Positions 1 to 64,000 of a stretch of 64,000 nucleotides of DNA are shown here, piece by piece (positions within the stretch are counted from its first letter, which is position 1; the number at the start of each line of letters is the position of its first letter). The notes below the pieces were generated by a model. That model made no database searches. It had not been told where the DNA came from and saw nothing but the letters and a program-made list of their open reading frames with translations. Source of the stretch: Fibrobacter sp. Lineage in GTDB: Bacteria > Fibrobacterota > Fibrobacteria > Fibrobacterales > Fibrobacteraceae. The stretch is from positions 186,001-250,000 of the forward strand of contig JAFPWY010000004.1 in assembly GCA_017412605.1 (NCBI GenBank), in the 5' to 3' direction. The translations under genes and the position numbers were made by a program.

Positions 1-943
1 GGCCGGCGGGGGCGGCAAGCAGAACGTCCTGGAGATTCTTGGAGAACACCTTGAAAGCTTCCTCTTCGGCGGCGTCCTTCAATTGGAGGCGCACTTCGCT
101 TTCCATACTCGGCTGCAACAGACGTTCCCAGGCGTCCCGGCACATTTCTTCCAGATACGGCTTCCAGACGGAGTCGCCCTTGATAACTTGGGCCTTGAGG
201 TAATCCACCATCTCCTCGTTCGGGACTTCGATGGAAAGGCGCAGCACTTTTTCCTTTTCGCCGCGGCGGAGCGCCAGCATGCGGTGGCTCGGAATCTTGC
301 CCACCGGTTCGCTGAAGTCGTAGTAATCCTTGAACTTGGTATCTTGCTTCTCGAAATCCTTCTTGACCTTGGAAACCATGACGCCCGTCTTTTCCACCTT
401 GTTGCGGAGGAACTGGCGGAATTCGGTATTGTCGGCCACTTCTTCGGCGAGAATGTCGCAGGCGCCCTTGAGGGCGGCCTTCGGGTCGGCGAGGCCCTTT
501 TCTTCGGAGAGGTAGATGCGGGCGATTTCTTCGGCAGTGTTGCCGGTATTTTCCTGTTCCCACATCAGGCGGGCCAGCGGTTCAAGACCGAGTTCCTTTG
601 CAATCGTTGCACGGGTGCGCTTCTTGGGCTTGTACGGGGCGTAAATATCTTCGAGGAGAGTCTTGTCCTTACAGGCTTCAATCTGGGCCTTGAGTTCGGG
701 AGTCATCTTGCCCTGTTCTTCGATGCTCTTGATGACCGTTTCCTTACGGTCTGCGAGTTCCTGCAAATAGTCGCGACGGTGGCTGATGTCGCGCAGTTCA
801 ATTTCGTTCAGCGTACCCGTCTGGTCCTTGCGGTAGCGGGCGATGAAGGGGACCGTTCCCCCCTGGTCCATGAGTTCGAGCGCCTTAGCGACGCGCCACA
901 CTTCGAGGTTAAGTTCTTCGGCGATAACTGCAGAAAAATCCAT
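1..943 (-). CDS. tex: Tex-family RNA-binding transcription accessory protein, N-terminal part
   Basis: The minus strand is open from an ATG at 943 to the left edge, giving the first 314 residues of a Tex protein; the helical core and S1 domain that should follow are outside the window. The translation starts MDFSAVIAEELNLE and has the family's hallmark PFIARYRKDQTG stretch near residue 30 and the YAPYKPKKRTRA-type segment near residue 100, both typical of the Tex N-terminal domain. Tex proteins are cytoplasmic nucleic-acid-binding factors linked to transcription; the precise role here is not shown by the sequence. An AGGA about 8 bases before the ATG is a plausible ribosome binding site. The opposite strand is also open over this span but shows no gene-like features. 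Confidence 0.93.
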   Translation of the reverse strand, partial: MDFSAVIAEELNLEVWRVAKALELMDQGGTVPFIARYRKDQTGTLNEIELRDISHRRDYLQELADRKETVIKSIEEQGKMTPELKAQIEACKDKTLLEDIYAPYKPKKRTRATIAKELGLEPLARLMWEQENTGNTAEEIARIYLSEEKGLADPKAALKGACDILAEEVADNTEFRQFLRNKVEKTGVMVSKVKKDFEKQDTKFKDYYDFSEPVGKIPSHRMLALRRGEKEKVLRLSIEVPNEEMVDYLKAQVIKGDSVWKPYLEEMCRDAWERLLQPSMESEVRLQLKDAAEEEAFKVFSKNLQDVLLAAPAG

Positions 944-1161
944 TTGATAATCCTACTTGTAGAATTTTAGGGTCATGAATGCCCTGGGTTGACACAGCGG
1001 CACGGCTTTCGCCGGACGCACCTCCGTTCGAAGGTAAGCGGAATATAGCAAAAGAAAAGTGTCAATTTTTGGACAAAACAGGGTTGTTTGGAAAAAAAAT
1101 TTAGGGAAAACGCGCGGAACTTCGGCTTAATTCGTTGAGTATCAAGGAGATAGGGATGCAG

Positions 1162-1240
1162 CAATGAGCGATGAGCAGTGAGCGATGAGCAGTGAGCGAT
1201 GAGCAATGAGCGATGAGCAATGAGCGGTGAGCGGTGAGCA
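1162..1240. repeat. Tandem heptamer repeat, TGAGC plus two purines
   Basis: Eleven TGAGC words follow each other with a period of 7 bases, separated by GA, AG, AA or GG. The tract lies between the divergent stretch upstream of tex and the 3' end of the acyltransferase gene. The same words occur near 37030-37106 and 43620-43650. Confidence 0.9.
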
Positions 1241-1400
1241 TGAGGCTCAGTAGCTCATACCTCAAAGCGAGCTTGCGAGCTATACAAGACTTGCCAATTT
1301 ATTGGCTTAGTCGTTGTTATGCCCTATGGGTAGACCTCATAGCTCAAAGCGCAGCGACCTCAAAGGCACGAAGTGCCGCCCTCATACCTCGTCGGCTCTT
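1241..1400. repeat. Intergenic word-repeat tract (CTCATACCTCAAAGC / AGCTCAAAGCGCAGCGA)
   Basis: Short related words (GCTCATACCTC, CTCAAAGCG, CATAGCTC, GCACGAAGTGCC) recur in this tract and again at 37070-37106 and 43540-43550. The tract runs into the last 13 codons of the acyltransferase gene, so that the C-terminus of that protein is encoded by repeat. No gene is seen between 944 and 1360. Confidence 0.6.
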
Positions 1401-2226
1401 TACTCTTAAACCTACGATGCGTAAATCCGTACCAAAATCCGGGATGTTCGCGGACTAGCCCGCCGAGCCAGTCGTTAAACGAGTCCATCACAGATTCTTT
1501 TCGGATTTCGACGGCATGAAGAACCTTCGTCGCATTCCCCCGCTCCTCCATCCAACAGACGAATACAGGGGTTTTCGGACGGTGATCCAGCAAAAATTCC
1601 GGGAGCGGGTTATTGTGTACGGGCTTTCCCAAAAAACTCCCGTCAGTTGCACTCGGGATGCGGCTATCCTGGTCGGCAAGCAGACAGAACAGCTTCCCGG
1701 CATCAAGCAAACGCAAGAACTCTCGCGGAGTACGCGCATCCACGGAATAGCGATAGCCATCGACCGCACGGATGCGCCCTTCCAGAATGCGGTTGAGCCA
1801 CACCGGCTTCACGGGAATGTAACTCGCCGTGAGCGGAATTCCCAGACAACAGAGCCACGGACCGATAGCCTCGTAATTGCCGTAGTGGGCCGTTAGGAAA
1901 ATTCCTCCCCCACGCATCTTGTCGAGGACATCCGCCGAGCCTTCCGCAATCTCGAAATTCCAGCCGTCAACACGGCAGGGATACGCCGAGAGAGCAGCGG
2001 GCAAGCGCTTGAACGTCCCGAAACGGAACAGGAGCTCGGCCACATGGCGCGAGAGGTTGCGAAGAATTTCACGGTAAAGTCTCCGGGCACAGGCTTTATC
2101 CGCAACAATACCGACATGATGCAAGTTCGCAAGAACCGTCGCACGCTTCCACCCGGCAAGGCAGAGCACATTGCAAGCAACACGGGAAAAAAACGTGGCA
2201 CATATTCTGCGGAAAAAAGTCATCAC
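1360..2226 (-). CDS. LpxL/HtrB-type lipid A (Kdo2-lipid IVA) acyltransferase family protein
   Basis: The protein belongs to the lysophospholipid/lipid A acyltransferase family, which adds a secondary acyl chain to lipid A at the inner membrane. The HX4E catalytic motif is visible as HYGNYE near residue 115, followed at family-typical distances by a GIPLTASYIP segment and LLADQDSR. The length, about 288 residues, suits the family. I place the start at GTG 2226 or ATG 2223 rather than the upstream ATG at 2286, because a TATATT hexamer sits at 2233-2238, exactly 6 bases before 2226, and no Shine-Dalgarno is present. The last residues are encoded inside the intergenic repeat tract, suggesting that the original stop was lost or displaced by repeat insertion. 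Which acyl chain it transfers cannot be told. Confidence 0.85.
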   Translation of the reverse strand: MMTFFRRICATFFSRVACNVLCLAGWKRATVLANLHHVGIVADKACARRLYREILRNLSRHVAELLFRFGTFKRLPAALSAYPCRVDGWNFEIAEGSADVLDKMRGGGIFLTAHYGNYEAIGPWLCCLGIPLTASYIPVKPVWLNRILEGRIRAVDGYRYSVDARTPREFLRLLDAGKLFCLLADQDSRIPSATDGSFLGKPVHNNPLPEFLLDHRPKTPVFVCWMEERGNATKVLHAVEIRKESVMDSFNDWLGGLVREHPGFWYGFTHRRFKSKEPTRYEGGTSCL

Positions 2227-2369
2227 AGGCACAATATACCATTTTTTGCCATCCGGGTTCCGAAAACAAAAAAGACCCCGCGGCATATACCGCGGAGACC
2301 GACAGCAGCGTCGCAGACACGAGCAAAACAGACAGCGCAGCGACCGACACTAGCTCCGCGGACACCAGC

Positions 2370-2609
2370 GTGACTGACAGCATCCCGCCCTCTCCCGGAG
2401 ACTCCATGACCGTCCCAGGCGATACAGCCGTTTCCCCTGCCGACACGGCGAAAGTCCCGGGTGACACGGCCATCGCACGGATAAACCGGGGCCACTACAC
2501 AGAGCGGGCCAGCAAGCAGCCCCAGCATCTGTACACGGCCAAAGGCCAGCGAATCCAGCACATCCGTAAGGGACGCGGCAAGGTCATGCGGGCTCTGTTC
2601 GGAAGGTAA
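2370..2609 (+). CDS. Possible small Asp/Thr/Ser/Pro-rich protein, start unclear
   Basis: A plus-strand frame from about 2241 to the stop at 2607-2609 encodes a low-complexity stretch rich in DTS, TDS and PGDTA units, followed by a basic C-terminus (GRGKVMRALFGR). The acidic-repeat plus basic-tail composition is unlike a random frame, and the repeats PGDS, PGDTAV, PADTAK, PGDTAI look like protein-level repetition. However no ATG with a ribosome binding site is seen; the given start is a GTG at 2370, and the repetitive frame continues upstream of it without a start codon. It may be the remnant of a longer secreted protein. I do not recognise a family. Confidence 0.3.
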   Translation: MTDSIPPSPGDSMTVPGDTAVSPADTAKVPGDTAIARINRGHYTERASKQPQHLYTAKGQRIQHIRKGRGKVMRALFGR

Positions 2610-2671
2610 GTTCGAGGCTCGGGGCTCCAGGTTCGAGGGGCGAGGCAGCCTTTCGTAGCGCTTCAAAGATT

Positions 2672-3739
2672 TTAATGGATTGCCCAGCGCAAATCAACCT
2701 TGACACCAACAAGATTGGCATAGTTCATTAAGGCAGTCAAGCCGATGCCCCACCCGTTGATATAACCAGCGGGCCGTGTCAGAGTATTTACAGGTTTATT
2801 CATCGACTTTTCAAAACGAACACCCGTAGAATAAACAAATCCAGGGACATCAAAACCCGAATACATCCAGCCTACTCCGAATTCCGGCTGAACGGACCAA
2901 AGATAGCCAAAAGGAAGATTGGGTCTGTACATAGCAAACGCTTCAGTCAAGCCAAAAAATCTCTTGTCTGAATCTAGGCCGCCAATCTCCCCAACTATTA
3001 GGACAAAATCACCTATTACCGTAACTTTACCCATAAGAAACTCGAATCCCAGCGATTCAGCAGAATTCGAAGAATCCTGACCGAATAGATGCATACCGAC
3101 AATGCCGAAACCCAAATAAAAATCGACGATCTGATGGTCTCGTCGCGATTGGCGTCTTAGATTTATCATTGTTTTATTGGTTTCATTTCTCCCATAAACA
3201 GGAGCATCACGATCAATGGTATCTTGCAATGCCTGAATCTTCATACCAACATGCATTTTTTCCACACTAGCATAATCTTTTTTATTGAATTCGCGGACGA
3301 GCAGAGCATACTGAATGATCCTGCGATCATAATCAGACAAACGATTCAACGAATCCATAATTTGCGAATGGTTCGCTTCATAGACGGAATCAAAAATACT
3401 GTCCACCGTATTTAACAGTATTGATTCTTTTAGTAAAAGATCCCATTCCATCCGAGCTACTTTCAAAAGATCATCGCCTTTCTCAAAAAATTCCTCATAA
3501 AATTCCCGATGTTCAATCGGTTCATCCGGATGTGTCATGTAATAACGGTGAAGAGAATCCCTTAGCACCTTGAATCGTTCAAAACTCGGAATTTCTTGAT
3601 AAATCGCCAATAAGGAATCACCGTAATAACCGTTATTTGAGAGAAACAGCTCCCAACCACACGAACCAGTCCCCCTATCAATATCATAGGCAAATGTCGC
3701 CGAAAACATTAGCGACATAAATACGAAAAATCTTTTCAC
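2672..3739 (-). CDS. Secreted envelope protein of unknown function
   Basis: I do not recognise a family. From a GTG at 3739 the protein begins with a good signal peptide (KRFFVFMSLMFSATFA), which is why I prefer it to the ATG at 3802; that start would add 21 residues before the signal and has a GGAA only 1-4 bases away. The N-terminal half (to about residue 200) is charged and helical, and the C-terminal half has alternating, Gly- and aromatic-rich strands ending in a hydrophobic/aromatic pattern (VKVDLRWAIH), as in small outer-membrane beta-barrels. The general layout resembles the protein at 8500-9732 (helical domain, then barrel-like part). A few Cys near the N-terminus could form a disulphide. 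Confidence 0.75.
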   Translation of the reverse strand: MKRFFVFMSLMFSATFAYDIDRGTGSCGWELFLSNNGYYGDSLLAIYQEIPSFERFKVLRDSLHRYYMTHPDEPIEHREFYEEFFEKGDDLLKVARMEWDLLLKESILLNTVDSIFDSVYEANHSQIMDSLNRLSDYDRRIIQYALLVREFNKKDYASVEKMHVGMKIQALQDTIDRDAPVYGRNETNKTMINLRRQSRRDHQIVDFYLGFGIVGMHLFGQDSSNSAESLGFEFLMGKVTVIGDFVLIVGEIGGLDSDKRFFGLTEAFAMYRPNLPFGYLWSVQPEFGVGWMYSGFDVPGFVYSTGVRFEKSMNKPVNTLTRPAGYINGWGIGLTALMNYANLVGVKVDLRWAIH

Positions 3740-3858
3740 ATTAATCCATCTTAAATGCGAATTAAAAATCGACAGGCTCTTATTCAAAGTGGCTTTTTGC
3801 ATTTCCTAGGCCAAATCACGATTGATGTACATTTTTAAATATAAAGTTTTTTACAAAA

Positions 3859-3894
3859 AATCCTCGGTCAGATAAACTGAACCGAGGATTTTTT
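3859..3894. terminator. Bidirectional intrinsic terminator after argG
   Basis: A 10-bp stem AATCCTCGGT / ACCGAGGATT with a 12-base loop is flanked by T-runs on both strands. It lies downstream of the argG stop on the minus strand. Confidence 0.85.
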
Positions 3895-3939
3895 AGATTC
3901 CGTCGCGACCAAAGGTCGCTCCAGGATGACGTTTCTGGA

Positions 3940-5211
3940 TTACTTCTTCGGGAGCTTGACTTCCTTGCCGAAGTCGACGTTGGTCTTGTTGCCGAGCAAC
4001 AGGGCGCGCGTTTTGAGCGGGAGGCCATAGCAGCGGATGAAGCCCGTGGCGTCCTTCTGGTCGTACATGTCCACATCGGTGAATCCACCGAGGCCCATGT
4101 CGTAGAGGCTGTAGGGGCTCTTGATGCCGGCCGGGATGATGTTGCCCTTGTAGAGCTTGAGCGTCACTTCACCGGTCACAACGCTGTTGACTTCGTTGAA
4201 GAAGGCGTCCATAGCCTGGCGGAGCGGAGTGAACCACTGGCCATTGTACACGAGGTTCGCGTACGTCATGGACATCTTCTGGGCTTCGAACAAAGTTTCC
4301 TTGTCGAGCACGAGCTGCTGCAGGCATTCGTGAGCCTTGTACAGGAGCGTACCACCCGGAGTTTCGTACACGCCGCGGCTCTTGAGGCCAACGAGGCGGT
4401 TTTCGACGATGTCCAAGAGACCGCAAGCGTTCTTGCCACCAATCTTGTTCAGGTATTCGAGGAGTTCGACAGCGCCCATCTTCTTGCCGTCGATAGCCAC
4501 CGGATTACCCTTTTCGAAGGTAATCGTCACGTGGTCGGCCTTGTTCGGGGCCTTTTCGTACGTGGCGGTGTGCTTGAGGAATTCGTACTTGTGTTCCTGT
4601 TCCGGGAATTCCAGGACGCCACCTTCGTGGGAGAGGTGCCACAGGTTACCGTCTTCGGAGTAGATCTTCTTCTTGCTGATGCCGTTGAGCGGAATCTTGT
4701 GGGCGGCAGCGTAGTCGATAGCGTCTTCGCGGCTGTGGAACGTCCACTTCGGGTCCTTCCACGGAGCGATAATCTGGAGCTTCGGGTTCAAGGCGGCGTA
4801 GGTCAGTTCGAAACGGACCTGGTCGTTACCCTTACCGGTAGCACCGTGGGCCACGGCGTAAGCGCCTTCCTTCTCGGCAATCTTCACCTGGTACTTGGCG
4901 ATGAGCGGACGGGCGAAAGAAGTACCCAGGAGGTAGGTACCTTCGTACTTAGCACCGGCGCGAACGGTCGGCCAAACGTAGTCTTCAAGGAATTCCTTCT
5001 TGAGGTCAAGAACGTAGCACTTGGAAGCGCCAGTCTTGAGAGCCTTGTCTTCGAGGGCCTTGGCGTCCGGGAAGTCGTTCTGACCGAGGTCGGCGGCGAA
5101 AGCGATCACTTCGCAGTCGTAGTTTTCCTTGAGCCAGGGGATGATGATGGAAGTATCGAGTCCACCGCTATAGGCGAGGACAACCTTCTTCTTGGATTCT
5201 TTCTTAGCCAT
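3940..5211 (-). CDS. argG: Argininosuccinate synthase
   Basis: Joins citrulline and aspartate with ATP to give argininosuccinate, the penultimate step of arginine synthesis, in the cytoplasm. The P-loop-like PP motif AYSGGLDTS is at residues 13-21, followed by the family's FAADLGQ and the [14 protein letters not shown] and HLSHEGG segments. The length of 423 residues is close to that of the family. The start ATG at 5211 has an AAGGAC about 8 bases upstream. The gene stands alone, without other arg genes, and is closed by the hairpin at 3859-3894. Confidence 0.96.
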
Positions 5212-5321
5212 TTTGAATGTCCTTTTAAGAAAATTTTTAGACGGAATAAATGTAGCAAAAAAAGTGGCTAGTGATCAGTGGTAAATAAACAGAACCGTAC
5301 GATAGTTACTATATTCAAAAC

Positions 5322-6380
5322 ATGAAGATTTCCAACAGGGCTCTCGGCTACATATCGATGATTGCGATCATCACCCTCTTCGCATACATCGGATACAGCA
5401 TGTACATGGCACAGCAAGGAGTAAGCCACGTAGCCACAGTCGACTTCAACGAACTCGGCACCCTACAGCCCGAAGACCCCGTTGTCATCCGGGGATTCAG
5501 GGTCGGCACCATCGGGACCGTCACCTGGCTCGGGGACAGGGCCCGCATCACGGTCAAGTTCGACACCCCCGTAGTCCTACGAGAAGGGACCGAGTTCAAC
5601 AACGTGAACTTCGCCCTCATGGGCCAGCGCCGCCTGGAAATCACCCCGTCAAAAACGGGAAAGGTCATGCCGGAGGACCACGTGTTCACCGGGCACTTCG
5701 AGCCGGGCATCGCCGAGGCACTCCGTTTCATCGAGAACGTCAACCAACAGGTATCCGTCATCCGTGACGTCATCCACGTCCTCACCGAAGGTGATTCGAC
5801 GCACCAGTCCGCACCTGAAGTTTTCGAGCAGACCTTCAACGCCGTCGAGGCGTTCCTCGACAGCGCCGACATGGAGGCGGCAAGGATGTCGCCCCAGATT
5901 ACGCAGCTGTTCAACCAGCTCAACCAGACGAGCAAGAGCATCGGCGAAGCGACCATCAAGGCGGACTCCACGATAAAACTTGCGACAAGCACCGTCAACG
6001 AGAAACTCGACAGCATCCAGAGCACCATCAGAACCATCTCGGAAACCGCCGAAAAGACGAACAAGGCCATCACGGATATCGAGAACAGCACGCTCTCCAC
6101 CGAAATCCTGAAGACGACGCAGACCGTCGAGAAGATAAACACCATCATCGACAAGTTCAACCAAGTCGTCAAGGCAATCAACACCAAGGGCATCAAGATT
6201 TACGACAAGGATGGCAAGCCCGTCAAGCTCATCAAGTGGAAGAACATGAACATCATCGGGCAGACGGCCCGCAGCAAGGCAAGGGACCGCGCAGGCTCTG
6301 CCGCAGCCGTTCCAGCAAAGACAGAAGCCCCGAAAACCGACACCTCCGCAGCTAAGCCCCAGGACGCCAAAAAACAGTAG
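5322..6380 (+). CDS. MCE/MlaD-family membrane-anchored lipid transport protein
   Basis: The protein has one N-terminal transmembrane helix (residues 9-28), then an MCE domain at about residues 35-115 with the family pattern VVIRGFRVGTIG and REGTEF, then a long helical stretch (about 120-290) that resembles the coiled part of YrbD/MlaD-like proteins, and an Ala/Lys/Pro-rich tail. Family members bind lipids in the periplasm as part of an ABC-type lipid shuttle (MlaFEDB); no permease or ATPase partner lies next to it here. A TATATT hexamer at 5310-5315 ends exactly 6 bases before the ATG, and there is no Shine-Dalgarno, so the mRNA may be leaderless. recG follows after 8 bases and is probably cotranscribed. 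Confidence 0.88.
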   Translation: MKISNRALGYISMIAIITLFAYIGYSMYMAQQGVSHVATVDFNELGTLQPEDPVVIRGFRVGTIGTVTWLGDRARITVKFDTPVVLREGTEFNNVNFALMGQRRLEITPSKTGKVMPEDHVFTGHFEPGIAEALRFIENVNQQVSVIRDVIHVLTEGDSTHQSAPEVFEQTFNAVEAFLDSADMEAARMSPQITQLFNQLNQTSKSIGEATIKADSTIKLATSTVNEKLDSIQSTIRTISETAEKTNKAITDIENSTLSTEILKTTQTVEKINTIIDKFNQVVKAINTKGIKIYDKDGKPVKLIKWKNMNIIGQTARSKARDRAGSAAAVPAKTEAPKTDTSAAKPQDAKKQ

Positions 6381-6388
6381 GTGCCGGC

Positions 6389-8497
6389 ATGGACCTTTCG
6401 CAGTTACCGGGGCTCGGCCCCAAGAGGCTAGAAGCTCTGCACAAGACGGGAATATTCACCGTCAGCGACCTGCTCTACAACATCCCCCGTACCTACCTGG
6501 ACCAGACAAAGGTTTCAAAAATTGCAAACTGCAAGGTCGGCGAGAAGGTCGTGCTGATCGGCACCGTGAGGCGCGCAGGCATCGTGCGTGGGCGAACGTC
6601 CAGATTCATCGCTTCATTTTCCGATGGTACTGGCGAGATTTCGCTTTTGTTCTTCAAGGCATGCCACTTCTGGAGCAAGAAAATCAAGCCGGACTCTCAC
6701 TGGCTCGTGACGGGCACCGTCGGCGAGTACAGGGGCCTGCAGATTACGCACCCCGACATGCAACCCTTCGACGAGGGTGAAGAATTTAACGGGCGCATCC
6801 TCCCCGTCTACCCCATCAGCGAAGCCTGCCGCGAAGCGCGGATGGAACAGAAATTTTTCAGGCAACTGTACGCCACCGTGTTCAAGTTCCCGGGCCTCAC
6901 TCTTCCCGGAGTCTGCCCGCGCGAGCTCACGGACTACCTGCACTTTGCGCCGGTCCTCGACAATTTGAGGGTATTGCACAATCCCGTGGATTTCGCCGCC
7001 ATCCGCAAGGCCAAGGGCGAACTCAAGATTTTGGAACTCATGCCGTTCTGCCTGCGCATGATCCGCAGGCGGCAAAACCAGATGGTGCGCGGTCACGAAA
7101 GGCAAGTTGACCTGGGCCGCGTCATGCAGGCGCGCGCAGCACTCCCCTTCCAGCTCACCGACGGGCAGGAGAACGCGCTGAACGAGATTGTCGCAGGGCT
7201 CAACGGGAAAAAGCAGTTCCATGCGCTGCTGCAAGGAGATGTCGGCAGCGGCAAGACCGTCGTCGCCATGCTCGCAATGCTTGCCGTGTGCGGCGCGGGC
7301 GAACAGTGCGCCCTGATGGTACCCACCGACATCCTGGCAAGGCAGCACTACAAGACGCTCAAGCCGTTTTTTGACGCCGCAGGGATGCACCTGCAACTTT
7401 TGGTAGGCGCCACGTCCGCCGCCGAGCGCAACGTGATTTTGGGAGAGTTGCAGATGGGCCTTTGCGAGGCCGTCATCGGCACCCACGCCTTGTTCAGCAA
7501 GGATGTCGCGTTCCGTAACCTGGGACTCGTCATCATCGACGAACAACACCGATTCGGCGTGGGCCAACGCGAAGCGCTGCTCGCAAAGGGCGAATACCCC
7601 GACATGCTCGTGATGAGCGCCACCCCTATTCCGCGCAGCCTCGCCATGACGCTCTACGGCGACCTGAAAGTCATCAGCATCAAGGACAAGCCCGTAGGCC
7701 GCAAGCCCATCCGCACGCGCCTCGTGCCGCCTGAGAAGCGCGACGACATGAAGAAGTTCATCTGCAACGAGGCCGCAAACGGCAATCTCTGCTACTGGAT
7801 CGTGAGCCGAGTGAATGCCGACGATTCGGGCGCTTCGACGAACTCAGGAAGCGAAGAAAGGAGCGCCTACAGCGTCGACGACATCGTCAAAGAAATGCGC
7901 GGCTACATCGACGTCACGCAGGCAGAAACCGCCGGGGGTAAAAAACTCCGCGTCGAGGGAATCCACGGGCAAATGGACGAAGCGAAGCGCGACGAAATTC
8001 TCAAGCAGTTCGCCCAAGGCGAAATCCAGATTCTCGTCGCGACCACCGTCATCGAAGTAGGCGTGAACGTCCCCGCCGCAAACCTCATGGTCATCGACCA
8101 GCCCGACCGATTCGGTCTGGCCCAGCTCCACCAGCTACGCGGGCGCGTAGGCCGCGGCAGCGTGCAAGCATGGTGTTTTTTGATGTTGCCGCCGGGAGAT
8201 GCCGCCGAAGCCTCGATGGAACGACTCACGAAATTCGCGGGCACCGAGGACGGGTTCGAAATCGCCGAAATCGACTTGCAGACGCGCGGCGCCGGCAACC
8301 TCGAAGGCAACGAACAGAGTGGCGCATGGGTGTTCCGCTGGTTCGACTGGATTGCCGACCAGGAACTGATTTCCAAGACGCTCACCATGGCCGAGAACAT
8401 CCTCGCAGATGCTGGCGCATTCGATGATGCCGCCCGCGAAAAAATCCAGACCTGGTACAACGAAAAACCGTCCGCCAATGCGGACGGAGTACACTAG
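6389..8497 (+). CDS. recG: ATP-dependent DNA helicase RecG
   Basis: RecG drives branch migration and regression of stalled replication forks. The N-terminal part has the helix-hairpin-helix-like LPGLGPKRLEALHK and the OB-fold wedge; the helicase core has Walker A GDVGSGKT (about residue 285), the DEQH box (DEQHRFGVGQRE), the MSATPIPR motif and, in the second lobe, TTVIEVGVNVP and QLRGRVGRG, all in the usual order. 702 residues is a normal length. It sits 8 bases after the MCE gene and is followed, after 2 bases, by an envelope protein gene, so all three may share a transcript. There is an insertion of about 20 residues rich in Ser/Asn in the second lobe (near residues 480-490). Confidence 0.96.
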   Translation: MDLSQLPGLGPKRLEALHKTGIFTVSDLLYNIPRTYLDQTKVSKIANCKVGEKVVLIGTVRRAGIVRGRTSRFIASFSDGTGEISLLFFKACHFWSKKIKPDSHWLVTGTVGEYRGLQITHPDMQPFDEGEEFNGRILPVYPISEACREARMEQKFFRQLYATVFKFPGLTLPGVCPRELTDYLHFAPVLDNLRVLHNPVDFAAIRKAKGELKILELMPFCLRMIRRRQNQMVRGHERQVDLGRVMQARAALPFQLTDGQENALNEIVAGLNGKKQFHALLQGDVGSGKTVVAMLAMLAVCGAGEQCALMVPTDILARQHYKTLKPFFDAAGMHLQLLVGATSAAERNVILGELQMGLCEAVIGTHALFSKDVAFRNLGLVIIDEQHRFGVGQREALLAKGEYPDMLVMSATPIPRSLAMTLYGDLKVISIKDKPVGRKPIRTRLVPPEKRDDMKKFICNEAANGNLCYWIVSRVNADDSGASTNSGSEERSAYSVDDIVKEMRGYIDVTQAETAGGKKLRVEGIHGQMDEAKRDEILKQFAQGEIQILVATTVIEVGVNVPAANLMVIDQPDRFGLAQLHQLRGRVGRGSVQAWCFLMLPPGDAAEASMERLTKFAGTEDGFEIAEIDLQTRGAGNLEGNEQSGAWVFRWFDWIADQELISKTLTMAENILADAGAFDDAAREKIQTWYNEKPSANADGVH

Positions 8498-8499
8498 AT

Positions 8500-9732
8500 A
8501 TGAGCTATTCCCGCAACATAATTGCCATCCTCGTATTCTACTTTATCTGCACCGTCAACGCAAACGCGATAACGTCCTGCGAATTTGACGAATACTTGAT
8601 GAAATCCTACCGCTACATGACCTTCGATGATGACATCATCCCCAGGAAACTACTCCATTTTATCGAACAATATGGAGCAGATGTCGAAAATACACAATGC
8701 ACAACAGAAAGCCTCCGCAACATACGGAAAGGGGCCTCGACATTCATCCACCTCGACGGGAATCATGAAAGGCCAAAATTCAACGCACAGAACTTCACTG
8801 ACGAAGAAGTCGTCGTGTTGAACCTGTTCTTCGAATACGTCATGTCAAAGTACAACAGTTTCTATTCGGCAAGCAGCAAGAAAAAACACGAACAAAAAAA
8901 CCTAATCGACCTTATATCCGAGCTTTCCAACGTAAGTAAATCCATACTCATCTCTGCGGCGAACAATCCGACCCCCCAAGGAATCGTGACAAGCGTGGCA
9001 ACAAATTATGTTCCATCGTGGGTCTACTTGTGGATCCGTAGCGACAACCCCTTCAAGCACAATCCCAACTACGACATAGACTACTCTTGGCTAACCTTAA
9101 AGTGCGACATATTCCTGCAATCTTTCCCAGATAGCAAATACTCCGCCGCAGCGAAAAAAGCAGTCAACAACGATCTTGTCATAGAATTGAGGGAAAATAT
9201 CAAGGACCGGCTCAATTTCCATTTTGGATTGGGATTTGCCGCAGGAAAGACCTTCACAAGTTCCTTTTTCGATCCCCATGAAGACTTTATTTCTGTTTCA
9301 ATAATTCACCTTCGGCTTCAATTCTTTTCATTTGTTGCATTGAACCAAATAGATTATAGTATCGGCAATGGAGAAACCTCCATCGTAGGCGTAGACATGT
9401 TCGGAGGATATGCGCTTGTCGACAGAGAGTCCTTCGGCATTGATATTTTTGGAGGTGTAGGCTTTTCCGACGTAACTCTAAAAACACCCGACAACAAAGA
9501 GAAAGATAAAACCTACGGATACCTCGCCGCAGGCACGCAGGTATTCAAAAGGTTCCCGCTAGGTGATGTCTTTGACGTTATGCCGAAAATCCAATGGATA
9601 ATCAAATACCATCCAGCATGCTCAAACGAGGTTACCCATAAAGAAGGAGTCGGGTATATCAACCAGATTTTCGGAGGTCTTAGCTTCGATGTCAAGCTTC
9701 CGATGGGAAAGGCCCGAAAAAAGAAAGGCTAG
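8500..9732 (+). CDS. Secreted envelope protein of unknown function
   Basis: I do not recognise a family. Residues 1-24 form a signal peptide (hydrophobic core IIAILVFYFICTV, cleavage near ANA). Residues about 30-240 are helical and contain two Cys, and the C-terminal part, from about 245, has strand-like alternating stretches with Gly and aromatics (HFGLGFAAGKTF, GYALVDRESFGIDIFGGVGF) typical of a small outer-membrane barrel, ending with a short Lys-rich tail. The start lies 2 bases after the recG stop, with no evident ribosome binding site, so translation may be coupled to recG. It ends 7 bases short of the convergent membrane protein gene. Confidence 0.75.
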   Translation: MSYSRNIIAILVFYFICTVNANAITSCEFDEYLMKSYRYMTFDDDIIPRKLLHFIEQYGADVENTQCTTESLRNIRKGASTFIHLDGNHERPKFNAQNFTDEEVVVLNLFFEYVMSKYNSFYSASSKKKHEQKNLIDLISELSNVSKSILISAANNPTPQGIVTSVATNYVPSWVYLWIRSDNPFKHNPNYDIDYSWLTLKCDIFLQSFPDSKYSAAAKKAVNNDLVIELRENIKDRLNFHFGLGFAAGKTFTSSFFDPHEDFISVSIIHLRLQFFSFVALNQIDYSIGNGETSIVGVDMFGGYALVDRESFGIDIFGGVGFSDVTLKTPDNKEKDKTYGYLAAGTQVFKRFPLGDVFDVMPKIQWIIKYHPACSNEVTHKEGVGYINQIFGGLSFDVKLPMGKARKKKG

Positions 9733-9739
9733 TCCAGCA

Positions 9740-10066
9740 CTATCCTAGCAGCTGCGTCATGGTGCCGAACACGAGCGCGGTGAGCACGACGTTCAAGAAG
9801 AAGAACGCGCGGCGCACGATCATGAAGAACAGCGACTGCCAATGGAAAATGTTGTCGCTCGGCAGCACGAGTTCCTTGAGCCCCAAGAAGATGCTGATGA
9901 TGCCAGTCACCACAAGCATCAGCGCACCGACGAAGTAGCCTTCCTTCCATACGACCACGGTGAGACCTATGCCGAAGATTACGGCGATAAAGCCGATGAT
10001 AATCTCGATGCGCAGGATGATGTTCTTCCACTTTCTCTTGAGCTCGATTTTCTCTTCGTTCGTCAT
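9740..10066 (-). CDS. Small integral membrane protein of unknown function
   Basis: The 108-residue protein has a short charged N-terminus (TNEEKIELKRKWK) and three or four hydrophobic segments (about residues 17-38, 43-63, 80-104), and no signal for export. No catalytic motif is visible and I do not recognise a family. It lies 15 bases downstream of the BamA-like gene on the same strand, so they may be cotranscribed. Confidence 0.7.
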   Translation of the reverse strand: MTNEEKIELKRKWKNIILRIEIIIGFIAVIFGIGLTVVVWKEGYFVGALMLVVTGIISIFLGLKELVLPSDNIFHWQSLFFMIVRRAFFFLNVVLTALVFGTMTQLLG

Positions 10067-10081
10067 TGTCGCCTCGCCTTT

Positions 10082-11881
10082 TTACAGTTCCTTCGTTATC
10101 GTTACGGAGTAGTGCGGTTCGCCCTTCCCAGCCCCGTTCAGCGGGAAACTCACGTCAAGTTTGTTGACCGAGTGGCTGATGGACTTCGTCTGCACGAAAC
10201 GCGCACCAAAACCAAGCACATAAATCAAGTCTTTCCTGTTGATGTCCTTGATATCCCACGCCGTCTCGCCAACATCGCCGAATACAACGAACACAGGCAT
10301 AAGCGTCGCGATTTCGAAATCCGTAAAGTAGCGCTGTTCCAGATTACCAAATACGCGGGCCTGTCCAGCATAGAACCCAACAGGGAACCCAACAAAGCCC
10401 CCTTCTGTTCCACCCAGCGAAAGCTGGTAACCATAGCGAGCATCCTTATAGAAATCAACTCGACCCTTCAGCACCGTAGAGAACGTATTGTTCGGATGGA
10501 ATATGTACTCCCCCGCAAATGCGCTGTAGAAATCACGACGGCGGCCGTGATCCAAGTAGAAATTCATCGCCGTCGCAAGGTTCAAGTGATTCCAGTCGCG
10601 GCCCAGGTACAGGTTCGTCAAGAAATCCAAACGGATATCATTGTCCGCAGAGCCCAACTGCTCGTAATTCTTCGACACATGGCCTTCCAGCACGGCGCCC
10701 TTGTTAATATCCTCTGTCCATTTTACATTGCGGAAATTCTTGATCTTCTCGTAGCGCAAGTTGGCATACCTCAGGTACATGCCCAAGCGGGAATCCTTGC
10801 GTTCCGGCACCCACTCGTCAGCCGCCGAAGCGGAATCGATGCCATAGTATCCATCTCCGTAGATGAATGGATTGGGGATTACTCGCCCATAATCTGCAGT
10901 CTTCCGCTGATAATCGTAAGTTGCGCCAAGGTAGAACTTACGCTGGACACCACCGAACGACCGGCTCAGGCGGAAACTCAGCGAATCCTCGATATAGTCT
11001 TTCACCTTGATGAGTTCGACAGGCTCATCGTTATTGAGTTCCGGCAACGATTTAACCTTTCCCGTAGTATCGTGGGAAATCCTGACCGCTGCGGGGGGCA
11101 GATTCCCAGTCCCATAGCGATAGCTGGGGAAAAACAGCCTTGTCATTTTTGATGTCGGCAGTTCACCGCTCCCGTAGAAAAGAGCAGTGCGTTTGTTTTT
11201 CAGGCCCTCGAGCGTGTACGCCCACTGGTTCACGCTCCTGCTGAGAAACGGCCGGTACATTTTCCAGTAAGCCAAGTAGCCATCGCTGTTATAGCTATAC
11301 AAAAAATCCAGACGGTTGTAACGAATCAGGAAATGCGGGTCGCCGTACTCCACTAGCCACTTGTTGCGGAACCTGTCGTGTCCGTAATAAAAACCCAGCT
11401 GTTGCCCGAACCCCAGGAAATTGCTCTCGCGGATACCGACAATGTAATTCAGATTGTCATAGGTAAATTCCTTGCCCTCGAAGCCGCCGCCAACGGTAGG
11501 CGTCAGCGTCCAGTTGTCACTCGTGTGTACCGTCGCGATATTCTTGCCGTCTTCCTCCGACATCGTGATGCTTGCGTCGCTCAAGAAAATCTGGCTCCGC
11601 AAAAAACGTTCCGACTCGAGAAGGTAATCCAAGTTCACGGAATCGCCTTCATCGAACAGGAGCAACTTGCGCACGGTCATCTCGCGCGTCTCGATATGCC
11701 ACCAGTTCAAGATATCGTAGGCCCACTTGTCGTATTGCGTATGGCTCTTGGAATCGTCGAAGGCATCACCGATATCGTAGCGGATGGAATCCACACGGAA
11801 AACCGCAGTGGAATCCTCGGAAAAAGCAGAACCGGCCCACAGGGCAACAAATAGAAATACGCAAGCAAGTAGTCTAGACAT
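10082..11881 (-). CDS. BamA/D15-like outer-membrane beta-barrel protein
   Basis: From ATG 11881 the protein starts with a signal peptide (SRLLACVFLFVALWAGSAFS). Residues about 25-125 look like one POTRA-type domain (LLFDEGDSVNLDYLLESERFLRSQIFLSDASIT matches the pattern of POTRA helices), and the rest is a long strand-rich barrel with the Omp85-like closing region (GGTEGGFVGFPVGFYAGQARVFGNLEQRYF, then FGDVGETAW). Omp85 proteins insert or export proteins or lipids across the outer membrane. The small number of POTRA domains and the short N-terminus suggest a BamA paralogue rather than BamA itself. I choose 11881 because a 16-residue extension to 11929 would precede the signal peptide. It is divergent from rnpB. 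Confidence 0.85.
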   Translation of the reverse strand: MSRLLACVFLFVALWAGSAFSEDSTAVFRVDSIRYDIGDAFDDSKSHTQYDKWAYDILNWWHIETREMTVRKLLLFDEGDSVNLDYLLESERFLRSQIFLSDASITMSEEDGKNIATVHTSDNWTLTPTVGGGFEGKEFTYDNLNYIVGIRESNFLGFGQQLGFYYGHDRFRNKWLVEYGDPHFLIRYNRLDFLYSYNSDGYLAYWKMYRPFLSRSVNQWAYTLEGLKNKRTALFYGSGELPTSKMTRLFFPSYRYGTGNLPPAAVRISHDTTGKVKSLPELNNDEPVELIKVKDYIEDSLSFRLSRSFGGVQRKFYLGATYDYQRKTADYGRVIPNPFIYGDGYYGIDSASAADEWVPERKDSRLGMYLRYANLRYEKIKNFRNVKWTEDINKGAVLEGHVSKNYEQLGSADNDIRLDFLTNLYLGRDWNHLNLATAMNFYLDHGRRRDFYSAFAGEYIFHPNNTFSTVLKGRVDFYKDARYGYQLSLGGTEGGFVGFPVGFYAGQARVFGNLEQRYFTDFEIATLMPVFVVFGDVGETAWDIKDINRKDLIYVLGFGARFVQTKSISHSVNKLDVSFPLNGAGKGEPHYSVTITKEL

Positions 11882-11913
11882 AATAACTCTGCCAATATAG
11901 AAAATTACGGGCC

Positions 11914-11942
11914 TTGGCGGCCAGGCCACAAAAATCTATATT
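11914..11942 (+). promoter_or_regulatory. Sigma70-type promoter of rnpB
   Basis: TTGGCG at 11914-11919 and TATATT at 11937-11942 are separated by 17 bases. Transcription would start at about 11949, which coincides with the first base of the RNase P P1 stem. Confidence 0.7.
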
Positions 11943-11948
11943 TGCACT

Positions 11949-12319
<371 letters not shown>

Positions 12320-12323
12320 ACAC

Positions 12324-12352
12324 GAATGCCCCCGCCAAAAGCGGGGGCATTC
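12324..12352 (+). terminator. Strong hairpin after rnpB
   Basis: A 12-bp stem GAATGCCCCCGC / GCGGGGGCATTC with a loop of five bases directly follows rnpB. The T-run after it is weak (TCTCCATTAT), so it may act as a terminator or as a 3' end stabiliser. Confidence 0.75.
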
Positions 12353-12372
12353 TCCATTATCTTGAATTTTTT

Positions 12373-13017
12373 CTACAAACTCACAAACTTTCGCGAACTC
12401 AGGAAAGCGACAAAAGCGCAAAGCGCCACCGACAACGCGAGGACGACCGCCGGGATTAGCAGCCCCTGCAAAAAGGCCTCGTGACCCAGTTGGACTAGCA
12501 ACAGCAACGGGACCACCACGAACAAGGAAAGGTGTGCTGCCGCGCGCACCGTTTTGACCCGCAGCGAAAGCACCAGCGAAAACGAGTTCGTTACAAGCAC
12601 GGCGGAAAGCGCACCGAGAAAAGACGCCACGGCTTCCGTCATAGAGACTTCGGAATGGGCAAGCCAATAGAAGGATTGCACCAACAACGAGAACGCCACC
12701 GGGAACGGAAGGACCGCCAATAGCTTACCCCAGAAAAGTTTCGCAGGAGCAATCGGGGACAGTTGCAGGAGTTCCATCGAGTTGCGTTCGCGTTCCCCCG
12801 CAAAGCTGTCCGCCGCCAAGGGCGCCCCCATCGGCGCCATGAGGCAGCCGAGAAGGAGCATCATGTAACCTTCCATGCCCTCCATAATCTGCCCGCCGTA
12901 ACGGAACACCGCAATTCCCTGCGACGCGGCCAATATGACCGGCGGGATGATAAAGGGAATCCAGAACCGGGGTTCCCTAAATATCAGGCGAATCTCGTGG
13001 CGGAACACATGGAGCAT
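12373..13017 (-). CDS. ABC-2-type transporter permease
   Basis: Integral membrane protein with six predicted hydrophobic segments and the ABC-2 family signature around residues 70-85 (DSFAGERERNSMELL), which occurs in permeases of ABC-2 exporters. The N-terminus (HEIRLIFREPRFW) matches the cytoplasmic start of such permeases. No ATP-binding partner gene is adjacent: the upstream gene on the same strand is fumarase, 9 bases away, and downstream is rnpB, convergent. The substrate is unknown. The gene may be cotranscribed with fumarase. Confidence 0.85.
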   Translation of the reverse strand: MLHVFRHEIRLIFREPRFWIPFIIPPVILAASQGIAVFRYGGQIMEGMEGYMMLLLGCLMAPMGAPLAADSFAGERERNSMELLQLSPIAPAKLFWGKLLAVLPFPVAFSLLVQSFYWLAHSEVSMTEAVASFLGALSAVLVTNSFSLVLSLRVKTVRAAAHLSLFVVVPLLLLVQLGHEAFLQGLLIPAVVLALSVALCAFVAFLSSRKFVSL

Positions 13018-13026
13018 AGCGCAGGA

Positions 13027-14664
13027 TTACAGCAAGTCCTTGAAGAAATCGTTGCCCTTGTCGTCCACGAGGATGAACGCCGGGAAGTCCTTGATCGTGA
13101 TCTTGCGGATGGCTTCCATGCCGAGTTCCGGGAAAGCGACGATGTCGTTGCTCAGGATGTTCTGCTCGGCAAGGATGGCCGCCGGGCCACCGATAGAGCC
13201 GAGGTAGAAGCCGCCGTACTTGTGGCAGGCGTCGGTCACGTCCTGGCTGCGGTTACCCTTAGCGACCATGATCATCGAGGCGCCCTTGCTCTGGAAGCGC
13301 ATCACGTACGGGTCCATACGGCCAGCAGTCGTCGGGCCGAAGCTTCCGGTGGGCATGCCTTCCGGCGTCTTGGCCGGGCCGGCGTAGTAAATCGGGTGGT
13401 TGGACACGACTTCGAGAACGGTCTTCTCGATATCGGTAAGAGCTTCGCCCTTTTCCTGCTTGTCGAAGATTTCTGCAATCTTGGCGTGAGCCATGTCGCG
13501 GGCCACGATCATCGTGCCCTTGAGGTTCAGGCGGGTCTTGACCGGGTACTTGGTGAGTTCGGCGAGCACGTCCTTCATCGGGCGGTCGAGGTCGATTTCC
13601 ACAGCCGGAGCCATGTTCACGGCGTCGCCCTTCGGCAGGTACTGTTCCGGATTGTGTTCCATCTTCTCGAGCCAGAGGCCGTTCTCGTCAATCTTCGCCT
13701 TGATGTTGCGGTCGGCGGAGCAGCTGACGCCGATGGAGACCGGGCAGCTTGCAGCGTGACGCGGGCAGCGGATCACGCGCACGTCGTGCACAAAGTACTT
13801 GCCGCCGAACTGGGCGCCGATGCCCGTCTTCTGGCAGATGTGTAAAACCTTCTCTTCCATTTCCACATCGCGGAACATACGGCCACCTTCGCTACCGGTA
13901 GTCGGAAGATCGTCAAGATAACCGCAGCTCGCAAGCTTCACCGTATGGGTGTTCATTTCGGCAGAAGTACCGCCAATCACGATGGCGAGGTGGTACGGAG
14001 GGCAAGCCGCCGTGCCAAGCGTCTTCACCTTGTCGCTGATGAACTTTTCAAGGGACTTCGGGTTGAGGAGCGCCTTGGTCATGGGCCAGTAGTAAGTCTT
14101 GTTGGCAGAGCCACCGCCCTTGGCGACGAACAGGAACTTGAGGTCGGCACCTTCTTCGGCATGGATGTCGATCTGGGCCGGGAGGTTGCAAGCCGTGTTC
14201 TTTTCTTCGTACATGGTCAAGGGCGCAATCTGGCTGTAACGCAGATTCTTGCCGGTGTAGGCATTGTAGATACCTTCAGAAATGGCCTTCGCATCGTCGG
14301 CGCCGGTCCAGACCTGCTGGCCTTTGTGACAAATACAGATGGCGGTACCGGTGTCCTGGCAGAACGGGAGGATTCCCTTGGCAGCCACGCAGGCATTCTT
14401 GAGGAGCGTAAGGGCCACAAACTTGTCGTTATCGCTCGCTTCCGGATCCTGGAGAATCTTCGCAACCTTCTGCGTGTGGGCCGGGCGGAGCCTGAAACTC
14501 ACTTCTTCGAATGCCGCCTGGGCAATCTTGGTGAGCGCCTCGGGGGCGACTTTCAAAATCTTCTTGCCTTCGAATTCGGCGACAGAAATGCCTTCCTTGC
14601 CGAGGTTCACGTATTCAGTCTTGTCTTCGCCGTGTTGCACGGTCGCTTCGTATTTGAATGCCAT
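13027..14664 (-). CDS. fumA: Fumarate hydratase, class I (iron-sulfur type)
   Basis: Interconverts malate and fumarate. The protein matches class I fumarases in order: [19 protein letters not shown] near residue 100, [18 protein letters not shown] near 185, [15 protein letters not shown] near 220, [14 protein letters not shown] near 255, a C-terminal half with [14 protein letters not shown], and [16 protein letters not shown]. Cys residues for the [4Fe-4S] cluster are present in the CQDTG and CPRHAAS segments. 545 residues is the usual fused-domain length. In Fibrobacter-type metabolism this step feeds fumarate reductase and succinate production. ATG at 14664; the 5' leader up to 14975 contains no other gene. 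Confidence 0.95.
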
Positions 14665-14975
14665 AGTAGTAGTCGGGTTTGAGGTTTGTGATCGGGCGCC
14701 AGAGGCACCCTTTGAGGTTAAAGGTTATGAGTTTTGCATAGCTCGTTCCTCTATAAAATTAAAATTTCTCTCCTCGCCCGTCTCTTATCTCCCGTCTGTT
14801 TTTCCCTGACTAGATGGAGCGGTCCCGCCCGACATGGGTGCCTTTTTTGCAAAAAAAGCCGATGAGAGGTCAAAATGGAGCATTTTTTTTACTTTTTTGA
14901 ACTTTTTTAGGCACAACCGCCAATAGAAGTGTTATTTTTTGAGCATAAAAGTTTTTAACCCCAAAGAGGAATATC
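14665..14975. other. Intergenic region without a visible gene
   Basis: About 310 bases between the divergent fumarase and Ala/Pro-rich gene starts. It holds AT-rich runs, a short palindrome of CTTTTTT and AAAAAAG near 14850, and an AGAGGAA ribosome binding site for the gene at 14976. I see no RNA gene or clear promoter. Confidence 0.6.
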
Positions 14976-15563
14976 ATGATGAAGAAGATTCTGTTGGCAA
15001 CTCTGGTTGCATCCGCAATGGTCTTCGCTGCCGAAGCCGCAGCTCCCGCTGCCGCTCCCGCAGCTGCTCCTGCCGCTGAAGCCGCTCCCGCCGCTGAAGC
15101 CGCCGCTCCTGCTGCCCCTGCTGCTGAAGCCGCCGCTCCGGCCGCCGAAGCCGCACCTGCTGCCGAAGCACCCGCCGCCGAAGCTGCCGCTCCGGCCGAA
15201 GAAGCCGCAGCCCCTGCTGAAGCCGCCGCTCCGGCCGCCGAAGAAGCTGCCGCCCCGGCCGACTCTGCCGCTCCGGCTGCTGAAGAAGCCGCTGCTCCGG
15301 CCGCTGAAGAAGCTCCTGCTGAAGTTCTCGAAACCAAGGCCGAAGAACCGGCCGTCGACAGCGCTGCTCTCGCCCAGGCCGAAGCCGACAAGAAGGCTGC
15401 CGAAGAACAGGCTGCTGCTGAAGCCGCCGAAAAGAAGCAGCAGGAATCCAGCACCATGGGTTCCGCCAAGACCACCATCATGGAAAACCCGTGGGAATTC
15501 CTGATCGTGTCTGCCGCCTTCGTGGCTTCCGTGCTCGTGATCATCTTCACCGGCAAGGACTAA
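14976..15563 (+). CDS. Ala/Pro/Glu-rich envelope protein with signal peptide and C-terminal membrane helix
   Basis: Residues 1-19 form a signal peptide (KKILLATLVASAMVFAAE). Residues 20-125 consist almost only of Ala, Pro and Glu in units such as EAAAPAA and EEAAAPA, residues about 125-160 form a charged helical stretch (EADKKAAEEQAAAEAAEKKQQ), and residues about 170-192 are one hydrophobic helix followed by TGKD. Such a layout suits a stiff rod held in the inner membrane and crossing the periplasm, but no enzymatic domain is visible. I do not recognise a named family. A hairpin terminator follows. The compositional bias makes the opposite strands look open as well. Confidence 0.8.
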   Translation: MMKKILLATLVASAMVFAAEAAAPAAAPAAAPAAEAAPAAEAAAPAAPAAEAAAPAAEAAPAAEAPAAEAAAPAEEAAAPAEAAAPAAEEAAAPADSAAPAAEEAAAPAAEEAPAEVLETKAEEPAVDSAALAQAEADKKAAEEQAAAEAAEKKQQESSTMGSAKTTIMENPWEFLIVSAAFVASVLVIIFTGKD

Positions 15564-15587
15564 GTTCTTAGAACAACCGATATTCTC

Positions 15588-15617
15588 GGCGCCCAGCGAC
15601 AGCTGGACGCCTTTTTT
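15588..15617 (+). terminator. Intrinsic terminator after the Ala/Pro/Glu-rich gene
   Basis: GGCGCCCAGC and GCTGGACGCC form a 10-bp stem with one mismatch and a GACA loop, followed by TTTTTT. Confidence 0.85.
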
Positions 15618-15730
15618 GTTTGTTGTCGTTTTTTTACAAATTTTGAAATCTGCCCCAAATGCAGCAATTTGCGTTTTTTAAAGCGCAATCGCAATGTTGT
15701 TTTTTGCTCAACGGAAATACGTTGTTTTTT

Positions 15731-15759
15731 TTAACAACAAAAAACGCCCCCTATATAAT
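15731..15759 (+). promoter_or_regulatory. Sigma70-type promoter of the xylanase gene
   Basis: TTAACA at 15731-15736 and a perfect TATAAT at 15754-15759 are 17 bases apart. Transcription would start near 15766, leaving a 5' leader of about 60 bases before the ATG at 15827. Confidence 0.7.
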
Positions 15760-15773
15760 AATGGTTATGGGCG

Positions 15774-15789
15774 TGTGATTAATTTCACA
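15774..15789. promoter_or_regulatory. CRP/FNR-type palindromic operator candidate
   Basis: TGTGA-TTAATT-TCACA is a perfect match to the E. coli CRP half-sites with the correct 6-base spacer. It lies just downstream of the predicted start of transcription, where binding would repress rather than activate. Confidence 0.5.
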
Positions 15790-15826
15790 TATAGACTATA
15801 TAACTATTTCCATATGAGGAGGCAAA

Positions 15827-17260
15827 ATGGAAAAGTCTATCTCTAAAGCGGTAAAATTCGGTGCGGTTCTCGCATTCGGTCTTGCCGTGAACAACGCATT
15901 TGCCGTGGATGCCTGCAACGAGGATATGGGGCATTCCGGAAACGGATCCAACGTGAGCGGAAACCAAGTCGGTTCCATTAATGGCACGCCTTGGGGCTTC
16001 GAACAGTGGTACCAGGGCGGCAATGCAACCATGACCTACTACAGCAACGGCACGTTCAAGGCCAACTGGAGCGGTTCCAGCGACTACCTGACCCGCGTGG
16101 GCTACCAATACAATGGAAACGGAATAGACCACAAGACAAAACACTTTACGGTCGACTACAAGTACACCAAGACCGGCAACGCCCAGTACGGCTACATCGG
16201 CGTGTACGGCTGGACCAAGAACCCCGAGACGGAATACTACGTCGTAGACGACTGGTTTAGCAAGCCGAACGAACAGTACATTGGTGAAAAGTTCGGCGAA
16301 ATCACCGTGGATGGCGCAAAATACACAATCCACGCATTCCTCCGCCAGCAGGAACCCTCCAAGTCCGGCACTTCCACATTCGTACAGTTCTTCAGCGTGC
16401 GCGAAACCCCGCGCCAGTGCGGACACATCGACATTTCTGCCCACTTCAAGAAGTGGGATGAACTCTTCACCGGTCAGAACCAGCAACTCCGTGGTTCCAA
16501 GGGCGGTGGATCCGCTCAGCTCAAGTTCGGTAACGTGACCGAAGTGATGCTCATGACCGAAGCCGGTGGCAATGCTTCGGGCTCCGTGGACTACACCTAC
16601 TTCAACATGAGCGACAACGGCGAAGCTAGCCCGGTTGGCGGCGGCGAATCCGCACAGAGCAGCACAAGCGGCGACGCCGGTGCCGGTCAGGGTGCTGGCC
16701 AGGGCGCAGGTCAGGGTGCTGGCCAGAGCATGGGCGGCTTTGACATGGGCAACTTTGACTGGAGTTCCTTCGGTCAGGGCGGCGGTCAAGGCGCCGGCCA
16801 GGGCGGCGGCCAAGGCGGTTTCAACTTTGGCGACTTTGACTGGAGTTCCTTCGGTCAGGGCGGCAACGGCGGCTTTAACTTTGGCGGTGACCAAGGTGCC
16901 GGCCAAGGCGGTGGCAACTCCGACTTCAGCAACTTTGACTGGGGTGGAACCGGCGACAACACCGGAACCGACAACGGCAACACCAACCAGGGCACAACCA
17001 CTCCGGATCCGGTAGCCGTAAATCCGACAATTACCCCTGTCGACAATGGCGGAGCCTTCGCGGCACTCCCCACCGACATCAAGGCGGTCAACGCAGCCAA
17101 GACATACCAAGTCTTCAATGCGACCGGACGTTACTTGGGCACACTCGAAGTCTCCTCCGGCTCGACACTCAGCGACGCCATCTTTGCCAAGTTCGGTAAG
17201 GTAGGCATCTACATGGTCAAGAGCGGCTCCAAGACGAAGTCCGTCAAGGTCACACACTAA
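15827..17260 (+). CDS. Secreted endo-1,4-beta-xylanase, GH11, with Gly-rich linker and C-terminal module
   Basis: Cleaves internal bonds of xylan outside the cell. Residues 1-26 form a signal peptide (ending NNAFA). The GH11 domain covers about residues 28-265; the nucleophile is E136 in PETEYYVVDDW and the acid/base is E245 in LMTEAGGNASGS. Residues about 275-385 form a linker of GAGQ and GGGQ units with repeated NFDWSSFGQGG blocks. The last 70 residues (TYQVFNATGRYLGTLEV... KVGIYMVKSGSKTKSVKVTH) resemble C-terminal sorting or anchoring modules found on many secreted proteins of Fibrobacter and Bacteroidetes. SD GAGGAGG lies 6 bases before ATG. Promoter and palindrome upstream; terminator at 17291. 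Confidence 0.93.
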   Translation: MEKSISKAVKFGAVLAFGLAVNNAFAVDACNEDMGHSGNGSNVSGNQVGSINGTPWGFEQWYQGGNATMTYYSNGTFKANWSGSSDYLTRVGYQYNGNGIDHKTKHFTVDYKYTKTGNAQYGYIGVYGWTKNPETEYYVVDDWFSKPNEQYIGEKFGEITVDGAKYTIHAFLRQQEPSKSGTSTFVQFFSVRETPRQCGHIDISAHFKKWDELFTGQNQQLRGSKGGGSAQLKFGNVTEVMLMTEAGGNASGSVDYTYFNMSDNGEASPVGGGESAQSSTSGDAGAGQGAGQGAGQGAGQSMGGFDMGNFDWSSFGQGGGQGAGQGGGQGGFNFGDFDWSSFGQGGNGGFNFGGDQGAGQGGGNSDFSNFDWGGTGDNTGTDNGNTNQGTTTPDPVAVNPTITPVDNGGAFAALPTDIKAVNAAKTYQVFNATGRYLGTLEVSSGSTLSDAIFAKFGKVGIYMVKSGSKTKSVKVTH

Positions 17261-17290
17261 GCTTCATTCTGAAGACTCCTTAACAGAAAG

Positions 17291-17316
17291 GCATCTCGGG
17301 AAACCGGGATGCTTTT
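17291..17316 (+). terminator. Intrinsic terminator after the xylanase gene
   Basis: GCATCTCGG / CCGGGATGC form a 9-bp stem (one G-U pair) with a GAAA-type loop, followed by TTTTCTT. Confidence 0.85.
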
Positions 17317-17462
17317 CTTGTATGGTAATTTTAAAAGTATCATTTCAAACTATCTGAGAAATTTTATATCAAGCTAGCCAGCTAATAGCACATACAATGT
17401 AATACGCTTTTACTTTGTCAAACATTCGCACTAGCTTATTTTAAATAAAAAACATAAAGTAA

Positions 17463-17726
17463 CGTTTCAAAACATCTTTTTTTTGTAAAATTTTACTTAG
17501 CACCATAGGAGGAGCCGATACACTCTCCTACTTCTGGACAAGCAGCCATATCTTTTCTTACAATGTTCGCTTTTTACTTAGATCCAACAGCAATCAATTA
17601 ATCCGGCAAAACCCTATAATTAGGATTTATATATATGTTCCTGACGTAGGCCCCGATCCTGATGACGAGCCCGAGCCAGAAATCCGCAGCTACACCCAAA
17701 ACTCCGTCCGCTGCATCAAGGACTAA
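17463..17726 (+). pseudogene. Remnant of a FISUMP-type (Fibrobacter major paralogous) protein C-terminus
   Basis: An 88-codon frame without a start codon ends at TAA 17724-17726. Its translation contains YFWTSSHIFSYNVRFLL and ends SYTQNSVRCIKD, the pattern (F/Y)W(S/T)S... SVRC(V/L/I)KD that closes FISUMP-domain proteins, the large paralogous family named after F. succinogenes. A stretch of DPDDEPEPE before the end is not typical. The sequence upstream, to 17320, is AT-rich and has no continuing frame, so only the last part of the domain remains. It is followed by a strong terminator at 17746, as expected of a former gene end. Confidence 0.6.
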
Positions 17727-17745
17727 CTCTTTCAATCCCTATACC

Positions 17746-17780
17746 AAAAGGGTCTGCGGAAAACCGCAGACCCTTTTAGT
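17746..17780. terminator. Bidirectional intrinsic terminator
   Basis: AAAAGGGTCTGCGG and CCGCAGACCCTTTT form a perfect 14-bp stem with a loop of four A. It serves the FISUMP remnant on the plus strand and the lipoprotein gene on the minus strand. Confidence 0.9.
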
Positions 17781-17797
17781 TTGATTTAAACCATTCG

Positions 17798-18979
17798 CTA
17801 GTACGCTACGTAGCAGAGCACCTGCATAGAAGCCTTCACCGTAAGTTTCGTACCGGCAGCAGAGCCATCCTTACAAGCTGCAGGCGTAATATTTTCAGAA
17901 TAGTTAATCGTATATTCCTTACCATCGATTTCGAGAATAATGCCATTACCCTCGGCACTGCAGATCAGCTGGCAGTTAACCGCATTGGACGGATACTGCG
18001 CCACCAGCGTTTGACCCGACGTGAACGCCTTAGATTCATCGGCCTTCGAGTGAGCAATCACCACATCCACCTGATCCGGGTCGACAACGGACACCGACTC
18101 GCAGGTATACTCCTGGACGGTCTTGTCGCTGTTGGTCACCGAGACTATGGCATTCACGGTTTTCTTGTGCATTTCTCCCGTTGCAACCATCGTTGCAGAC
18201 GTTCCGCTGCCAGAGACCTCGGCATCGTTCGATTTCCAGGAGTACCCTGTAATTTCCGCCTCGGATTCCGCTTCGACAGTCCAAGAAATCGTCTCGCCCG
18301 CATTGACGGAATTCTTAGCCGCCTTGCAAGACGTGACCGTAATGGGAATGCCCTGCACGCGGAGCGGGTCACACTCGACATCGTTACCATCAACTTTCAA
18401 CGTAGCCTTATAGATACCGGAAGTTTCGTAGGTCTTGTTCACCTTGTCCAAGCCGTTGCCCTTCAGGACCTTGCCATCATCAAACGTCCAGACAAACGGG
18501 GCCATGATTTGATCAAACACGTCGCCAGCAGAACGGAAGAAAGCCCAAGTGGCCATCCCCCCCTTTTCAATTTCTGCAGTCGTCGGAGCACAGGACCCTT
18601 TAACGACCTTGTTCGCTTCGGCAAGTTCTTCCTCGGAACTCACAGTTTCTGTCACAGGCTCAGTCACCGGCTGCCACTCGGCAGTCGATGCCGATTTAGG
18701 AGTAGGCTTGCTGTCGTCGCCCGACGGAGATGTTGAAGATTTTCCGTCCCCAGGTTTCTTGTCATCCGCTTTACCCGAGTCAGGATCGGTCGTATTACCG
18801 CCCTCTCCCTCTTCCGAAGAAGACGAACCATATAGGTTCTGGCCATCCTCAAGGCTCACGATCGAATCACCGGCATCTTCCGATCCCGATGACGAATCCG
18901 AGCTGCAACTAGAAAAACAGAGCGCAAGCGCAGAAGCACCCGCCAAAACAGGAACAAAAAAATTATTCAAACGAAGCAT
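17798..18979 (-). CDS. Lipoprotein with PKD/Ig-like repeats
   Basis: A lipoprotein signal peptide ends in the lipobox CFSSC (Cys near residue 25). Residues about 26-110 form a Ser/Gly/Asp/Glu/Lys-rich linker, as in many Fibrobacter surface lipoproteins. Two PKD-like domains follow, about residues 130-205 (MATWAFFRSAGDVFDQIMAPFVWTFDDGKVLKG... YETSGIYKATLKV) and 210-300 (GYSWKSNDAEVSGSGTSATMV), then a strand-rich domain with Cys pairs. PKD domains usually mediate binding at the cell surface; no catalytic motif is visible. It is divergent from the first GH9 gene, with 132 bases between the starts, so the two may share regulatory DNA. Confidence 0.8.
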   Translation of the reverse strand: MLRLNNFFVPVLAGASALALCFSSCSSDSSSGSEDAGDSIVSLEDGQNLYGSSSSEEGEGGNTTDPDSGKADDKKPGDGKSSTSPSGDDSKPTPKSASTAEWQPVTEPVTETVSSEEELAEANKVVKGSCAPTTAEIEKGGMATWAFFRSAGDVFDQIMAPFVWTFDDGKVLKGNGLDKVNKTYETSGIYKATLKVDGNDVECDPLRVQGIPITVTSCKAAKNSVNAGETISWTVEAESEAEITGYSWKSNDAEVSGSGTSATMVATGEMHKKTVNAIVSVTNSDKTVQEYTCESVSVVDPDQVDVVIAHSKADESKAFTSGQTLVAQYPSNAVNCQLICSAEGNGIILEIDGKEYTINYSENITPAACKDGSAAGTKLTVKASMQVLCYVAY

Positions 18980-19111
18980 AATAGAGAAATATAAAAAAAG
19001 AAGCGCATAATCATCGTAAAAAAAGATTACGTGTCAACAAAACGTGATTAAAATGGCTATTTTCTATATAGTTTAATATATGGCTTTGGGATTACACGTT
19101 AAGGAGGCTTT

Positions 19112-22100
19112 ATGCCGTTTTTTATTGTTCTCTTTTTTGCACTTGCGGTAAACCTTATCGCAGCAGAACAGGAGCAGCCCACCCCCTACGATCTTATCAG
19201 GCCCATGTGGCCGATGAAATGGGACACGGCCGCCACTGACGATGGCGGAACCGTAGAAAGTTTCAGCAAGTACGTGCCGAACAAAAAAAAGCATAACGTA
19301 GTCCCCCCTGTCGGATCCGTCCCCCAGGACTTCGTCGCGAACGGGTTCATCCCCGATACGCTGAACCAGGCCTTCCGTGACGCCCAGAACCTCCGCATCG
19401 GCCGTATCCGCGTGAACCAGGCCGGCTACCTCCCCGACGATCCCGAGATGCAGTTCTACTACGTCTCCAACGGTTCCTGCTCCGAGACATTCTCTATTGT
19501 CGACCTCGAAGGCAACGAAGTGGCCACCGGCGGAACATTCACGTCCTCCGGACTCAAGACGTCTGCACACTGGGAAATCAAGGCCGGCACGGACGCCGCG
19601 ACCGCCAACCAGGGCCGCTACGAAACCACGGCCGACGCCCCCTCCGGAACCGTATGTATTGGTAACATCGTCCAGCTGGCAGGCAGCCTTTCGCTGGAGA
19701 CCCGCTACCGCATCAAGGTTTTAAAGCAGCTTTCCTCCACGTTCATCATCAGCCCGCGTGTCTACTCCATGGTGCGCGACGCACTCCTCAAATTCTACGG
19801 CATCAACCGCAGCGGCAACTCGGAATCGTGGTTCCATAAGCCGAGCCATACCAAGGACGGTGCAGGCCCGGTGGTGAACGACATCGGCGGAGCCGTGGCC
19901 GGTACAGTCTCCTTCAAGGAAGGCGACCTGCAGGGCGGCTGGTACGACTGCGGTGACCACCTCAAGGAATCTTACACGCAGGCCTACGCATTCATGGTGC
20001 TTGCCGTGGTCGCTGGCGGCAACCCGGACCGCGACGACGACCACTACGCCTACAACCAGGGCGAAACGATCAACACGGACGGTATCCCCGACATCTTGCG
20101 CGAAGCCAAGCACGGGGCGGACTTCTTCCTGAGAGCTTACCGCGCCGCCAATGGCGTCGTCGACAACATGGCGGTATCTATCGGAAACTTCGGCGCCGAC
20201 CACAGCTGGTGGGGCCGTCCCGAAAACCAGGACGCACTCCCGGCCACGCTCGCCCGTCGCGGTGGCCCGCACGAACGCGATGTGCGCCTGGGCGAACTCA
20301 ACGCGAACGTCTCGAGCGAAATCGCCGCAGGTCTTGCCATCTTGGGCCGCGAATACGCCACCTACGACAAGGCGTTCGCCGACTCCTGCAAGATGGTCGC
20401 CACGCAGATCTATGAATTCGCCAAGGACTTAGCCCTGGGCCGCAAGACTTACGGCAACAACAAGTACAAAGGCGACTGGGGAACCCCGGCCTATAGCGGC
20501 AGTAACTCCTACCTCGACGACATCAGCGTCGCGGCCATCGCCCTCCACTTCGGCACCTATCCGGATTCCGGTATGAAGTACTTGAACGACGCCGTCGAAG
20601 ACAAGACCATCGGCGTGGAACAGGAACCCGGCGTGGGATTCTTCCGCGGCGGTTGGTTCGCCGGCTCCCGCGACGGTATGCGCAAGTCCAGCAACACGGA
20701 CTGGGCCAACGTCCAGACTTACGCCCTTTACGCATTCTACAAGCTCCTGCTCAGGGACGACGCCACCGCCGAAAGCTTTGGCATCAGCAAGGAAGACCGT
20801 CTGTGGTACGCCGAAAACGTCGCCTTCATGCTGGCCAACAACGTCGCCGCAAGGTCTGGCGAAGGCTCTACCTCCATCACCATTCCGCACCCGAGCAATG
20901 GCTCGGCAACCGTTTCGGCAAGCGATCTGTGGTACCAGATGCAGTACCAGATGGCCTGGATTTACAACCGCTACCAGGCAGGCAACATCTTTGACGTGTT
21001 CGCCTATGCCGACGTGACCAAGGACCTCGAAGGCATCCGCCTGCCGCAGAAGGGCGTACAGAACTGGAACTCAGCCAAGATGAAGCAGCTCGGTATCAAC
21101 CAGCTCAACTACCTCTTCGGCGTGAACCCGTGGGACATTTCCTTCCTGATTGGCGTGGGCGACAAGAGCGACAACCACCCGCACCACCGCGGCGCCAACC
21201 CCGAAGGCAAGAACATGCCCGGCGCAGGCTACAAGTACAACCCGCCCACCGGCGCCATCTTTGGCGGTGTTCCGCCCGAGGGCACCAACGAATGGATTCC
21301 GAGCACGCTCAGTTGGGAAGACTACTTCAAGTCCGAAACCTGTATCGACGGTACGGCAATGTTCCTCGCCGCAGCGACAACGGCCATCAAGGAAGAGGAC
21401 CGCAACCGTGCTCCCTCCAAGATCAATGTGGAAATCCGCTACGTCGGTTTCGATTCAGCCATCGTGAAGATTTCGCAGGATGTCCGCGGCCCGGCAATGA
21501 TCCTGTACAGCACCAACGAGACCGGCCCCTTCAGCACCGCCGTCAAGGATTCCGTCCCCGGAGTCTCGCATGACATCCACATGACCGGCCTCCAGAACGG
21601 AACAACGTACTACTTCAAGGTCATCGCCATCAACGCCCGCAGCGAGGCCTACACGACCAAGTGGCTCGTCGACAGCACCAGCACCCCGTTCTCTTTCACC
21701 ACCCTGGCTAGCCAGCCGGGTCCGGCCGATATCCAGAACGTAAAGGTCTGCAACCTCTCCGCCGACAGCGCCGAAATCATGTGGTACACCCCGAACGGCC
21801 AGTACGAATCCAAGATGTACTGGGATACCGTCCAGACCACTTACGACAAGATGCAGTGGAATACCGGCGACGGCAACGCCGACGTATCGGGCATTCCCAC
21901 GAACTTCCACTACGTAAAGATTGGCGGGCTCGAAGAAAAGACGACCTACTACTACTGCGTTGAAAGCAATGGAGTCCGCAGATGCAATAACGACAAGAAC
22001 CAGCCGCTCAAATTCACGACTCCGGTACGCCGCTACAACTTCGATGTCAGCGTGTACCAGTATGAGTTCACCGGCTTGGACTTCTTGAACTTGAATCTTA

Positions 22101-25100
22101 TCAACAACGAAGACAAGCCCTTCAGCGACCTGACACTGCGCTTCTACGTTACCGCAAGGCCCGAAGAAATCGAAGCCACGCCGGGCGTGAACAACCAGCC
22201 GGGTACCTGCCCGCTGCTCGTTGATGAAGATATCTGCCAAGCTTACGACGAAGCGGGTTTCAACAGGCCCTGCGTCAACAAGAACGGCGAAAGCGTCGAT
22301 GACTCCCTGCGTTACTACCTGAGACATGCAGTCCCCGTCAAGCTCGAAGACACCTACGACGCCGCGACAGGGACATACGACTGGTACATTCCTATCCCGC
22401 TTGGCGGCACCACGATCAAGTCGTCTTCGCGCATGCGTATCGACATCGGTGTCTCGTCGGGTATCTACCAGAACGGAATATGCGAAACGCTCCGTACCCC
22501 GGCCAAGAAGCGCCTTTCCGCGACTTCCGGGGACTGGTCCTGGTCGCCGCACACGCGTGACGAAGACGGCGCGGACTACGACGGCGTTCCGGTCTGGGAC
22601 AAGGACCAGGGCGATATCGAGCAGGCTCCGGTCAACCCCTACATCGTTGTCTACCGCAAGGACGAGTTCATCTCCGGTTTCAGCCCGTCTTACCAGGAAA
22701 TGGTGACGAAAAAGGCTGACTACAAGATGACGGTCGCCTACGATCCTCCGTTCAACGTGTCCAACGGTTCTTACATCAAGATTGACTCGACCAAGAGCAC
22801 GATGCATGTTTACGGAACGGCGCTCATCACCGAAAGCGGTTATGTGACCGACATTTGGGTAAACGGTGTGGCGCTTACCCCTGAGCAGTTGAAGAATGCG
22901 GCCATATATAACTACGAAACGGGCAAGTATGACCTCGACATTCCGGTGAAATTGACCATCGGCACGAACAAGGTCGACATCACCGTGTTCGCCGGCCCGA
23001 ACCCGGAATGCTCGGAATGCCAGGAAAATGGCGGCTGCGCATTCAACAACCGTACATATTTTGTGCAATTCAGCAAGGGTGACCGCACTGCCGGCAAGAT
23101 CCAGCTTCTCCGTGACAACGGCAGCACCGTCAGCAGCCCTGTGGTCGACAATCCGATGAAGTTCAAGATCTTCGTGAGCGACAAGGATAATGCGAAGAAT
23201 TCCACTGTAAGCGTCACGTTGCGGAACTCCCGTACCAACGAGACGTCGACTGTCACCCTGAAGAGGACCAACGATGCTCTCGGTTACTTCGAAAGCGACT
23301 GGCTCACCGCAATCAGGGTTGAAGACGCCAGCCTACCCGAAGTTGCTCTGTTGGGTGGTGACACGGTCACTGCAATCTACATTGACGCCGAAGACGAAGA
23401 AGATTCCACGTCTCAGTACTTCTACGCCAAGCCGACGACCCCGATCCCGCAGCTTGCGAAGCTGGTAGACACCGACTGCAATTCCGCAGCCGACGTCATA
23501 GAGATGACCTTTACCGGAAGCAAGTTCGACAACAGCAAGGTCAAGCTGGACAGCGTCGCTATCATCCTCAACGAAGACAGTTCAAAAGTTCATATAGCAA
23601 GGCCTTCTGGCTCTATCACTGGAGATGAAGTCCAGTTAACACTAGAAAGCGACTTCCCAGCAATTGCAGCTCCCAGCGGAAAGGTGCAAATCTACATGAC
23701 GGAATCGGGCTCGGCCAAGTTGGCAGAGATCCAGATTACCGACGGAATTGCCCCGACACTTATGGGCGTGACCATTTTGGAAAACGAGAACCACATGTAT
23801 CCGCAGGACACGCTCAAGGTCGTGTTCTCCGAACCGGTCAACCTGCCCTCCAAGACCACATGGCCGTTCCGCATCACGAATGGTGCTGCAGACATTTCAC
23901 AAGAAACAATTGTTGTTCGCTCGGCCACCTCAACAGACAACGGCAAAAGCTGGCAATATGTCATCGAGGGTAATACCGACGGCAAAATTGTCAAGCAGAG
24001 CTTTAAGGCAGAAATTGCTGCCAGTTTCACTGTTACCGACATAGTCGGCAACACCCTTTCCACCTGTAACGGACCTGTCACCATCACGGAATCGGTCCGT
24101 CCGGTGCCGGCACGCTATGCGGCAATCATCGACTCGACCGGAGACGGTCAGCCCGACGAAATCTACATTGAATTCACCAAGCTTCTCCGCGAAAAAGACA
24201 TGTTCGACACCATCGACGTCTACTGGGGCAACCCGGACATCTACAAGGTCTTCGGAAAGCCGCAGAACGGCTGGGCTCTGGACACCCTCCTAGGAGATGT
24301 TGTCGACAAGATATCGTACGTCGTCGACTCGTCTAACGGAACCTGGTCCACCAAGGAAAGGACCTCCTGCGAAACGGTCAATGTTCCGGATACAATCTAC
24401 ACCACTGTCGAAGACGTCGACTCCACAACCGGCGAAATAACGAAACGCAAAGTTGTCCAGTCAGTCGGCTTGAAAACAGTGGAAGATCCTACAACGTGCA
24501 AGACTACGATTGACTCCACGTTCATCCCGGCAACGACCGAAGTCGTCGAGAAGGTTCAGAACCAGTACTCTATCATCCGCATCCCCATACCCGAAGGCAC
24601 ATACAAAAACGTGACCTACGGCAGCAGGGCGGGTAGCGGCCTGATTCTGCCGAGGCAAGGCCCGAGGGGTGGATTCTTTGACGACAATACGGCACCTCTT
24701 TCCGACAAGTGTCCTCCAGTTATTTTGAAGGCTTCTTGGAGGGGAATCGACTTGCACGATGCCGGACAGACAGACTTGCTGACGCTGACTATGTCCGAGC
24801 CTCTAGACTCCGTGCCGGAAAAGACCATCCTTATCGAAAGAATGCGCGACGACAAGTCCGGAGTCTTTATAGAGAAGGGTCATCTTGATCGAATCGAGAA
24901 CTCCATAACCAATTCGACAATGATTACCTACTACTATAATGACGATGACAAACTGACGACTACCGTTCACATCGGTGACTACGTAAGACTCGTTTCCAAT
25001 GCGGAAACAAGTTACTACAAGGATGCTGCAGGCCAGTTTGCCGGAGAGGAAACCCCCTGGGTTCCGGTGGTAGGCGTCGTTAGCAACGTCAAGATCAAGG

Positions 25101-25690
25101 TGTCGATGCCCGAGCACCTCGTTACAGGTAAAAAAGAAATGGCTTACAACGGCGCTGCCCTGACCAAGGACCAGGCGTTTAGGCTTTCGATCAAGAACAA
25201 GAGCGACGACGAGATTGTCATCGCCGAAGGCAACGACAAACTCCATCCGGTCTCGGCTCCTCCCGTGAGCAACTACATCCACGGCGGTCCCGTGTTCCAG
25301 ATCGACCTGACATTGCCGCAAGTCCTCGAAAATACCATTTCCGGGGAAGCAAAACGCGCTTACAAGCTTAATTTGGAATTTGACATATTCACAAATCTCG
25401 GTTCTTTTGTAAACAAAGTAACATACAGCATGGACATCAACCAAGTGAAGCAATACATCAGCGCCAACAGCACTATAAGCCTGTACTTGGAATGGTGTTC
25501 TATCGAAGGGGCACCAATCAGCGAAAAGAGCAAGAAGATCGGCACCGGCGCATACATCGCACGCTACGACATCTCGGCGAAGAGCGAGTATGTAGCAAAG
25601 GAGCCGGACAGCGGAGACAAGACCGAGACCAAGAAGAAGAATACGGACGGAACCATTTCGTTCGGCTTCCGCCGGCCTCCGAAAAAGTAA
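19112..25690 (+). CDS. Giant secreted family 9 glycoside hydrolase (endoglucanase-type), multidomain
   Basis: GH9 enzymes cut beta-1,4-glucan chains. The protein (2192 residues) has a signal peptide (1-18), a CelD-type Ig-like domain starting with IRVNQAGYL (residues about 99-200), and a GH9 catalytic domain to about 770 with all key residues: D279 and D282 in YDCGDH, DGIPDILREAKHG, NPWDISF at 672-678 and proton donor E742 in KSETCIDG. FN3-like domains follow (about 775-970), then several large strand-rich regions with repeated acidic motifs of the type DSTGDGQPDEIYIEF and DTDCNSAADVIEMTF. The C-terminus has the segment IGTGAYIARYDISAKSEY that is also found in the next gene. SD AAGGAGG precedes the ATG. 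The second GH9 gene follows after a terminator; they are paralogues. Confidence 0.93.
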   Translation: MPFFIVLFFALAVNLIAAEQEQPTPYDLIRPMWPMKWDTAATDDGGTVESFSKYVPNKKKHNVVPPVGSVPQDFVANGFIPDTLNQAFRDAQNLRIGRIRVNQAGYLPDDPEMQFYYVSNGSCSETFSIVDLEGNEVATGGTFTSSGLKTSAHWEIKAGTDAATANQGRYETTADAPSGTVCIGNIVQLAGSLSLETRYRIKVLKQLSSTFIISPRVYSMVRDALLKFYGINRSGNSESWFHKPSHTKDGAGPVVNDIGGAVAGTVSFKEGDLQGGWYDCGDHLKESYTQAYAFMVLAVVAGGNPDRDDDHYAYNQGETINTDGIPDILREAKHGADFFLRAYRAANGVVDNMAVSIGNFGADHSWWGRPENQDALPATLARRGGPHERDVRLGELNANVSSEIAAGLAILGREYATYDKAFADSCKMVATQIYEFAKDLALGRKTYGNNKYKGDWGTPAYSGSNSYLDDISVAAIALHFGTYPDSGMKYLNDAVEDKTIGVEQEPGVGFFRGGWFAGSRDGMRKSSNTDWANVQTYALYAFYKLLLRDDATAESFGISKEDRLWYAENVAFMLANNVAARSGEGSTSITIPHPSNGSATVSASDLWYQMQYQMAWIYNRYQAGNIFDVFAYADVTKDLEGIRLPQKGVQNWNSAKMKQLGINQLNYLFGVNPWDISFLIGVGDKSDNHPHHRGANPEGKNMPGAGYKYNPPTGAIFGGVPPEGTNEWIPSTLSWEDYFKSETCIDGTAMFLAAATTAIKEEDRNRAPSKINVEIRYVGFDSAIVKISQDVRGPAMILYSTNETGPFSTAVKDSVPGVSHDIHMTGLQNGTTYYFKVIAINARSEAYTTKWLVDSTSTPFSFTTLASQPGPADIQNVKVCNLSADSAEIMWYTPNGQYESKMYWDTVQTTYDKMQWNTGDGNADVSGIPTNFHYVKIGGLEEKTTYYYCVESNGVRRCNNDKNQPLKFTTPVRRYNFDVSVYQYEFTGLDFLNLNLINNEDKPFSDLTLRFYVTARPEEIEATPGVNNQPGTCPLLVDEDICQAYDEAGFNRPCVNKNGESVDDSLRYYLRHAVPVKLEDTYDAATGTYDWYIPIPLGGTTIKSSSRMRIDIGVSSGIYQNGICETLRTPAKKRLSATSGDWSWSPHTRDEDGADYDGVPVWDKDQGDIEQAPVNPYIVVYRKDEFISGFSPSYQEMVTKKADYKMTVAYDPPFNVSNGSYIKIDSTKSTMHVYGTALITESGYVTDIWVNGVALTPEQLKNAAIYNYETGKYDLDIPVKLTIGTNKVDITVFAGPNPECSECQENGGCAFNNRTYFVQFSKGDRTAGKIQLLRDNGSTVSSPVVDNPMKFKIFVSDKDNAKNSTVSVTLRNSRTNETSTVTLKRTNDALGYFESDWLTAIRVEDASLPEVALLGGDTVTAIYIDAEDEEDSTSQYFYAKPTTPIPQLAKLVDTDCNSAADVIEMTFTGSKFDNSKVKLDSVAIILNEDSSKVHIARPSGSITGDEVQLTLESDFPAIAAPSGKVQIYMTESGSAKLAEIQITDGIAPTLMGVTILENENHMYPQDTLKVVFSEPVNLPSKTTWPFRITNGAADISQETIVVRSATSTDNGKSWQYVIEGNTDGKIVKQSFKAEIAASFTVTDIVGNTLSTCNGPVTITESVRPVPARYAAIIDSTGDGQPDEIYIEFTKLLREKDMFDTIDVYWGNPDIYKVFGKPQNGWALDTLLGDVVDKISYVVDSSNGTWSTKERTSCETVNVPDTIYTTVEDVDSTTGEITKRKVVQSVGLKTVEDPTTCKTTIDSTFIPATTEVVEKVQNQYSIIRIPIPEGTYKNVTYGSRAGSGLILPRQGPRGGFFDDNTAPLSDKCPPVILKASWRGIDLHDAGQTDLLTLTMSEPLDSVPEKTILIERMRDDKSGVFIEKGHLDRIENSITNSTMITYYYNDDDKLTTTVHIGDYVRLVSNAETSYYKDAAGQFAGEETPWVPVVGVVSNVKIKVSMPEHLVTGKKEMAYNGAALTKDQAFRLSIKNKSDDEIVIAEGNDKLHPVSAPPVSNYIHGGPVFQIDLTLPQVLENTISGEAKRAYKLNLEFDIFTNLGSFVNKVTYSMDINQVKQYISANSTISLYLEWCSIEGAPISEKSKKIGTGAYIARYDISAKSEYVAKEPDSGDKTETKKKNTDGTISFGFRRPPKK

Positions 25691-25715
25691 GCATTACGCA
25701 AGTTTTTTAAAGCAA

Positions 25716-25750
25716 GGCAGTGAGTCCAGACGGATTCGCTGCCTTTTTTT
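25716..25750 (+). terminator. Intrinsic terminator between the two GH9 genes
   Basis: A 12-bp stem, GGCAGTGAGTCC / GGATTCGCTGCC with two G-U type pairs, loop AGAC, then TTTTTTT. The two GH9 genes are thus probably separate transcription units. Confidence 0.85.
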
Positions 25751-25853
25751 ACAACAAAAACCCGACATTTTTGCGTGATTGGAAAAACGGAGATTCAACA
25801 GAGGGTTTCAGATTGAGCCAATTTAAAGTATATTTCCTACTAGTACTCTAAAA

Positions 25854-28800
25854 ATGTTCGCTATGAAAAAACTTTTATTTTTTGCCATTTTTATCGGCGC
25901 ATTCTGTTCCGAGGTTTTCGGAGCTGTTGGCGCCCTCCCCGTCATTGACCGTACCTGCACCACCTGCGAACGGCGCTACCTAGACTCACTGAACGTCTAC
26001 AACAGGCGTCCCATCCGCGTCAACCAGGCCGGGTTCAGGCCGCAGGACTACAAATATGCCTATGTGGCCGATATTCCCGTCGGGACAAAATTCTCCGTCA
26101 TCGATGCAAACAGCGGTAAAGAAGAATTCAGCGGAGTCACCACGAATATCGGACAGGCAATCAAGCCGAACATCTGGATTAACGGTGCATTCAACTCCAT
26201 CGCCAGCGTTTACGAATTCGGTTCGCAGGATTCCATAAGCAACAAGACCGAGCTTCTTACACGCGCAGACTTTACCCAGCTTAACAAGCAAGGCGAATAC
26301 TTTATCGTCATCAAATCGGACACGTCAGCAACGTTCCACATCCATCCGTCCATCTATAACGCCATTCTCGAAAACGCGCTCCAATTTTTTGGTGTGCAGC
26401 GCTGTGGTGACACGAAATCGCATTTCCACGGTCCATGTCACCTCAAGGACGGCTCCGCCATCGGGCACGACCTCTCTGGCGGCTGGCACGACTGCGGCGA
26501 CCATTTCAAGGTTTCCGAAACACTCGGCTACACAGCCTACGTGCTCTCAATGGTCTACTTGGTTTACGAGGACAAAGCCGAAGACCGTTATGGCGAATCC
26601 TATGACGACACCGTACATATCGACGGCATCCCCGACATTCTCTACGAAGCAAAAATCGGCACAGACTACCTGCTCAAGCTCTACAAAGCATCGAAAGCCG
26701 ACGGCCTGATCGACAAGGGCGACATGTACCATTCCGTGGGTGTTGATGACGCCGACCACCAATACTGGGATTTGCCGGAACGCCAAGACGCCCAGTCAGC
26801 GAGCAAGGGCGGTCCGGACCGCGTTGTCGCCAAGGGAATCGGTACCAACACGGCGGGCGTCTTCGCCGCCGCCATGGCCAACGTCGCCAAGGGCTTCGAA
26901 ATCCTGAAGCCGGATTACCACGACGAACTTTTGGAAGCCGCAAAGGACATCTACGCCAAAATCATCGCCCCCAGCTTCTTGAACGGCAACGGCTGCTCCG
27001 TGGGAGGAGGCCAAAGCACGGACGGACTCAAGGGATTCTATCCCGGCGCAGGCGTCTGCTTTGACGACGCCGCTGCGGCGGCACTTGCCCTGTGGTATGC
27101 AACCGGCGACTCCAAATACGCCGACGACCTATTCAGGGACACCAAAATCAACAACAACTCTAACGCAATCCACAACCTGGAATACTTCAAGGCCGGCTAC
27201 CTCGGCAACGGCTACGGTTTCCATCCCGGTGGATGGGCTACCGACTACGAGAACGTTCACGCCTACGTGCTGTTCGCGCTGCAGAAATTGATTCTCGGAA
27301 AAGAAGATGTCGCCCGTTCCCTCGGCTTGTCCGACATCGAAAGAGACTCGCTCTCCATGCGCGTCATGGCGTCCTTCCGCAAGCTCATCAACGACAGCAC
27401 CAACGATGGCGATTCCCTTGTGCTGACAAACCCGGGAATCCAGGGCGAGCCTCATGAAGGCGATACCAAACTTCACGTGATTACCCCCTACAACCTCGTC
27501 TGGACGTCTTTTGACTGGGGTGTCATCCGCTACAACCTCGGTACGGCAAACGCAATATTCCTGATGTACGAGCTGACCGGTGACGAACGCTACCTCCGCG
27601 TGGCCCTCGACAACATGTACTATGCACTGGGCGCAAACCCCTGGGACATCTCGTTCCTGCTCGGCGCTGGCGACAAGAACCCCCAGCATCCGCATAACCG
27701 CGCCGCAAACCCGGACGGATACAATGCCGGCGGCATGCCCTACGAATACAAGTGCCCGAAGGGAGCGCTTATGGGCGGCAGGGCACCTAACCTCACCCTG
27801 ATTGAGGACTGGTCCAAGTATACCTCCACAGAAACCTGCGTCGACTTCTCGGCCCAGTTCCTGTTCCCGGCACAGAGCCTCGCGAACACGCTGCCCCCCG
27901 ACAACGAAGGTCCCCTGTTCAGCAACATCATGGGCACCCCGATTTCGGAAACGGAAGCCATCATCAGCTGGAACACCAACGAAGTCGCGCTGGTCACCGT
28001 TTTCTACAACACACAGCCCAACGAATCTAACCTCAATGTCGCACAGCAGGTCGAGCCGAGCAAGGACGGCAGTCTAACCCTCACCGGGCTCACCCCCAAC
28101 ACGACCTACTACTTCTACCTGGAAGGCGTAGACACAAAGAGAAACATCTCTAAGGACAACAACCACGGGCAATGGTACAGTTTCACCATGACCCTTGAAC
28201 CCATCGAGATAAGCGGTGTGACCATTTGCCAGGTAGACCACCGCAGCGCCAAGATTTACTGGTGGAGCAGCAGCCGCGCCAACGGCATCGTCAACTACGG
28301 GACGACATCCAAGTCCCCGACCGAAAGCCAGACCGCCTCCGGCGGCGCCGTGCTCTTCCACGAGGCCGAACTCACCGGACTAAGTCCCGGAACCACCTAC
28401 TACTTCACCGTATCCTCGGGTGCCACAAAATCCAGCGAATACTCGTTTACCACGGAAAAGTTCGCTTCAACCGTGGATATGGACATCTATGTAAAGCCCC
28501 TGAGCAAGAACGGCTGCACGAGCAGTTCCGACTGGAAGCAGTGCAACACGTTCCTCGTCATAGTGACCAACAGGGACACGATGGCCTACCAGGACCTCGA
28601 CCTGAGATTCTATTTCCCGGTCGCAGTCACCGGCGCTAGCGACAACAGGTCCGTCTGGGACGGAACCGGACAGTCTGTCGGCTGGCCCAACATGGTATTC
28701 GACGCCCCTGTCGCCTATACGGCCGTCACGAACAAGGGCACCACGGAAAGCGGTTACTACACGCAGGTCCACATCGAAGGAAACCTCGCCGTTTCCGGTA

Positions 28801-31691
28801 GTTACTTCTTCGAATTCAGAATAAGCCCGTCCTATGGAAGTATTGAAGACAGCTGGTCGTTCAGGCCCCATACCGATGCAGACGATCCTGCACAGTTCAA
28901 GGGTATCGACCTGACCCGCGGCCCCCAGTACAAGGAAGAATCCAATTCCACGATGTACATCGAGAAGGTCAACGGAAAGAACGAGCTCGCATTCACGAAG
29001 ACCCCGTACGTTACCGCCTATTACCACGGCAAGTACATTTACGGCTATGGTCCCGACTACACGCCAGAGAACGGACCGCAGATGAAGAGAAACGTCAAGC
29101 TCGCCTTCGACCAGCCCTTCGTCTCGCCCCTTTACTCCATCGAAAAGGACGACCCGCTCACGACATACTCGGCAACAGCCCGAGTCTCGCCCACCGGCCT
29201 CCTCGATGACGTCGAAAAGAACGGAAGTTCCATCAGCATCGTGCCTGTCGTGCCGGGCAGGACCGACGCCGTCTCGTTCCAGATCGACACGACACTCGCC
29301 TACGGCAACAACTATATTGAATGGGTCGCCTGGCACAATCACTTTGCTAACATGAAGACCGAAAACAAGTACGACTGCGCCTGCGATGTGGTGAGGAGCA
29401 ATGTCGAAATCGACACCATCACCGAGCCCCCCGAGCAGCGCTACCTGGAATTCACGGTCGACACAATCAACGTCTATACGACCCGCTTCGCCGAGGTTCA
29501 CCTGATTCTCAAGGACAGCCTCAAGCAGCAAATGACTTCCGAGAACCTGGCCGTCATGTTAACGTCTGACAACTCGCTGGTACAGTTCTTCACAAGCCCG
29601 ACAGCGACCCTCCCGACAACGACCATCAACATCGTGAACGGAGAAGCCGTATTCTACGTGAAGGCCGATTCCGCCCTGACAGCCCCCATTTACGCCATAG
29701 CCAACTCTACCAAGATTATCGCCTACGAAACAGCCAAGGCCATCCTGGTCGTTGAAGACCTGCCTCCCTGGCCCATCATCACCCTAGCGAGGATGATTGA
29801 CCAGAACTGCGACAATGTCCCCGACGCCATAGACATCACGCTGTCGAACGCCTACATGGACAACACGAAATTCTCCATGATCCGTTTCACCTACGGCAAC
29901 GATACATTAACCTCAGACAAAGTTGAAAGTCTTGACGGAACAAACCTCGTCGTCAAAATCGACCTCAGGGATACCACCGCCAACACGTCGCCAAGCGGCA
30001 GCATCACGCTGGTCAGTACTGTCGAAGGAAGTCCCAAGGAATCCAACGACTTCTACCGCGACGGCATCTCGCCAACGCTTCTATCCGTATCGGTTCTGGA
30101 ACGTCTCGACACAGCAACAGCAGACCGCGTGTACCTGCAATTCAGCGAACCCGTCGCCATGGCCGGACTGGAATGGCCGATACAGCTCTACAACGGCAAC
30201 AGCCCGGTAGCAACACCTGTCACCGTGACCAACGCGCAAATCTACAACGACTCCCTGAACGTTTGGGAACTCACCGTAGCCTTCGCGCAGGACGGTTCTT
30301 CCATCGTCAAGGAAGGCATGGGTGGACAGCTCCTGCTCTCCAGCGCTCTCACAGACCGTGCAGGCAATGGAGTAGGAACATGCCAGCAGCCCATCCATAC
30401 CATCACGCTCAAGATTCTCCCCGTCCAGATGACATACGCCTTCATCAGCGACAAGGATGAAGATGGTCTTGCCGAACATGTGGAAGTCACCTTCATTTCG
30501 CGAGTGGACGATCGCCACAAGCCCGATAGCATTTCCATTGAATTCGGTAGCGCAACACCGGAAACCCTCTGGACCTCCAGCTACACCTTCAGTGACGACC
30601 GCAAGACCGCCATACTCAACCTGAAGGAGCCGTTCCGCCTGGGCAACACCAACGGCAATTACTCCGGCCAAATCAACGGCAAGGAACTGATTGGAGCCGG
30701 TCTCGTCATGCAGCACCTCGGTGCAGGCGCCGCCTACGAAACGAACAAGGTTATCGCCGAAGACAAGGCAGGCCCTGTATTCACGTCAGCAATCATCAAG
30801 TCTACATCTGATTTTGAAGATCTCAGCATCTTCGCCAGCGAGCCGTTGCTTGTCACGGATTCTACATACAAACTGTACCTACGCGAACGAGGCGATGCAA
30901 GCATCTACTCCCACGACCTGCAAAAGTGGATTTTCACCAGACAAAACACTGCACTTGATGTATTCTTCAAGAGCGAATCGGAAAAGGCCGTCGTGGAAGG
31001 CGACCGCATACGTTTCGCTCCGCAGGATGCTGGAGCCTTCATGGACAAGAGCGGCAACAGGCCGGCAACCAACAATCCTTGGGTCACGGTCAACGGCGAC
31101 GGCAAGCCCAAAGTCAAATACAACGTCGACCTGCAGAGCCCGGTCATCACCGTCGATCCCAAGAAGGTTTCGCCGCCGATACCTGGCAATTCCGACTTCC
31201 GTGTCTACATCTACAACCCGGTCACGCACAAGCTGGACGCCATTCAAGACGGCAAGGTCGTTGCCTCTATCGATACGAACGTCACGCCGTTGCAGGGCGC
31301 CATCTGGACCATCGACATAACCATCCCGCGCGGAGCCGCCTTTGACGAGCATCCGGCCTGGGACACGATGTCCGTCAAGTACAGGATTCCGATCTTCACC
31401 AACCTCGGAGGATTCGTGAATCTCATCAGCGACAGCTACGAGCTTACGCCGGACGTGTACCTCACCTCCGAAAACCAGGTCACGCTCTTCATAGAATGGG
31501 CAACACTCGACGGAAAGGGACTTCGCTCCAAGAACGGGCGAATCGCTGGTACCGGAGCCTACATCTACAAGCTTGAGCTCGAGACCCGCTTTACGCCCAA
31601 TCCGAACCTGGACGAGGAGACTCAAAAGAGATTCAAGTACAAGAGTTCGTACGATAAGACCAAGAAATTCGGCTTAAAGCGCATTCAATAA
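25854..31691 (+). CDS. Giant secreted family 9 glycoside hydrolase, paralogue of the upstream gene
   Basis: 1945 residues, with the same plan as its neighbour: signal peptide (about 1-24), a CelD-type Ig-like domain beginning IRVNQAGFRPQDYK near residue 55, then a GH9 catalytic domain with D213 and D216 in HDCGDH, DGIPDILYEAKIG, NPWDISF at 595-601 and proton donor E660 in TSTETCVD. FN3-like domains (about 690-870), a strand-rich region and acidic repeats (DQNCDNVPDAIDITL, DKDEDGLAEHVEVTF) follow. The C-terminal segment ...RIAGTGAYIYKLELETRF matches the neighbour's. A TATATT at 25829-25834 may be the -10 box. ATG 25854 or ATG 25863 could start translation; neither has a good ribosome binding site. 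It is a diverged duplicate rather than a recent copy. Confidence 0.92.
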   Translation: MFAMKKLLFFAIFIGAFCSEVFGAVGALPVIDRTCTTCERRYLDSLNVYNRRPIRVNQAGFRPQDYKYAYVADIPVGTKFSVIDANSGKEEFSGVTTNIGQAIKPNIWINGAFNSIASVYEFGSQDSISNKTELLTRADFTQLNKQGEYFIVIKSDTSATFHIHPSIYNAILENALQFFGVQRCGDTKSHFHGPCHLKDGSAIGHDLSGGWHDCGDHFKVSETLGYTAYVLSMVYLVYEDKAEDRYGESYDDTVHIDGIPDILYEAKIGTDYLLKLYKASKADGLIDKGDMYHSVGVDDADHQYWDLPERQDAQSASKGGPDRVVAKGIGTNTAGVFAAAMANVAKGFEILKPDYHDELLEAAKDIYAKIIAPSFLNGNGCSVGGGQSTDGLKGFYPGAGVCFDDAAAAALALWYATGDSKYADDLFRDTKINNNSNAIHNLEYFKAGYLGNGYGFHPGGWATDYENVHAYVLFALQKLILGKEDVARSLGLSDIERDSLSMRVMASFRKLINDSTNDGDSLVLTNPGIQGEPHEGDTKLHVITPYNLVWTSFDWGVIRYNLGTANAIFLMYELTGDERYLRVALDNMYYALGANPWDISFLLGAGDKNPQHPHNRAANPDGYNAGGMPYEYKCPKGALMGGRAPNLTLIEDWSKYTSTETCVDFSAQFLFPAQSLANTLPPDNEGPLFSNIMGTPISETEAIISWNTNEVALVTVFYNTQPNESNLNVAQQVEPSKDGSLTLTGLTPNTTYYFYLEGVDTKRNISKDNNHGQWYSFTMTLEPIEISGVTICQVDHRSAKIYWWSSSRANGIVNYGTTSKSPTESQTASGGAVLFHEAELTGLSPGTTYYFTVSSGATKSSEYSFTTEKFASTVDMDIYVKPLSKNGCTSSSDWKQCNTFLVIVTNRDTMAYQDLDLRFYFPVAVTGASDNRSVWDGTGQSVGWPNMVFDAPVAYTAVTNKGTTESGYYTQVHIEGNLAVSGSYFFEFRISPSYGSIEDSWSFRPHTDADDPAQFKGIDLTRGPQYKEESNSTMYIEKVNGKNELAFTKTPYVTAYYHGKYIYGYGPDYTPENGPQMKRNVKLAFDQPFVSPLYSIEKDDPLTTYSATARVSPTGLLDDVEKNGSSISIVPVVPGRTDAVSFQIDTTLAYGNNYIEWVAWHNHFANMKTENKYDCACDVVRSNVEIDTITEPPEQRYLEFTVDTINVYTTRFAEVHLILKDSLKQQMTSENLAVMLTSDNSLVQFFTSPTATLPTTTINIVNGEAVFYVKADSALTAPIYAIANSTKIIAYETAKAILVVEDLPPWPIITLARMIDQNCDNVPDAIDITLSNAYMDNTKFSMIRFTYGNDTLTSDKVESLDGTNLVVKIDLRDTTANTSPSGSITLVSTVEGSPKESNDFYRDGISPTLLSVSVLERLDTATADRVYLQFSEPVAMAGLEWPIQLYNGNSPVATPVTVTNAQIYNDSLNVWELTVAFAQDGSSIVKEGMGGQLLLSSALTDRAGNGVGTCQQPIHTITLKILPVQMTYAFISDKDEDGLAEHVEVTFISRVDDRHKPDSISIEFGSATPETLWTSSYTFSDDRKTAILNLKEPFRLGNTNGNYSGQINGKELIGAGLVMQHLGAGAAYETNKVIAEDKAGPVFTSAIIKSTSDFEDLSIFASEPLLVTDSTYKLYLRERGDASIYSHDLQKWIFTRQNTALDVFFKSESEKAVVEGDRIRFAPQDAGAFMDKSGNRPATNNPWVTVNGDGKPKVKYNVDLQSPVITVDPKKVSPPIPGNSDFRVYIYNPVTHKLDAIQDGKVVASIDTNVTPLQGAIWTIDITIPRGAAFDEHPAWDTMSVKYRIPIFTNLGGFVNLISDSYELTPDVYLTSENQVTLFIEWATLDGKGLRSKNGRIAGTGAYIYKLELETRFTPNPNLDEETQKRFKYKSSYDKTKKFGLKRIQ

Positions 31692-31713
31692 AGGAAGCCC
31701 CCCTATTTTTCCT

Positions 31714-31744
31714 AAAAAGCTCGCACAACGCGAGCTTTTTTTTT
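31714..31744 (+). terminator. Intrinsic terminator after the second GH9 gene
   Basis: AAAAAGCTCGC / GCGAGCTTTTT form an 11-bp stem with loop ACAAC, followed by a long T-run to 31744. The histidine kinase gene starts only 17 bases later. Confidence 0.9.
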
Positions 31745-31760
31745 AGTTTTCATTTCGAGT

Positions 31761-34073
31761 ATGCACGAGGCTTTGTACTCCCATTCGCCATACATCATAG
31801 CGCTGTCTGCCATAGCGCTAGTGGTTTCGCTTTTCCTGAAAAAAATGCTGTGGAGGGAAACCAGCGCGAAAAAGTTGCCCTCGCCAATCTTGAAATTCAT
31901 CCACATCAATATCGTGTGGAATTTCTGTGCGCTCGTCGGATCACTTTTCTTTTGGCAGCAACAGACATCGACGATTAAAATCATCCTATTTAGCATCCAA
32001 GCACTGGCCTGGGTCCAAGCAGGAACTACGATATACAGAATTGGCAAGCTCGATACAGACCACGCAGACTCCAATCCCTCCAAGATATGGAACACTATCG
32101 CCATCTGCGCCGTTCTACTCGTTTCCATCTTCGCCATTTTTGACATCCGCATAATCACCGAAATCAGCATTATGGGATTGTATCCTCTAAAGAACTATCC
32201 CCTCGCCATCATTTTCTCGTCATACTTCATCATTTTCGTAGTCCCTCTCATCATTGCAACAATGTACCAGCTATTCAAGAGGTGCATGCAGTCCAGCAAT
32301 TCCAACATGGTGAAGGTCAACACGAAAATTCTCACGAGCTTCATCATCATATTCCTCATCGCCTATTCCTTCGATTTCATCCTGCCCATTATCCAGACAA
32401 CATCATTCAAGCCAGACAAGATGCATTTCCTTTTCTGGAACCAATGTTGTAGCATTATTATTGCCATTCTCGCCATCCAGTATTTCACGTCTATTTCGTA
32501 CAAGAACAAAAGCTCCTATTGGCTACTGAGCAGAATCGTCAACCAGATTAACGACGGCATCATCATCTACCATTCCGACGGACGAATCAAGGCCGCAAAT
32601 CCGACGGCACTCCAGATGTTCCAGACAACCATTGACGAGTTGCAGACGAAATATATCCAGGAAATTTTTTCAAAGAACATCGAGTTCTTCCGTGAATCCC
32701 ATTACAAGAGTCAAAAGATTTCTATCAAGAACGAGATTCACAAGTTCGACATAAAGATATACCAAAGCCATATCAGTATGCTTACCAGTGAGTTCATGAT
32801 TCAGTTCAGTGACCTCACCAACACGCTTTACTACCAGCAGCGCATCAAGGACCTGAACGAGCAGTACGTGGAATACAAGCAGGACCTCATCCGCTACCAG
32901 GACCGACTCAATATTTCTGAAAAGCGCTCCGACGAAAACAAGAATTTCCTGTTCACCTTGATTAACGCGCTTCCTTTCCAGTTCTGGTCCAAGAACGAAC
33001 AGGGTGTCTACGTGATGCAGAACCAGAAAGATATTGCAAACCGCGGGAACAAGTCATCCTCGTTCGACAATCCTGAACAAATTACGGACTACGAGAATGA
33101 AGCCCGCATGAGCGGCGTCTCGAAATCGTTCATATCGTACGAGACCGTAAGCGGAAGAATTATCACCCAAGACGAGGCGAACGTTCTCTTCCGCGAAGGC
33201 AAAGATGTTTTCATATTCGACAACCTGTTCATCCCCATCGTCACGGACACAAGTCCATACAAGGTCATCGGCCTGAAAATCGACATGACAGAGCAGCGCA
33301 AACTGGAAAAGGAACGTGACATGCTGCGCGAACAGAAATACATCCATTCCCGCCTCGAGGAACTGGGCACGTTGTGCGGCGCTTTTGCGCACGACTACAA
33401 CAACATCCTCGGATCGCAGATTGGATTCTGCGACCTCGCGAAGGAATCCATCGCCGAAGACCATCCGGCCTACATGTTTATCTGCGAAGCGCGCAAGGCT
33501 GCAGAACGCGGCAAGCAGTCCCTCGAAGAACTGCTGAGCACCATCCGCGGCAACACCTCCGCAGCCATTCCACCTATAGAATTCTCACCGCACATCATCA
33601 TCAAGGATGTCGTCCTGAGATTCACGCAAAGCCTCCCGAACGGAGTGCGCATCGTCTCCACCGAAATCGACGAAGACATCAAGATCATGGGTGTCGTCGC
33701 CTCCTTCGAGCGCGTCATCACAAACATCGTCAAGAACGGTATCGACGCCATGAAATCCTCAGGTGGACAGCTCACCATCAAGATGCATTCCGAGACGCTG
33801 GAAGAAACGCTGGATGTGCCCTATGCGGCCCCCATCCCTGCAGGTTCCTATGCCAAGATCAGCATCTCGGACACGGGAACCGGAATGGACGCCGGGACGC
33901 TGGAACGCATATTCTCGCCATTTTTTACAACAAAAGCCCCCGGCGAAGGCCTCGGACTGGGGCTGTCTTCTGCCGTCCGGCTGCTAAAAGAAGCAAAAGC
34001 AGCCTTCAACGTACAAACTACGCTAGGCAAAGGCACCACATTTAATCTATATTGGCCTAAAAGGAATGAATAA
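31761..34073 (+). CDS. Membrane-bound sensor histidine kinase with PAS domain
   Basis: The N-terminus has seven hydrophobic segments over residues about 10-255, a 7TM-type sensor module, then a PAS-like domain (ILSRIVNQINDGIIIYHSDGRIKAANPTALQMF), a second PAS-like region after residue 400, and a kinase core. The phospho-accepting His is H544 in AFAHDYNNILG; the N box is NIVKNGIDAM, and the G boxes are DTGTGM and GEGLGLGL. This kind of H-box (FAHDxNN) is typical of kinases paired with NtrC-type activators. The downstream receiver begins 10 bases after its stop, then the sigma54 activator, so the three genes look like one signalling operon. It lies directly after the GH9 pair; a role in controlling them is only suggested by position. 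Confidence 0.92.
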   Translation: MHEALYSHSPYIIALSAIALVVSLFLKKMLWRETSAKKLPSPILKFIHINIVWNFCALVGSLFFWQQQTSTIKIILFSIQALAWVQAGTTIYRIGKLDTDHADSNPSKIWNTIAICAVLLVSIFAIFDIRIITEISIMGLYPLKNYPLAIIFSSYFIIFVVPLIIATMYQLFKRCMQSSNSNMVKVNTKILTSFIIIFLIAYSFDFILPIIQTTSFKPDKMHFLFWNQCCSIIIAILAIQYFTSISYKNKSSYWLLSRIVNQINDGIIIYHSDGRIKAANPTALQMFQTTIDELQTKYIQEIFSKNIEFFRESHYKSQKISIKNEIHKFDIKIYQSHISMLTSEFMIQFSDLTNTLYYQQRIKDLNEQYVEYKQDLIRYQDRLNISEKRSDENKNFLFTLINALPFQFWSKNEQGVYVMQNQKDIANRGNKSSSFDNPEQITDYENEARMSGVSKSFISYETVSGRIITQDEANVLFREGKDVFIFDNLFIPIVTDTSPYKVIGLKIDMTEQRKLEKERDMLREQKYIHSRLEELGTLCGAFAHDYNNILGSQIGFCDLAKESIAEDHPAYMFICEARKAAERGKQSLEELLSTIRGNTSAAIPPIEFSPHIIIKDVVLRFTQSLPNGVRIVSTEIDEDIKIMGVVASFERVITNIVKNGIDAMKSSGGQLTIKMHSETLEETLDVPYAAPIPAGSYAKISISDTGTGMDAGTLERIFSPFFTTKAPGEGLGLGLSSAVRLLKEAKAAFNVQTTLGKGTTFNLYWPKRNE

Positions 34074-34083
34074 TGGAGGGACC

Positions 34084-34455
34084 ATGTCCACAATCCTGAT
34101 TATCGATGATGACGAACAGTTCAACCTGATGCTCAAGTCGGCCCTGACCATCAAGGGTTACAATGTCGATACTGCATCTAACGGGAAAGAAGCCAAAGCC
34201 CTGTACCAGAGCAACGTCTACGACGTAATCATTACGGACATTATCATGCCCAACGTCGACGGTTATGAAGTTATCCTTGATCTCCGCCGCATGGGAATGG
34301 GAGACCGTATCATCGCCGTCAGCGGCGGCGGACGTACCGCAGCCGACGACTACCTTATCACGGCGAAGCATTTCGATGTCGCGGCAACGTTCAACAAGCC
34401 CGTAGACCTGCAGGCACTTAGAGCGAAGGTCGAGGAAATCATCCAGAAGCACTAA
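34084..34455 (+). CDS. Single-domain response regulator (CheY-like receiver)
   Basis: A stand-alone receiver of 123 residues. The acidic pocket is IIDDDEQ, the phospho-acceptor is D52 in VIITDIIMPNVDGYEV, and the switch Ser and Lys are in IAVSGGG and FNKPVD. There is no output domain. I use ATG 34084 with the GGAGGG at 34075-34080, not the upstream ATG at 34066 that overlaps the kinase. Its neighbours are the histidine kinase upstream and the sigma54 activator 5 bases downstream; it could be the phosphate acceptor of the kinase while the activator, with a defective receiver, is controlled differently. Confidence 0.93.
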   Translation: MSTILIIDDDEQFNLMLKSALTIKGYNVDTASNGKEAKALYQSNVYDVIITDIIMPNVDGYEVILDLRRMGMGDRIIAVSGGGRTAADDYLITAKHFDVAATFNKPVDLQALRAKVEEIIQKH

Positions 34456-34460
34456 AGCCT

Positions 34461-35987
34461 ATGAAAATTCTGATCGCCGATTTAGATCAAAACTTTATCA
34501 GCGACATCCAGCGTACGTGGTCCATACCGGACACGGATTTTGTCGTGTGCAGCGACAAGGACGCTTTCATGCCTTTGGCCAAGGACCAGCCGGTGGACCT
34601 AGCGTTCATCGAGGTTCCCTTCTTGATGCTCGAAAACATGGACATGGTGAGCTACCTGAAGGAAAGGCACCCCGGCATCGAAATCTACGTGCTCTGCAAC
34701 GACAAGAACTGGCCCGGAGCGACCAGCGCCATTTCTAGGGGCGCAAGCAGCTTCTTGATGAAGCCGCTTTCCGTATCGCAGCTCGAGGACGTGGCCAAGA
34801 AGGCCATGGCGCAACAGCAGAACAAGTCTACCGCACAGCTGATGGAATCGCAGGTGCTGGACAGCCTGCTCGGCAACACGCCGGAAATGCGCAAAATCCT
34901 CAAGACGGTCTACAAGATTGCCCCCACGACAAGCACAGTGCTCATCACCGGCGAATCCGGCTCGGGCAAGGAATTTCTCGCAAAAATTGTACACCGCTAC
35001 AGCAAGAGGAGCGAAGCTCCCTTCGTCGCCGTCAACTGCGGCGCCATTCCGGAGAACCTGGTCGAAAGCGAACTCTTCGGCAGCAAGAAGGGGTCGTACA
35101 CCGGCTCCACAGCAGACAAGAAGGGCTTATTCGAATCTGCAAACGGCGGAACGCTGTTCCTCGACGAAGTCGGTGAACTTTCCCCCGCCACGCAGGTCAA
35201 GCTCCTGCGCTTCCTGCAGAACCACGAAATCCGCCGCGTAGGCGAAACCACCAGCCGATACGTAGACGTGCGCGTCATCGCGGCAACAAACCGCGATCTC
35301 AAGGACGCCATGCTCGAAGGTCGGTTCCGCGAAGACCTTTACTACAGGTTGAACACCTTCCACCTGCAACTGCCTCCCCTGCGCAACCGCAAGCCCGTCA
35401 TCCCAGCACTCGTACGTTACTTCATCCTGAAGTACAAGGAAACCCACGGCAAGGACATTGTCGACCTGGAGCCCGCGGCACAGTATGCGCTCAGCCGTTA
35501 CCGCTACCCGGGCAACATCCGCGAACTCGAGAACATCATCGAGCACGCCATCGTGCTTTCGGAAAACGGAGTCATCCGCCTGGAAGACCTTCCCGAGGAA
35601 GTCCAGAACGAGGCCAACGAAAAGCCCATCGCCATCCCGCACATGAAGCAGGCCGCCATCGCAAACGGCGAGACCGGCTGGGACAGTGGCGACACAACCG
35701 CCCTGCAGGAGAGCTCGGAGGAACGCAGCGGAACTGGAAGCGAGTCTTATTCCGACAAGATCCAGGACAGCTATGCAGAAATCACCCTCGGCGAAAAGAA
35801 GGACTCAAGCAGTTCCGACGAAATCCTCTCGCTCGAGGAAATGGAGCGCAGGCATATCCTGCACGCTCTCAGCATCTGCAAGGGCAACCGCACCGAAGTC
35901 TGCAAGCGACTCGGTATCAGCCGAGCAACTCTTTGGCGCAAGCTGAAAGAGCTGAAGATTGCGATGGAAGAAGGCGACGAAACCTAA
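34461..35987 (+). CDS. Sigma54-dependent activator, NtrC-type, with receiver lacking the phospho-Asp
   Basis: Residues 1-110 have a receiver fold in which E51 (codon GAG at 34611) stands where Asp is expected (DLAFIEVPFL), and the pocket at the start is ADLD. The AAA+ domain, about 130-370, has Walker A GESGSGKE (164-171), the switch region NCGAIPENLVESELFG and the sigma54-contact loop GSYTGS (211-216) in place of the common GAFTGA, Walker B FLDEVGEL, and the arginine finger region. A long linker and a Fis-type HTH at about 460-500 end the protein. These activators drive promoters that use sigma54. Its target cannot be told, but the same operon holds a kinase and a free receiver. Confidence 0.94.
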   Translation: MKILIADLDQNFISDIQRTWSIPDTDFVVCSDKDAFMPLAKDQPVDLAFIEVPFLMLENMDMVSYLKERHPGIEIYVLCNDKNWPGATSAISRGASSFLMKPLSVSQLEDVAKKAMAQQQNKSTAQLMESQVLDSLLGNTPEMRKILKTVYKIAPTTSTVLITGESGSGKEFLAKIVHRYSKRSEAPFVAVNCGAIPENLVESELFGSKKGSYTGSTADKKGLFESANGGTLFLDEVGELSPATQVKLLRFLQNHEIRRVGETTSRYVDVRVIAATNRDLKDAMLEGRFREDLYYRLNTFHLQLPPLRNRKPVIPALVRYFILKYKETHGKDIVDLEPAAQYALSRYRYPGNIRELENIIEHAIVLSENGVIRLEDLPEEVQNEANEKPIAIPHMKQAAIANGETGWDSGDTTALQESSEERSGTGSESYSDKIQDSYAEITLGEKKDSSSSDEILSLEEMERRHILHALSICKGNRTEVCKRLGISRATLWRKLKELKIAMEEGDET

Positions 35988-36002
35988 CCCACGACAGCCT
36001 AG

Positions 36003-36977
36003 TTAAACTTCGACAAGTGTCGCAACAAGGCAGGAATCCTTCGTGGATCCGCTGCCAGCAAAGTCGATATCCTGCCCGCGCTTCCAAGCTGTGCGGGCAT
36101 TTTTGTGAACCGACCTTACGGCATTGAGCACGTCGCGCGAAAAAACGTCGAGCGCGAACTCGCTGTAATTGGAACTTACCATGAAGAACCCGTGCGGATT
36201 CAGGATTTGAGCACATTCCGAGACAAGCGGCATCAAGTGTTCGCGTACGTTGAAGTTGAATCCCTTGAAGCGAGCGAAACTCGGCGGGTCAAGCACGATG
36301 CCATCGAAGCGGAGTCCCTTCTTGCAAGCCCAGCGCACATATTCGAGCGCATTGCCGCGGAAAAATTCTCCCGGGCGCAAGTCAAGCCCGTTCAGCGCAT
36401 AGTTTTCGCGACCCTTATCCAAAATCTTCCCGCTGATGTCGGCATTCGTTGCAACAGCGGCGCCACCGAGACGCGCATGCACCGAGAAACTGCACGTGTA
36501 GCTGAAGAGGTTGAGGAAGCGCGGACCTTCGCCGGATTGAGCCGCGCCGGACAATGCGCGGAATCGTTCCTCCACTTCGAGGCGCACATGGCGCATGTCG
36601 AGGAACAGGCCTGGATTCACCGTATCGAGCAAATCCACATGAAAACGCGCGCGCCCCTCGCGCACGATGCCCACGGCATCCTCTCGCGAGCCAAAGGCAA
36701 CTTCCATCGGAGCATTTTCCAAAGACTTGCCCGAGCGCGAGAGACGCTCCTTCACCACGACGCAAACGGGATTGAACGCCCCGACAATGGCCTCGACGAT
36801 TTCCCGCCGACGCGAAAGCATTTCCGGCCCAAAGAACTGCACTTGGAAACGGTCACCAAACTTGTCGAGAGTAACCCCCGGGAACCCGTCAGCAGCCCCG
36901 TTCACGATGCGATAGGCGTCGGTCACATCAAACAGCGCTGAGCGTTTTTCGAAAGCGGATTGAAGGAGGGAAAGCAT
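36003..36977 (-). CDS. RlmI-like 23S rRNA cytosine methyltransferase, without PUA domain
   Basis: A SAM-dependent methyltransferase. The catalytic fold shows NLFSYTCSFSVHARLGGA (SAM binding), DPPSFAR and SSNYSEF, as in RlmI-type enzymes that methylate C1962 of 23S rRNA. The N-terminal segment after the start (AYRIVNGAADGFPGVTLDKFGD) corresponds to the middle of RlmI, so the N-terminal PUA domain of about 70 residues is missing; 324 residues fits this shorter form. The gene is convergent to the sigma54 activator with 15 bases between. Upstream of its start begins a CTAG-rich repeat tract. Whether it modifies the same nucleotide as RlmI is not shown. Confidence 0.85.
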   Translation of the reverse strand: MLSLLQSAFEKRSALFDVTDAYRIVNGAADGFPGVTLDKFGDRFQVQFFGPEMLSRRREIVEAIVGAFNPVCVVVKERLSRSGKSLENAPMEVAFGSREDAVGIVREGRARFHVDLLDTVNPGLFLDMRHVRLEVEERFRALSGAAQSGEGPRFLNLFSYTCSFSVHARLGGAAVATNADISGKILDKGRENYALNGLDLRPGEFFRGNALEYVRWACKKGLRFDGIVLDPPSFARFKGFNFNVREHLMPLVSECAQILNPHGFFMVSSNYSEFALDVFSRDVLNAVRSVHKNARTAWKRGQDIDFAGSGSTKDSCLVATLVEV

Positions 36978-36981
36978 GAAT

Positions 36982-37106
36982 GACTAGGGGTTAGAATCTA
37001 GAGGCTAGGATCTAGGGGTTAGTAGCGGTGAGCTTTGAGCCATCAGCAGTGAGTAGCGAATCTACGAAATCATACCTCATCGCTCATTGCTCATAGCTCA
37101 CAGCTA
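36982..37106. repeat. Intergenic CTAG-word and TGAGC-word repeat tract
   Basis: Between rlmI-like and nrdR, words such as CTAGGGGTTAG and CTAGAGGCTAGG are followed by TGAGC-type words (GGTGAGCTTTGAGCC, ATTGCTCATAGCTCAC). The same words make up the tracts at 43465-43668 and 1162-1400. No gene is seen. Confidence 0.8.
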
Positions 37107-37113
37107 TTGAGCA

Positions 37114-37557
37114 TCACTTGTCCAAATTCTTGATTTGGTCCACGAACTCGCCGACTTCCTTGAACTCGCGGTAGATGGAAGCGAAACGCACATAAGCCAC
37201 AGGATCGAGTTTTTTGAGTTCCTGCATGGTCATGTTGCCAATCTGGTCGTAGGTCACCTCGAAGCTGTCGTTGACTGGCAGGGAATTCTCGACATTGGTC
37301 GCCAAGTTTTCCAGGTCTTCCCTGGACACCGGACGCTTCTTGCAAGAATCCATGAGGCCCTTCATCAGTTTCTCGCGCTGGAAAGGTTCCTTGCTCCCGT
37401 TTCTCTTGATAACGGTAAGCGGCTGCAACTCGATATATTCACGAGTTGTAAAACGGCGGCCACAGGCAAGGCATTCGCGGCGGCGGCGTATAGAGGTTCC
37501 GCTCACGCGGCTATCGACAACCTTGTCGTTGTCGGTTTTGCAAAAAGGGCAAATCAT
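37114..37557 (-). CDS. nrdR: Transcriptional repressor NrdR of ribonucleotide reductase genes
   Basis: NrdR senses ATP/dATP and represses nrd operons. The zinc ribbon has Cys at 3, 6, 31 and 34 (MICPFC... CLACGRRF) and the ATP-cone follows from about residue 50 (VIKRNGSKEPFQREKLMKGL) to about 140. Length 147 suits the family. I take ATG 37557, the true N-terminus of the ribbon; the frame extends 12 residues upstream without purpose. A TATATT (minus strand) ends exactly 6 bases before this ATG, which would make the mRNA leaderless. The nrd genes themselves are not in the window. Confidence 0.95.
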   Translation of the reverse strand: MICPFCKTDNDKVVDSRVSGTSIRRRRECLACGRRFTTREYIELQPLTVIKRNGSKEPFQREKLMKGLMDSCKKRPVSREDLENLATNVENSLPVNDSFEVTYDQIGNMTMQELKKLDPVAYVRFASIYREFKEVGEFVDQIKNLDK

Positions 37558-37663
37558 GGCTTGAATATAGGTTTTTTCGAGGGGAAAAAGCACTTTTTTT
37601 GAGATTTCGTCATTATCCGTGAGGCAAAAGGGCTTTTTTTGTCATAAAAAATTTCCTTGCACA

Positions 37664-37692
37664 CAAAAAGCGACCGAACTTCATCCGGTCGC
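37664..37692 (-). terminator. Intrinsic terminator after transketolase
   Basis: On the minus strand GCGACCG / CGGTCGC form a 7-bp stem with a 9-base loop, followed by CTTTTTGTG. It lies downstream of the transketolase stop at 37731. Confidence 0.75.
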
Positions 37693-37730
37693 AATTGATT
37701 TAGAATATTCAGGGCACTAGCCTTAACGAT

Positions 37731-39806
37731 TTACCCGTTCACCTTCTTGAAGTCGGCGACGTTCTGGGCAAACTCGGCGAGGTATTCCTTGGCCTTCGCA
37801 GCCACAGCCTCGGGCACGTAACCGAATTCCTTCTCGAGCACGCCAGCCGGAGCGGAAGCACCGAAGCGTTCCAGACCGCAGGCCTTGCCGAAACCGCCAA
37901 CCACACGGTCGAAGAGGACCGGGAGGCCGCTGGAGAGAGCGAACACCGGAGTCCAGGGCACGAGCACCTGGTCGCGGTACGCCTTGTCCTGCTTGAGGAA
38001 GAGAGCCGGGCTAATCATGGAGACCACGCGCACGGCCTTGCCTTCGGCGCGGAGGAGTTCGGCGGCCTGGTGTTCCAGGAGCACGTCGGAACCGTTCGCG
38101 ACGAGAGTGAGGTCCGGGTTCTTTCCCGCTGCGGTATTGTCGCTCACGATGTAGGCACCCTTGCGGCAGGCCTTCGCGGCTTCGTAGCGATTTTCGCCGG
38201 GGAGCGTGTTCACCACCTGGCGGGTAAGGATAAGCGCCGTCGGGCTATCGTTGTTCTCGAAAGCCATTTCCCAGGCGGCGAGAGTCTCGAATGCGTCTGC
38301 CGGACGGAGCACGAGCATTTCGGCCTTGCCGTTTTCCTTCGTGAGGTCTTCGAGCAGGCGGATCTGCGTCTCGTGTTCGATGGGCTGGTGCGTCGGGCCG
38401 TCTTCGCCCACGCGGAAGCTGTCGTGCGTGAACACGTACTTGACAGGCAGACCCATGAGAGCTGCCATACGGATAGCGGGCTTCATGAAGTCGCTGAACA
38501 CGAAGAACGTGGCGCAGATCGGGAACAGGCCCTTCTGCAATGCGATACCGTTCATGATGGCGCCCATCGTGAGTTCCGCGACACCCACCTGGACAAACGC
38601 GCCCTTGAAGTCGTTCGGGCGGAAGATGCCCGTCTTGTTGAGGAACGCCTGCGTGTTGTCGGAGTTGGAAAGGTCGGCGGAACTGCAAATGATGTTGTGG
38701 AAGTTTTCGGCGAGGTAGCCGAGAACCGTACCGCTCGTAACGCGGGTAGCGACACCTTCCTTGATGGGGAGGTTCGAAAGGTTGAGCACCGGAGCCTTGC
38801 CGGAGAGCCATTCATTGAGCGTCGCGGACTTTTCGGCATTCGCCTTGTCCCAGGCGGCCTTCGCCTTCTTCCATTCGGCGACTTCCTTGCGGAGTTCTTC
38901 GGCGCGGGCTTCGAAACCGGCCTTCACGTCGTCGAACACCTGGAACGGGTCGTCCGGGTTACCGCCGAGGTTCTTGACCGTCGCGGTGGTAGATGCACCG
39001 GCAGCGTTGAGCGGCTGGCCGTGCGTAGAAACTTCGCCTTCGTAGCTCTTGCCGTCTTCGGCAACGGCGCCCTTCGCCATCGTGGTGTGGCCGAACACGA
39101 GCGTCGGCTTTTCCTTCTCGGCCCAGGCTTCCTTGAAAGCCTTGCGGAGTTCGGCGATATTGGAACCGTCGCATTCAATCACGCGGAAGCCCCAGGATTC
39201 GTACTGACCAATGAAGTCGTGGCTCATCACGTCTTCGGTCTTGCAGCTCAGCTGCACCTGGTTCGCGTCGTAGAAGAAAATGAGGTTCGAAAGCTTGAGG
39301 TGGCCCGCGATACGGCCCACGCCGTAGGCAATTTCTTCTTCGAGGCCACCGTCAGAAACGAGGCAGACGGTCTTGTGCTCGAGGATGGAGCCGAAGCGTT
39401 CCACCATAAAGCGTTCGGCGATGGCGGCACCCAGTGCAATGCCGTGGCCGATACCGAGCGGGCCCGAGGAGTTCTCAATGCCGAGCATCACGTCCAGTTC
39501 GGGGTGGCCGGGAGTACGGCTGCCGAGTTGGCGGAAGTTCTTCACGTCGTCGAGGGTGAGGCGGTTCGTGAGGACGAGCTCGGAGTACAGGAGCGGGCTC
39601 ATGTGGCCCGGGTCCATGAAGAAGCGGTCGCGGCCCATCCATTCGGCGTCGTCCGGATCGTAGCGCAGGAACTCCGCAAACAAAAGCGTAATAGCATCGG
39701 CGGCGCCCATGGCACCACCCGGATGTCCGGACTTCGCCTTCTGCACCATCGCGGCAGAGAGAATTCGGACGTTGTCGGCTGCTTTCGTAACTAAGGAGTC
39801 TTGCAC
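37731..39806 (-). CDS. tkt: Transketolase
   Basis: Transfers two-carbon units between sugar phosphates in the non-oxidative pentose phosphate pathway, with thiamine diphosphate. The protein shows SGHPGGAMGAAD, GHMSPLLYSEL, ENSSGPLGIGHGIALG, the C-terminal pyrimidine-binding part and FSDFMKPAIRMAALMGLPVKYVFTHDSFRVGEDGPTHQPIEH. The diphosphate-binding motif reads SDGGLEEEIAYG instead of the usual GDGCLMEGI; the second half of the motif is also longer. The start is taken as GTG 39806, because AGAGG lies 8 bases upstream; the frame continues 19 residues further without a ribosome binding site. Length 691. A terminator follows at 37664. Confidence 0.94.
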   Translation of the reverse strand: MQDSLVTKAADNVRILSAAMVQKAKSGHPGGAMGAADAITLLFAEFLRYDPDDAEWMGRDRFFMDPGHMSPLLYSELVLTNRLTLDDVKNFRQLGSRTPGHPELDVMLGIENSSGPLGIGHGIALGAAIAERFMVERFGSILEHKTVCLVSDGGLEEEIAYGVGRIAGHLKLSNLIFFYDANQVQLSCKTEDVMSHDFIGQYESWGFRVIECDGSNIAELRKAFKEAWAEKEKPTLVFGHTTMAKGAVAEDGKSYEGEVSTHGQPLNAAGASTTATVKNLGGNPDDPFQVFDDVKAGFEARAEELRKEVAEWKKAKAAWDKANAEKSATLNEWLSGKAPVLNLSNLPIKEGVATRVTSGTVLGYLAENFHNIICSSADLSNSDNTQAFLNKTGIFRPNDFKGAFVQVGVAELTMGAIMNGIALQKGLFPICATFFVFSDFMKPAIRMAALMGLPVKYVFTHDSFRVGEDGPTHQPIEHETQIRLLEDLTKENGKAEMLVLRPADAFETLAAWEMAFENNDSPTALILTRQVVNTLPGENRYEAAKACRKGAYIVSDNTAAGKNPDLTLVANGSDVLLEHQAAELLRAEGKAVRVVSMISPALFLKQDKAYRDQVLVPWTPVFALSSGLPVLFDRVVGGFGKACGLERFGASAPAGVLEKEFGYVPEAVAAKAKEYLAEFAQNVADFKKVNG

Positions 39807-39971
39807 TGTAAAACCTCTTTGGGTGTTGTTTTTTACGCGCCAAATGTAGTTTTTTCTAGACAATCTCTCAAGGCATAAAGGTGAAAAGTCATTTAAGCCC
39901 CGCCCTTTTTTTGATAAAAATCAACATTTTCAGAAAAAGTTATATTTTCACCCGTCGCCACCTCGTGTGAC

Positions 39972-39998
39972 AAAATCGCCCCCGAAAGGAGCGGTTTT
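39972..39998 (+). promoter_or_regulatory. Terminator-like hairpin in the leader of the glycosyltransferase gene
   Basis: AAAATCGCCCC / GGAGCGGTTTT form an imperfect 11-bp stem, loop CGAAA, followed by AATTGTTTTTT, about 23 bases before the ATG at 40021. No plus-strand gene ends upstream; it may be an attenuator. Confidence 0.45.
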
Positions 39999-40020
39999 AA
40001 TTGTTTTTTGGAATGGAAAT

Positions 40021-42555
40021 ATGAAGATTAAAAACTTTATCTTGGCATTACTCAAGAACTTAGCGCATCCCGTCGGAATCGCGGGGGTGATTATCGCCCT
40101 TGCCATCCCCTTCCTCGTCTATCTCGCCCCCAACATCGGGCACAAGGAGACCATCCGGCAGCTGGACCTCAACCTTCCCATCCCCCTCTTCTGCGTGCAG
40201 TTCGCCCTTGGCCTCCTCCTAATCGTCGTCCTGAACAAGGACTTCCGCGAATGGTTCCGCAGCATCCTTCCTGCCAAGGCGTTCAGCATCATGGCCCTCG
40301 TATTTGCTGTAGCCGTCTCGATCTTCGCCGCAACGCAGATTGAAGCACGCCACCGCGTCCAGAGTGACGAGAGCGTGTTCATGGCCGTCGCACAGAACAT
40401 GTTCTACAACCACGAGAGCGGCACCTGCAACCAAGGTCTCTTCTCCGACGGCAAGCTGGAATGCACCTCCAAGTCCAACAGTTTCAAGACCAAGGGCCTC
40501 TCGTTCCTGTATTACCTGGGCATGCCGTTGTTCGGCAGCGACCTCCACTGGATTTTCAACATGGAACTCCTGATGCTGCCGCTGGCGTTCTTGCTGATGT
40601 TCTTCGCCATCGTGGCCTGGACAAGGCAGCCATTACTCGCCTTCTTCGCATCGCTCCTTCTTGCACTGCAACCGACCGTGCTGTTCCAATTCCGCGCCAT
40701 GTCGGTGGAACCGCTCTACATATTCCTCTCCGCACTCTCGCTCCTGGTGTTCAAGTGGGCTTTTGACCGCAACACCATCAAGCACTGGGCCCTGCTCGCA
40801 CTCATTCTCGCCTTCTTCGCACAGACCCGACAAGAAACAGCCTTCTGCCTGTTCGCCTTCATCCTATTCGCCCTGCCCAAGCTGCTCGACAAGAAGGACT
40901 ACAAGGCCCCCACATTCTTTGTCACCCTGTCCCTGTTCTCGGTCCCCGCACTCCTGACGATCAGCTACTTCCAGGGATTCGGTTTCCAGGGCGGCGAATA
41001 CGAAGCGCACGGGCACTTCATCGAAGACCTTCTCAAGAACTGGGAAATCATGACGAAGCCGCTCAACGACAACGGCGAGCTTTCGAACCCGTTCCTCAGC
41101 TACTTCAACTACCTGTTCGCACTGGGCGCAGCCTACCTGCTGTTCCGCGCATTCTACGACCTGCGCAAGAAGAACTTCTTCTACCTCGAGGTCCTCGCAT
41201 TCCTCGCCATCTACCACCTTCAGACCTACGTCATTCTCGAGAACGTTTCCGGTGACTTCGGCATCGAGATCAACCAGCGCTACAGCCTGGTGATGTTGCC
41301 GAGCATGGCATTTGTCGCAGCGCTTCCCATCGCCCACTTTGTCGAAACCATCGTCAAGACAAGCATCGCCCCCAACTCCAAGAACGCGGGACGTTTCACC
41401 GTCATCGCCGCAATCGTTGTCGCCGCAGTGCTTTCTGGATGGACCGCCCACTACAAGGCGGACTTCAACAAGAACATCATGTACAACCGCAACCACCTGA
41501 CCATCGAGGAGCACGAAATCCTCGGCTGGCTCAAGGAACAACCCGCAAAGAACAGGCTGTTCATCTACGGGCGTCCGTGGCACTTCGTCGGGTACGGGAT
41601 TTCGTCCATCCATTATGACCAGGCTCGTAAAATGAATGCAACCGCACTCGAAGACCTGATGAGCAAGTTCGACGAAGTCTACTACATCCGCGGTCTCGAC
41701 TGCTGGGACAGCCAGACCTACCACAAGAAGGCCGTCGAGCATCGCATAGCAACTACCTGCGATATATTCGAGAAAGAAATGGAACTTGAGGGAGTCAAGA
41801 ACATCCTCATCACCAACAACTACTGGGTACAAATCGCGCGCTTCCTGGGACGCAAGTCCTATGACCCGACAAAAATTCTTTCCGTCGCCGACCCCAAAAC
41901 GACAGACTCCACGCTCGTCATCGGAATCCAGCTGAAAGACCCGCGCCCGGAAGCCAAGCAATGGACTTTCAAGATGGAACTGAACAACGTTACCGTCATC
42001 AAAAAGCAATACGAAGCCGGACAATTCGAAATCAACGTAACCAACGACAGCATCAAGTCGGGCTACAACAAGTTCGTATACACGGTCACGGACCAAAACG
42101 ACAAAACCCTCGGCATCCTCGAAGATTACTACTTCAGCACGAAGGACGGCGCCCTGGCCCTGAACGGAGTCCAGTACGAAAGCCATAAGCAAGCCTGGGG
42201 TACACTCCATACAAACGAGTCCATTGAAGGCAACAAGATTACAGTCGATGGAAAGAAATTCAAATTCGGCTATGGCACCCACGCCGCCTCCGAAACCATA
42301 TTCAACATTGAGGGCAAATACAACACGTTCTCCATGCAGTTCGGCCTCGACGACGAATCGCTATGCAGCAACGGCGTAAAGGTGCAGGTGCTCGGAGACG
42401 GCAAGCTCCTCACAGAAACAGGCTTTTTCAAAGCAGGATACCTCGGCTCGCTCACAGCAGACGTCAAGGACATCCTAAAACTCACAATCAAGTCCATCCC
42501 CAACGGCAGCATCGACTGCGCCCACTTGGACATCATCAACCCGGAAGTTAAATAA
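40021..42555 (+). CDS. Membrane glycosyltransferase (GT-C/ArnT-like) with C-terminal NPCBM-type domain
   Basis: Transfers sugars from a polyprenyl-phosphate carrier on the periplasmic side of the inner membrane. The first about 490 residues have 10-12 hydrophobic segments and the early ExxR/D type acidic loop with DE in RVQSDESVFMAVAQNMF. The middle (about 490-715) is soluble. The last about 115 residues (HTNESIEGNKITVDGKKFKFGYGTHAASETIFNIEGK... FKAGYLGS) match the NPCBM fold (novel putative carbohydrate-binding module), rare on a GT-C enzyme. The start ATG 40021 has GGAA upstream; a GTG at 39967 would translate across a hairpin. The next gene starts at its last base. Confidence 0.85.
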   Translation: MKIKNFILALLKNLAHPVGIAGVIIALAIPFLVYLAPNIGHKETIRQLDLNLPIPLFCVQFALGLLLIVVLNKDFREWFRSILPAKAFSIMALVFAVAVSIFAATQIEARHRVQSDESVFMAVAQNMFYNHESGTCNQGLFSDGKLECTSKSNSFKTKGLSFLYYLGMPLFGSDLHWIFNMELLMLPLAFLLMFFAIVAWTRQPLLAFFASLLLALQPTVLFQFRAMSVEPLYIFLSALSLLVFKWAFDRNTIKHWALLALILAFFAQTRQETAFCLFAFILFALPKLLDKKDYKAPTFFVTLSLFSVPALLTISYFQGFGFQGGEYEAHGHFIEDLLKNWEIMTKPLNDNGELSNPFLSYFNYLFALGAAYLLFRAFYDLRKKNFFYLEVLAFLAIYHLQTYVILENVSGDFGIEINQRYSLVMLPSMAFVAALPIAHFVETIVKTSIAPNSKNAGRFTVIAAIVVAAVLSGWTAHYKADFNKNIMYNRNHLTIEEHEILGWLKEQPAKNRLFIYGRPWHFVGYGISSIHYDQARKMNATALEDLMSKFDEVYYIRGLDCWDSQTYHKKAVEHRIATTCDIFEKEMELEGVKNILITNNYWVQIARFLGRKSYDPTKILSVADPKTTDSTLVIGIQLKDPRPEAKQWTFKMELNNVTVIKKQYEAGQFEINVTNDSIKSGYNKFVYTVTDQNDKTLGILEDYYFSTKDGALALNGVQYESHKQAWGTLHTNESIEGNKITVDGKKFKFGYGTHAASETIFNIEGKYNTFSMQFGLDDESLCSNGVKVQVLGDGKLLTETGFFKAGYLGSLTADVKDILKLTIKSIPNGSIDCAHLDIINPEVK

Positions 42556-43466
42556 TGCTCCTATCCGTAATCATCCCCGTATTCAACGAAGAAGAAATTG
42601 TCGCCGAAACCTACCGCGTCTTGGAAGAAGAACTCAAGAACGTTGAGCACGAACTTATTTTCGTGAACGATGGTTCCAAGGACAAGACACGAGAAATTGT
42701 CGAAAGTCTGTTGCCCAGCAACCCGAACAACAAGATCGTCAACTTCAGCCGCAACTTCGGCCACCAGGCCGCATTCAGTGCAGGCCTTGACCACGCCATT
42801 GGCGATGCCGTGGTAATTATCGATGGCGACCTGCAGGATCCGCCGAGTCTCATCCACGAAATGCTCGAAAAGTGGCGCGAAGGCTACCAGGTTGTGTACG
42901 CACAGCGCAACAAGCGCAAGGGCGAAACCATCTTCAAGCGTTTCACGGCATTCGCTTTCTACCGCATCATCGGCAAGCTCACGAGCATCGACATTCCGCC
43001 TGACACCGGTGACTTCCGCCTCATGGACCGCTGCGTAGTGGACCAGCTCAAGAATCTCCCGGAACGCAGCCGCTTCTTGCGCGGACTCGTCTGCTGGGTC
43101 GGCTTCAAGAAAATCGGCGTCAAGTACGACCGTGCCGAACGCACGGCAGGTACTTCCAAGTATCCGCTCAAGAAGATGATGCGACTTGCCTTCGACGGCA
43201 TCACCGGTTTCAGTTCCGCCCCGCTCAAGATCAGTTTCTACCTCGGCTTCATCGCAGTTATTGTCGGGTTCGGCCTTTTCGTCTGGTCCATTCTCGAGAA
43301 GTTCCTCAACCCTGCAACGACCGTCCCCGGCTGGGCTTCGCTCATGACCGCCATCGTATTCTTTGCCGGCGTGCAGCTGATTTCCATCGGCATCCTTGGC
43401 GAATACATCGGCCGCATCTACGACGAAGTCAAGCAGAGACCGTTGTACATCGAGGATAAGAAATAG
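42555..43466 (+). CDS. Polyprenyl-phosphate glycosyltransferase, GT2 (DPM1/GtrB-like)
   Basis: Loads a sugar from a nucleotide donor onto polyprenyl phosphate at the cytoplasmic face. The GT2 domain shows VIIPVFNEEEIV, FVNDGSKDKT, SRNFGHQAAFSAGLD, DGDLQDPP and RLMDR, and the C-terminus has two transmembrane helices (about residues 228-290), as in GtrB. 303 residues fits the family. It overlaps the stop of the GT-C gene by one base (TAATG), so the two are translated in one operon and probably act in sequence: this enzyme makes the lipid-linked donor and the GT-C enzyme uses it. The sugar and acceptor are unknown. Confidence 0.92.
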   Translation: MLLSVIIPVFNEEEIVAETYRVLEEELKNVEHELIFVNDGSKDKTREIVESLLPSNPNNKIVNFSRNFGHQAAFSAGLDHAIGDAVVIIDGDLQDPPSLIHEMLEKWREGYQVVYAQRNKRKGETIFKRFTAFAFYRIIGKLTSIDIPPDTGDFRLMDRCVVDQLKNLPERSRFLRGLVCWVGFKKIGVKYDRAERTAGTSKYPLKKMMRLAFDGITGFSSAPLKISFYLGFIAVIVGFGLFVWSILEKFLNPATTVPGWASLMTAIVFFAGVQLISIGILGEYIGRIYDEVKQRPLYIEDKK

Positions 43467-43668
43467 TAGGAAGTAGACAGTGATTAGGGGTTAGGGGTTA
43501 GGATCTAGGATCTAGGGAGAAATATCACGGATTCGCCGTCTGTTACTAACGCACGAAGTACGTGATTCTTTTCACTAGCCTCTAGTCTCTAGCCCCTAGT
43601 CTCTAGCCCCTAGTCTCTCAAAGACTCATCGCTCACTACTCATTGCTCGAGCCCCGAACCTGGAGCCT
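43465..43668. repeat. Intergenic CTAG-word repeat tract
   Basis: GGGGTTAGGGGTTAGGATCTAGGATCTAGGG on the left is roughly inverted on the right as TAGCCTCTAGTCTCTAGCCCCTAGTCTCTAGCCCCTAGTCTC, followed by TCGCTCACTACTCATTGCTCGAGCCCCGAACCTGGAGCC. The last word also occurs inverted at 2610-2640. Part of it, GGAG, serves as the gmk ribosome binding site. Confidence 0.8.
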
Positions 43669-43673
43669 AAGAT

Positions 43674-44234
43674 ATGAAAAACAAGCTGTTCGTCATGAGC
43701 GCCGCGAGTGGCGCAGGCAAGACAACCCTCAAGGACAAGGTCATTGGGGAATTTCCCGACATCGTCTATTCCATTTCCGCCACCACGCGCAAGCCGCGCG
43801 AGGGCGAGGTGGACGGCGTCCACTACTTCTTCAAGACCAAGGAAGAGTTCGAGAAGTTGATCAAGGAAGACGGCCTGATCGAATGGAACGAGGTCCACGG
43901 CAACTACTACGGCACGCCCAAGTTCTTTGTCGAGGACATGCTCCGTCAGGGCAAGCGAGTCATCTTCGACCTCGACGTTTTCGGCAAGGTGAACTTCGAC
44001 AAGGTCTACCCCGATGCGACAGGCATCCTCATCCTCCCGCCGAGCGAGGAGGAACTGGAACGCCGTCTGCGCGGGCGCGGTACCGACTCCGAAGACGTCA
44101 TCCGTCTGCGCCTCGAAAACGCGAAGAAGGAAATGGAATTCGCAAAGACGAAGGGCAAGTACGAATACACCATCATCAATGACGACCTCGAAAGGGCCGC
44201 CGACGAGCTGAGGGCTATTCTTAGGAACCGGTAA
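43674..44234 (+). CDS. gmk: Guanylate kinase
   Basis: Phosphorylates GMP to GDP with ATP. The P-loop SAASGAGKTT is at residues 9-18, and the GMP-binding residues are in SISATTRKPREGEVDGVHYFF and EWNEVHGNYYGTP, as in all guanylate kinases. 186 residues fits the family. The ribosome binding site GGAG lies inside the repeat tract just upstream. It is convergent to priA, with only 6 bases between the two stops. Confidence 0.96.
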   Translation: MKNKLFVMSAASGAGKTTLKDKVIGEFPDIVYSISATTRKPREGEVDGVHYFFKTKEEFEKLIKEDGLIEWNEVHGNYYGTPKFFVEDMLRQGKRVIFDLDVFGKVNFDKVYPDATGILILPPSEEELERRLRGRGTDSEDVIRLRLENAKKEMEFAKTKGKYEYTIINDDLERAADELRAILRNR

Positions 44235-44240
44235 TTCCGG

Positions 44241-46304
44241 CTATTCTATTTCCACCTTGATCTCTACGCCCGGAACCCATGGTTTCGCGGCATTCACGAC
44301 AGGCCACAGAATTCGACGAACGGGCATAAGTTCGTTCGTTTTCAAATACAGTTTCGCCCAGCGCACGTTCTGCACCACCGGGACAAACGCATCCACCGGT
44401 CCCATCACCGTCATTGATTTTTCTGCACGGCAGAGCGCCTCTATGCGGCCCACAGCTTCGCGCAGGAGCGATTCGTCCTTGCTGCCGAACGACACTTCCA
44501 CCAGTTTGCAGAACGGCGGGTAGCACGCCTCGCGACGGTTGCGCATTTCCCAATCCGCAAAGCCGACAAAGTCATGCTGCAGTGCGAACCGCATCACCGG
44601 TTCGTCAGGATTGAGCGTCTGTACAAGCACATTGCCACCATGCGCACGGCCAGCACGACCGGCAGTCTGGCTCAGCAACTGGAACAGGCGTTCCGTATTG
44701 CGGAAGTCCGGCAACCCTAGGCCGCTGTCGGCACCCACGATGCCCACGAGACTCACGCCTGGGAAGTCGTGCCCCTTCGCGACCATCTGTGTACCGAGCA
44801 AGATGTTGTACTCGCGCTTCCTGAAGCTGTCGAGAATTTTTTCAACGGAACCTACGTTCTGCGTCGTGTCGCGGTCCATGCGCACGACCTTCGCACCGGG
44901 CACCCACTCGGCAATTTCTTCTTCCAGTTTTTCAATGGCACCGCCGACAAATTCAAACGTTTCCGCACCACAAGAATGGCACGGCGAATTCACTGGATAG
45001 AGCAGTCCGCAATAATGGCACATCAAGGAACCGTACTGCTTGTGATAAACGAGCGGAACATGGCAGTGCTTGCAATAGAGCGTCTCGCCACATTCGCTGC
45101 ACACGCGGATTTTCGAGTAACCGCGACGGTTCATGAGCACAATGGACTGTTCACCGGCCGTAACGCATTCGACCAAGGCGTCGCGGAGGTCCGGCGACAT
45201 CATGAGGCCTTTCTGTTGGCACACCTTGCCCATGTTTATGATACGCACGTCGGGAAGCGGCGCCGATGTCGCACGATTTTTCAGTCTCAATAGTTTTAAG
45301 TTGTTTGAAACCGCATTACGGTAAGTTTCCAGGCTCGGCGTGGCGCTACCGAGAACGACCAGGGCACCATACTTGTGCGCCACGTGGTAAGCCAGTTCAC
45401 GGGTGTGGTAACGCGGGGCCGGGTCCTGCTGTTTGAAGGAGGAATCGTGTTCCTCGTCCAAAATGACGACATCAAAATCAAAAGGCGAAAGAATTGCACT
45501 ACGCGTCCCAAGCACGACACGAGCCTCGCCTCGCAGCACGGACACATAGGCGGCTCGCTTCTTGGGCGCAGAAAGAGCGGAATGCAGCACCTGCACGGGC
45601 ACATGCAGAAAATCCTCGAAACGCTGCGAAGTCTGTGGCGTCAGCCCAATTTCCGGAACGAGAATCAGGACTTTCAATCCGCGGGACAGAGCCTCCCAGG
45701 CCAGTTCCTGATACACGCGAGTCTTGCCCGATCCCGTCACGCCATGCAACAGCGTCCCACGGAAACCCTTCCCCGACAGGTCGGCGACAAGGGAATCGAC
45801 AGCGCGTTTCTGTTCTTCCGTCAAAGGAGGTTCATCGTGCTGAGCATCCAACTGCGCACCCTCTGCAACGGCAGCAACGTCCACAGCAGATGCATTCCCC
45901 GCTTCCACAGCAAGTGCATCCAGATACTTTTCAAAATCGGCTGGCCAAAACACGTCCAGGGACTTCATCGGAGAGCTGATGTAGTAGCGCGAAGTCCATT
46001 CCAGCATTTCCATGTAGCGTTCACTGAAAACGTACCCGGATGCATGGGGATAAGCACAACGCACGTCGAATTCCGGACGATCCGTAGTCACCTTCGACAC
46101 AAGCGCGAGCACCGGTTTCTTGCGGTTGGCCAGCTGAACCCAGACAACGCTCCCACGTTCCAACGAGACCCCTTCGGGGACCCCGTAAGTGAACACGGAC
46201 GGGGCCTGCGGGATGTACACCTCGCAGAACTCGGACAGAGAGGCGGCCTTCATCTTCGCCTTGACCGTCTCGGGAGCTTGAGTTTTGGGGATCCGTTTCG
46301 ACAT
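44241..46304 (-). CDS. priA: Primosomal replication restart helicase PriA
   Basis: Restarts stalled forks by loading DnaB. The protein shows the N-terminal 3'-binding domain, Walker A LLHGVTGSGKTRVYQEL, DEEH (VVILDEEHDSSFKQ), the zinc-binding Cys clusters from CSECGETLYCKHC to CHYCGLLYPVNSPCHSCGA, and the C-terminal helicase motif TQMVAKGHDFPGV and QTAGRAGR. 687 residues is a little short, as the N-terminal domain is compact. An alternative start 17 codons in (MKAASL) is possible. A TATTTT lies 7 bases before the ATG on the minus strand and no Shine-Dalgarno is seen. Confidence 0.95.
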   Translation of the reverse strand: MSKRIPKTQAPETVKAKMKAASLSEFCEVYIPQAPSVFTYGVPEGVSLERGSVVWVQLANRKKPVLALVSKVTTDRPEFDVRCAYPHASGYVFSERYMEMLEWTSRYYISSPMKSLDVFWPADFEKYLDALAVEAGNASAVDVAAVAEGAQLDAQHDEPPLTEEQKRAVDSLVADLSGKGFRGTLLHGVTGSGKTRVYQELAWEALSRGLKVLILVPEIGLTPQTSQRFEDFLHVPVQVLHSALSAPKKRAAYVSVLRGEARVVLGTRSAILSPFDFDVVILDEEHDSSFKQQDPAPRYHTRELAYHVAHKYGALVVLGSATPSLETYRNAVSNNLKLLRLKNRATSAPLPDVRIINMGKVCQQKGLMMSPDLRDALVECVTAGEQSIVLMNRRGYSKIRVCSECGETLYCKHCHVPLVYHKQYGSLMCHYCGLLYPVNSPCHSCGAETFEFVGGAIEKLEEEIAEWVPGAKVVRMDRDTTQNVGSVEKILDSFRKREYNILLGTQMVAKGHDFPGVSLVGIVGADSGLGLPDFRNTERLFQLLSQTAGRAGRAHGGNVLVQTLNPDEPVMRFALQHDFVGFADWEMRNRREACYPPFCKLVEVSFGSKDESLLREAVGRIEALCRAEKSMTVMGPVDAFVPVVQNVRWAKLYLKTNELMPVRRILWPVVNAAKPWVPGVEIKVEIE

Positions 46305-46386
46305 TGGGCTAAAAATAGCATCAAACCCCGCAAAATAAAAGTTTTTTAAAATTTTTTAATATTGTTTTAATTAGATTATGTTGCAC

Positions 46387-46409
46387 AGGTTCACATAGGG
46401 CCTGAACCT
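46387..46409. promoter_or_regulatory. Inverted repeat in the DUF349 gene leader
   Basis: AGGTTCA and TGAACCT are perfect 7-base inverted repeats, 9 bases apart, 16 bases before the ATG at 46425. It could be an operator or a hairpin; no direct evidence favours either. Confidence 0.4.
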
Positions 46410-46424
46410 TCCCTGGAGTTTACT

Positions 46425-49328
46425 ATGAGCTTATTGGACGCATTTAAACCGAAATGGCAGAATTCCAACCCCGAAAAACGCATCGAGGCGATTGACGAGT
46501 TGAATTCCCAGCATCAAGACATCCTTGAAAACATCGCCTTGCGCGACGAAGACAAGGAAGTGAGGACCGCAGCTATCAAGAAATTGAATATTGTCGCTGT
46601 ACTTCTGCAAATCTCGAAGAACGACCCCGAAGCGACAGTCCGCCGTCTTGCCGAAACACGCTATTTTGAAGAAATCACCAAGAAGCTGAAAGATTTCCGC
46701 GAAGCTGCGACCCCCGAAATGATTGCGCACCTGGACGAACTCAAGGACACCCGCTATGCCGAAGAACTGGTGAAGTCCATGAAGTCCTCGGAACTTAGAC
46801 TCGAACTCGTGAAGAAGTGCACCAAGCAGTCGCTCCTCACCTACGCCGCAAACCGCGATCCCAAGGAAAGCGTCGCCAAGGCAGCATTCGAACGCATTGA
46901 ATCCGAAAACGCACTCCAGGACATCAGTAAGAACTCCAAGCACACCACCGTCCGCAAGATGGCCGCAGAAAAGCTCCGTGCAGCCAAGGAAGCCAAGGAT
47001 GGCGGTCAGAAGGCAGCAGCCCTCCTGTTCAGCAAACGCGAAGCCCTCATCCAACAGGCCCACCACTTTGCCGCCCAAAAAGATCCGCTGGCCATTCGTC
47101 CCCAGTTCGAAGCGCTCATGGTTGAAGCTCAGACCTTGGGTATGGGTCCTGCCCAAGCCACGCTCGACAAAATTCACGAAAGTTTCATCAAGTTCTGCAA
47201 CGAAGCTAACGAAGCCAAGCTCGCTGCAGCCAAGGCCGAACAGGAACTGCTCGCCAAAAAGCAGCACCTCGCCGAAACGCTCGACGAACTTGAAGCTATT
47301 CTCAAGGAAGATAACGCCAAGGAAAAGAGCGAACGCATCGAAGCCATTATCGAAGAATGGAATGCGGACAAGTCCATTATGGACACCGCAAGCGTCAAGC
47401 GCTTTAACCAGGCATTTTTCAAGGCCCAGGACTTGAAAAAGGAATCGCCAGAAGAAACGTCCAAGAGCGAAGAAGACGCAACCAAGGAAGCTTCCCGTCC
47501 TGAGCTGCTGGAACGACTCCAGGCCCTTGCCGACACCGACACGAACGAGAGCACGTCCAAGTACCTCCACTCCATCGTACGCGAATGGGAAAAGCTCCCG
47601 CTCCTCGAAGGTGCCGACCCGATCCTCCAGAGCTACAACGCGCTCCGCAACAAGCTCAGCGAAAAGATTACCGCATTCAACGAGAACGCCGAAAAGACCA
47701 TCGCCGAAAACAAGGTGAAGCTTACCGCGCTTATCGAACGCGTCAAGGCAATCAACGAAAACGAGAACTTCAAGGAAATCAACAAGAAGCTCCGCGAAAC
47801 GTTCCAGGAATGGAAGTCCATCGTCGGTGAACAGAAGTTCAAGTACCACGACCTGTGGCAGGAATACAAGAGCGCGACTGCTCGATTCCAGGAAATGCAG
47901 CAGTGGGAATCGTGGCACAACGAAAAGGACCGCGACGAAATCCTCACCGAAATGGAAACGCTCTGCAACGAGACTCCGAGTCAAGCTGTGCTTTCGAAGT
48001 TCCGCGACCTCAGTAGCAAGTGGCGCGAGATTGGTCCTATCTCGCCGGCCAAGCTCAACGAGTACCGCGAAAAGTTCCAAGGTCTCTGCGACAAGATCAA
48101 GGAGAACTGCGCTCCGTTCATAGAAGAACAGCAGGCCGAACGCCAGAAGAACCTGGAGGCCAAGGAAGAGCTCTGCCAGAAGGCCGAAGAGCTCGTCGCC
48201 AACACGGAAATGTTCTGGAAAGACAAGTTCAAGGCCATGCAGGAAATCCAGGAAAAATGGAAATCCATCGGCATGGTGCCCAAGGAATCGATGACTGCGC
48301 TGTTCGACCGCTTCAAGGCGGTAACGAACGCCTTCTACACCCAACACAAGGAAAATCTCAAGCAAGAAGACCAGACTCGCGAAGCGAACTACGAGAAGAA
48401 GGTCAAGCTTTGCGAAGAAGCCGAAGCGATTAAGGAATCCAGCGATTGGAACGCAACTTCAAACAAACTAAAACATCTCCAAGAAGCTTGGAAGGCCATT
48501 GGTCCCGTACCCAAGAGCAAGTCCGATGAAATTTGGACACGCTTCCGTACGGCATGCGATTCCTTCTTCGAAAAGAAGCGCGCTCACTTCGAGGAAATGG
48601 ATGCATCCAAGCAGAAGAACCTCGAAGCAAAGCAGGCCCTCTGCGAAAAGCTTGAAGCACTAGATTTGAATAACATAACAACAGACGTTATCGAAACGGT
48701 AAAATCTATTGAAGCCGAATGGAAGACCATCGGCATGGTGCCGAAGGAATCCGTCGAAAGCATTAGCGACCGCTTCAACGAGACCATCAACCAGTTCCTC
48801 GGACGCTGTGCAGAAAAGGATGACGCCCTCCGCCAGCAACTTGAAGACATCAAGATCAAGAAGCAAGACATGATCGAGAAGGTCCGCCAGTTCGCCGAAA
48901 GCGCCGGCAGCAACCAGCTTGCCGAAGCCGTCCGCGAGATCCAGAAGGAATGGCGCACGCTGGGCAGCTGCGGTATCGACGATCTGCTCATCCACAAGAC
49001 ATTCCGCGAAGCCTGCGATGACTTCTTCACACGCCGTCGCGACCAGCTCGACATCCAGGAACAGGCCCGCCAGAACAACCTGCAGAAGAAGATTTTGCTC
49101 TGCGAACAGGCCGAAGACCTGCTCACCGACCTGAACGAGCAGACCGTAGGAGCTTCCATGAACAAGGTGAAGCACCTGCGCCACCTGTGGAAGGAAGTCG
49201 GTGCGGTTCCCCGCGAACAGTCCGACAAGATCTGGAAGCGCTTCAACACGGCATGCGACCAAGTATTCGCCTTCGGACGCAAGGACGAGCCCAAGGCAGA
49301 AGCCCCGGCTGCGGTCCCCGAAGCATAA
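46425..49328 (+). CDS. Large DUF349-repeat protein with N-terminal HEAT-like region
   Basis: The 967 residues begin with a helical HEAT-like region (about 1-195) and then carry a series of DUF349-type repeats, seen as WKSIVGEQKF, WREIGPISPAK, WKSIGMVPKES, WKAIGPVPKSK, WKTIGMVPKES, WRTLGSCGID and WKEVGAVPREQ, each followed by a helix ending FxxxCDxFFxxxR. The whole protein is highly charged and helical, so a rod-like structure is likely. DUF349 has no generally established function. There is no signal peptide and the protein should be cytoplasmic. GGAG lies 8 bases before ATG. It ends with a terminator at 49355. Confidence 0.9.
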   Translation: MSLLDAFKPKWQNSNPEKRIEAIDELNSQHQDILENIALRDEDKEVRTAAIKKLNIVAVLLQISKNDPEATVRRLAETRYFEEITKKLKDFREAATPEMIAHLDELKDTRYAEELVKSMKSSELRLELVKKCTKQSLLTYAANRDPKESVAKAAFERIESENALQDISKNSKHTTVRKMAAEKLRAAKEAKDGGQKAAALLFSKREALIQQAHHFAAQKDPLAIRPQFEALMVEAQTLGMGPAQATLDKIHESFIKFCNEANEAKLAAAKAEQELLAKKQHLAETLDELEAILKEDNAKEKSERIEAIIEEWNADKSIMDTASVKRFNQAFFKAQDLKKESPEETSKSEEDATKEASRPELLERLQALADTDTNESTSKYLHSIVREWEKLPLLEGADPILQSYNALRNKLSEKITAFNENAEKTIAENKVKLTALIERVKAINENENFKEINKKLRETFQEWKSIVGEQKFKYHDLWQEYKSATARFQEMQQWESWHNEKDRDEILTEMETLCNETPSQAVLSKFRDLSSKWREIGPISPAKLNEYREKFQGLCDKIKENCAPFIEEQQAERQKNLEAKEELCQKAEELVANTEMFWKDKFKAMQEIQEKWKSIGMVPKESMTALFDRFKAVTNAFYTQHKENLKQEDQTREANYEKKVKLCEEAEAIKESSDWNATSNKLKHLQEAWKAIGPVPKSKSDEIWTRFRTACDSFFEKKRAHFEEMDASKQKNLEAKQALCEKLEALDLNNITTDVIETVKSIEAEWKTIGMVPKESVESISDRFNETINQFLGRCAEKDDALRQQLEDIKIKKQDMIEKVRQFAESAGSNQLAEAVREIQKEWRTLGSCGIDDLLIHKTFREACDDFFTRRRDQLDIQEQARQNNLQKKILLCEQAEDLLTDLNEQTVGASMNKVKHLRHLWKEVGAVPREQSDKIWKRFNTACDQVFAFGRKDEPKAEAPAAVPEA

Positions 49329-49354
49329 GCACAGGGTACACATCACAATTCAAG

Positions 49355-49380
49355 GGATGGCAGCGACGCCATCCTTTTTT
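49355..49380 (+). terminator. Intrinsic terminator after the DUF349 gene
   Basis: GGATGGC / GCCATCC form a 7-bp stem with loop AGCGAC, followed by TTTTTT. The sua5 start codon lies 15 bases further on. Confidence 0.9.
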
Positions 49381-49394
49381 ATTTTTGTGCCATA

Positions 49395-50360
49395 ATGAAA
49401 TTTCCTCCATGGACAAGTGTAAACGAAGCCGCCCGCCTGCTCAAAGCGGGCGAAGTCGTCGCCATTCCGACAGAGACCGTATACGGGCTTGCCGGCAACG
49501 CGTTTGAGCCCAAGGCTCTCGCCAAAATTTTTGCCGCCAAGGAACGCCCGACATTCGACCCGCTCATCGTGCATATTGCAGACATTGCGCAACTGAGCGA
49601 CATCGCCAAAGACATTCCCGAGGCCGCATACAAGCTCGCCGAAGCCTACTGGCCCGGCCCTATGACGATTATCCTGCCCAAGAAGGATTGCATTCCTGAC
49701 CTGTGTACCAGCGGATTGCCTTCTGTCGCCGTGCGTTTCCCGAGCCACCCTGTTGCGCAGGCAATCATCAAGGAATCGGGATTACCGCTTGCCGCACCGA
49801 GCGCAAACCTGTTCAAGCATGTGAGCCCGACAACCGCCGAGCACGTGGCAGCACAGCTTGCCGACCGCATCGCGGGCATTGTCGATGGAGGCCCCTGTAC
49901 AGTGGGTGTCGAAAGTTCCATCATCTCGCTTGCAGGTGACAAGCCCGCGGTGCTCCGGCCCGGCGCCATCACGCCAGAGATGTTTGCGAAGGTACTCGGC
50001 AGCGTAGACGTGAAGGATTCCACAAGTAAACCGGGACAGCCCATGGCGGCGCCGGGCCAATGCGATACGCACTACCGCCCGCAAGTCCCGCTGTACTTCG
50101 GCGAACTCCCCGCCGGTTACAAACTCCCCGCAAACACCGTGCGCATCGCATTCGGCAAGCAAAACGGTCCCATCCCGGAGACTGTTAACTTGTCTGTATC
50201 AGGAGACATGGCCGAAGCGACAGCCAACCTGTACGCCTTCATGCACGATTTGGACAAGCCCGAATACGACTTGATTCTCGTGGACCCGATTCCGAATACG
50301 GGAATCGGCATGGCGCTGAACGACAGGTTGAAGAGAGCAAGCGTCAAAGCACTACCATAA
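49395..50360 (+). CDS. sua5: L-threonylcarbamoyladenylate synthase, Sua5 type
   Basis: Makes threonylcarbamoyl-AMP for the t6A37 modification of ANN-decoding tRNAs. The YrdC domain (about 1-205) shows AIPTETVYGLAGNAF, KERPTFDPLIVHI, PGPMTIILPKK and LPLAAPSANLF, and the characteristic VGVESSIISLAG followed by LRPGAIT. The extra C-terminal Sua5 domain (about 220-321) is present, so it is Sua5 rather than TsaC. No clear ribosome binding site precedes the ATG, and the gene starts immediately after a terminator. Confidence 0.93.
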   Translation: MKFPPWTSVNEAARLLKAGEVVAIPTETVYGLAGNAFEPKALAKIFAAKERPTFDPLIVHIADIAQLSDIAKDIPEAAYKLAEAYWPGPMTIILPKKDCIPDLCTSGLPSVAVRFPSHPVAQAIIKESGLPLAAPSANLFKHVSPTTAEHVAAQLADRIAGIVDGGPCTVGVESSIISLAGDKPAVLRPGAITPEMFAKVLGSVDVKDSTSKPGQPMAAPGQCDTHYRPQVPLYFGELPAGYKLPANTVRIAFGKQNGPIPETVNLSVSGDMAEATANLYAFMHDLDKPEYDLILVDPIPNTGIGMALNDRLKRASVKALP

Positions 50361-50394
50361 TCACACGGAATACTTTATACAGGCACCCGTTTTT

Positions 50395-51114
50395 TTACAT
50401 CGGGAACAACGGATAGTTTTCCTTCGTGTACGTTCTTGTGTACGCGTTGAAATGCCACCATTCGCTGCTAAGCGGGACCCAGCCAGCACGCTTCATGATC
50501 TTGCGGAACAGGTTCCGGTTATCAACCTGTTGCTGCGTCAGGCGCCCGCTCTGAAGGGCATCTGCCTCGCCCACCTCGCCTGCGCACCGTTCGAAAGAAT
50601 CGAAATCCGTACCCATGTCAAGCATCGCACCCGTACTGTCGGCGACACCGATATCGAGGGCGAGCCCGTAATTGTGCAGCCCGCCCGTCTTTCCCGAAGA
50701 CACGTAGTTCGAATAGGGCGTTCCCGCCACGGCACGCTTGAGCGCGCTCTGCGCATACAGCGGACGTGCCGCATCGAACACCACCAGCGTAGCCCCCGGC
50801 ATTTCCTTTCGTAATAGCGTAACGGCCCGTTTTAGCTTGGGCAATGCATCCTTATGCACAAACGCACGACGGATTCCACAATAGAGGTCGTGCCCGGTAA
50901 CGTTGTCGAACGTCGCATAGCGCAAGTCCATGCGAAGCCCTTTCATGTACGTAATCTCAACTAGGTTGGAATCGGTCTTTGCATAGGCAAACCACTGTTT
51001 GGCAGCCTTGCAAAAGCGCACCGGCTTCGCCGGTTTCTTGGGGACAAACAAACTATCCGTCTCGTGCGCCCACGCAACCATACACAAGCAAAAGAGCAAC
51101 AGAACGATTCTCAT
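50395..51114 (-). CDS. Exported D-Ala-D-Ala dipeptidase, VanX/DdpX-type (M15D)
   Basis: Zinc peptidase that cleaves D-alanyl-D-alanine. A signal peptide (MRIVLLLFCLCMVAWA) places it in the periplasm. The catalytic residues are in GLHNYGLALDIGV (His and Asp zinc ligands), VFDAARP (Arg), and EWWHF (Glu base and His ligand). 239 residues fits the family. In Gram-negatives such enzymes usually recycle D-Ala-D-Ala rather than confer vancomycin resistance, and no vanH/vanA partners are nearby. A TonB-receptor-like gene lies upstream on the same strand. Confidence 0.9.
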   Translation of the reverse strand: MRIVLLLFCLCMVAWAHETDSLFVPKKPAKPVRFCKAAKQWFAYAKTDSNLVEITYMKGLRMDLRYATFDNVTGHDLYCGIRRAFVHKDALPKLKRAVTLLRKEMPGATLVVFDAARPLYAQSALKRAVAGTPYSNYVSSGKTGGLHNYGLALDIGVADSTGAMLDMGTDFDSFERCAGEVGEADALQSGRLTQQQVDNRNLFRKIMKRAGWVPLSSEWWHFNAYTRTYTKENYPLFPM

Positions 51115-51120
51115 ACTTCA

Positions 51121-51157
51121 AGGCTCTCAGCCTCTAGTCTCTAAATTCTAGCCCCTA
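51121..51157. repeat. Short CTAG-word tract upstream of the dipeptidase gene
   Basis: CTCTAGTCTCTAAATTCTAGCCCCTAAATT is a degenerate, short version of the CTAG-word tracts at 36982 and 43465. It separates the dipeptidase from the TonB-receptor-like gene. Confidence 0.6.
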
Positions 51158-53533
51158 AATTCCCAGTTGCACTTCCACGCCAAACTGGAAATACATACCC
51201 ATGCCCTTCGCCATGAATGGCACTAGATCGTAGCCATCTGAAGTTTTGCCATTGCCATCCCGTGTCACCCAGGAACGTTCACGGCCATTCGCAGTTCCGA
51301 GGAATTCCAGGGCCGACACATCCAACTTTCCTAAGATATTAGGCAATTCCAAATAGAACCGGGCATGCTTGAAGAAATACTTGCTCGTCGTGATATCCAG
51401 ATTGACGCGTAAATCCGTACGATAGAGGTTGGTAAATTCGTTCAGGTCGCGCAGACGACGAGTCCCGTTTGTCCGGTACGACTTTCCGTTTTCTTCGTCC
51501 AGGGAAGACGGCATTATAGAGTAGTAATACAACGGACGGTGATACAACGCATGGTGCGTCAGGATAACCGAGATTACGGAGTCCTTACGTGGGTAGTAGC
51601 GGAAATGCGAAAGCATGTCGAGGCGAGCGTTCGCTTCCCAAGGAATCGAGCTTCCGTCTTCCAGTTCGTATTCACCGTACACGGAGTTCACGTTCGTGGA
51701 GAACGAGAAGTGGTGGGAAGTCTTCCATTCTACCTTCACGCCACCACCCATCGACCAAGCGTAATCCACCGGGGTCACGTCCCTGTAATACGCATAGGCC
51801 TTCGGCATCGGTAGCAGCGGATCGGCATAATAGCGCCCGTAACCGGCCAACTGGCCATCGAAATACTTTGACCGGTAACCAAGGCCCAGTTTCGCGGACG
51901 TTCCCGTCTCGAGGCGGCCCGTCAGGTCCCCGTCGTCATAATAAGGCTTCCAGTCGCTACGGTAGGCCGCATTACCGAACACGTGCCAATAGGCGGAATC
52001 CGCACGGGAAAGGTTCACGTCGGCATCAATGGAGCCCGTCGGTTGCGCATTGTGGTCCACAGCGTCAGCCACGGCTCCTGCAGAGAGGATGTACCTATCG
52101 TAGTCGCCACTCCAGTCAAAGCGGCTTGCCCCCGAAAGAACTCCTGTCTGGTAATCACCAGAAGTCGTCCCACCGAACTCAGGATAGTTACGTTCGATAA
52201 TCTGCTGTTCGTACAGCACGGCACCGCTCAGACCGGCACCTAGAATTTTTCCATTGAAGTTCTTGCTCAACCCACCACTGATTGTAGAATGGATTTGCTC
52301 ATAGGCATCAATGAAGGATGTCTCACCTGCATAGTTGCTCGTCCGTTCGCGGAATCCGGTCGTGTCGCGGAGCGTATCGCTCAGGTATTCCCGCACAAAG
52401 CCAGCATGCACACTCGTACCGAACCGAGAATTGTATTCGGCTCCGAGCACAAGGTATTCCTGCTCGCCCGAGATGATGTTCACGGAATTCACCTTGTCCA
52501 TCTTGGTCGCCGTATCCTGCCGGACGGCGTACTCATCGTAACTATACAGCGTGCGCAACGCCCAGGTATCACCCAGGGAATCGGAGCCGTTCAACTGCGC
52601 ATACACGTCGTAGGCGGAAAGGTCGAACGGGTCAGAAGACTTGACGCGGCAATCATCATCATCATCACATTCCGCACCGCGCTTGCGGAACTCGGTAAAG
52701 AACTTTTCGCCCAGGTTCTTGAGCATTTCGGGATCCAAGCGACGGAACGAAATCCTAAAGGAGTCCCAGAAGAACCACGGCATGTCGAGCACGACTTCCT
52801 GGACCGTGAGGCCCATGGAGCCCTTGATTCCCCATTCGCCCGGAGTCTGTTCGGGGATGTACTGCACCGAAGTCGCAAGTCCCTGCCCCAGCGGACCCGA
52901 CCCGTAGTGGTCATGAATCTCGATTCCACTCAAGGTATGCGGGTTCACCACAGAAAGGTTACCTGGGAAGCCCATGTCCAAGTGGCGCATGTTCGGAATG
53001 CGAAGTTGGCCCAAGTGGTAGGCCACGTCACCCGCACGGGAGCCTTCATAATAAAGGGCACTGGAGAAATCCTTCTGGCCCGAAATGCCAGGCATCTGGC
53101 TCAAGTGTTCCGTCAAGTCGAAGCGCATGCCGGCAGCATCTTCCAGCGACTCGACCTTCACCGTGCGTTCCGGCTCCCATTTTACGGGCTCGCCGCCACC
53201 CACCACGGTACTCGCCCCGAGATCGCGCACATTGGGAACAAGCGAGACGACCATGTCCAGCAAGTCGGCAAAATCCTGCAGGTCAACGAAAACGCTGTCA
53301 TATCCGTCCTTGCTGAACACCAAGGAGGCGTTCTTGGAATCCACGTCGTACTCGAACCGGCCATCGGAATTCGTCTCACCCACGACCTTGCCACTACGGT
53401 AAGCAATTTTCACGCCCTTGATGGGCAAGTCCGATTCGGATTCTAGGACAACACCAATGATGGTGGTCGGGGTCGCCGCAAATACACAAACTGCACAAAA
53501 AGCTAAAATCCAAAGAACGGAGCGAAATTTCAT
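51155..53533 (-). CDS. TonB-dependent receptor-like outer-membrane protein with N-terminal carboxypeptidase-regulatory-like domain
   Basis: Signal peptide 1-19. Residues about 22-95 form a CarboxypepD_reg-like domain (GVVLESESDLPIKGVKIAYRSGKVVGETNSDGRFEYDV). A plug-like domain follows from about 105 (SLEDAAGMRFDLTEHLSQMPGI... GSRAGDVAYHLGQLRIPNM), then a large strand-rich barrel to the C-terminus, which ends FGVEVQLGI. These receptors import ligands or act as surface-exposed proteins; the plug's usual TonB-box is not obvious. Its neighbour is a D-Ala-D-Ala dipeptidase, but no function follows from this. A TATTTT lies 7 bases before the ATG and no Shine-Dalgarno is visible. Confidence 0.8.
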   Translation of the reverse strand: MKFRSVLWILAFCAVCVFAATPTTIIGVVLESESDLPIKGVKIAYRSGKVVGETNSDGRFEYDVDSKNASLVFSKDGYDSVFVDLQDFADLLDMVVSLVPNVRDLGASTVVGGGEPVKWEPERTVKVESLEDAAGMRFDLTEHLSQMPGISGQKDFSSALYYEGSRAGDVAYHLGQLRIPNMRHLDMGFPGNLSVVNPHTLSGIEIHDHYGSGPLGQGLATSVQYIPEQTPGEWGIKGSMGLTVQEVVLDMPWFFWDSFRISFRRLDPEMLKNLGEKFFTEFRKRGAECDDDDDCRVKSSDPFDLSAYDVYAQLNGSDSLGDTWALRTLYSYDEYAVRQDTATKMDKVNSVNIISGEQEYLVLGAEYNSRFGTSVHAGFVREYLSDTLRDTTGFRERTSNYAGETSFIDAYEQIHSTISGGLSKNFNGKILGAGLSGAVLYEQQIIERNYPEFGGTTSGDYQTGVLSGASRFDWSGDYDRYILSAGAVADAVDHNAQPTGSIDADVNLSRADSAYWHVFGNAAYRSDWKPYYDDGDLTGRLETGTSAKLGLGYRSKYFDGQLAGYGRYYADPLLPMPKAYAYYRDVTPVDYAWSMGGGVKVEWKTSHHFSFSTNVNSVYGEYELEDGSSIPWEANARLDMLSHFRYYPRKDSVISVILTHHALYHRPLYYYSIMPSSLDEENGKSYRTNGTRRLRDLNEFTNLYRTDLRVNLDITTSKYFFKHARFYLELPNILGKLDVSALEFLGTANGRERSWVTRDGNGKTSDGYDLVPFMAKGMGMYFQFGVEVQLGI

Positions 53534-53588
53534 AGAGTATAAAATAGAAAAATTGGGTTTTCGGGCACAACGTTATTAAATTTTGACA

Positions 53589-54371
53589 ATGCTGAAAGTT
53601 TATTTAATCCAGATGGAGTCCATTCCGGGCAAAAAAGCTCGCAACCTGAAGCACGCTGTAGCACTTGTCCGCAAGGCCGCCGTAAAGAAGGGCGGAATCA
53701 TCCTGTTCCCCGAGATGTTTGCCACAGGATACCTCCCCCACGACACCCTCGGTTCCGCCGAGGTATTCAAGGACACCTCCGGAGAGACCGCCAAGTTCCT
53801 CTCCGACCTCGCCAACAAGACCGGTTGCACCATCATCGGCGCCGGGATAGCCAAGAAGGGCCGCACACTCACCAACCACAGCAGCGTCTACATTCCGGGG
53901 CGGGCGACCGAGTTCGCCGGATACGACAAGATGCACCCCTTCCTCCGCGAGCAGAGTTCCATCAGCGCAGGCAAAAAGGTTACTTTATTCAAAGTAGACG
54001 ACTGGCGCATCACCCCCACCATCTGTTACGATCTCCGTTTCCCAGAAACCTACCGTGCGGCAGTTAGCCGCGGCATTGACCTGATTACAGTGCAGGCCGC
54101 ATGGCCCAAGAGCCGTGTTACACACTTCGAAGCGCTCCTCCGCGCTCGCGCCATAGAGAACCAATGCTACGTCGTCGCAGTAAACGCCTGCGGGCTAGAC
54201 GCAGGAGGGAACGCCTATGCGGGCAACTCCCTCGTCATCGACCCCGAAGGAAACACCGTTGCATGTGCCGACGATGCCGAAACCGTCCTCAAGGCAGAAC
54301 TCGATATCAAGAAGGTGCAGACTTTCAGGAGAAGGATTCCCGCACTGAAGGATGCCGGATTTACAGTTTAG
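53589..54371 (+). CDS. Carbon-nitrogen hydrolase (nitrilase superfamily), omega-amidase-like
   Basis: Hydrolyses a C-N amide bond. The catalytic triad is in the usual places: Glu in ILFPEMFATGY, Lys in YDKMHPF, Cys in ITPTICYDLRFPETYR. The last sequence resembles omega-amidase-type members that hydrolyse alpha-ketoglutaramate or alpha-ketosuccinamate, but the substrate is not proved by sequence. The length of 260 residues is normal. ATG 53589 is chosen over the TTG at 53583. It is divergent from the TonB-receptor-like gene. Confidence 0.9.
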   Translation: MLKVYLIQMESIPGKKARNLKHAVALVRKAAVKKGGIILFPEMFATGYLPHDTLGSAEVFKDTSGETAKFLSDLANKTGCTIIGAGIAKKGRTLTNHSSVYIPGRATEFAGYDKMHPFLREQSSISAGKKVTLFKVDDWRITPTICYDLRFPETYRAAVSRGIDLITVQAAWPKSRVTHFEALLRARAIENQCYVVAVNACGLDAGGNAYAGNSLVIDPEGNTVACADDAETVLKAELDIKKVQTFRRRIPALKDAGFTV

Positions 54372-54576
54372 AATGATTTTTATCACACGGCTTTTATTTT
54401 TCTTTGTTTGTAAACAAAAATATTCATTTCGTTAACTTGTTAAGCATCAAAAGATTAAAGCGAAAAACCTTTCTAAAGGGTCGTTTTACTGCACATTTTT
54501 TCACCTAAAACCCCTCGCATTTTCCTTAAAAATATCTTATTATTATTGTAAACGGAAACTTAAGCGAGGTTAAACA

Positions 54577-54717
54577 ATGACTTCTCCAGATATAGACAAG
54601 CTCAGTTACGTGCGGGCATTGATCAAAGCTGGTCTCGCTCGTGACTTGATAATCAAGATAACTTCCATATCCATGTACCAGTACGCCCAGATCCAGCGCG
54701 ACCTCATGGCCGCCTAG
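54577..54717 (+). CDS. Small HTH-like protein, or N-terminal part of a split ORF
   Basis: ATG 54577 with GAGG 8 bases upstream (GCGAGGTTAAACAATG) starts a frame of 46 residues ending at TAG 54715-54717. The end (GLARDLIIKITSISMYQYAQIQRDL) has the pattern of a helix-turn-helix. The next frame (54733-55095) lies in exactly the same phase, separated by the TAG and only five codons. Either this is a separate small protein, or a 173-codon gene interrupted by an amber codon. I do not recognise a family. Confidence 0.5.
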   Translation: MTSPDIDKLSYVRALIKAGLARDLIIKITSISMYQYAQIQRDLMAA

Positions 54718-54732
54718 CACGGGTTCAAGAAA

Positions 54733-55095
54733 TTGGACATTATCGTAAAAATTCCGGCGCAGCCCGCCACCTCCAACGAGGAACGGTTGGCTGCGCTTTC
54801 TCTTTGCTTCCGCGACGGATCGCTCCTGCTTACGGGACGCGACGCGAAAAAACCGGCCCAGTTCACGCTCAAGACTGCCGACAACTTCCCCTGGGGGGAT
54901 TTCCTCGACAAGCTCCTGGTCGCCTGGCAGCTGGGCGACTACAGCGACATCCCGCTAGCCTTCCGACCCCAGAAACGCATTCCCCAGTTCGTCATCGAAG
55001 GACTCCCGAACGAGAGCATCCCTAACCGGCTAAAGATTCTCGCCACGCTCCGCAGCCAGGGCTACTTCCTCCCGCTTCCCAACCCGGGGCGCTAG
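54733..55095 (+). CDS. Protein of unknown function, same phase as the preceding small ORF
   Basis: 120 residues, with a TTG at 54733 as the first possible start and no ribosome binding site. The sequence (DNFPWGDFLDKLLVAWQLGDYSDIPLAFRPQ... LPNESIPNRLKILATLRSQGYFLPLP) has no recognised domain, but the amino-acid composition and codon use match the neighbouring maltokinase gene. It ends 19 bases before maltokinase and could be cotranscribed with it. If the TAG at 54715 is a mutation, this is the C-terminal part of one protein. Confidence 0.6.
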   Translation: MDIIVKIPAQPATSNEERLAALSLCFRDGSLLLTGRDAKKPAQFTLKTADNFPWGDFLDKLLVAWQLGDYSDIPLAFRPQKRIPQFVIEGLPNESIPNRLKILATLRSQGYFLPLPNPGR

Positions 55096-55114
55096 GCCTA
55101 GGACATACAAAACA

Positions 55115-56356
55115 ATGCAGGGCACAATCGACATCGAGACAATCCGCAGCAAGCGCTGGTTCATGGGCAGGAACAGGCCCGTCTCGGCCGTTCACGTGGC
55201 GGACTCCGCAAGCATCGGCGACACGGAGATAGTCCTGCTCAACGTCTCGTTTGCAGACGGGGAACAAGACAAGTACGCCATAATCGCCGACGAGGCCCGC
55301 ATGGGGGCCATCCTCGAGGCGGGTTTCGCCGGGAACTCCGGCAGCAGGGAATTCGCCGGAAAACGCGGAACATTCGTCTTCCTCAGCGCCCGCACCCGTG
55401 AAAACGGCCAAGTCGAAGAATGCGCAGGGCAAGGGGACATGCTCGGTGCGAAACCGTTCCCGGGAGAACAAAGCAACTCATCGTTCCTCGTCCCGGGCCA
55501 TAGCATATTCAAACTGTACCGGCGGTTGCAAGCGGGAACCCATCCCGAAGCCGAAATCCTGCGCCACCTGGATTGCTCCGGCACATGTACCTCCCCACGA
55601 CTCTACGGGGAATGCCTCTACAAAGCCAATTCCGGGGAAACATACGCACTCGGAATCCTGGAGCAGCTCGTCCCCAACGCAAACGACGCCTGGGAGCAGT
55701 TCTGCAAAAAGATGGGCGCAAGCGAAGCCGCAGCGCTCGGCAAGGCGACCGCCCGCATGCACGCCGCACTGAAAACGCTCCCCGGCACCGATGTCGGGAA
55801 CGAGCCCCCGCCCTTCGACAAACTGGAAAAACTCCTCCAAGCAAGCCACGACCCTCTGGCCAAGCAGTTATTGGAATCGATGGACTCCCTGCGCGGGGCT
55901 TTCGCCCGCATGGAAGCCGAAGCGCGGGGCCTCGAAACCGGAAACCTCGCCCCGCAGCGTATCCACGGGGACTACCATCTGGGACAAGTCCTTATCCGCG
56001 AGAGCGTCCCCGACACCACCCCCGGCGATGACGACTCCGTATTCAAGATTCTCGACTTCGAAGGGGAACCCTCACGCACCCTCGCCTACCGTCGCAGGTT
56101 GCGCTCCCCCGCCGTCGACATCGCCGGAATGCTCCGCAGCTTCCGCTACGCCGCAGCCACCGGCGGCCGCGACAGCGCCGCCGCAGAAGAAGCATTCTTG
56201 GAAGAATACGCACGCACGCGCCAAATCGACTTGGAAAACCTGAAGGCAGCAGCAAGGCCCCACATTCTCGCCAAGGCCGTCTACGAAGCCTGTTACGAAC
56301 TGGAATTCAGGCCCGACTGGTTCCACATTCCGGCGAAAGCGCTCCTCGCACACTAA
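55115..56356 (+). CDS. mak: Maltokinase (Mak/Pep2-like)
   Basis: Phosphorylates maltose to maltose 1-phosphate, the donor for alpha-glucan synthesis by GlgE. The N-terminal cap domain covers about residues 1-105. The kinase lobe shows SNSSFLVPGHSIFKLYRRLQAGTHPE, then the catalytic loop RIHGDYHLGQVL and the metal-binding ILDFEGEPSR, and RSPAVDIAGMLRSFRYAA, a series typical of Mak and Pep2. 413 residues is slightly short. TreS or GlgE partners are not visible in the window. AGGA lies 9 bases before the ATG. Confidence 0.9.
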   Translation: MQGTIDIETIRSKRWFMGRNRPVSAVHVADSASIGDTEIVLLNVSFADGEQDKYAIIADEARMGAILEAGFAGNSGSREFAGKRGTFVFLSARTRENGQVEECAGQGDMLGAKPFPGEQSNSSFLVPGHSIFKLYRRLQAGTHPEAEILRHLDCSGTCTSPRLYGECLYKANSGETYALGILEQLVPNANDAWEQFCKKMGASEAAALGKATARMHAALKTLPGTDVGNEPPPFDKLEKLLQASHDPLAKQLLESMDSLRGAFARMEAEARGLETGNLAPQRIHGDYHLGQVLIRESVPDTTPGDDDSVFKILDFEGEPSRTLAYRRRLRSPAVDIAGMLRSFRYAAATGGRDSAAAEEAFLEEYARTRQIDLENLKAAARPHILAKAVYEACYELEFRPDWFHIPAKALLAH

Positions 56357-56371
56357 GCCAAGGAAAGCAGC

Positions 56372-57337
56372 CTAAGAGGCTTTACCCTCTTGGTTTATTT
56401 TCGCGTCTTGAATCTTCTGAGATTCCTTCAAGACCTCTTCCAGCGTAAACTCCTCCTGCGTAAAGAAGAAGGTATTTTTGCCTAAATCTTTGAGAGATGC
56501 ACCAAAATGATAGGCCGTATCGTCAATGAACAAGAAGCGGTCGTGCATTCCGTAGCTCGGCAAAACCCGCATCGGGCTGTCGGGATACTGCTCGTTGTAA
56601 GTCGCCAAATCCATCTCGAGAACCTTGCTCTTGTCGTAGGTATAAATAGTCACGGAGACACCTTTTTCGCGTTTGAGCATCATGCTCAACGTTTTCTCTG
56701 TCACGAATCTATCAACAAGGACGATTCTCTTCTTTGCTTGGCGAATCAGCCCGCACACAAAAACGTATGCGTCAAACTCCTGGTTGTTGTAGAAAAGCCC
56801 TTTGGATTTAAGCTCGCCACGATCCATTGCTTCAAAAAGCGAATCTATTTTTTTGTCATGATCGAGAAGGCGAGCATCCTGCTCCATATCTTTTGCCTCC
56901 ACATTGGAAATGCGATTGACAAGTCCGCCGTTCTGAAGCATATAATGTCGCATTGCAACAAAGACCTTTATGATATCAATGCTGACCTTTATCGCCTTTT
57001 CACTACGCAATACAGCAGAAAGCATAGCTACACCTTGTTCGGTGAAAGCTGTTGGAGCGTAACGAAGTCCTTTTTTATCTGCCGTGGAGGTAACAAATTG
57101 TGACCTCCATGCACCGAATTCGTCTGAAGATAATTTGAAACAAAACTCTTTCGGGAATCGTTCAATATTGCGTTTTACCGCTTGGTTCAGAGCCTTCGTC
57201 TCCACCCCATAAAGTGAAGCCAAGTCGCGGTCAAGCAACACCTGCTTGCCACGAATAACCCGTATCATCTTTTCAACCCCAGACTCCACGAGCGAATTTT
57301 TCGCCACAAGGTCCCTATTTTCTGATTTTTCCTTCAT
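56372..57337 (-). CDS. ORF6N-domain protein with C-terminal PLD-like region
   Basis: The N-terminus (about 20-105) is an ORF6N domain (MIRVIRGKQVLLDRDLASLYGVETKALNQAVKRN, then FPKEFCFKL and RYAPTAFTEQGVAMLSAVL), a KilA-N-related DNA-binding domain of phages and mobile DNA. The C-terminus (about 195-310) resembles a phospholipase D-like fold (IVLVDRFVTEKTL, VTIYTYDK, HDRFLFIDDTAYHFGASLKDLGKN). The start is ATG 57337 with GGGAGG 6 bases upstream, not ATG 57355. A terminator-like hairpin and a T-run lie directly in front of this ribosome binding site. It is convergent to maltokinase. Function unknown; possible defence or phage origin. Confidence 0.85.
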   Translation of the reverse strand: MKEKSENRDLVAKNSLVESGVEKMIRVIRGKQVLLDRDLASLYGVETKALNQAVKRNIERFPKEFCFKLSSDEFGAWRSQFVTSTADKKGLRYAPTAFTEQGVAMLSAVLRSEKAIKVSIDIIKVFVAMRHYMLQNGGLVNRISNVEAKDMEQDARLLDHDKKIDSLFEAMDRGELKSKGLFYNNQEFDAYVFVCGLIRQAKKRIVLVDRFVTEKTLSMMLKREKGVSVTIYTYDKSKVLEMDLATYNEQYPDSPMRVLPSYGMHDRFLFIDDTAYHFGASLKDLGKNTFFFTQEEFTLEEVLKESQKIQDAKINQEGKAS

Positions 57338-57360
57338 TTTTCCTCCCAAAAACAAAAAAA

Positions 57361-57421
57361 AGCCGGCCGTTGCTATATATCAATTCCCAACACAAGCTGG
57401 GCATATAACAAACGGTCGGCT
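57361..57421 (-). promoter_or_regulatory. Long inverted repeat with T-run in the leader of the ORF6N gene (attenuator candidate)
   Basis: Arms 57361-57378 and 57403-57421 pair over 18 bases with few mismatches; the loop contains a smaller CCCA/TGGG stem. On the minus strand the stem is followed by a run of eight T, G and five T, and then the GGGAGG of the ORF6N gene. No minus-strand gene ends upstream. Confidence 0.55.
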
Positions 57422-57509
57422 ATTCGTCGATCACGGCATGTAGACGGAAACCCGCTACCGGCGCCTTTCGTAGGACAATATACAATTTTTTTCTATATTT
57501 GTACGCGCT

Positions 57510-58295
57510 ATGAAAATCGACGAAATGGAAACGCGCCTCCGCGAAGAGGCCCAGGAACTGGTCAAGAAAGAGCCCTTCTCCAGAAGCATGCTCGAAGAAC
57601 AAGTTCTAAACCGCAAGGACTTTGCGGACATGCTTTCCGTTACCCTCGCCTGCCAATTGGCCGGTGAAGTCGTCGACCGTGCGGAACTGGAATCCATTTT
57701 CAACTCGATGTACGTCAAGTACCCCGAGCTCCTCGTTTCCGCCTGCAAAGATTTGAACGCGACCGTCCTCCGCGACCCCGCGTGCACCAGCTACCTCGAG
57801 CCGCTCCTGCTGTTCAAGGGTTTCCAGGGACTCCAGGCCTACCGAGTCGCGCATGCGCTCTGGCTCGAAGACAGGCGTTTCCCGGCCAAGATGCTCCAGA
57901 ACATCATCAGCCGCAAGTTCGGCATGGATTTCCACCCCGCGGCAAAGATCGGTCACGGGCTCCTGATTGACCATGCGACAAACATCGTCATCGGCGAGAC
58001 CGCCGTCGTCGGGAACAACGTCAGCTTTTTGCACGGGGTTACGCTCGGCGGTACCGGCAACGAAGTCGGCGACCGTCATCCGAAAATCGGCAACGGCGTC
58101 ATGCTCGGCGCACACGCCCAGCTTTTGGGAAACATCCACATCGGCGATGGCGCAAAGATTGGCGCGGGAGCCGTCGTGCTCTGCGACGTGCCGGCACACA
58201 CGACGTTCGCCGGAGTCCCCGCCGTGGAAGTCGGCCACCCGCACGACGACATGCCCAGCTTCAACATGCAGCAGGACTTCACGCGCGACGCGTAA
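57510..58295 (+). CDS. cysE: Serine O-acetyltransferase
   Basis: Acetylates serine with acetyl-CoA, the first step of cysteine synthesis. The N-terminal helical domain is followed by the hexapeptide left-handed beta-helix (about residues 140-225) with FHPAAKIGHGLLIDHATNIVIGETAVVGNNVSFLHGVTLGGTG, GVMLGAHAQLLGNIHIGDGAKIGAGAVVL and the catalytic His and Asp in this region. 261 residues fits the family. A TATATT at 57494-57499 is 10 bases before the ATG and no ribosome binding site is seen. A terminator follows at 58302. Confidence 0.95.
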   Translation: MKIDEMETRLREEAQELVKKEPFSRSMLEEQVLNRKDFADMLSVTLACQLAGEVVDRAELESIFNSMYVKYPELLVSACKDLNATVLRDPACTSYLEPLLLFKGFQGLQAYRVAHALWLEDRRFPAKMLQNIISRKFGMDFHPAAKIGHGLLIDHATNIVIGETAVVGNNVSFLHGVTLGGTGNEVGDRHPKIGNGVMLGAHAQLLGNIHIGDGAKIGAGAVVLCDVPAHTTFAGVPAVEVGHPHDDMPSFNMQQDFTRDA

Positions 58296-58301
58296 GCAAA
58301 A

Positions 58302-58332
58302 CACCGGAAAAACTTTTTCCGGTTGTTTTTTT
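58302..58332 (+). terminator. Intrinsic terminator after cysE
   Basis: ACCGGAAAAA / TTTTTCCGGT stem, followed by TGTTTTTTT. Confidence 0.85.
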
Positions 58333-58347
58333 ATACAAACTAAAAGC

Positions 58348-58410
58348 TATAGCTTAGCGATTTCTTGCATGGAGAGGCCACTTGAGTTACGGCTCCAGCA
58401 GGTCGTCATT
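58348..58410 (-). pseudogene. 3' remnant of an Rpn-family (PD-(D/E)XK) nuclease gene
   Basis: The minus strand reads SGLSMQEIAKL and stop, nearly identical to the last residues (SGLSVEEIAKL) of the intact Rpn gene at 59192-60109. The DNA match extends over about 35 bases around the stop. The rest of the gene is missing. Confidence 0.7.
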
Positions 58411-58422
58411 TGTGTAAAAAAA

Positions 58423-59031
58423 TTAAGGGACTTCAACAAAGTATTTTTCGTCTATGCGACCAAGGTAATCTTCGTTCTTTTCCCGTTTTTCCCAATATTT
58501 CACAGTATAGTGATATATGGTGTCTTTTTCGTCCTTCAAAGCAAGCTGATTTATCTTATTCCAGTCTATATTATACTCCGATCTGGTTTCATAGCGTTCA
58601 AAATCGGACCCAATATACACCTGTGTAATCAGCAAAGCTCGACGATAAGCATCCATAACTACAGTCTTTTGGGCAAGCAGATAGCAGTTCCCGGTTTTGT
58701 TGTTTCTCAAAAAAATTTCAACATTAACTGTACCTCTCAACTTGTGAGGACATCCAAAATAATCACCAGCTGAAACAGAAACATTACAAAATCCATTATT
58801 GTATCTTTTTATATGTCCATCTGCAGACAATTTAAACTGACTATCAAAAAAATGAGGATAATTCAAAACAGAGACCGTATCCCCATCAAAAAGATAGATT
58901 AAATCGTATCTTTCAACTTTCGCCTTTTCACCATCCAAAAAACCAAAAAAATAATGTTCTTCAGCATGATTATAGTAAGTAAAACAGGACGATAGCAACA
59001 ACATCGCAAACAGCAATACAATTCTACACAT
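58423..59031 (-). CDS. Lipoprotein of unknown function
   Basis: A short signal peptide ends in LLLSSC (Cys near residue 16), a lipobox. The rest, about 185 residues, is hydrophilic with scattered aromatic residues and Cys and no recognised domain. SD AAGGGAT lies 6 bases before the ATG. AT content is clearly higher than in the housekeeping genes, in keeping with the accessory character of this part of the window. It lies between an Rpn remnant and an intact Rpn gene. Confidence 0.7.
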   Translation of the reverse strand: MCRIVLLFAMLLLSSCFTYYNHAEEHYFFGFLDGEKAKVERYDLIYLFDGDTVSVLNYPHFFDSQFKLSADGHIKRYNNGFCNVSVSAGDYFGCPHKLRGTVNVEIFLRNNKTGNCYLLAQKTVVMDAYRRALLITQVYIGSDFERYETRSEYNIDWNKINQLALKDEKDTIYHYTVKYWEKREKNEDYLGRIDEKYFVEVP

Positions 59032-59191
59032 ATAGCATCCCTTAATAGTCCAGTCCGTACTATTTACCCATTCACGTCGTAATCATAAACTTGATTACAG
59101 ACTGTCGCCAAAGCTATACTTACAATCTTGTCCATCATGTCATAAATATATACAGAATTACCTAAAAACGTACATTTGTACGCATTAGGGA

Positions 59192-60109
59192 CTATAGCTT
59201 GGCGATTTCTTCTACGGAGAGGCCGGAATAAGCTGCAATCTTTTCAACAGGGACATTATCGGCGAGCATAGCCTTCGCCATTTCGCGAGTTTTTTCAGAA
59301 ACGCCCTCGGCAACCTTCGCGTTGATTTCGTCCGCGAATTCTTCAAAGATGCCATCGACCATAACATTGTGGTCCCATTTTTCGTGATACATTTTTTGGT
59401 ATACCTCGAATTCTTCCTTGCTGAAGTTAGATACTTTTGAACTTTCTGTCAAGTGTTCGAACTTTTTCTCGTCCAACTCGGCGGGCAGTTCCTTAAGCCG
59501 GTTCAGAAAACGAAAGAAAAACAGCCACTTGCTCAAGTCGTCGGATTTCTTTTTGATAAAGAAGGGAACCTTCGAAAGTTCAACAGTCGTAAAATTGTAG
59601 GCATCCACAAACTGTGCACCCGTTTCAAGATCGGTAACGGCAGCACGGTGCACGATCCGGTTGTCATCAAACACCTTATGTCGCGCGAATGCAATCACGT
59701 ACGTGGGTTTTATATCGTAATTCCAATCATCGCCTGGTTCCGACTGGTTCGCAACCATCTCGCTTGCATAAAACGCGAGACGCTTGCGGAAGTTCTTCAG
59801 TTTACGGATCTGTACTTCAATTTCGATGAGATTTCCCATGTCATCCTTGCAATGAAGGTCAAAAATCGCCGTGCGCGACACCTTACTTCCGCTCAGGTTT
59901 TTCGCCACGTTGCGAGTCCACACGTTCTTGATGGGCCGCTTGAGCTGCGGTTTCAACAGATCGTTCAGCAGGTTCACAAGGTTTTCACGGCTTGAAGGTT
60001 TATCCGGGTCGAAGGCCTTCTTGAAGGCCAAATCCACCAGCAAATTCGCAAACGGGCTCTTTTCACCCGGCTTCACAATACAGTCCTTGAGCGGCCTGCG
60101 CTTGGCCAT
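59192..60109 (-). CDS. Rpn-family PD-(D/E)XK nuclease/putative transposase
   Basis: The protein has the layout of Rpn (recombination-promoting nuclease) proteins, formerly called PD-(D/E)XK nuclease family transposases: the catalytic region is AIFDLHCKDDMGNLIEIEVQI (D, ExQ-type residues near 80-97), followed by RLAFYASEM and YVIAFARHKVF, and a C-terminal tail (MAKAMLADNVPVEKIAAYSGLSVEEIAKL). Length 305 is normal. AGGGGAA lies 7 bases before the ATG. The tail also appears as a fragment at 58348, so more than one copy has been in this region. Rpn proteins are thought to promote recombination or to have a toxin-like role; which applies here is open. Confidence 0.88.
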   Translation of the reverse strand: MAKRRPLKDCIVKPGEKSPFANLLVDLAFKKAFDPDKPSSRENLVNLLNDLLKPQLKRPIKNVWTRNVAKNLSGSKVSRTAIFDLHCKDDMGNLIEIEVQIRKLKNFRKRLAFYASEMVANQSEPGDDWNYDIKPTYVIAFARHKVFDDNRIVHRAAVTDLETGAQFVDAYNFTTVELSKVPFFIKKKSDDLSKWLFFFRFLNRLKELPAELDEKKFEHLTESSKVSNFSKEEFEVYQKMYHEKWDHNVMVDGIFEEFADEINAKVAEGVSEKTREMAKAMLADNVPVEKIAAYSGLSVEEIAKL

Positions 60110-60121
60110 TGTACATTCCCC

Positions 60122-60217
60122 TGTCGATATTGTCGATTAATATTTCAAACACCGACAATATAAACCGACAAAAAGAGCATGTCAAGCAAACTTAATTTTC
60201 CAAAAAAAGGCCGACAA
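60122..60217. promoter_or_regulatory. Cluster of TGTCG-type motifs upstream of the Rpn gene
   Basis: TGTCGAT occurs at 60122 and 60131, and its reverse complement CCGACA at 60152, 60166 and 60212. The arrangement is an interrupted inverted repeat in front of the Rpn start. It could be an operator. I see no gene between 60110 and 60339. Confidence 0.35.
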
Positions 60218-60304
60218 AAATTCTGTTTAAAACGTCTATAATTAAAGAGAAACCAGTTTGCATTTCGAAGACATTTTCCTAAAATTTTTCCACCCATCTT
60301 TCAC

Positions 60305-60333
60305 TTGACAATCGCATAATGCGAGTATAGATT
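60305..60333 (+). promoter_or_regulatory. Promoter of the metallophosphoesterase gene
   Basis: A perfect TTGACA at 60305-60310 and TAGATT at 60328-60333 are 17 bases apart. The ATG at 60340 lies 6 bases after the -10 box, so transcription should start at the start codon. Confidence 0.55.
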
Positions 60334-60339
60334 AATCAA

Positions 60340-61182
60340 ATGACTTACTTTTTTGTCAGCGATTTACACGTCGATTTCTATGTACCGGTGACTCGCACAG
60401 TCGCAGTACTGCGCAAACATTTCGAAGGCTTCTTCGAGCGCAACTTTCTACCGGCGGACGCTTGCTGCATCGCGGGCGATATCGCGAACAACTATTTCAC
60501 CTACGTAGAATTTTTGAAGTTCATCGCCGAAAAATACAGCACGGTCTACGTGTGCCTCGGGAACCACGACATCATCACAGAATACATTGGGCGTTTCGAG
60601 ACAGACCGAGAATTCACCACCTCCGAAAGCAAGATAAGATACTTCCTTGCCGAAGCAAAAAAAATCCCGAACATCCAGCTGCTTGAGAACCGCATCGCAG
60701 GCGACGTCGCCGGTTGCATGGGCATGTGCGATTTCAAGTACAAGCATACACCCGGCGCATCTGAAATATCAAATAAAATCCTGTGGGCGACACGGTGGTT
60801 CGATGGAATCCATTGGAGATACATGCAGAACAACACCGACAAACTCTGGCGACATTACGACAGAGCCTTCCGCAAGCTCACCGCGCAACGCCCGAAAATC
60901 ATGATGTCGCACTTTCTGCCGCTGGAATTCGACATGGCAGAACGCTACAAGCACGACCCCTATTCGAACTTTTTCTATTTCCACGGAGCCAAATACCTCG
61001 AGAACCTGGACGACGGAAGCATTTGGCAGGCGGGGCATACGCACACCGCCATCAAGCGCGAGTACACCGACCCGCTCGGCAAAAAGCACCTGCTGCTCTG
61101 CAATCCCGTGGGATATCCCGACGAAGATCCCTATGCGGAACATGGGCTAAAACGGGAAGATTTTCTGGTGGAAGTGGGGTAA
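60340..61182 (+). CDS. Calcineurin-like metallophosphoesterase
   Basis: The metal-binding motifs of the family occur in order: SDLHVD at residues 7-12, GDIANN near 45, GNHD near 75, MSHFLP near 188, and GHTHTA near 233. The length of 280 residues and the lack of a signal peptide point to a cytoplasmic enzyme. The substrate is not known; related proteins act on nucleotides, nucleic acids or lipids. It is the last gene before cas12a, 338 bases away, with a weak hairpin between. Confidence 0.88.
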   Translation: MTYFFVSDLHVDFYVPVTRTVAVLRKHFEGFFERNFLPADACCIAGDIANNYFTYVEFLKFIAEKYSTVYVCLGNHDIITEYIGRFETDREFTTSESKIRYFLAEAKKIPNIQLLENRIAGDVAGCMGMCDFKYKHTPGASEISNKILWATRWFDGIHWRYMQNNTDKLWRHYDRAFRKLTAQRPKIMMSHFLPLEFDMAERYKHDPYSNFFYFHGAKYLENLDDGSIWQAGHTHTAIKREYTDPLGKKHLLLCNPVGYPDEDPYAEHGLKREDFLVEVG

Positions 61183-61520
61183 TACAAGGGGAATAGACTC
61201 TCCATGCCTGTACAAAACGACTACAAATATGCAAAATTGTAGTAGTTTTCTTGAAATTTTTAAACGAAATTCGGAATGTTTGAACATTTTCCGTATTTGA
61301 TTGAAATCCACATCGCAAACCAATCACATATAACCCCCAAAGTGATTTTTTTGCAATTTGAGAGATTTTATACACTTAAAGCAGAAGAGTTCAAACAAAA
61401 GCCTCAAATTCAACAATCAGGCACACTTTGTAAAAATAATTTTTCAATAAACAAGCGTTACTGTCATTATTTGTCGCAAAGAAAGGTTATATTAAAAAAA
61501 ACACTATTTTGAGGTCAAAA
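61183..61520 (+). other. AT-rich gap upstream of cas12a
   Basis: A stem ACTACAA / TTGTAGT at 61220-61243 with a 10-base loop, followed by TAGTTTTCTTG, may end the phosphoesterase transcript. The rest is AT-rich, with GAGGT at 61511-61515 as the ribosome binding site of cas12a. No CRISPR repeat unit was found here. Confidence 0.6.
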
Positions 61521-64000
61521 ATGGCTAAAAATACCATATTCTCTAAGTTCACCGGACTTTACCCGGTTTCTAAAACCCTGCGCTTTGAATTGAAACCCAT
61601 AGGCCAAACCCTTGAAAAAATCAAGGAAAATGGGATTATTGACCATGATAAAAACAAAGCCGATAATTATGTCAATGCGAAGAAAATTATAGATGAGTAC
61701 CATAAATATTTTATCAGCGAAGCGTTAAAAGGAGTCAAATTAGACTGGTCACCACTCCGTGACGCATTTATAGATTCATTGACCAACAGAACTCAAGATA
61801 GCAAGAAAAAACTCGAGGATTTGCAGAAGACATTCAGAAAAAAAATTGCTGAAAAGCTTGCTGCGCACCCACACTTTAAGGAGCTAACAGCCTCAACACC
61901 CAAGGAACTATTTGAAAAGATTCTTCCAAATCATTTTGGAAAAGAAGAATCTGTTGAAGCCTTTAAAAGATTCTCTACCTATTTTAAAGGATTCCAAGAA
62001 AACAGGAAAAACATCTATTCTGCCGATGCAATAAGTACAGGAGTTCCATACCGAATTGTTCATGACAATTTTCCCAAGTTTTTATCCAACATTGAAACTT
62101 TCCAGAACATTCAGAAACATTGTCCTTCCGTTCTTACCAATGCCGAAACAGAATTAAAAGAACTACTAAACGGACAAAAACTTGCAGAAATATTCAATAT
62201 TGTTTTTTTCAACAGCATTATCACGCAGGAAGGCATCGATTTCTTCAACCAGATAATCGGTGGATACACAATAGAAAACAACAAAAAAATTCGCGGAATC
62301 AACGAATTTACAAATCTTTATCGTCAACAAAATCCTGAATTTGCAAAGCAACGAATCGCAACAAGAATGATTCCCTTATACAAGCAGATTTTAAGCGATC
62401 GGGAATCAATGTCTTTCATTCTAGAACCCTTTAAAGACGCATCTCAAGTACAATCGGCTGTAAAGGACTTTTTTGAGGACCACATTTTGCATTATAGTAC
62501 CGATGGTTCCCAAATTAACGTTCTTGACAAAATTTCCAATTTGATCACCAGTTTAAATAATTTTGAACCAGATAAAATTTTCATTGCTAGAGAATCTCTT
62601 TCACAAATCTCTCAAAAATTTTTCGGAAGTTGGAATTCGATAAATGATGCATTCTTTGAATATTGCGAGAAACAATTTGGCTCAGCACAAAAAGCAGCCA
62701 ATAAGAAAAAAATTGATGCGAAATTAAAGGAAGATTGTTATTCGATTAATGAAATAAACCATGTCATCAAGCAAATAGACCCATCCAAACAAATATCGGA
62801 CTATTGGAAAGAATTAGAAAGCTTTAAAAACAATATTGAATCAGGGGACCTTTATAAGAAATATGAGGATTTTATATCTCTCAAATTTGAACCAGATGCG
62901 AAACTGGAAAAAGATGACAATATACAAGGATTGAAGGATTTCCTCGATGCCATTAATGAGTTCCTTCATTATGTCAAGCCTTTAACAGCAAATCACGAAA
63001 ACGGAGACACGGCTTTTTACAACGAACTAATGCCATTATTTGATCAGTTATCTAATGTTATTCCTCTATATAACAAAACTCGTGATTTCGCAACGCAGAA
63101 GCCATCAGATTCGGCGAAATTTAAACTCAATTTTGAAAATCCAACTCTTGCAGATGGCTGGGATCAAAACAAAGAAGACGCAAACACCTCAATAATTCTA
63201 AAAAAAGGTGAGAATTATTATTTGGGAATAATGAACGCCAAGGATAAGCCTAAAATTGACACCTATAAGGTCACCCCGGATGAGCCTCACTATGACAAAA
63301 TGGTTTATAAGCTTCTTCCTGGCCCAAACAAAATGCTTCCTAAAGTTTTCTTCTCCGCTAAAGGAAAGGAAATTTACAATCCATCTAAAGAAATTCAAGA
63401 TGGATATGCCGCAGAAAAGCACAAAAAAGGTCCCTCTTTTGACAAACGGTTCTGTCATCAGTTGATAGATTTCTTCAAGGAAGGCATTTCTAATCATCCA
63501 GACTGGAAAAATTTCAACTTTAACTTCTCAGAAACAAGTTCCTATGAAGACATTAGTGCCTTTTATAACGAAGTTTCTGACCAAGGTTACAAGCTTTCGT
63601 TCACTCCTATTCCCGATTCACAAATCGATACATGGATTGACGAAGGAAAACTGTTCCTGTTCCAGATTTATAATAAGGATTTCGCACCAGGAGCGAAAGG
63701 CAAGCCCAATTTACATACATTATATTGGAAGGCGACGTTCTCTCCTGATAATTTGCAAGACATTGTATTTAAATTAAATGGTGAAGCAGAACTTTTCTAT
63801 CGTCCATGCAGCATCAAGAAACCATACTCTCACAAAATCGGTGAAAAAATGGTGAACCGAATAACAAAAGACGGCAGGCCAATTCCTGACGCGATATTTG
63901 GAGAGATCTTCCATTATTTCAACAATTCGACAAAGCCTTCTTTGAGTGACGATGCTAAAAAATACCTTGATTTTGTAATCGTCAAAGATGTAAAGCACGA
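61521..64000 (+). CDS. cas12a: CRISPR-associated nuclease Cas12a (Cpf1), N-terminal part, cut by the right edge
   Basis: The frame is open from ATG 61521 to the edge, giving 826 residues of an expected 1200-1350. Cas12a processes its own crRNA and cuts DNA targets next to a T-rich PAM. The start IFSKFTGLYPVSKTLRFEL is the conserved Cas12a N-terminus; REC-lobe segments follow; FKLNFENPTLADGWD (534-548), NYYLGIMNAK, KLLPGPNKMLPKVFFSAK (about 596-613) and HTLYWKATFSPDNLQ are hallmarks of the WED and PI regions. The window ends at VIVKDVKH, just before the RuvC-I motif, so the active-site residues are not seen. The gene is far more AT-rich than its neighbours, which suggests transfer. SD GAGGT at 61511. 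Confidence 0.95.
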   Translation, partial: MAKNTIFSKFTGLYPVSKTLRFELKPIGQTLEKIKENGIIDHDKNKADNYVNAKKIIDEYHKYFISEALKGVKLDWSPLRDAFIDSLTNRTQDSKKKLEDLQKTFRKKIAEKLAAHPHFKELTASTPKELFEKILPNHFGKEESVEAFKRFSTYFKGFQENRKNIYSADAISTGVPYRIVHDNFPKFLSNIETFQNIQKHCPSVLTNAETELKELLNGQKLAEIFNIVFFNSIITQEGIDFFNQIIGGYTIENNKKIRGINEFTNLYRQQNPEFAKQRIATRMIPLYKQILSDRESMSFILEPFKDASQVQSAVKDFFEDHILHYSTDGSQINVLDKISNLITSLNNFEPDKIFIARESLSQISQKFFGSWNSINDAFFEYCEKQFGSAQKAANKKKIDAKLKEDCYSINEINHVIKQIDPSKQISDYWKELESFKNNIESGDLYKKYEDFISLKFEPDAKLEKDDNIQGLKDFLDAINEFLHYVKPLTANHENGDTAFYNELMPLFDQLSNVIPLYNKTRDFATQKPSDSAKFKLNFENPTLADGWDQNKEDANTSIILKKGENYYLGIMNAKDKPKIDTYKVTPDEPHYDKMVYKLLPGPNKMLPKVFFSAKGKEIYNPSKEIQDGYAAEKHKKGPSFDKRFCHQLIDFFKEGISNHPDWKNFNFNFSETSSYEDISAFYNEVSDQGYKLSFTPIPDSQIDTWIDEGKLFLFQIYNKDFAPGAKGKPNLHTLYWKATFSPDNLQDIVFKLNGEAELFYRPCSIKKPYSHKIGEKMVNRITKDGRPIPDAIFGEIFHYFNNSTKPSLSDDAKKYLDFVIVKDVKH

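Follow-up and report, generated by a model that had tools for sequence, protein, structure and literature searches.

A divergent C-terminal domain, probably a type IX secretion signal, on two giant GH9 proteins and on adhesin-like proteins of Fibrobacter

Fibrobacter is a leading degrader of cellulose in the rumen, and how its cellulases are placed at the cell surface is an open question. In a 64,000-nucleotide stretch of a Fibrobacter sp. genome (G000:C3:186001-250000; the window), two giant GH9 proteins end in one kind of C-terminal region and a GH11 xylanase ends in another. An earlier note on this DNA had read the two tails as two ways of sorting or anchoring secreted hydrolases in one organism. 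The source genome comprises 3.53 Mb in 15 contigs, and the tails were analyzed in this genome and in a sample of 60 genomes of the phylum.

The genes for the two GH9 proteins are neighbors on the plus strand. In the N-terminal halves of GH9-A (19112..25690; 2192 aa) and GH9-B (25854..31691; 1945 aa) lie CelD_N, GH9, and fn3/PAP-N domains; the GH9 domain spans residues 218-754 and 168-671, respectively. Pfam model PF00759 (GH9) scored over its cut-off of 27.7 in both proteins (194 bits, E 6.7e-57, for GH9-A and 239 bits, E 2.1e-70, for GH9-B). A BLASTP alignment of the two proteins covered the greater part of both (E 2e-112, 25% identity), and their last ~350 residues gave an E-value of 2e-16. 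The N-terminus of GH9-A is hydrophobic and has no basic residues, and that of GH9-B looks like a signal peptide by eye. A pair of tail matches about 6 kb apart, in frames of similar lengths, was present in at least 11 of 20 genomes of the genus, including the source genome, as read from coordinates and frame lengths among the matches listed. Three Fibrobacter MAGs related to the source genome showed 73-85% identity over the query. A PKD-domain, lipoprotein-like gene lies on the opposite strand immediately upstream of GH9-A (17798-18979, minus strand), and a PAS/histidine-kinase gene (31761-34073) and a sigma-54 type response regulator gene (34461-35987) lie downstream of GH9-B.

The C-terminal module common to both proteins, called the GH9 tail here, is about 110 residues long. 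It covers residues 2082-2192 of GH9-A (25355..25687, plus strand) and 1836-1945 of GH9-B (31359..31688, plus strand). As the earlier note had described, each copy contains EW followed by GTGAYI, at 25541-25558 after LEW in GH9-A and at 31548-31565 after IEW in GH9-B. A six-frame search of the whole window with G[ST]G[AVI]Y[IVLF] found no match besides these two. The xylanase (15827..17260, plus strand; 477 aa) does end differently, with YQVFNATGRYLG...GIYMVKSGSKTKSVKVTH at 17105-17257, outside the 19112-31691 region in which the earlier note had placed the comparison. On its profile scores, the xylanase tail (17090..17257, plus strand) is a weak version of the type A sorting domain of the type IX secretion system (T9SS), with 16.1 bits against TIGR04183 (cut-off 23) and 18.8 bits against a profile of type A tails from the source genome. 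Two tail families are therefore present in one organism, and counting only two was too few, since the eight GH9 proteins of the genome have at least three kinds of C-terminus. Two have the GH9 tail, two have a type A end (scoring 35.8 bits in one case and weakly, at 12.6 bits, in the other with the genome's type A profile), two have a short basic end by eye, and in two no tail was seen. The short basic end, of the KDGRRFDLIGNRVR type, belongs to the GH9 enzymes L002 and L003 (G000:C9 and C10).

A search of the source genome with the C-terminus of GH9-B found nine places in nine genes. A profile built from those nine tails (A1) gave 20 matches, which correspond to 18 genes, one fragment at a contig edge, and the second piece of one gene. 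Two of the 18 genes (L146 and L151) were taken without their 5' ends. With this profile, the tail ended 0-11 residues before the stop in all 18 genes, and no internal copy above noise was found in them. In the phylum sample, 51 of the 60 genomes had a GH9-tail match at E 0.01. All 26 genomes of the taxonomic family of the source genome had matches (3-19 each, best E 4.3e-14 or better), as did three of four genomes from a different family within the class (2, 2, and 20 matches). Few and weak matches were found in 22 of the remaining 30 genomes, and these could be other C-terminal domains (CTDs).

According to Pfam, the 18 tail genes encode two GH9 proteins, three cadherin proteins, six proteins with VWA domains and InlB-type repeats, and three PA14 proteins over the cut-off. 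One more has a PA14 match below the cut-off (L150), and three have no Pfam domain (L025, L149, and L146, the last a 5'-truncated fragment). Cadherin, VWA, and PA14 proteins thus make up 12 of the 18 and are mostly giants. The median length was 1582 aa for the 18 tail genes and 625 aa for the 43 type A places over the cut-off, based on open-frame or gene lengths (Mann-Whitney p 2e-6). This comparison includes three type A places (L075, L083, and L087) in which the TIGR04183 match is not a tail because it lies 337-361 residues from the frame end. None of the tail genes overlaps any of the 65 type A places of the genome, as judged by coordinates. Two of the VWA and InlB-repeat giants, each about 2,480 aa with a GH9 tail, are encoded in tandem (L148:713-8167 and 8296-15735; G000:C3:330-346 kb). 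At the other extreme, a 420-aa protein (L149:889-2151; G000:C10) with a hydrophobic N-terminus seemingly consists only of an acidic unit, a stalk, and the tail, and seems to be a natural minimal construct of the tail module. A 756-aa frame (L065, L088, and L153; G000:C13:48545-48805) is an apparent intermediate between types, as its C-terminal end is matched over the cut-off by the type A model and below the cut-off by the models for type B and PorU.

The earlier note had also claimed acidic repeats shared by the GH9 pair. The literal pattern, D-x-D-x-D-G-x-x-D, had no strict match in either protein; what does exist is two degenerate copies in each. GH9-A has DTDCNSAADVIEMTF at residue 1453 (23468..23512, plus strand; 739 residues before the C-terminus) and DSTGDGQPDEIYIEF at residue 1674 (24131..24175, plus strand; 518 residues before). 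GH9-B has DQNCDNVPDAIDITL at residue 1316 (29799..29843, plus strand; 629 residues before the C-terminus) and DKDEDGLAEHVEVTF at residue 1533 (30450..30494, plus strand; 412 residues before). Strict copies sit in other GH9-tail proteins. The strict pattern D.[DN].DG..D was found in 11 of the 18 tail proteins, compared to a mean of 0.15 and a maximum of 2 in 500 rounds of residue shuffling. A wider pattern that covers GH9-A and GH9-B was also found in 11 of 18 (shuffles: mean 0.18, maximum 2). One or the other pattern occurred in 13 of the 18, versus 1 of 57 other window ORFs of at least 200 aa. In 11 of the 13 proteins with an acidic unit, a strict copy lies 356-456 residues ahead of the C-terminus, and a D-x-x-G-N element often comes after the unit. 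The three cadherin proteins, L145, and L150 had neither pattern. The acidic unit may be a calcium-loop-like start of the stalk ahead of the GH9 tail.

To classify the tail, 39 of 53 distinct tails, those scoring at least 20 bits, were aligned (A2) and compared with Pfam and NCBIfam; the weak gene L150 of the source genome is outside the 53. No curated family came near its cut-off with these 39 tails (best E 0.0015). The NCBIfam models that matched most tails were PorU (8 of 39, best E 0.0015) and PorZ (6 of 39, best E 0.0078), followed by two FlgD models with three tails each. Where positions were given, the PorU and PorZ matches were to the C-terminal end of the models. When run against the source genome, the PorU model found the PorU-like gene, one non-tail gene, and seven weak places (E 0.019-0.26), which lie in six tail genes and the tail fragment and are matched by the last ~75 model positions. 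The tails of GH9-A and GH9-B had no match to the type A models TIGR04183 and PF18962 up to E 10, and a type A model matched 1 of the 39 tails (E 0.039). No type C (ChiA) CTD, a recognized class of T9SS signal (PMC10202324), was among the NCBIfam matches of the tails, in a library that may lack a type C model.

Among the conserved positions of the tail, the glycine of LG-x-[FY]-V is present in 34 of 38 rows of alignment A2, the G and Y of G-x-Y in GTGAYI are each present in 39 of 39, and the terminal G-x-x-R has its G in 39 of 39 and its R in 37 of 39. These positions correspond to what has been described for T9SS CTDs: motifs B and D with conserved glycines, D also with GxY, and E with a basic residue (PMC11969387). 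GTGAYI probably corresponds to motif D of an Ig-like T9SS CTD. It would then be a structural part of a known kind of domain, which the earlier note had listed as counting against its two-way reading.

Profile-profile alignment was used to compare the GH9 tail with type A tails of the source genome. The type A profile was built from 27 of 30 loci of the 65 places; three were left out with a match far from the stop. The GH9 tail scored above 100 of 100 column shuffles with sets of 12, 17, 18, 48, and 53 tails, and the alignment superposed the motif landmarks of both families. The hhalign probability was 60% with a 17-tail short-form set, chosen for absence of the long insert and including five distant tails (L120-L124), and 13% without those five. 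It was 14.5% with the tails of the source genome, 9% with 53 tails, and 6% with 48 tails. The value of 60% therefore hangs on the five distant tails, which come from other genomes of the phylum and draw the tail family towards type A. Three of these five (L122-L124) have the best scores with the type A profile among the tails, at 10.8-12.1 bits. Against the PorU CTD of the source genome, hhalign gave the GH9 tail 21-33%. Plain profiles scored this PorU at 4.8 bits (GH9 tail) and 7.0 bits (type A), and thus the GH9 tail is not nearer to PorU than type A is.

Structure models were also examined. An AlphaFold2 model of GH9-B residues 1600-1945, made with eight related sequences, had a mean pLDDT of 67.9 and values of 69-91 in the tail blocks, so the C-terminal domain is predicted with fair to good confidence. 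Foldseek ranked PorU (6za2) first for this model (E 3.3e-4, probability 0.69), with a poor overall superposition (403 columns, rmsd 23, TM 0.17). VIA-align matched the model to PorU residues 1054-1158 with a Z-score of 7.5 (rmsd 3.3, 103 residues, 21% identity). These residues are the PorU CTD (PMC11285876). A Z-score below 8 may reflect merely a common arrangement, and the score of 7.5 was graded as middling; it was equaled by an unrelated Enterococcus WxL-interacting protein. The GH9-A model, which was poor (mean pLDDT 61), failed to repeat the PorU match, as structure searches with it returned no PorU, just generic beta-sandwiches.

One explanation for such data is that the GH9 tail merely caps a long stalk as an Ig-like structural domain and plays no part in sorting, and that the proteins are secreted in some other way, for example by type II secretion. 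Ig-like folds are frequent in such proteins, and the low profile-profile probabilities versus type A agree with this explanation. A tail profile run against sequences of solved structures gave four matches, to FlgD and C5a peptidase, at E 0.66-0.78. The FlgD Ig-like family (PF13860) matched 2 of the 39 tails (best E 0.0069; 14.5 bits for one member against a cut-off of 27). The GH9 tail shares with it the strand pair W-x-x-R-x-x-x-G-x-x-x-x-G-x-Y, but FlgD is a flagellar hook protein and the matches are weak. Sec and type II secretion have also been suggested for F. succinogenes S85 (PMC3079729). However, the tail stands at the extreme C-terminus in 18 of 18 proteins with unrelated cargo, and the positions conserved in it coincide with T9SS motifs B, D, and E. 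We therefore consider a purely structural role rather unlikely, and a T9SS CTD is the preferred reading.

T9SS genes, which the earlier note had proposed to look for, are present in the source genome. It has a SprA gene (1117 bits), a PorU-like protein (319 bits, below the curated cut-off of 420), and PorV-family genes at two places over the cut-off plus four more below it (E 2e-5 or better). Every one of the 60 phylum genomes had SprA, 59 of them over the cut-off, so the co-occurrence of SprA and tail discriminates nothing. Membership of the GH9 tail in type B was rejected. TIGR04131 had no place over the cut-off in the source genome and four weaker matches, none in tail genes, PF13585 matched 1 of 39 tails (E 0.052), and PorP/SprF (TIGR03519), the partner gene of type B, had no match in the genome at E 1.

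A functional resemblance to type B is a separate matter. The GH9 tail could work like the type B (SprB-like) signal, uncut by PorU and held non-covalently by a barrel partner of its own. Tail type would then decide between lasting anchoring and covalent attachment or release. This is a finer form of the T9SS CTD explanation and is compatible with it. The large adhesin-like cargo with its cadherin, VWA, and PA14 domains and its greater median length is like that of type B, and the GH9 tail is longer than type A. The type A tail is cut, and the tails of PorU, PorZ, and type B are kept (PMC11285876; PMC9143113; PMC10202324). Since the commonest weak matches of the GH9 tail are to PorU and PorZ, its retention as an anchor is plausible by analogy, although this resemblance is weak evidence. 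Several PorV-family genes are available as partners, but none of the PorV-family places adjoins a tail gene by coordinates, and the missing PorP/SprF and TIGR04131 matches argue against the analogy as well. Taken together, the type B analogy is possible and somewhat doubtful.

Published data on F. succinogenes S85 provide information on location. Two S85 GH9 genes have consecutive tags, Fisuc_0393/FSU_0809 and Fisuc_0394/FSU_0810 (PMC3079729). They are likely the counterparts of GH9-A and GH9-B, a correspondence inferred rather than aligned. FSU_0809 has 233 kDa and a signal cut at 18-19 (PMC4619616), and GH9-A has 241 kDa and, by eye, a signal of ~18 residues. The S85 cadherin protein FSU_2932 has 318 kDa and an apparently predicted localization entry of outer membrane (PMC4619616); the cadherin protein L022 of the source genome has 318 kDa. 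PMC6851124 likewise assigns FSU_0809 a signal peptide. No signal peptide is given for the pair in PMC3079729 or, as read here, in the table of PMC4668043. In one study, FSU_0809 was detected in the envelope only under cellulose treatments (PMC4619616). In the 2019 proteome, both proteins were in the envelope, FSU_0809 decreased slightly on cellulose (-1.20), and FSU_0810 did not change; FSU_0809 is entered there without a T9SS signal (PMC6851124).

These data also bear on the possibility that the two tails send enzymes to different places. The two tails are distinct sequence families, their cargo differs in size and type, and in Flavobacterium the CTD type sets final localization through the shuttle (PMC12618676). 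For this last reason, the two-destination idea may hold in a finer form. However, Fisuc_0393, Fisuc_0394, Fisuc_1224, and Fisuc_2579 were all found in the extracellular medium of S85 (PMC4668043), and the latter two are, by their FSU names, TIGR04183 proteins in PMC6851124. The names were matched through PMC3079729 and PMC4619616. The envelope proteome holds FSU_0809, FSU_0810, and FSU_1685 together (PMC4619616; PMC6851124). Since both tails have T9SS CTD motifs and likely counterparts of both kinds share fractions in the S85 data available, different destinations are not supported and are quite unlikely. Fisuc_0393 was found in both the outer membrane and the medium, with almost 6-fold more in the medium (PMC4668043), which suits the lasting anchoring of the type B analogy poorly.

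The GH9 tail is probably a divergent T9SS CTD, expanded in Fibrobacter and carried by about 19 proteins of the source genome, most of them giants, and GH9-A and GH9-B are best explained as cellulases built upon an adhesin-like chassis. According to this explanation, the proteins would cross the inner membrane via a Sec signal peptide, judging by eye from the N-termini available for 16 of the 18 tail genes. The folded Ig-like CTD, following a stalk that begins with the acidic, perhaps calcium-binding, unit, would be recognized at the outer membrane. The chain would pass through the SprA translocon, and a PorV-family barrel would collect it as the shuttle. The xylanase would be exported by the ordinary type A form of the same signal, and both tails probably use one translocon. 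To our knowledge, the GH9 tail has not been the subject of secretion, cleavage, or binding experiments, and it was described nowhere among the open-licence literature matches listed, as far as their available text goes.

Among known systems, the PorU and PorZ CTDs of Porphyromonas gingivalis resemble the GH9 tail in motif layout, length (~100 residues), and extreme C-terminal position. They are machine parts, whereas the GH9 tail is on cargo-like proteins, scores far below the PorU and PorZ cut-offs, and has long forms with inserts before and after GTGAYI, unlike PorU and PorZ. Type A tails, which include the Fibrobacter BTD/FPm-1 tails (PMC6851124), share with it the C-terminal position, motifs B, D, and E, and probably an Ig-like fold, but the GH9 tail lacks a type A score, is longer, and has another class of cargo. 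Type B shares with it a long signal on giant adhesins but differs in family match and partner gene.

T9SS has been proposed for Fibrobacter enzymes with type A tails (PMC6851124, 2019). One far-reaching and rather improbable version of the present findings is an extra Fibrobacter class of T9SS signal, with a dedicated PorV-family barrel in place of PorP/SprF and the tail left as an anchor, giving a coat of about 20 giant adhesins with two recruited cellulases. If this were true, the same anchored molecules would do both adhesion and cellulose cutting, and if the anchor were coupled to the T9SS motor like SprB, the cell could drag its cellulases along the fiber. More generally, if Fibrobacter has a second CTD class that is not yet annotated, its likely T9SS cargo would come to include adhesin-like giants, and the genus would offer a natural system for studying how a single translocon copes with different signals when PorP/SprF is absent.
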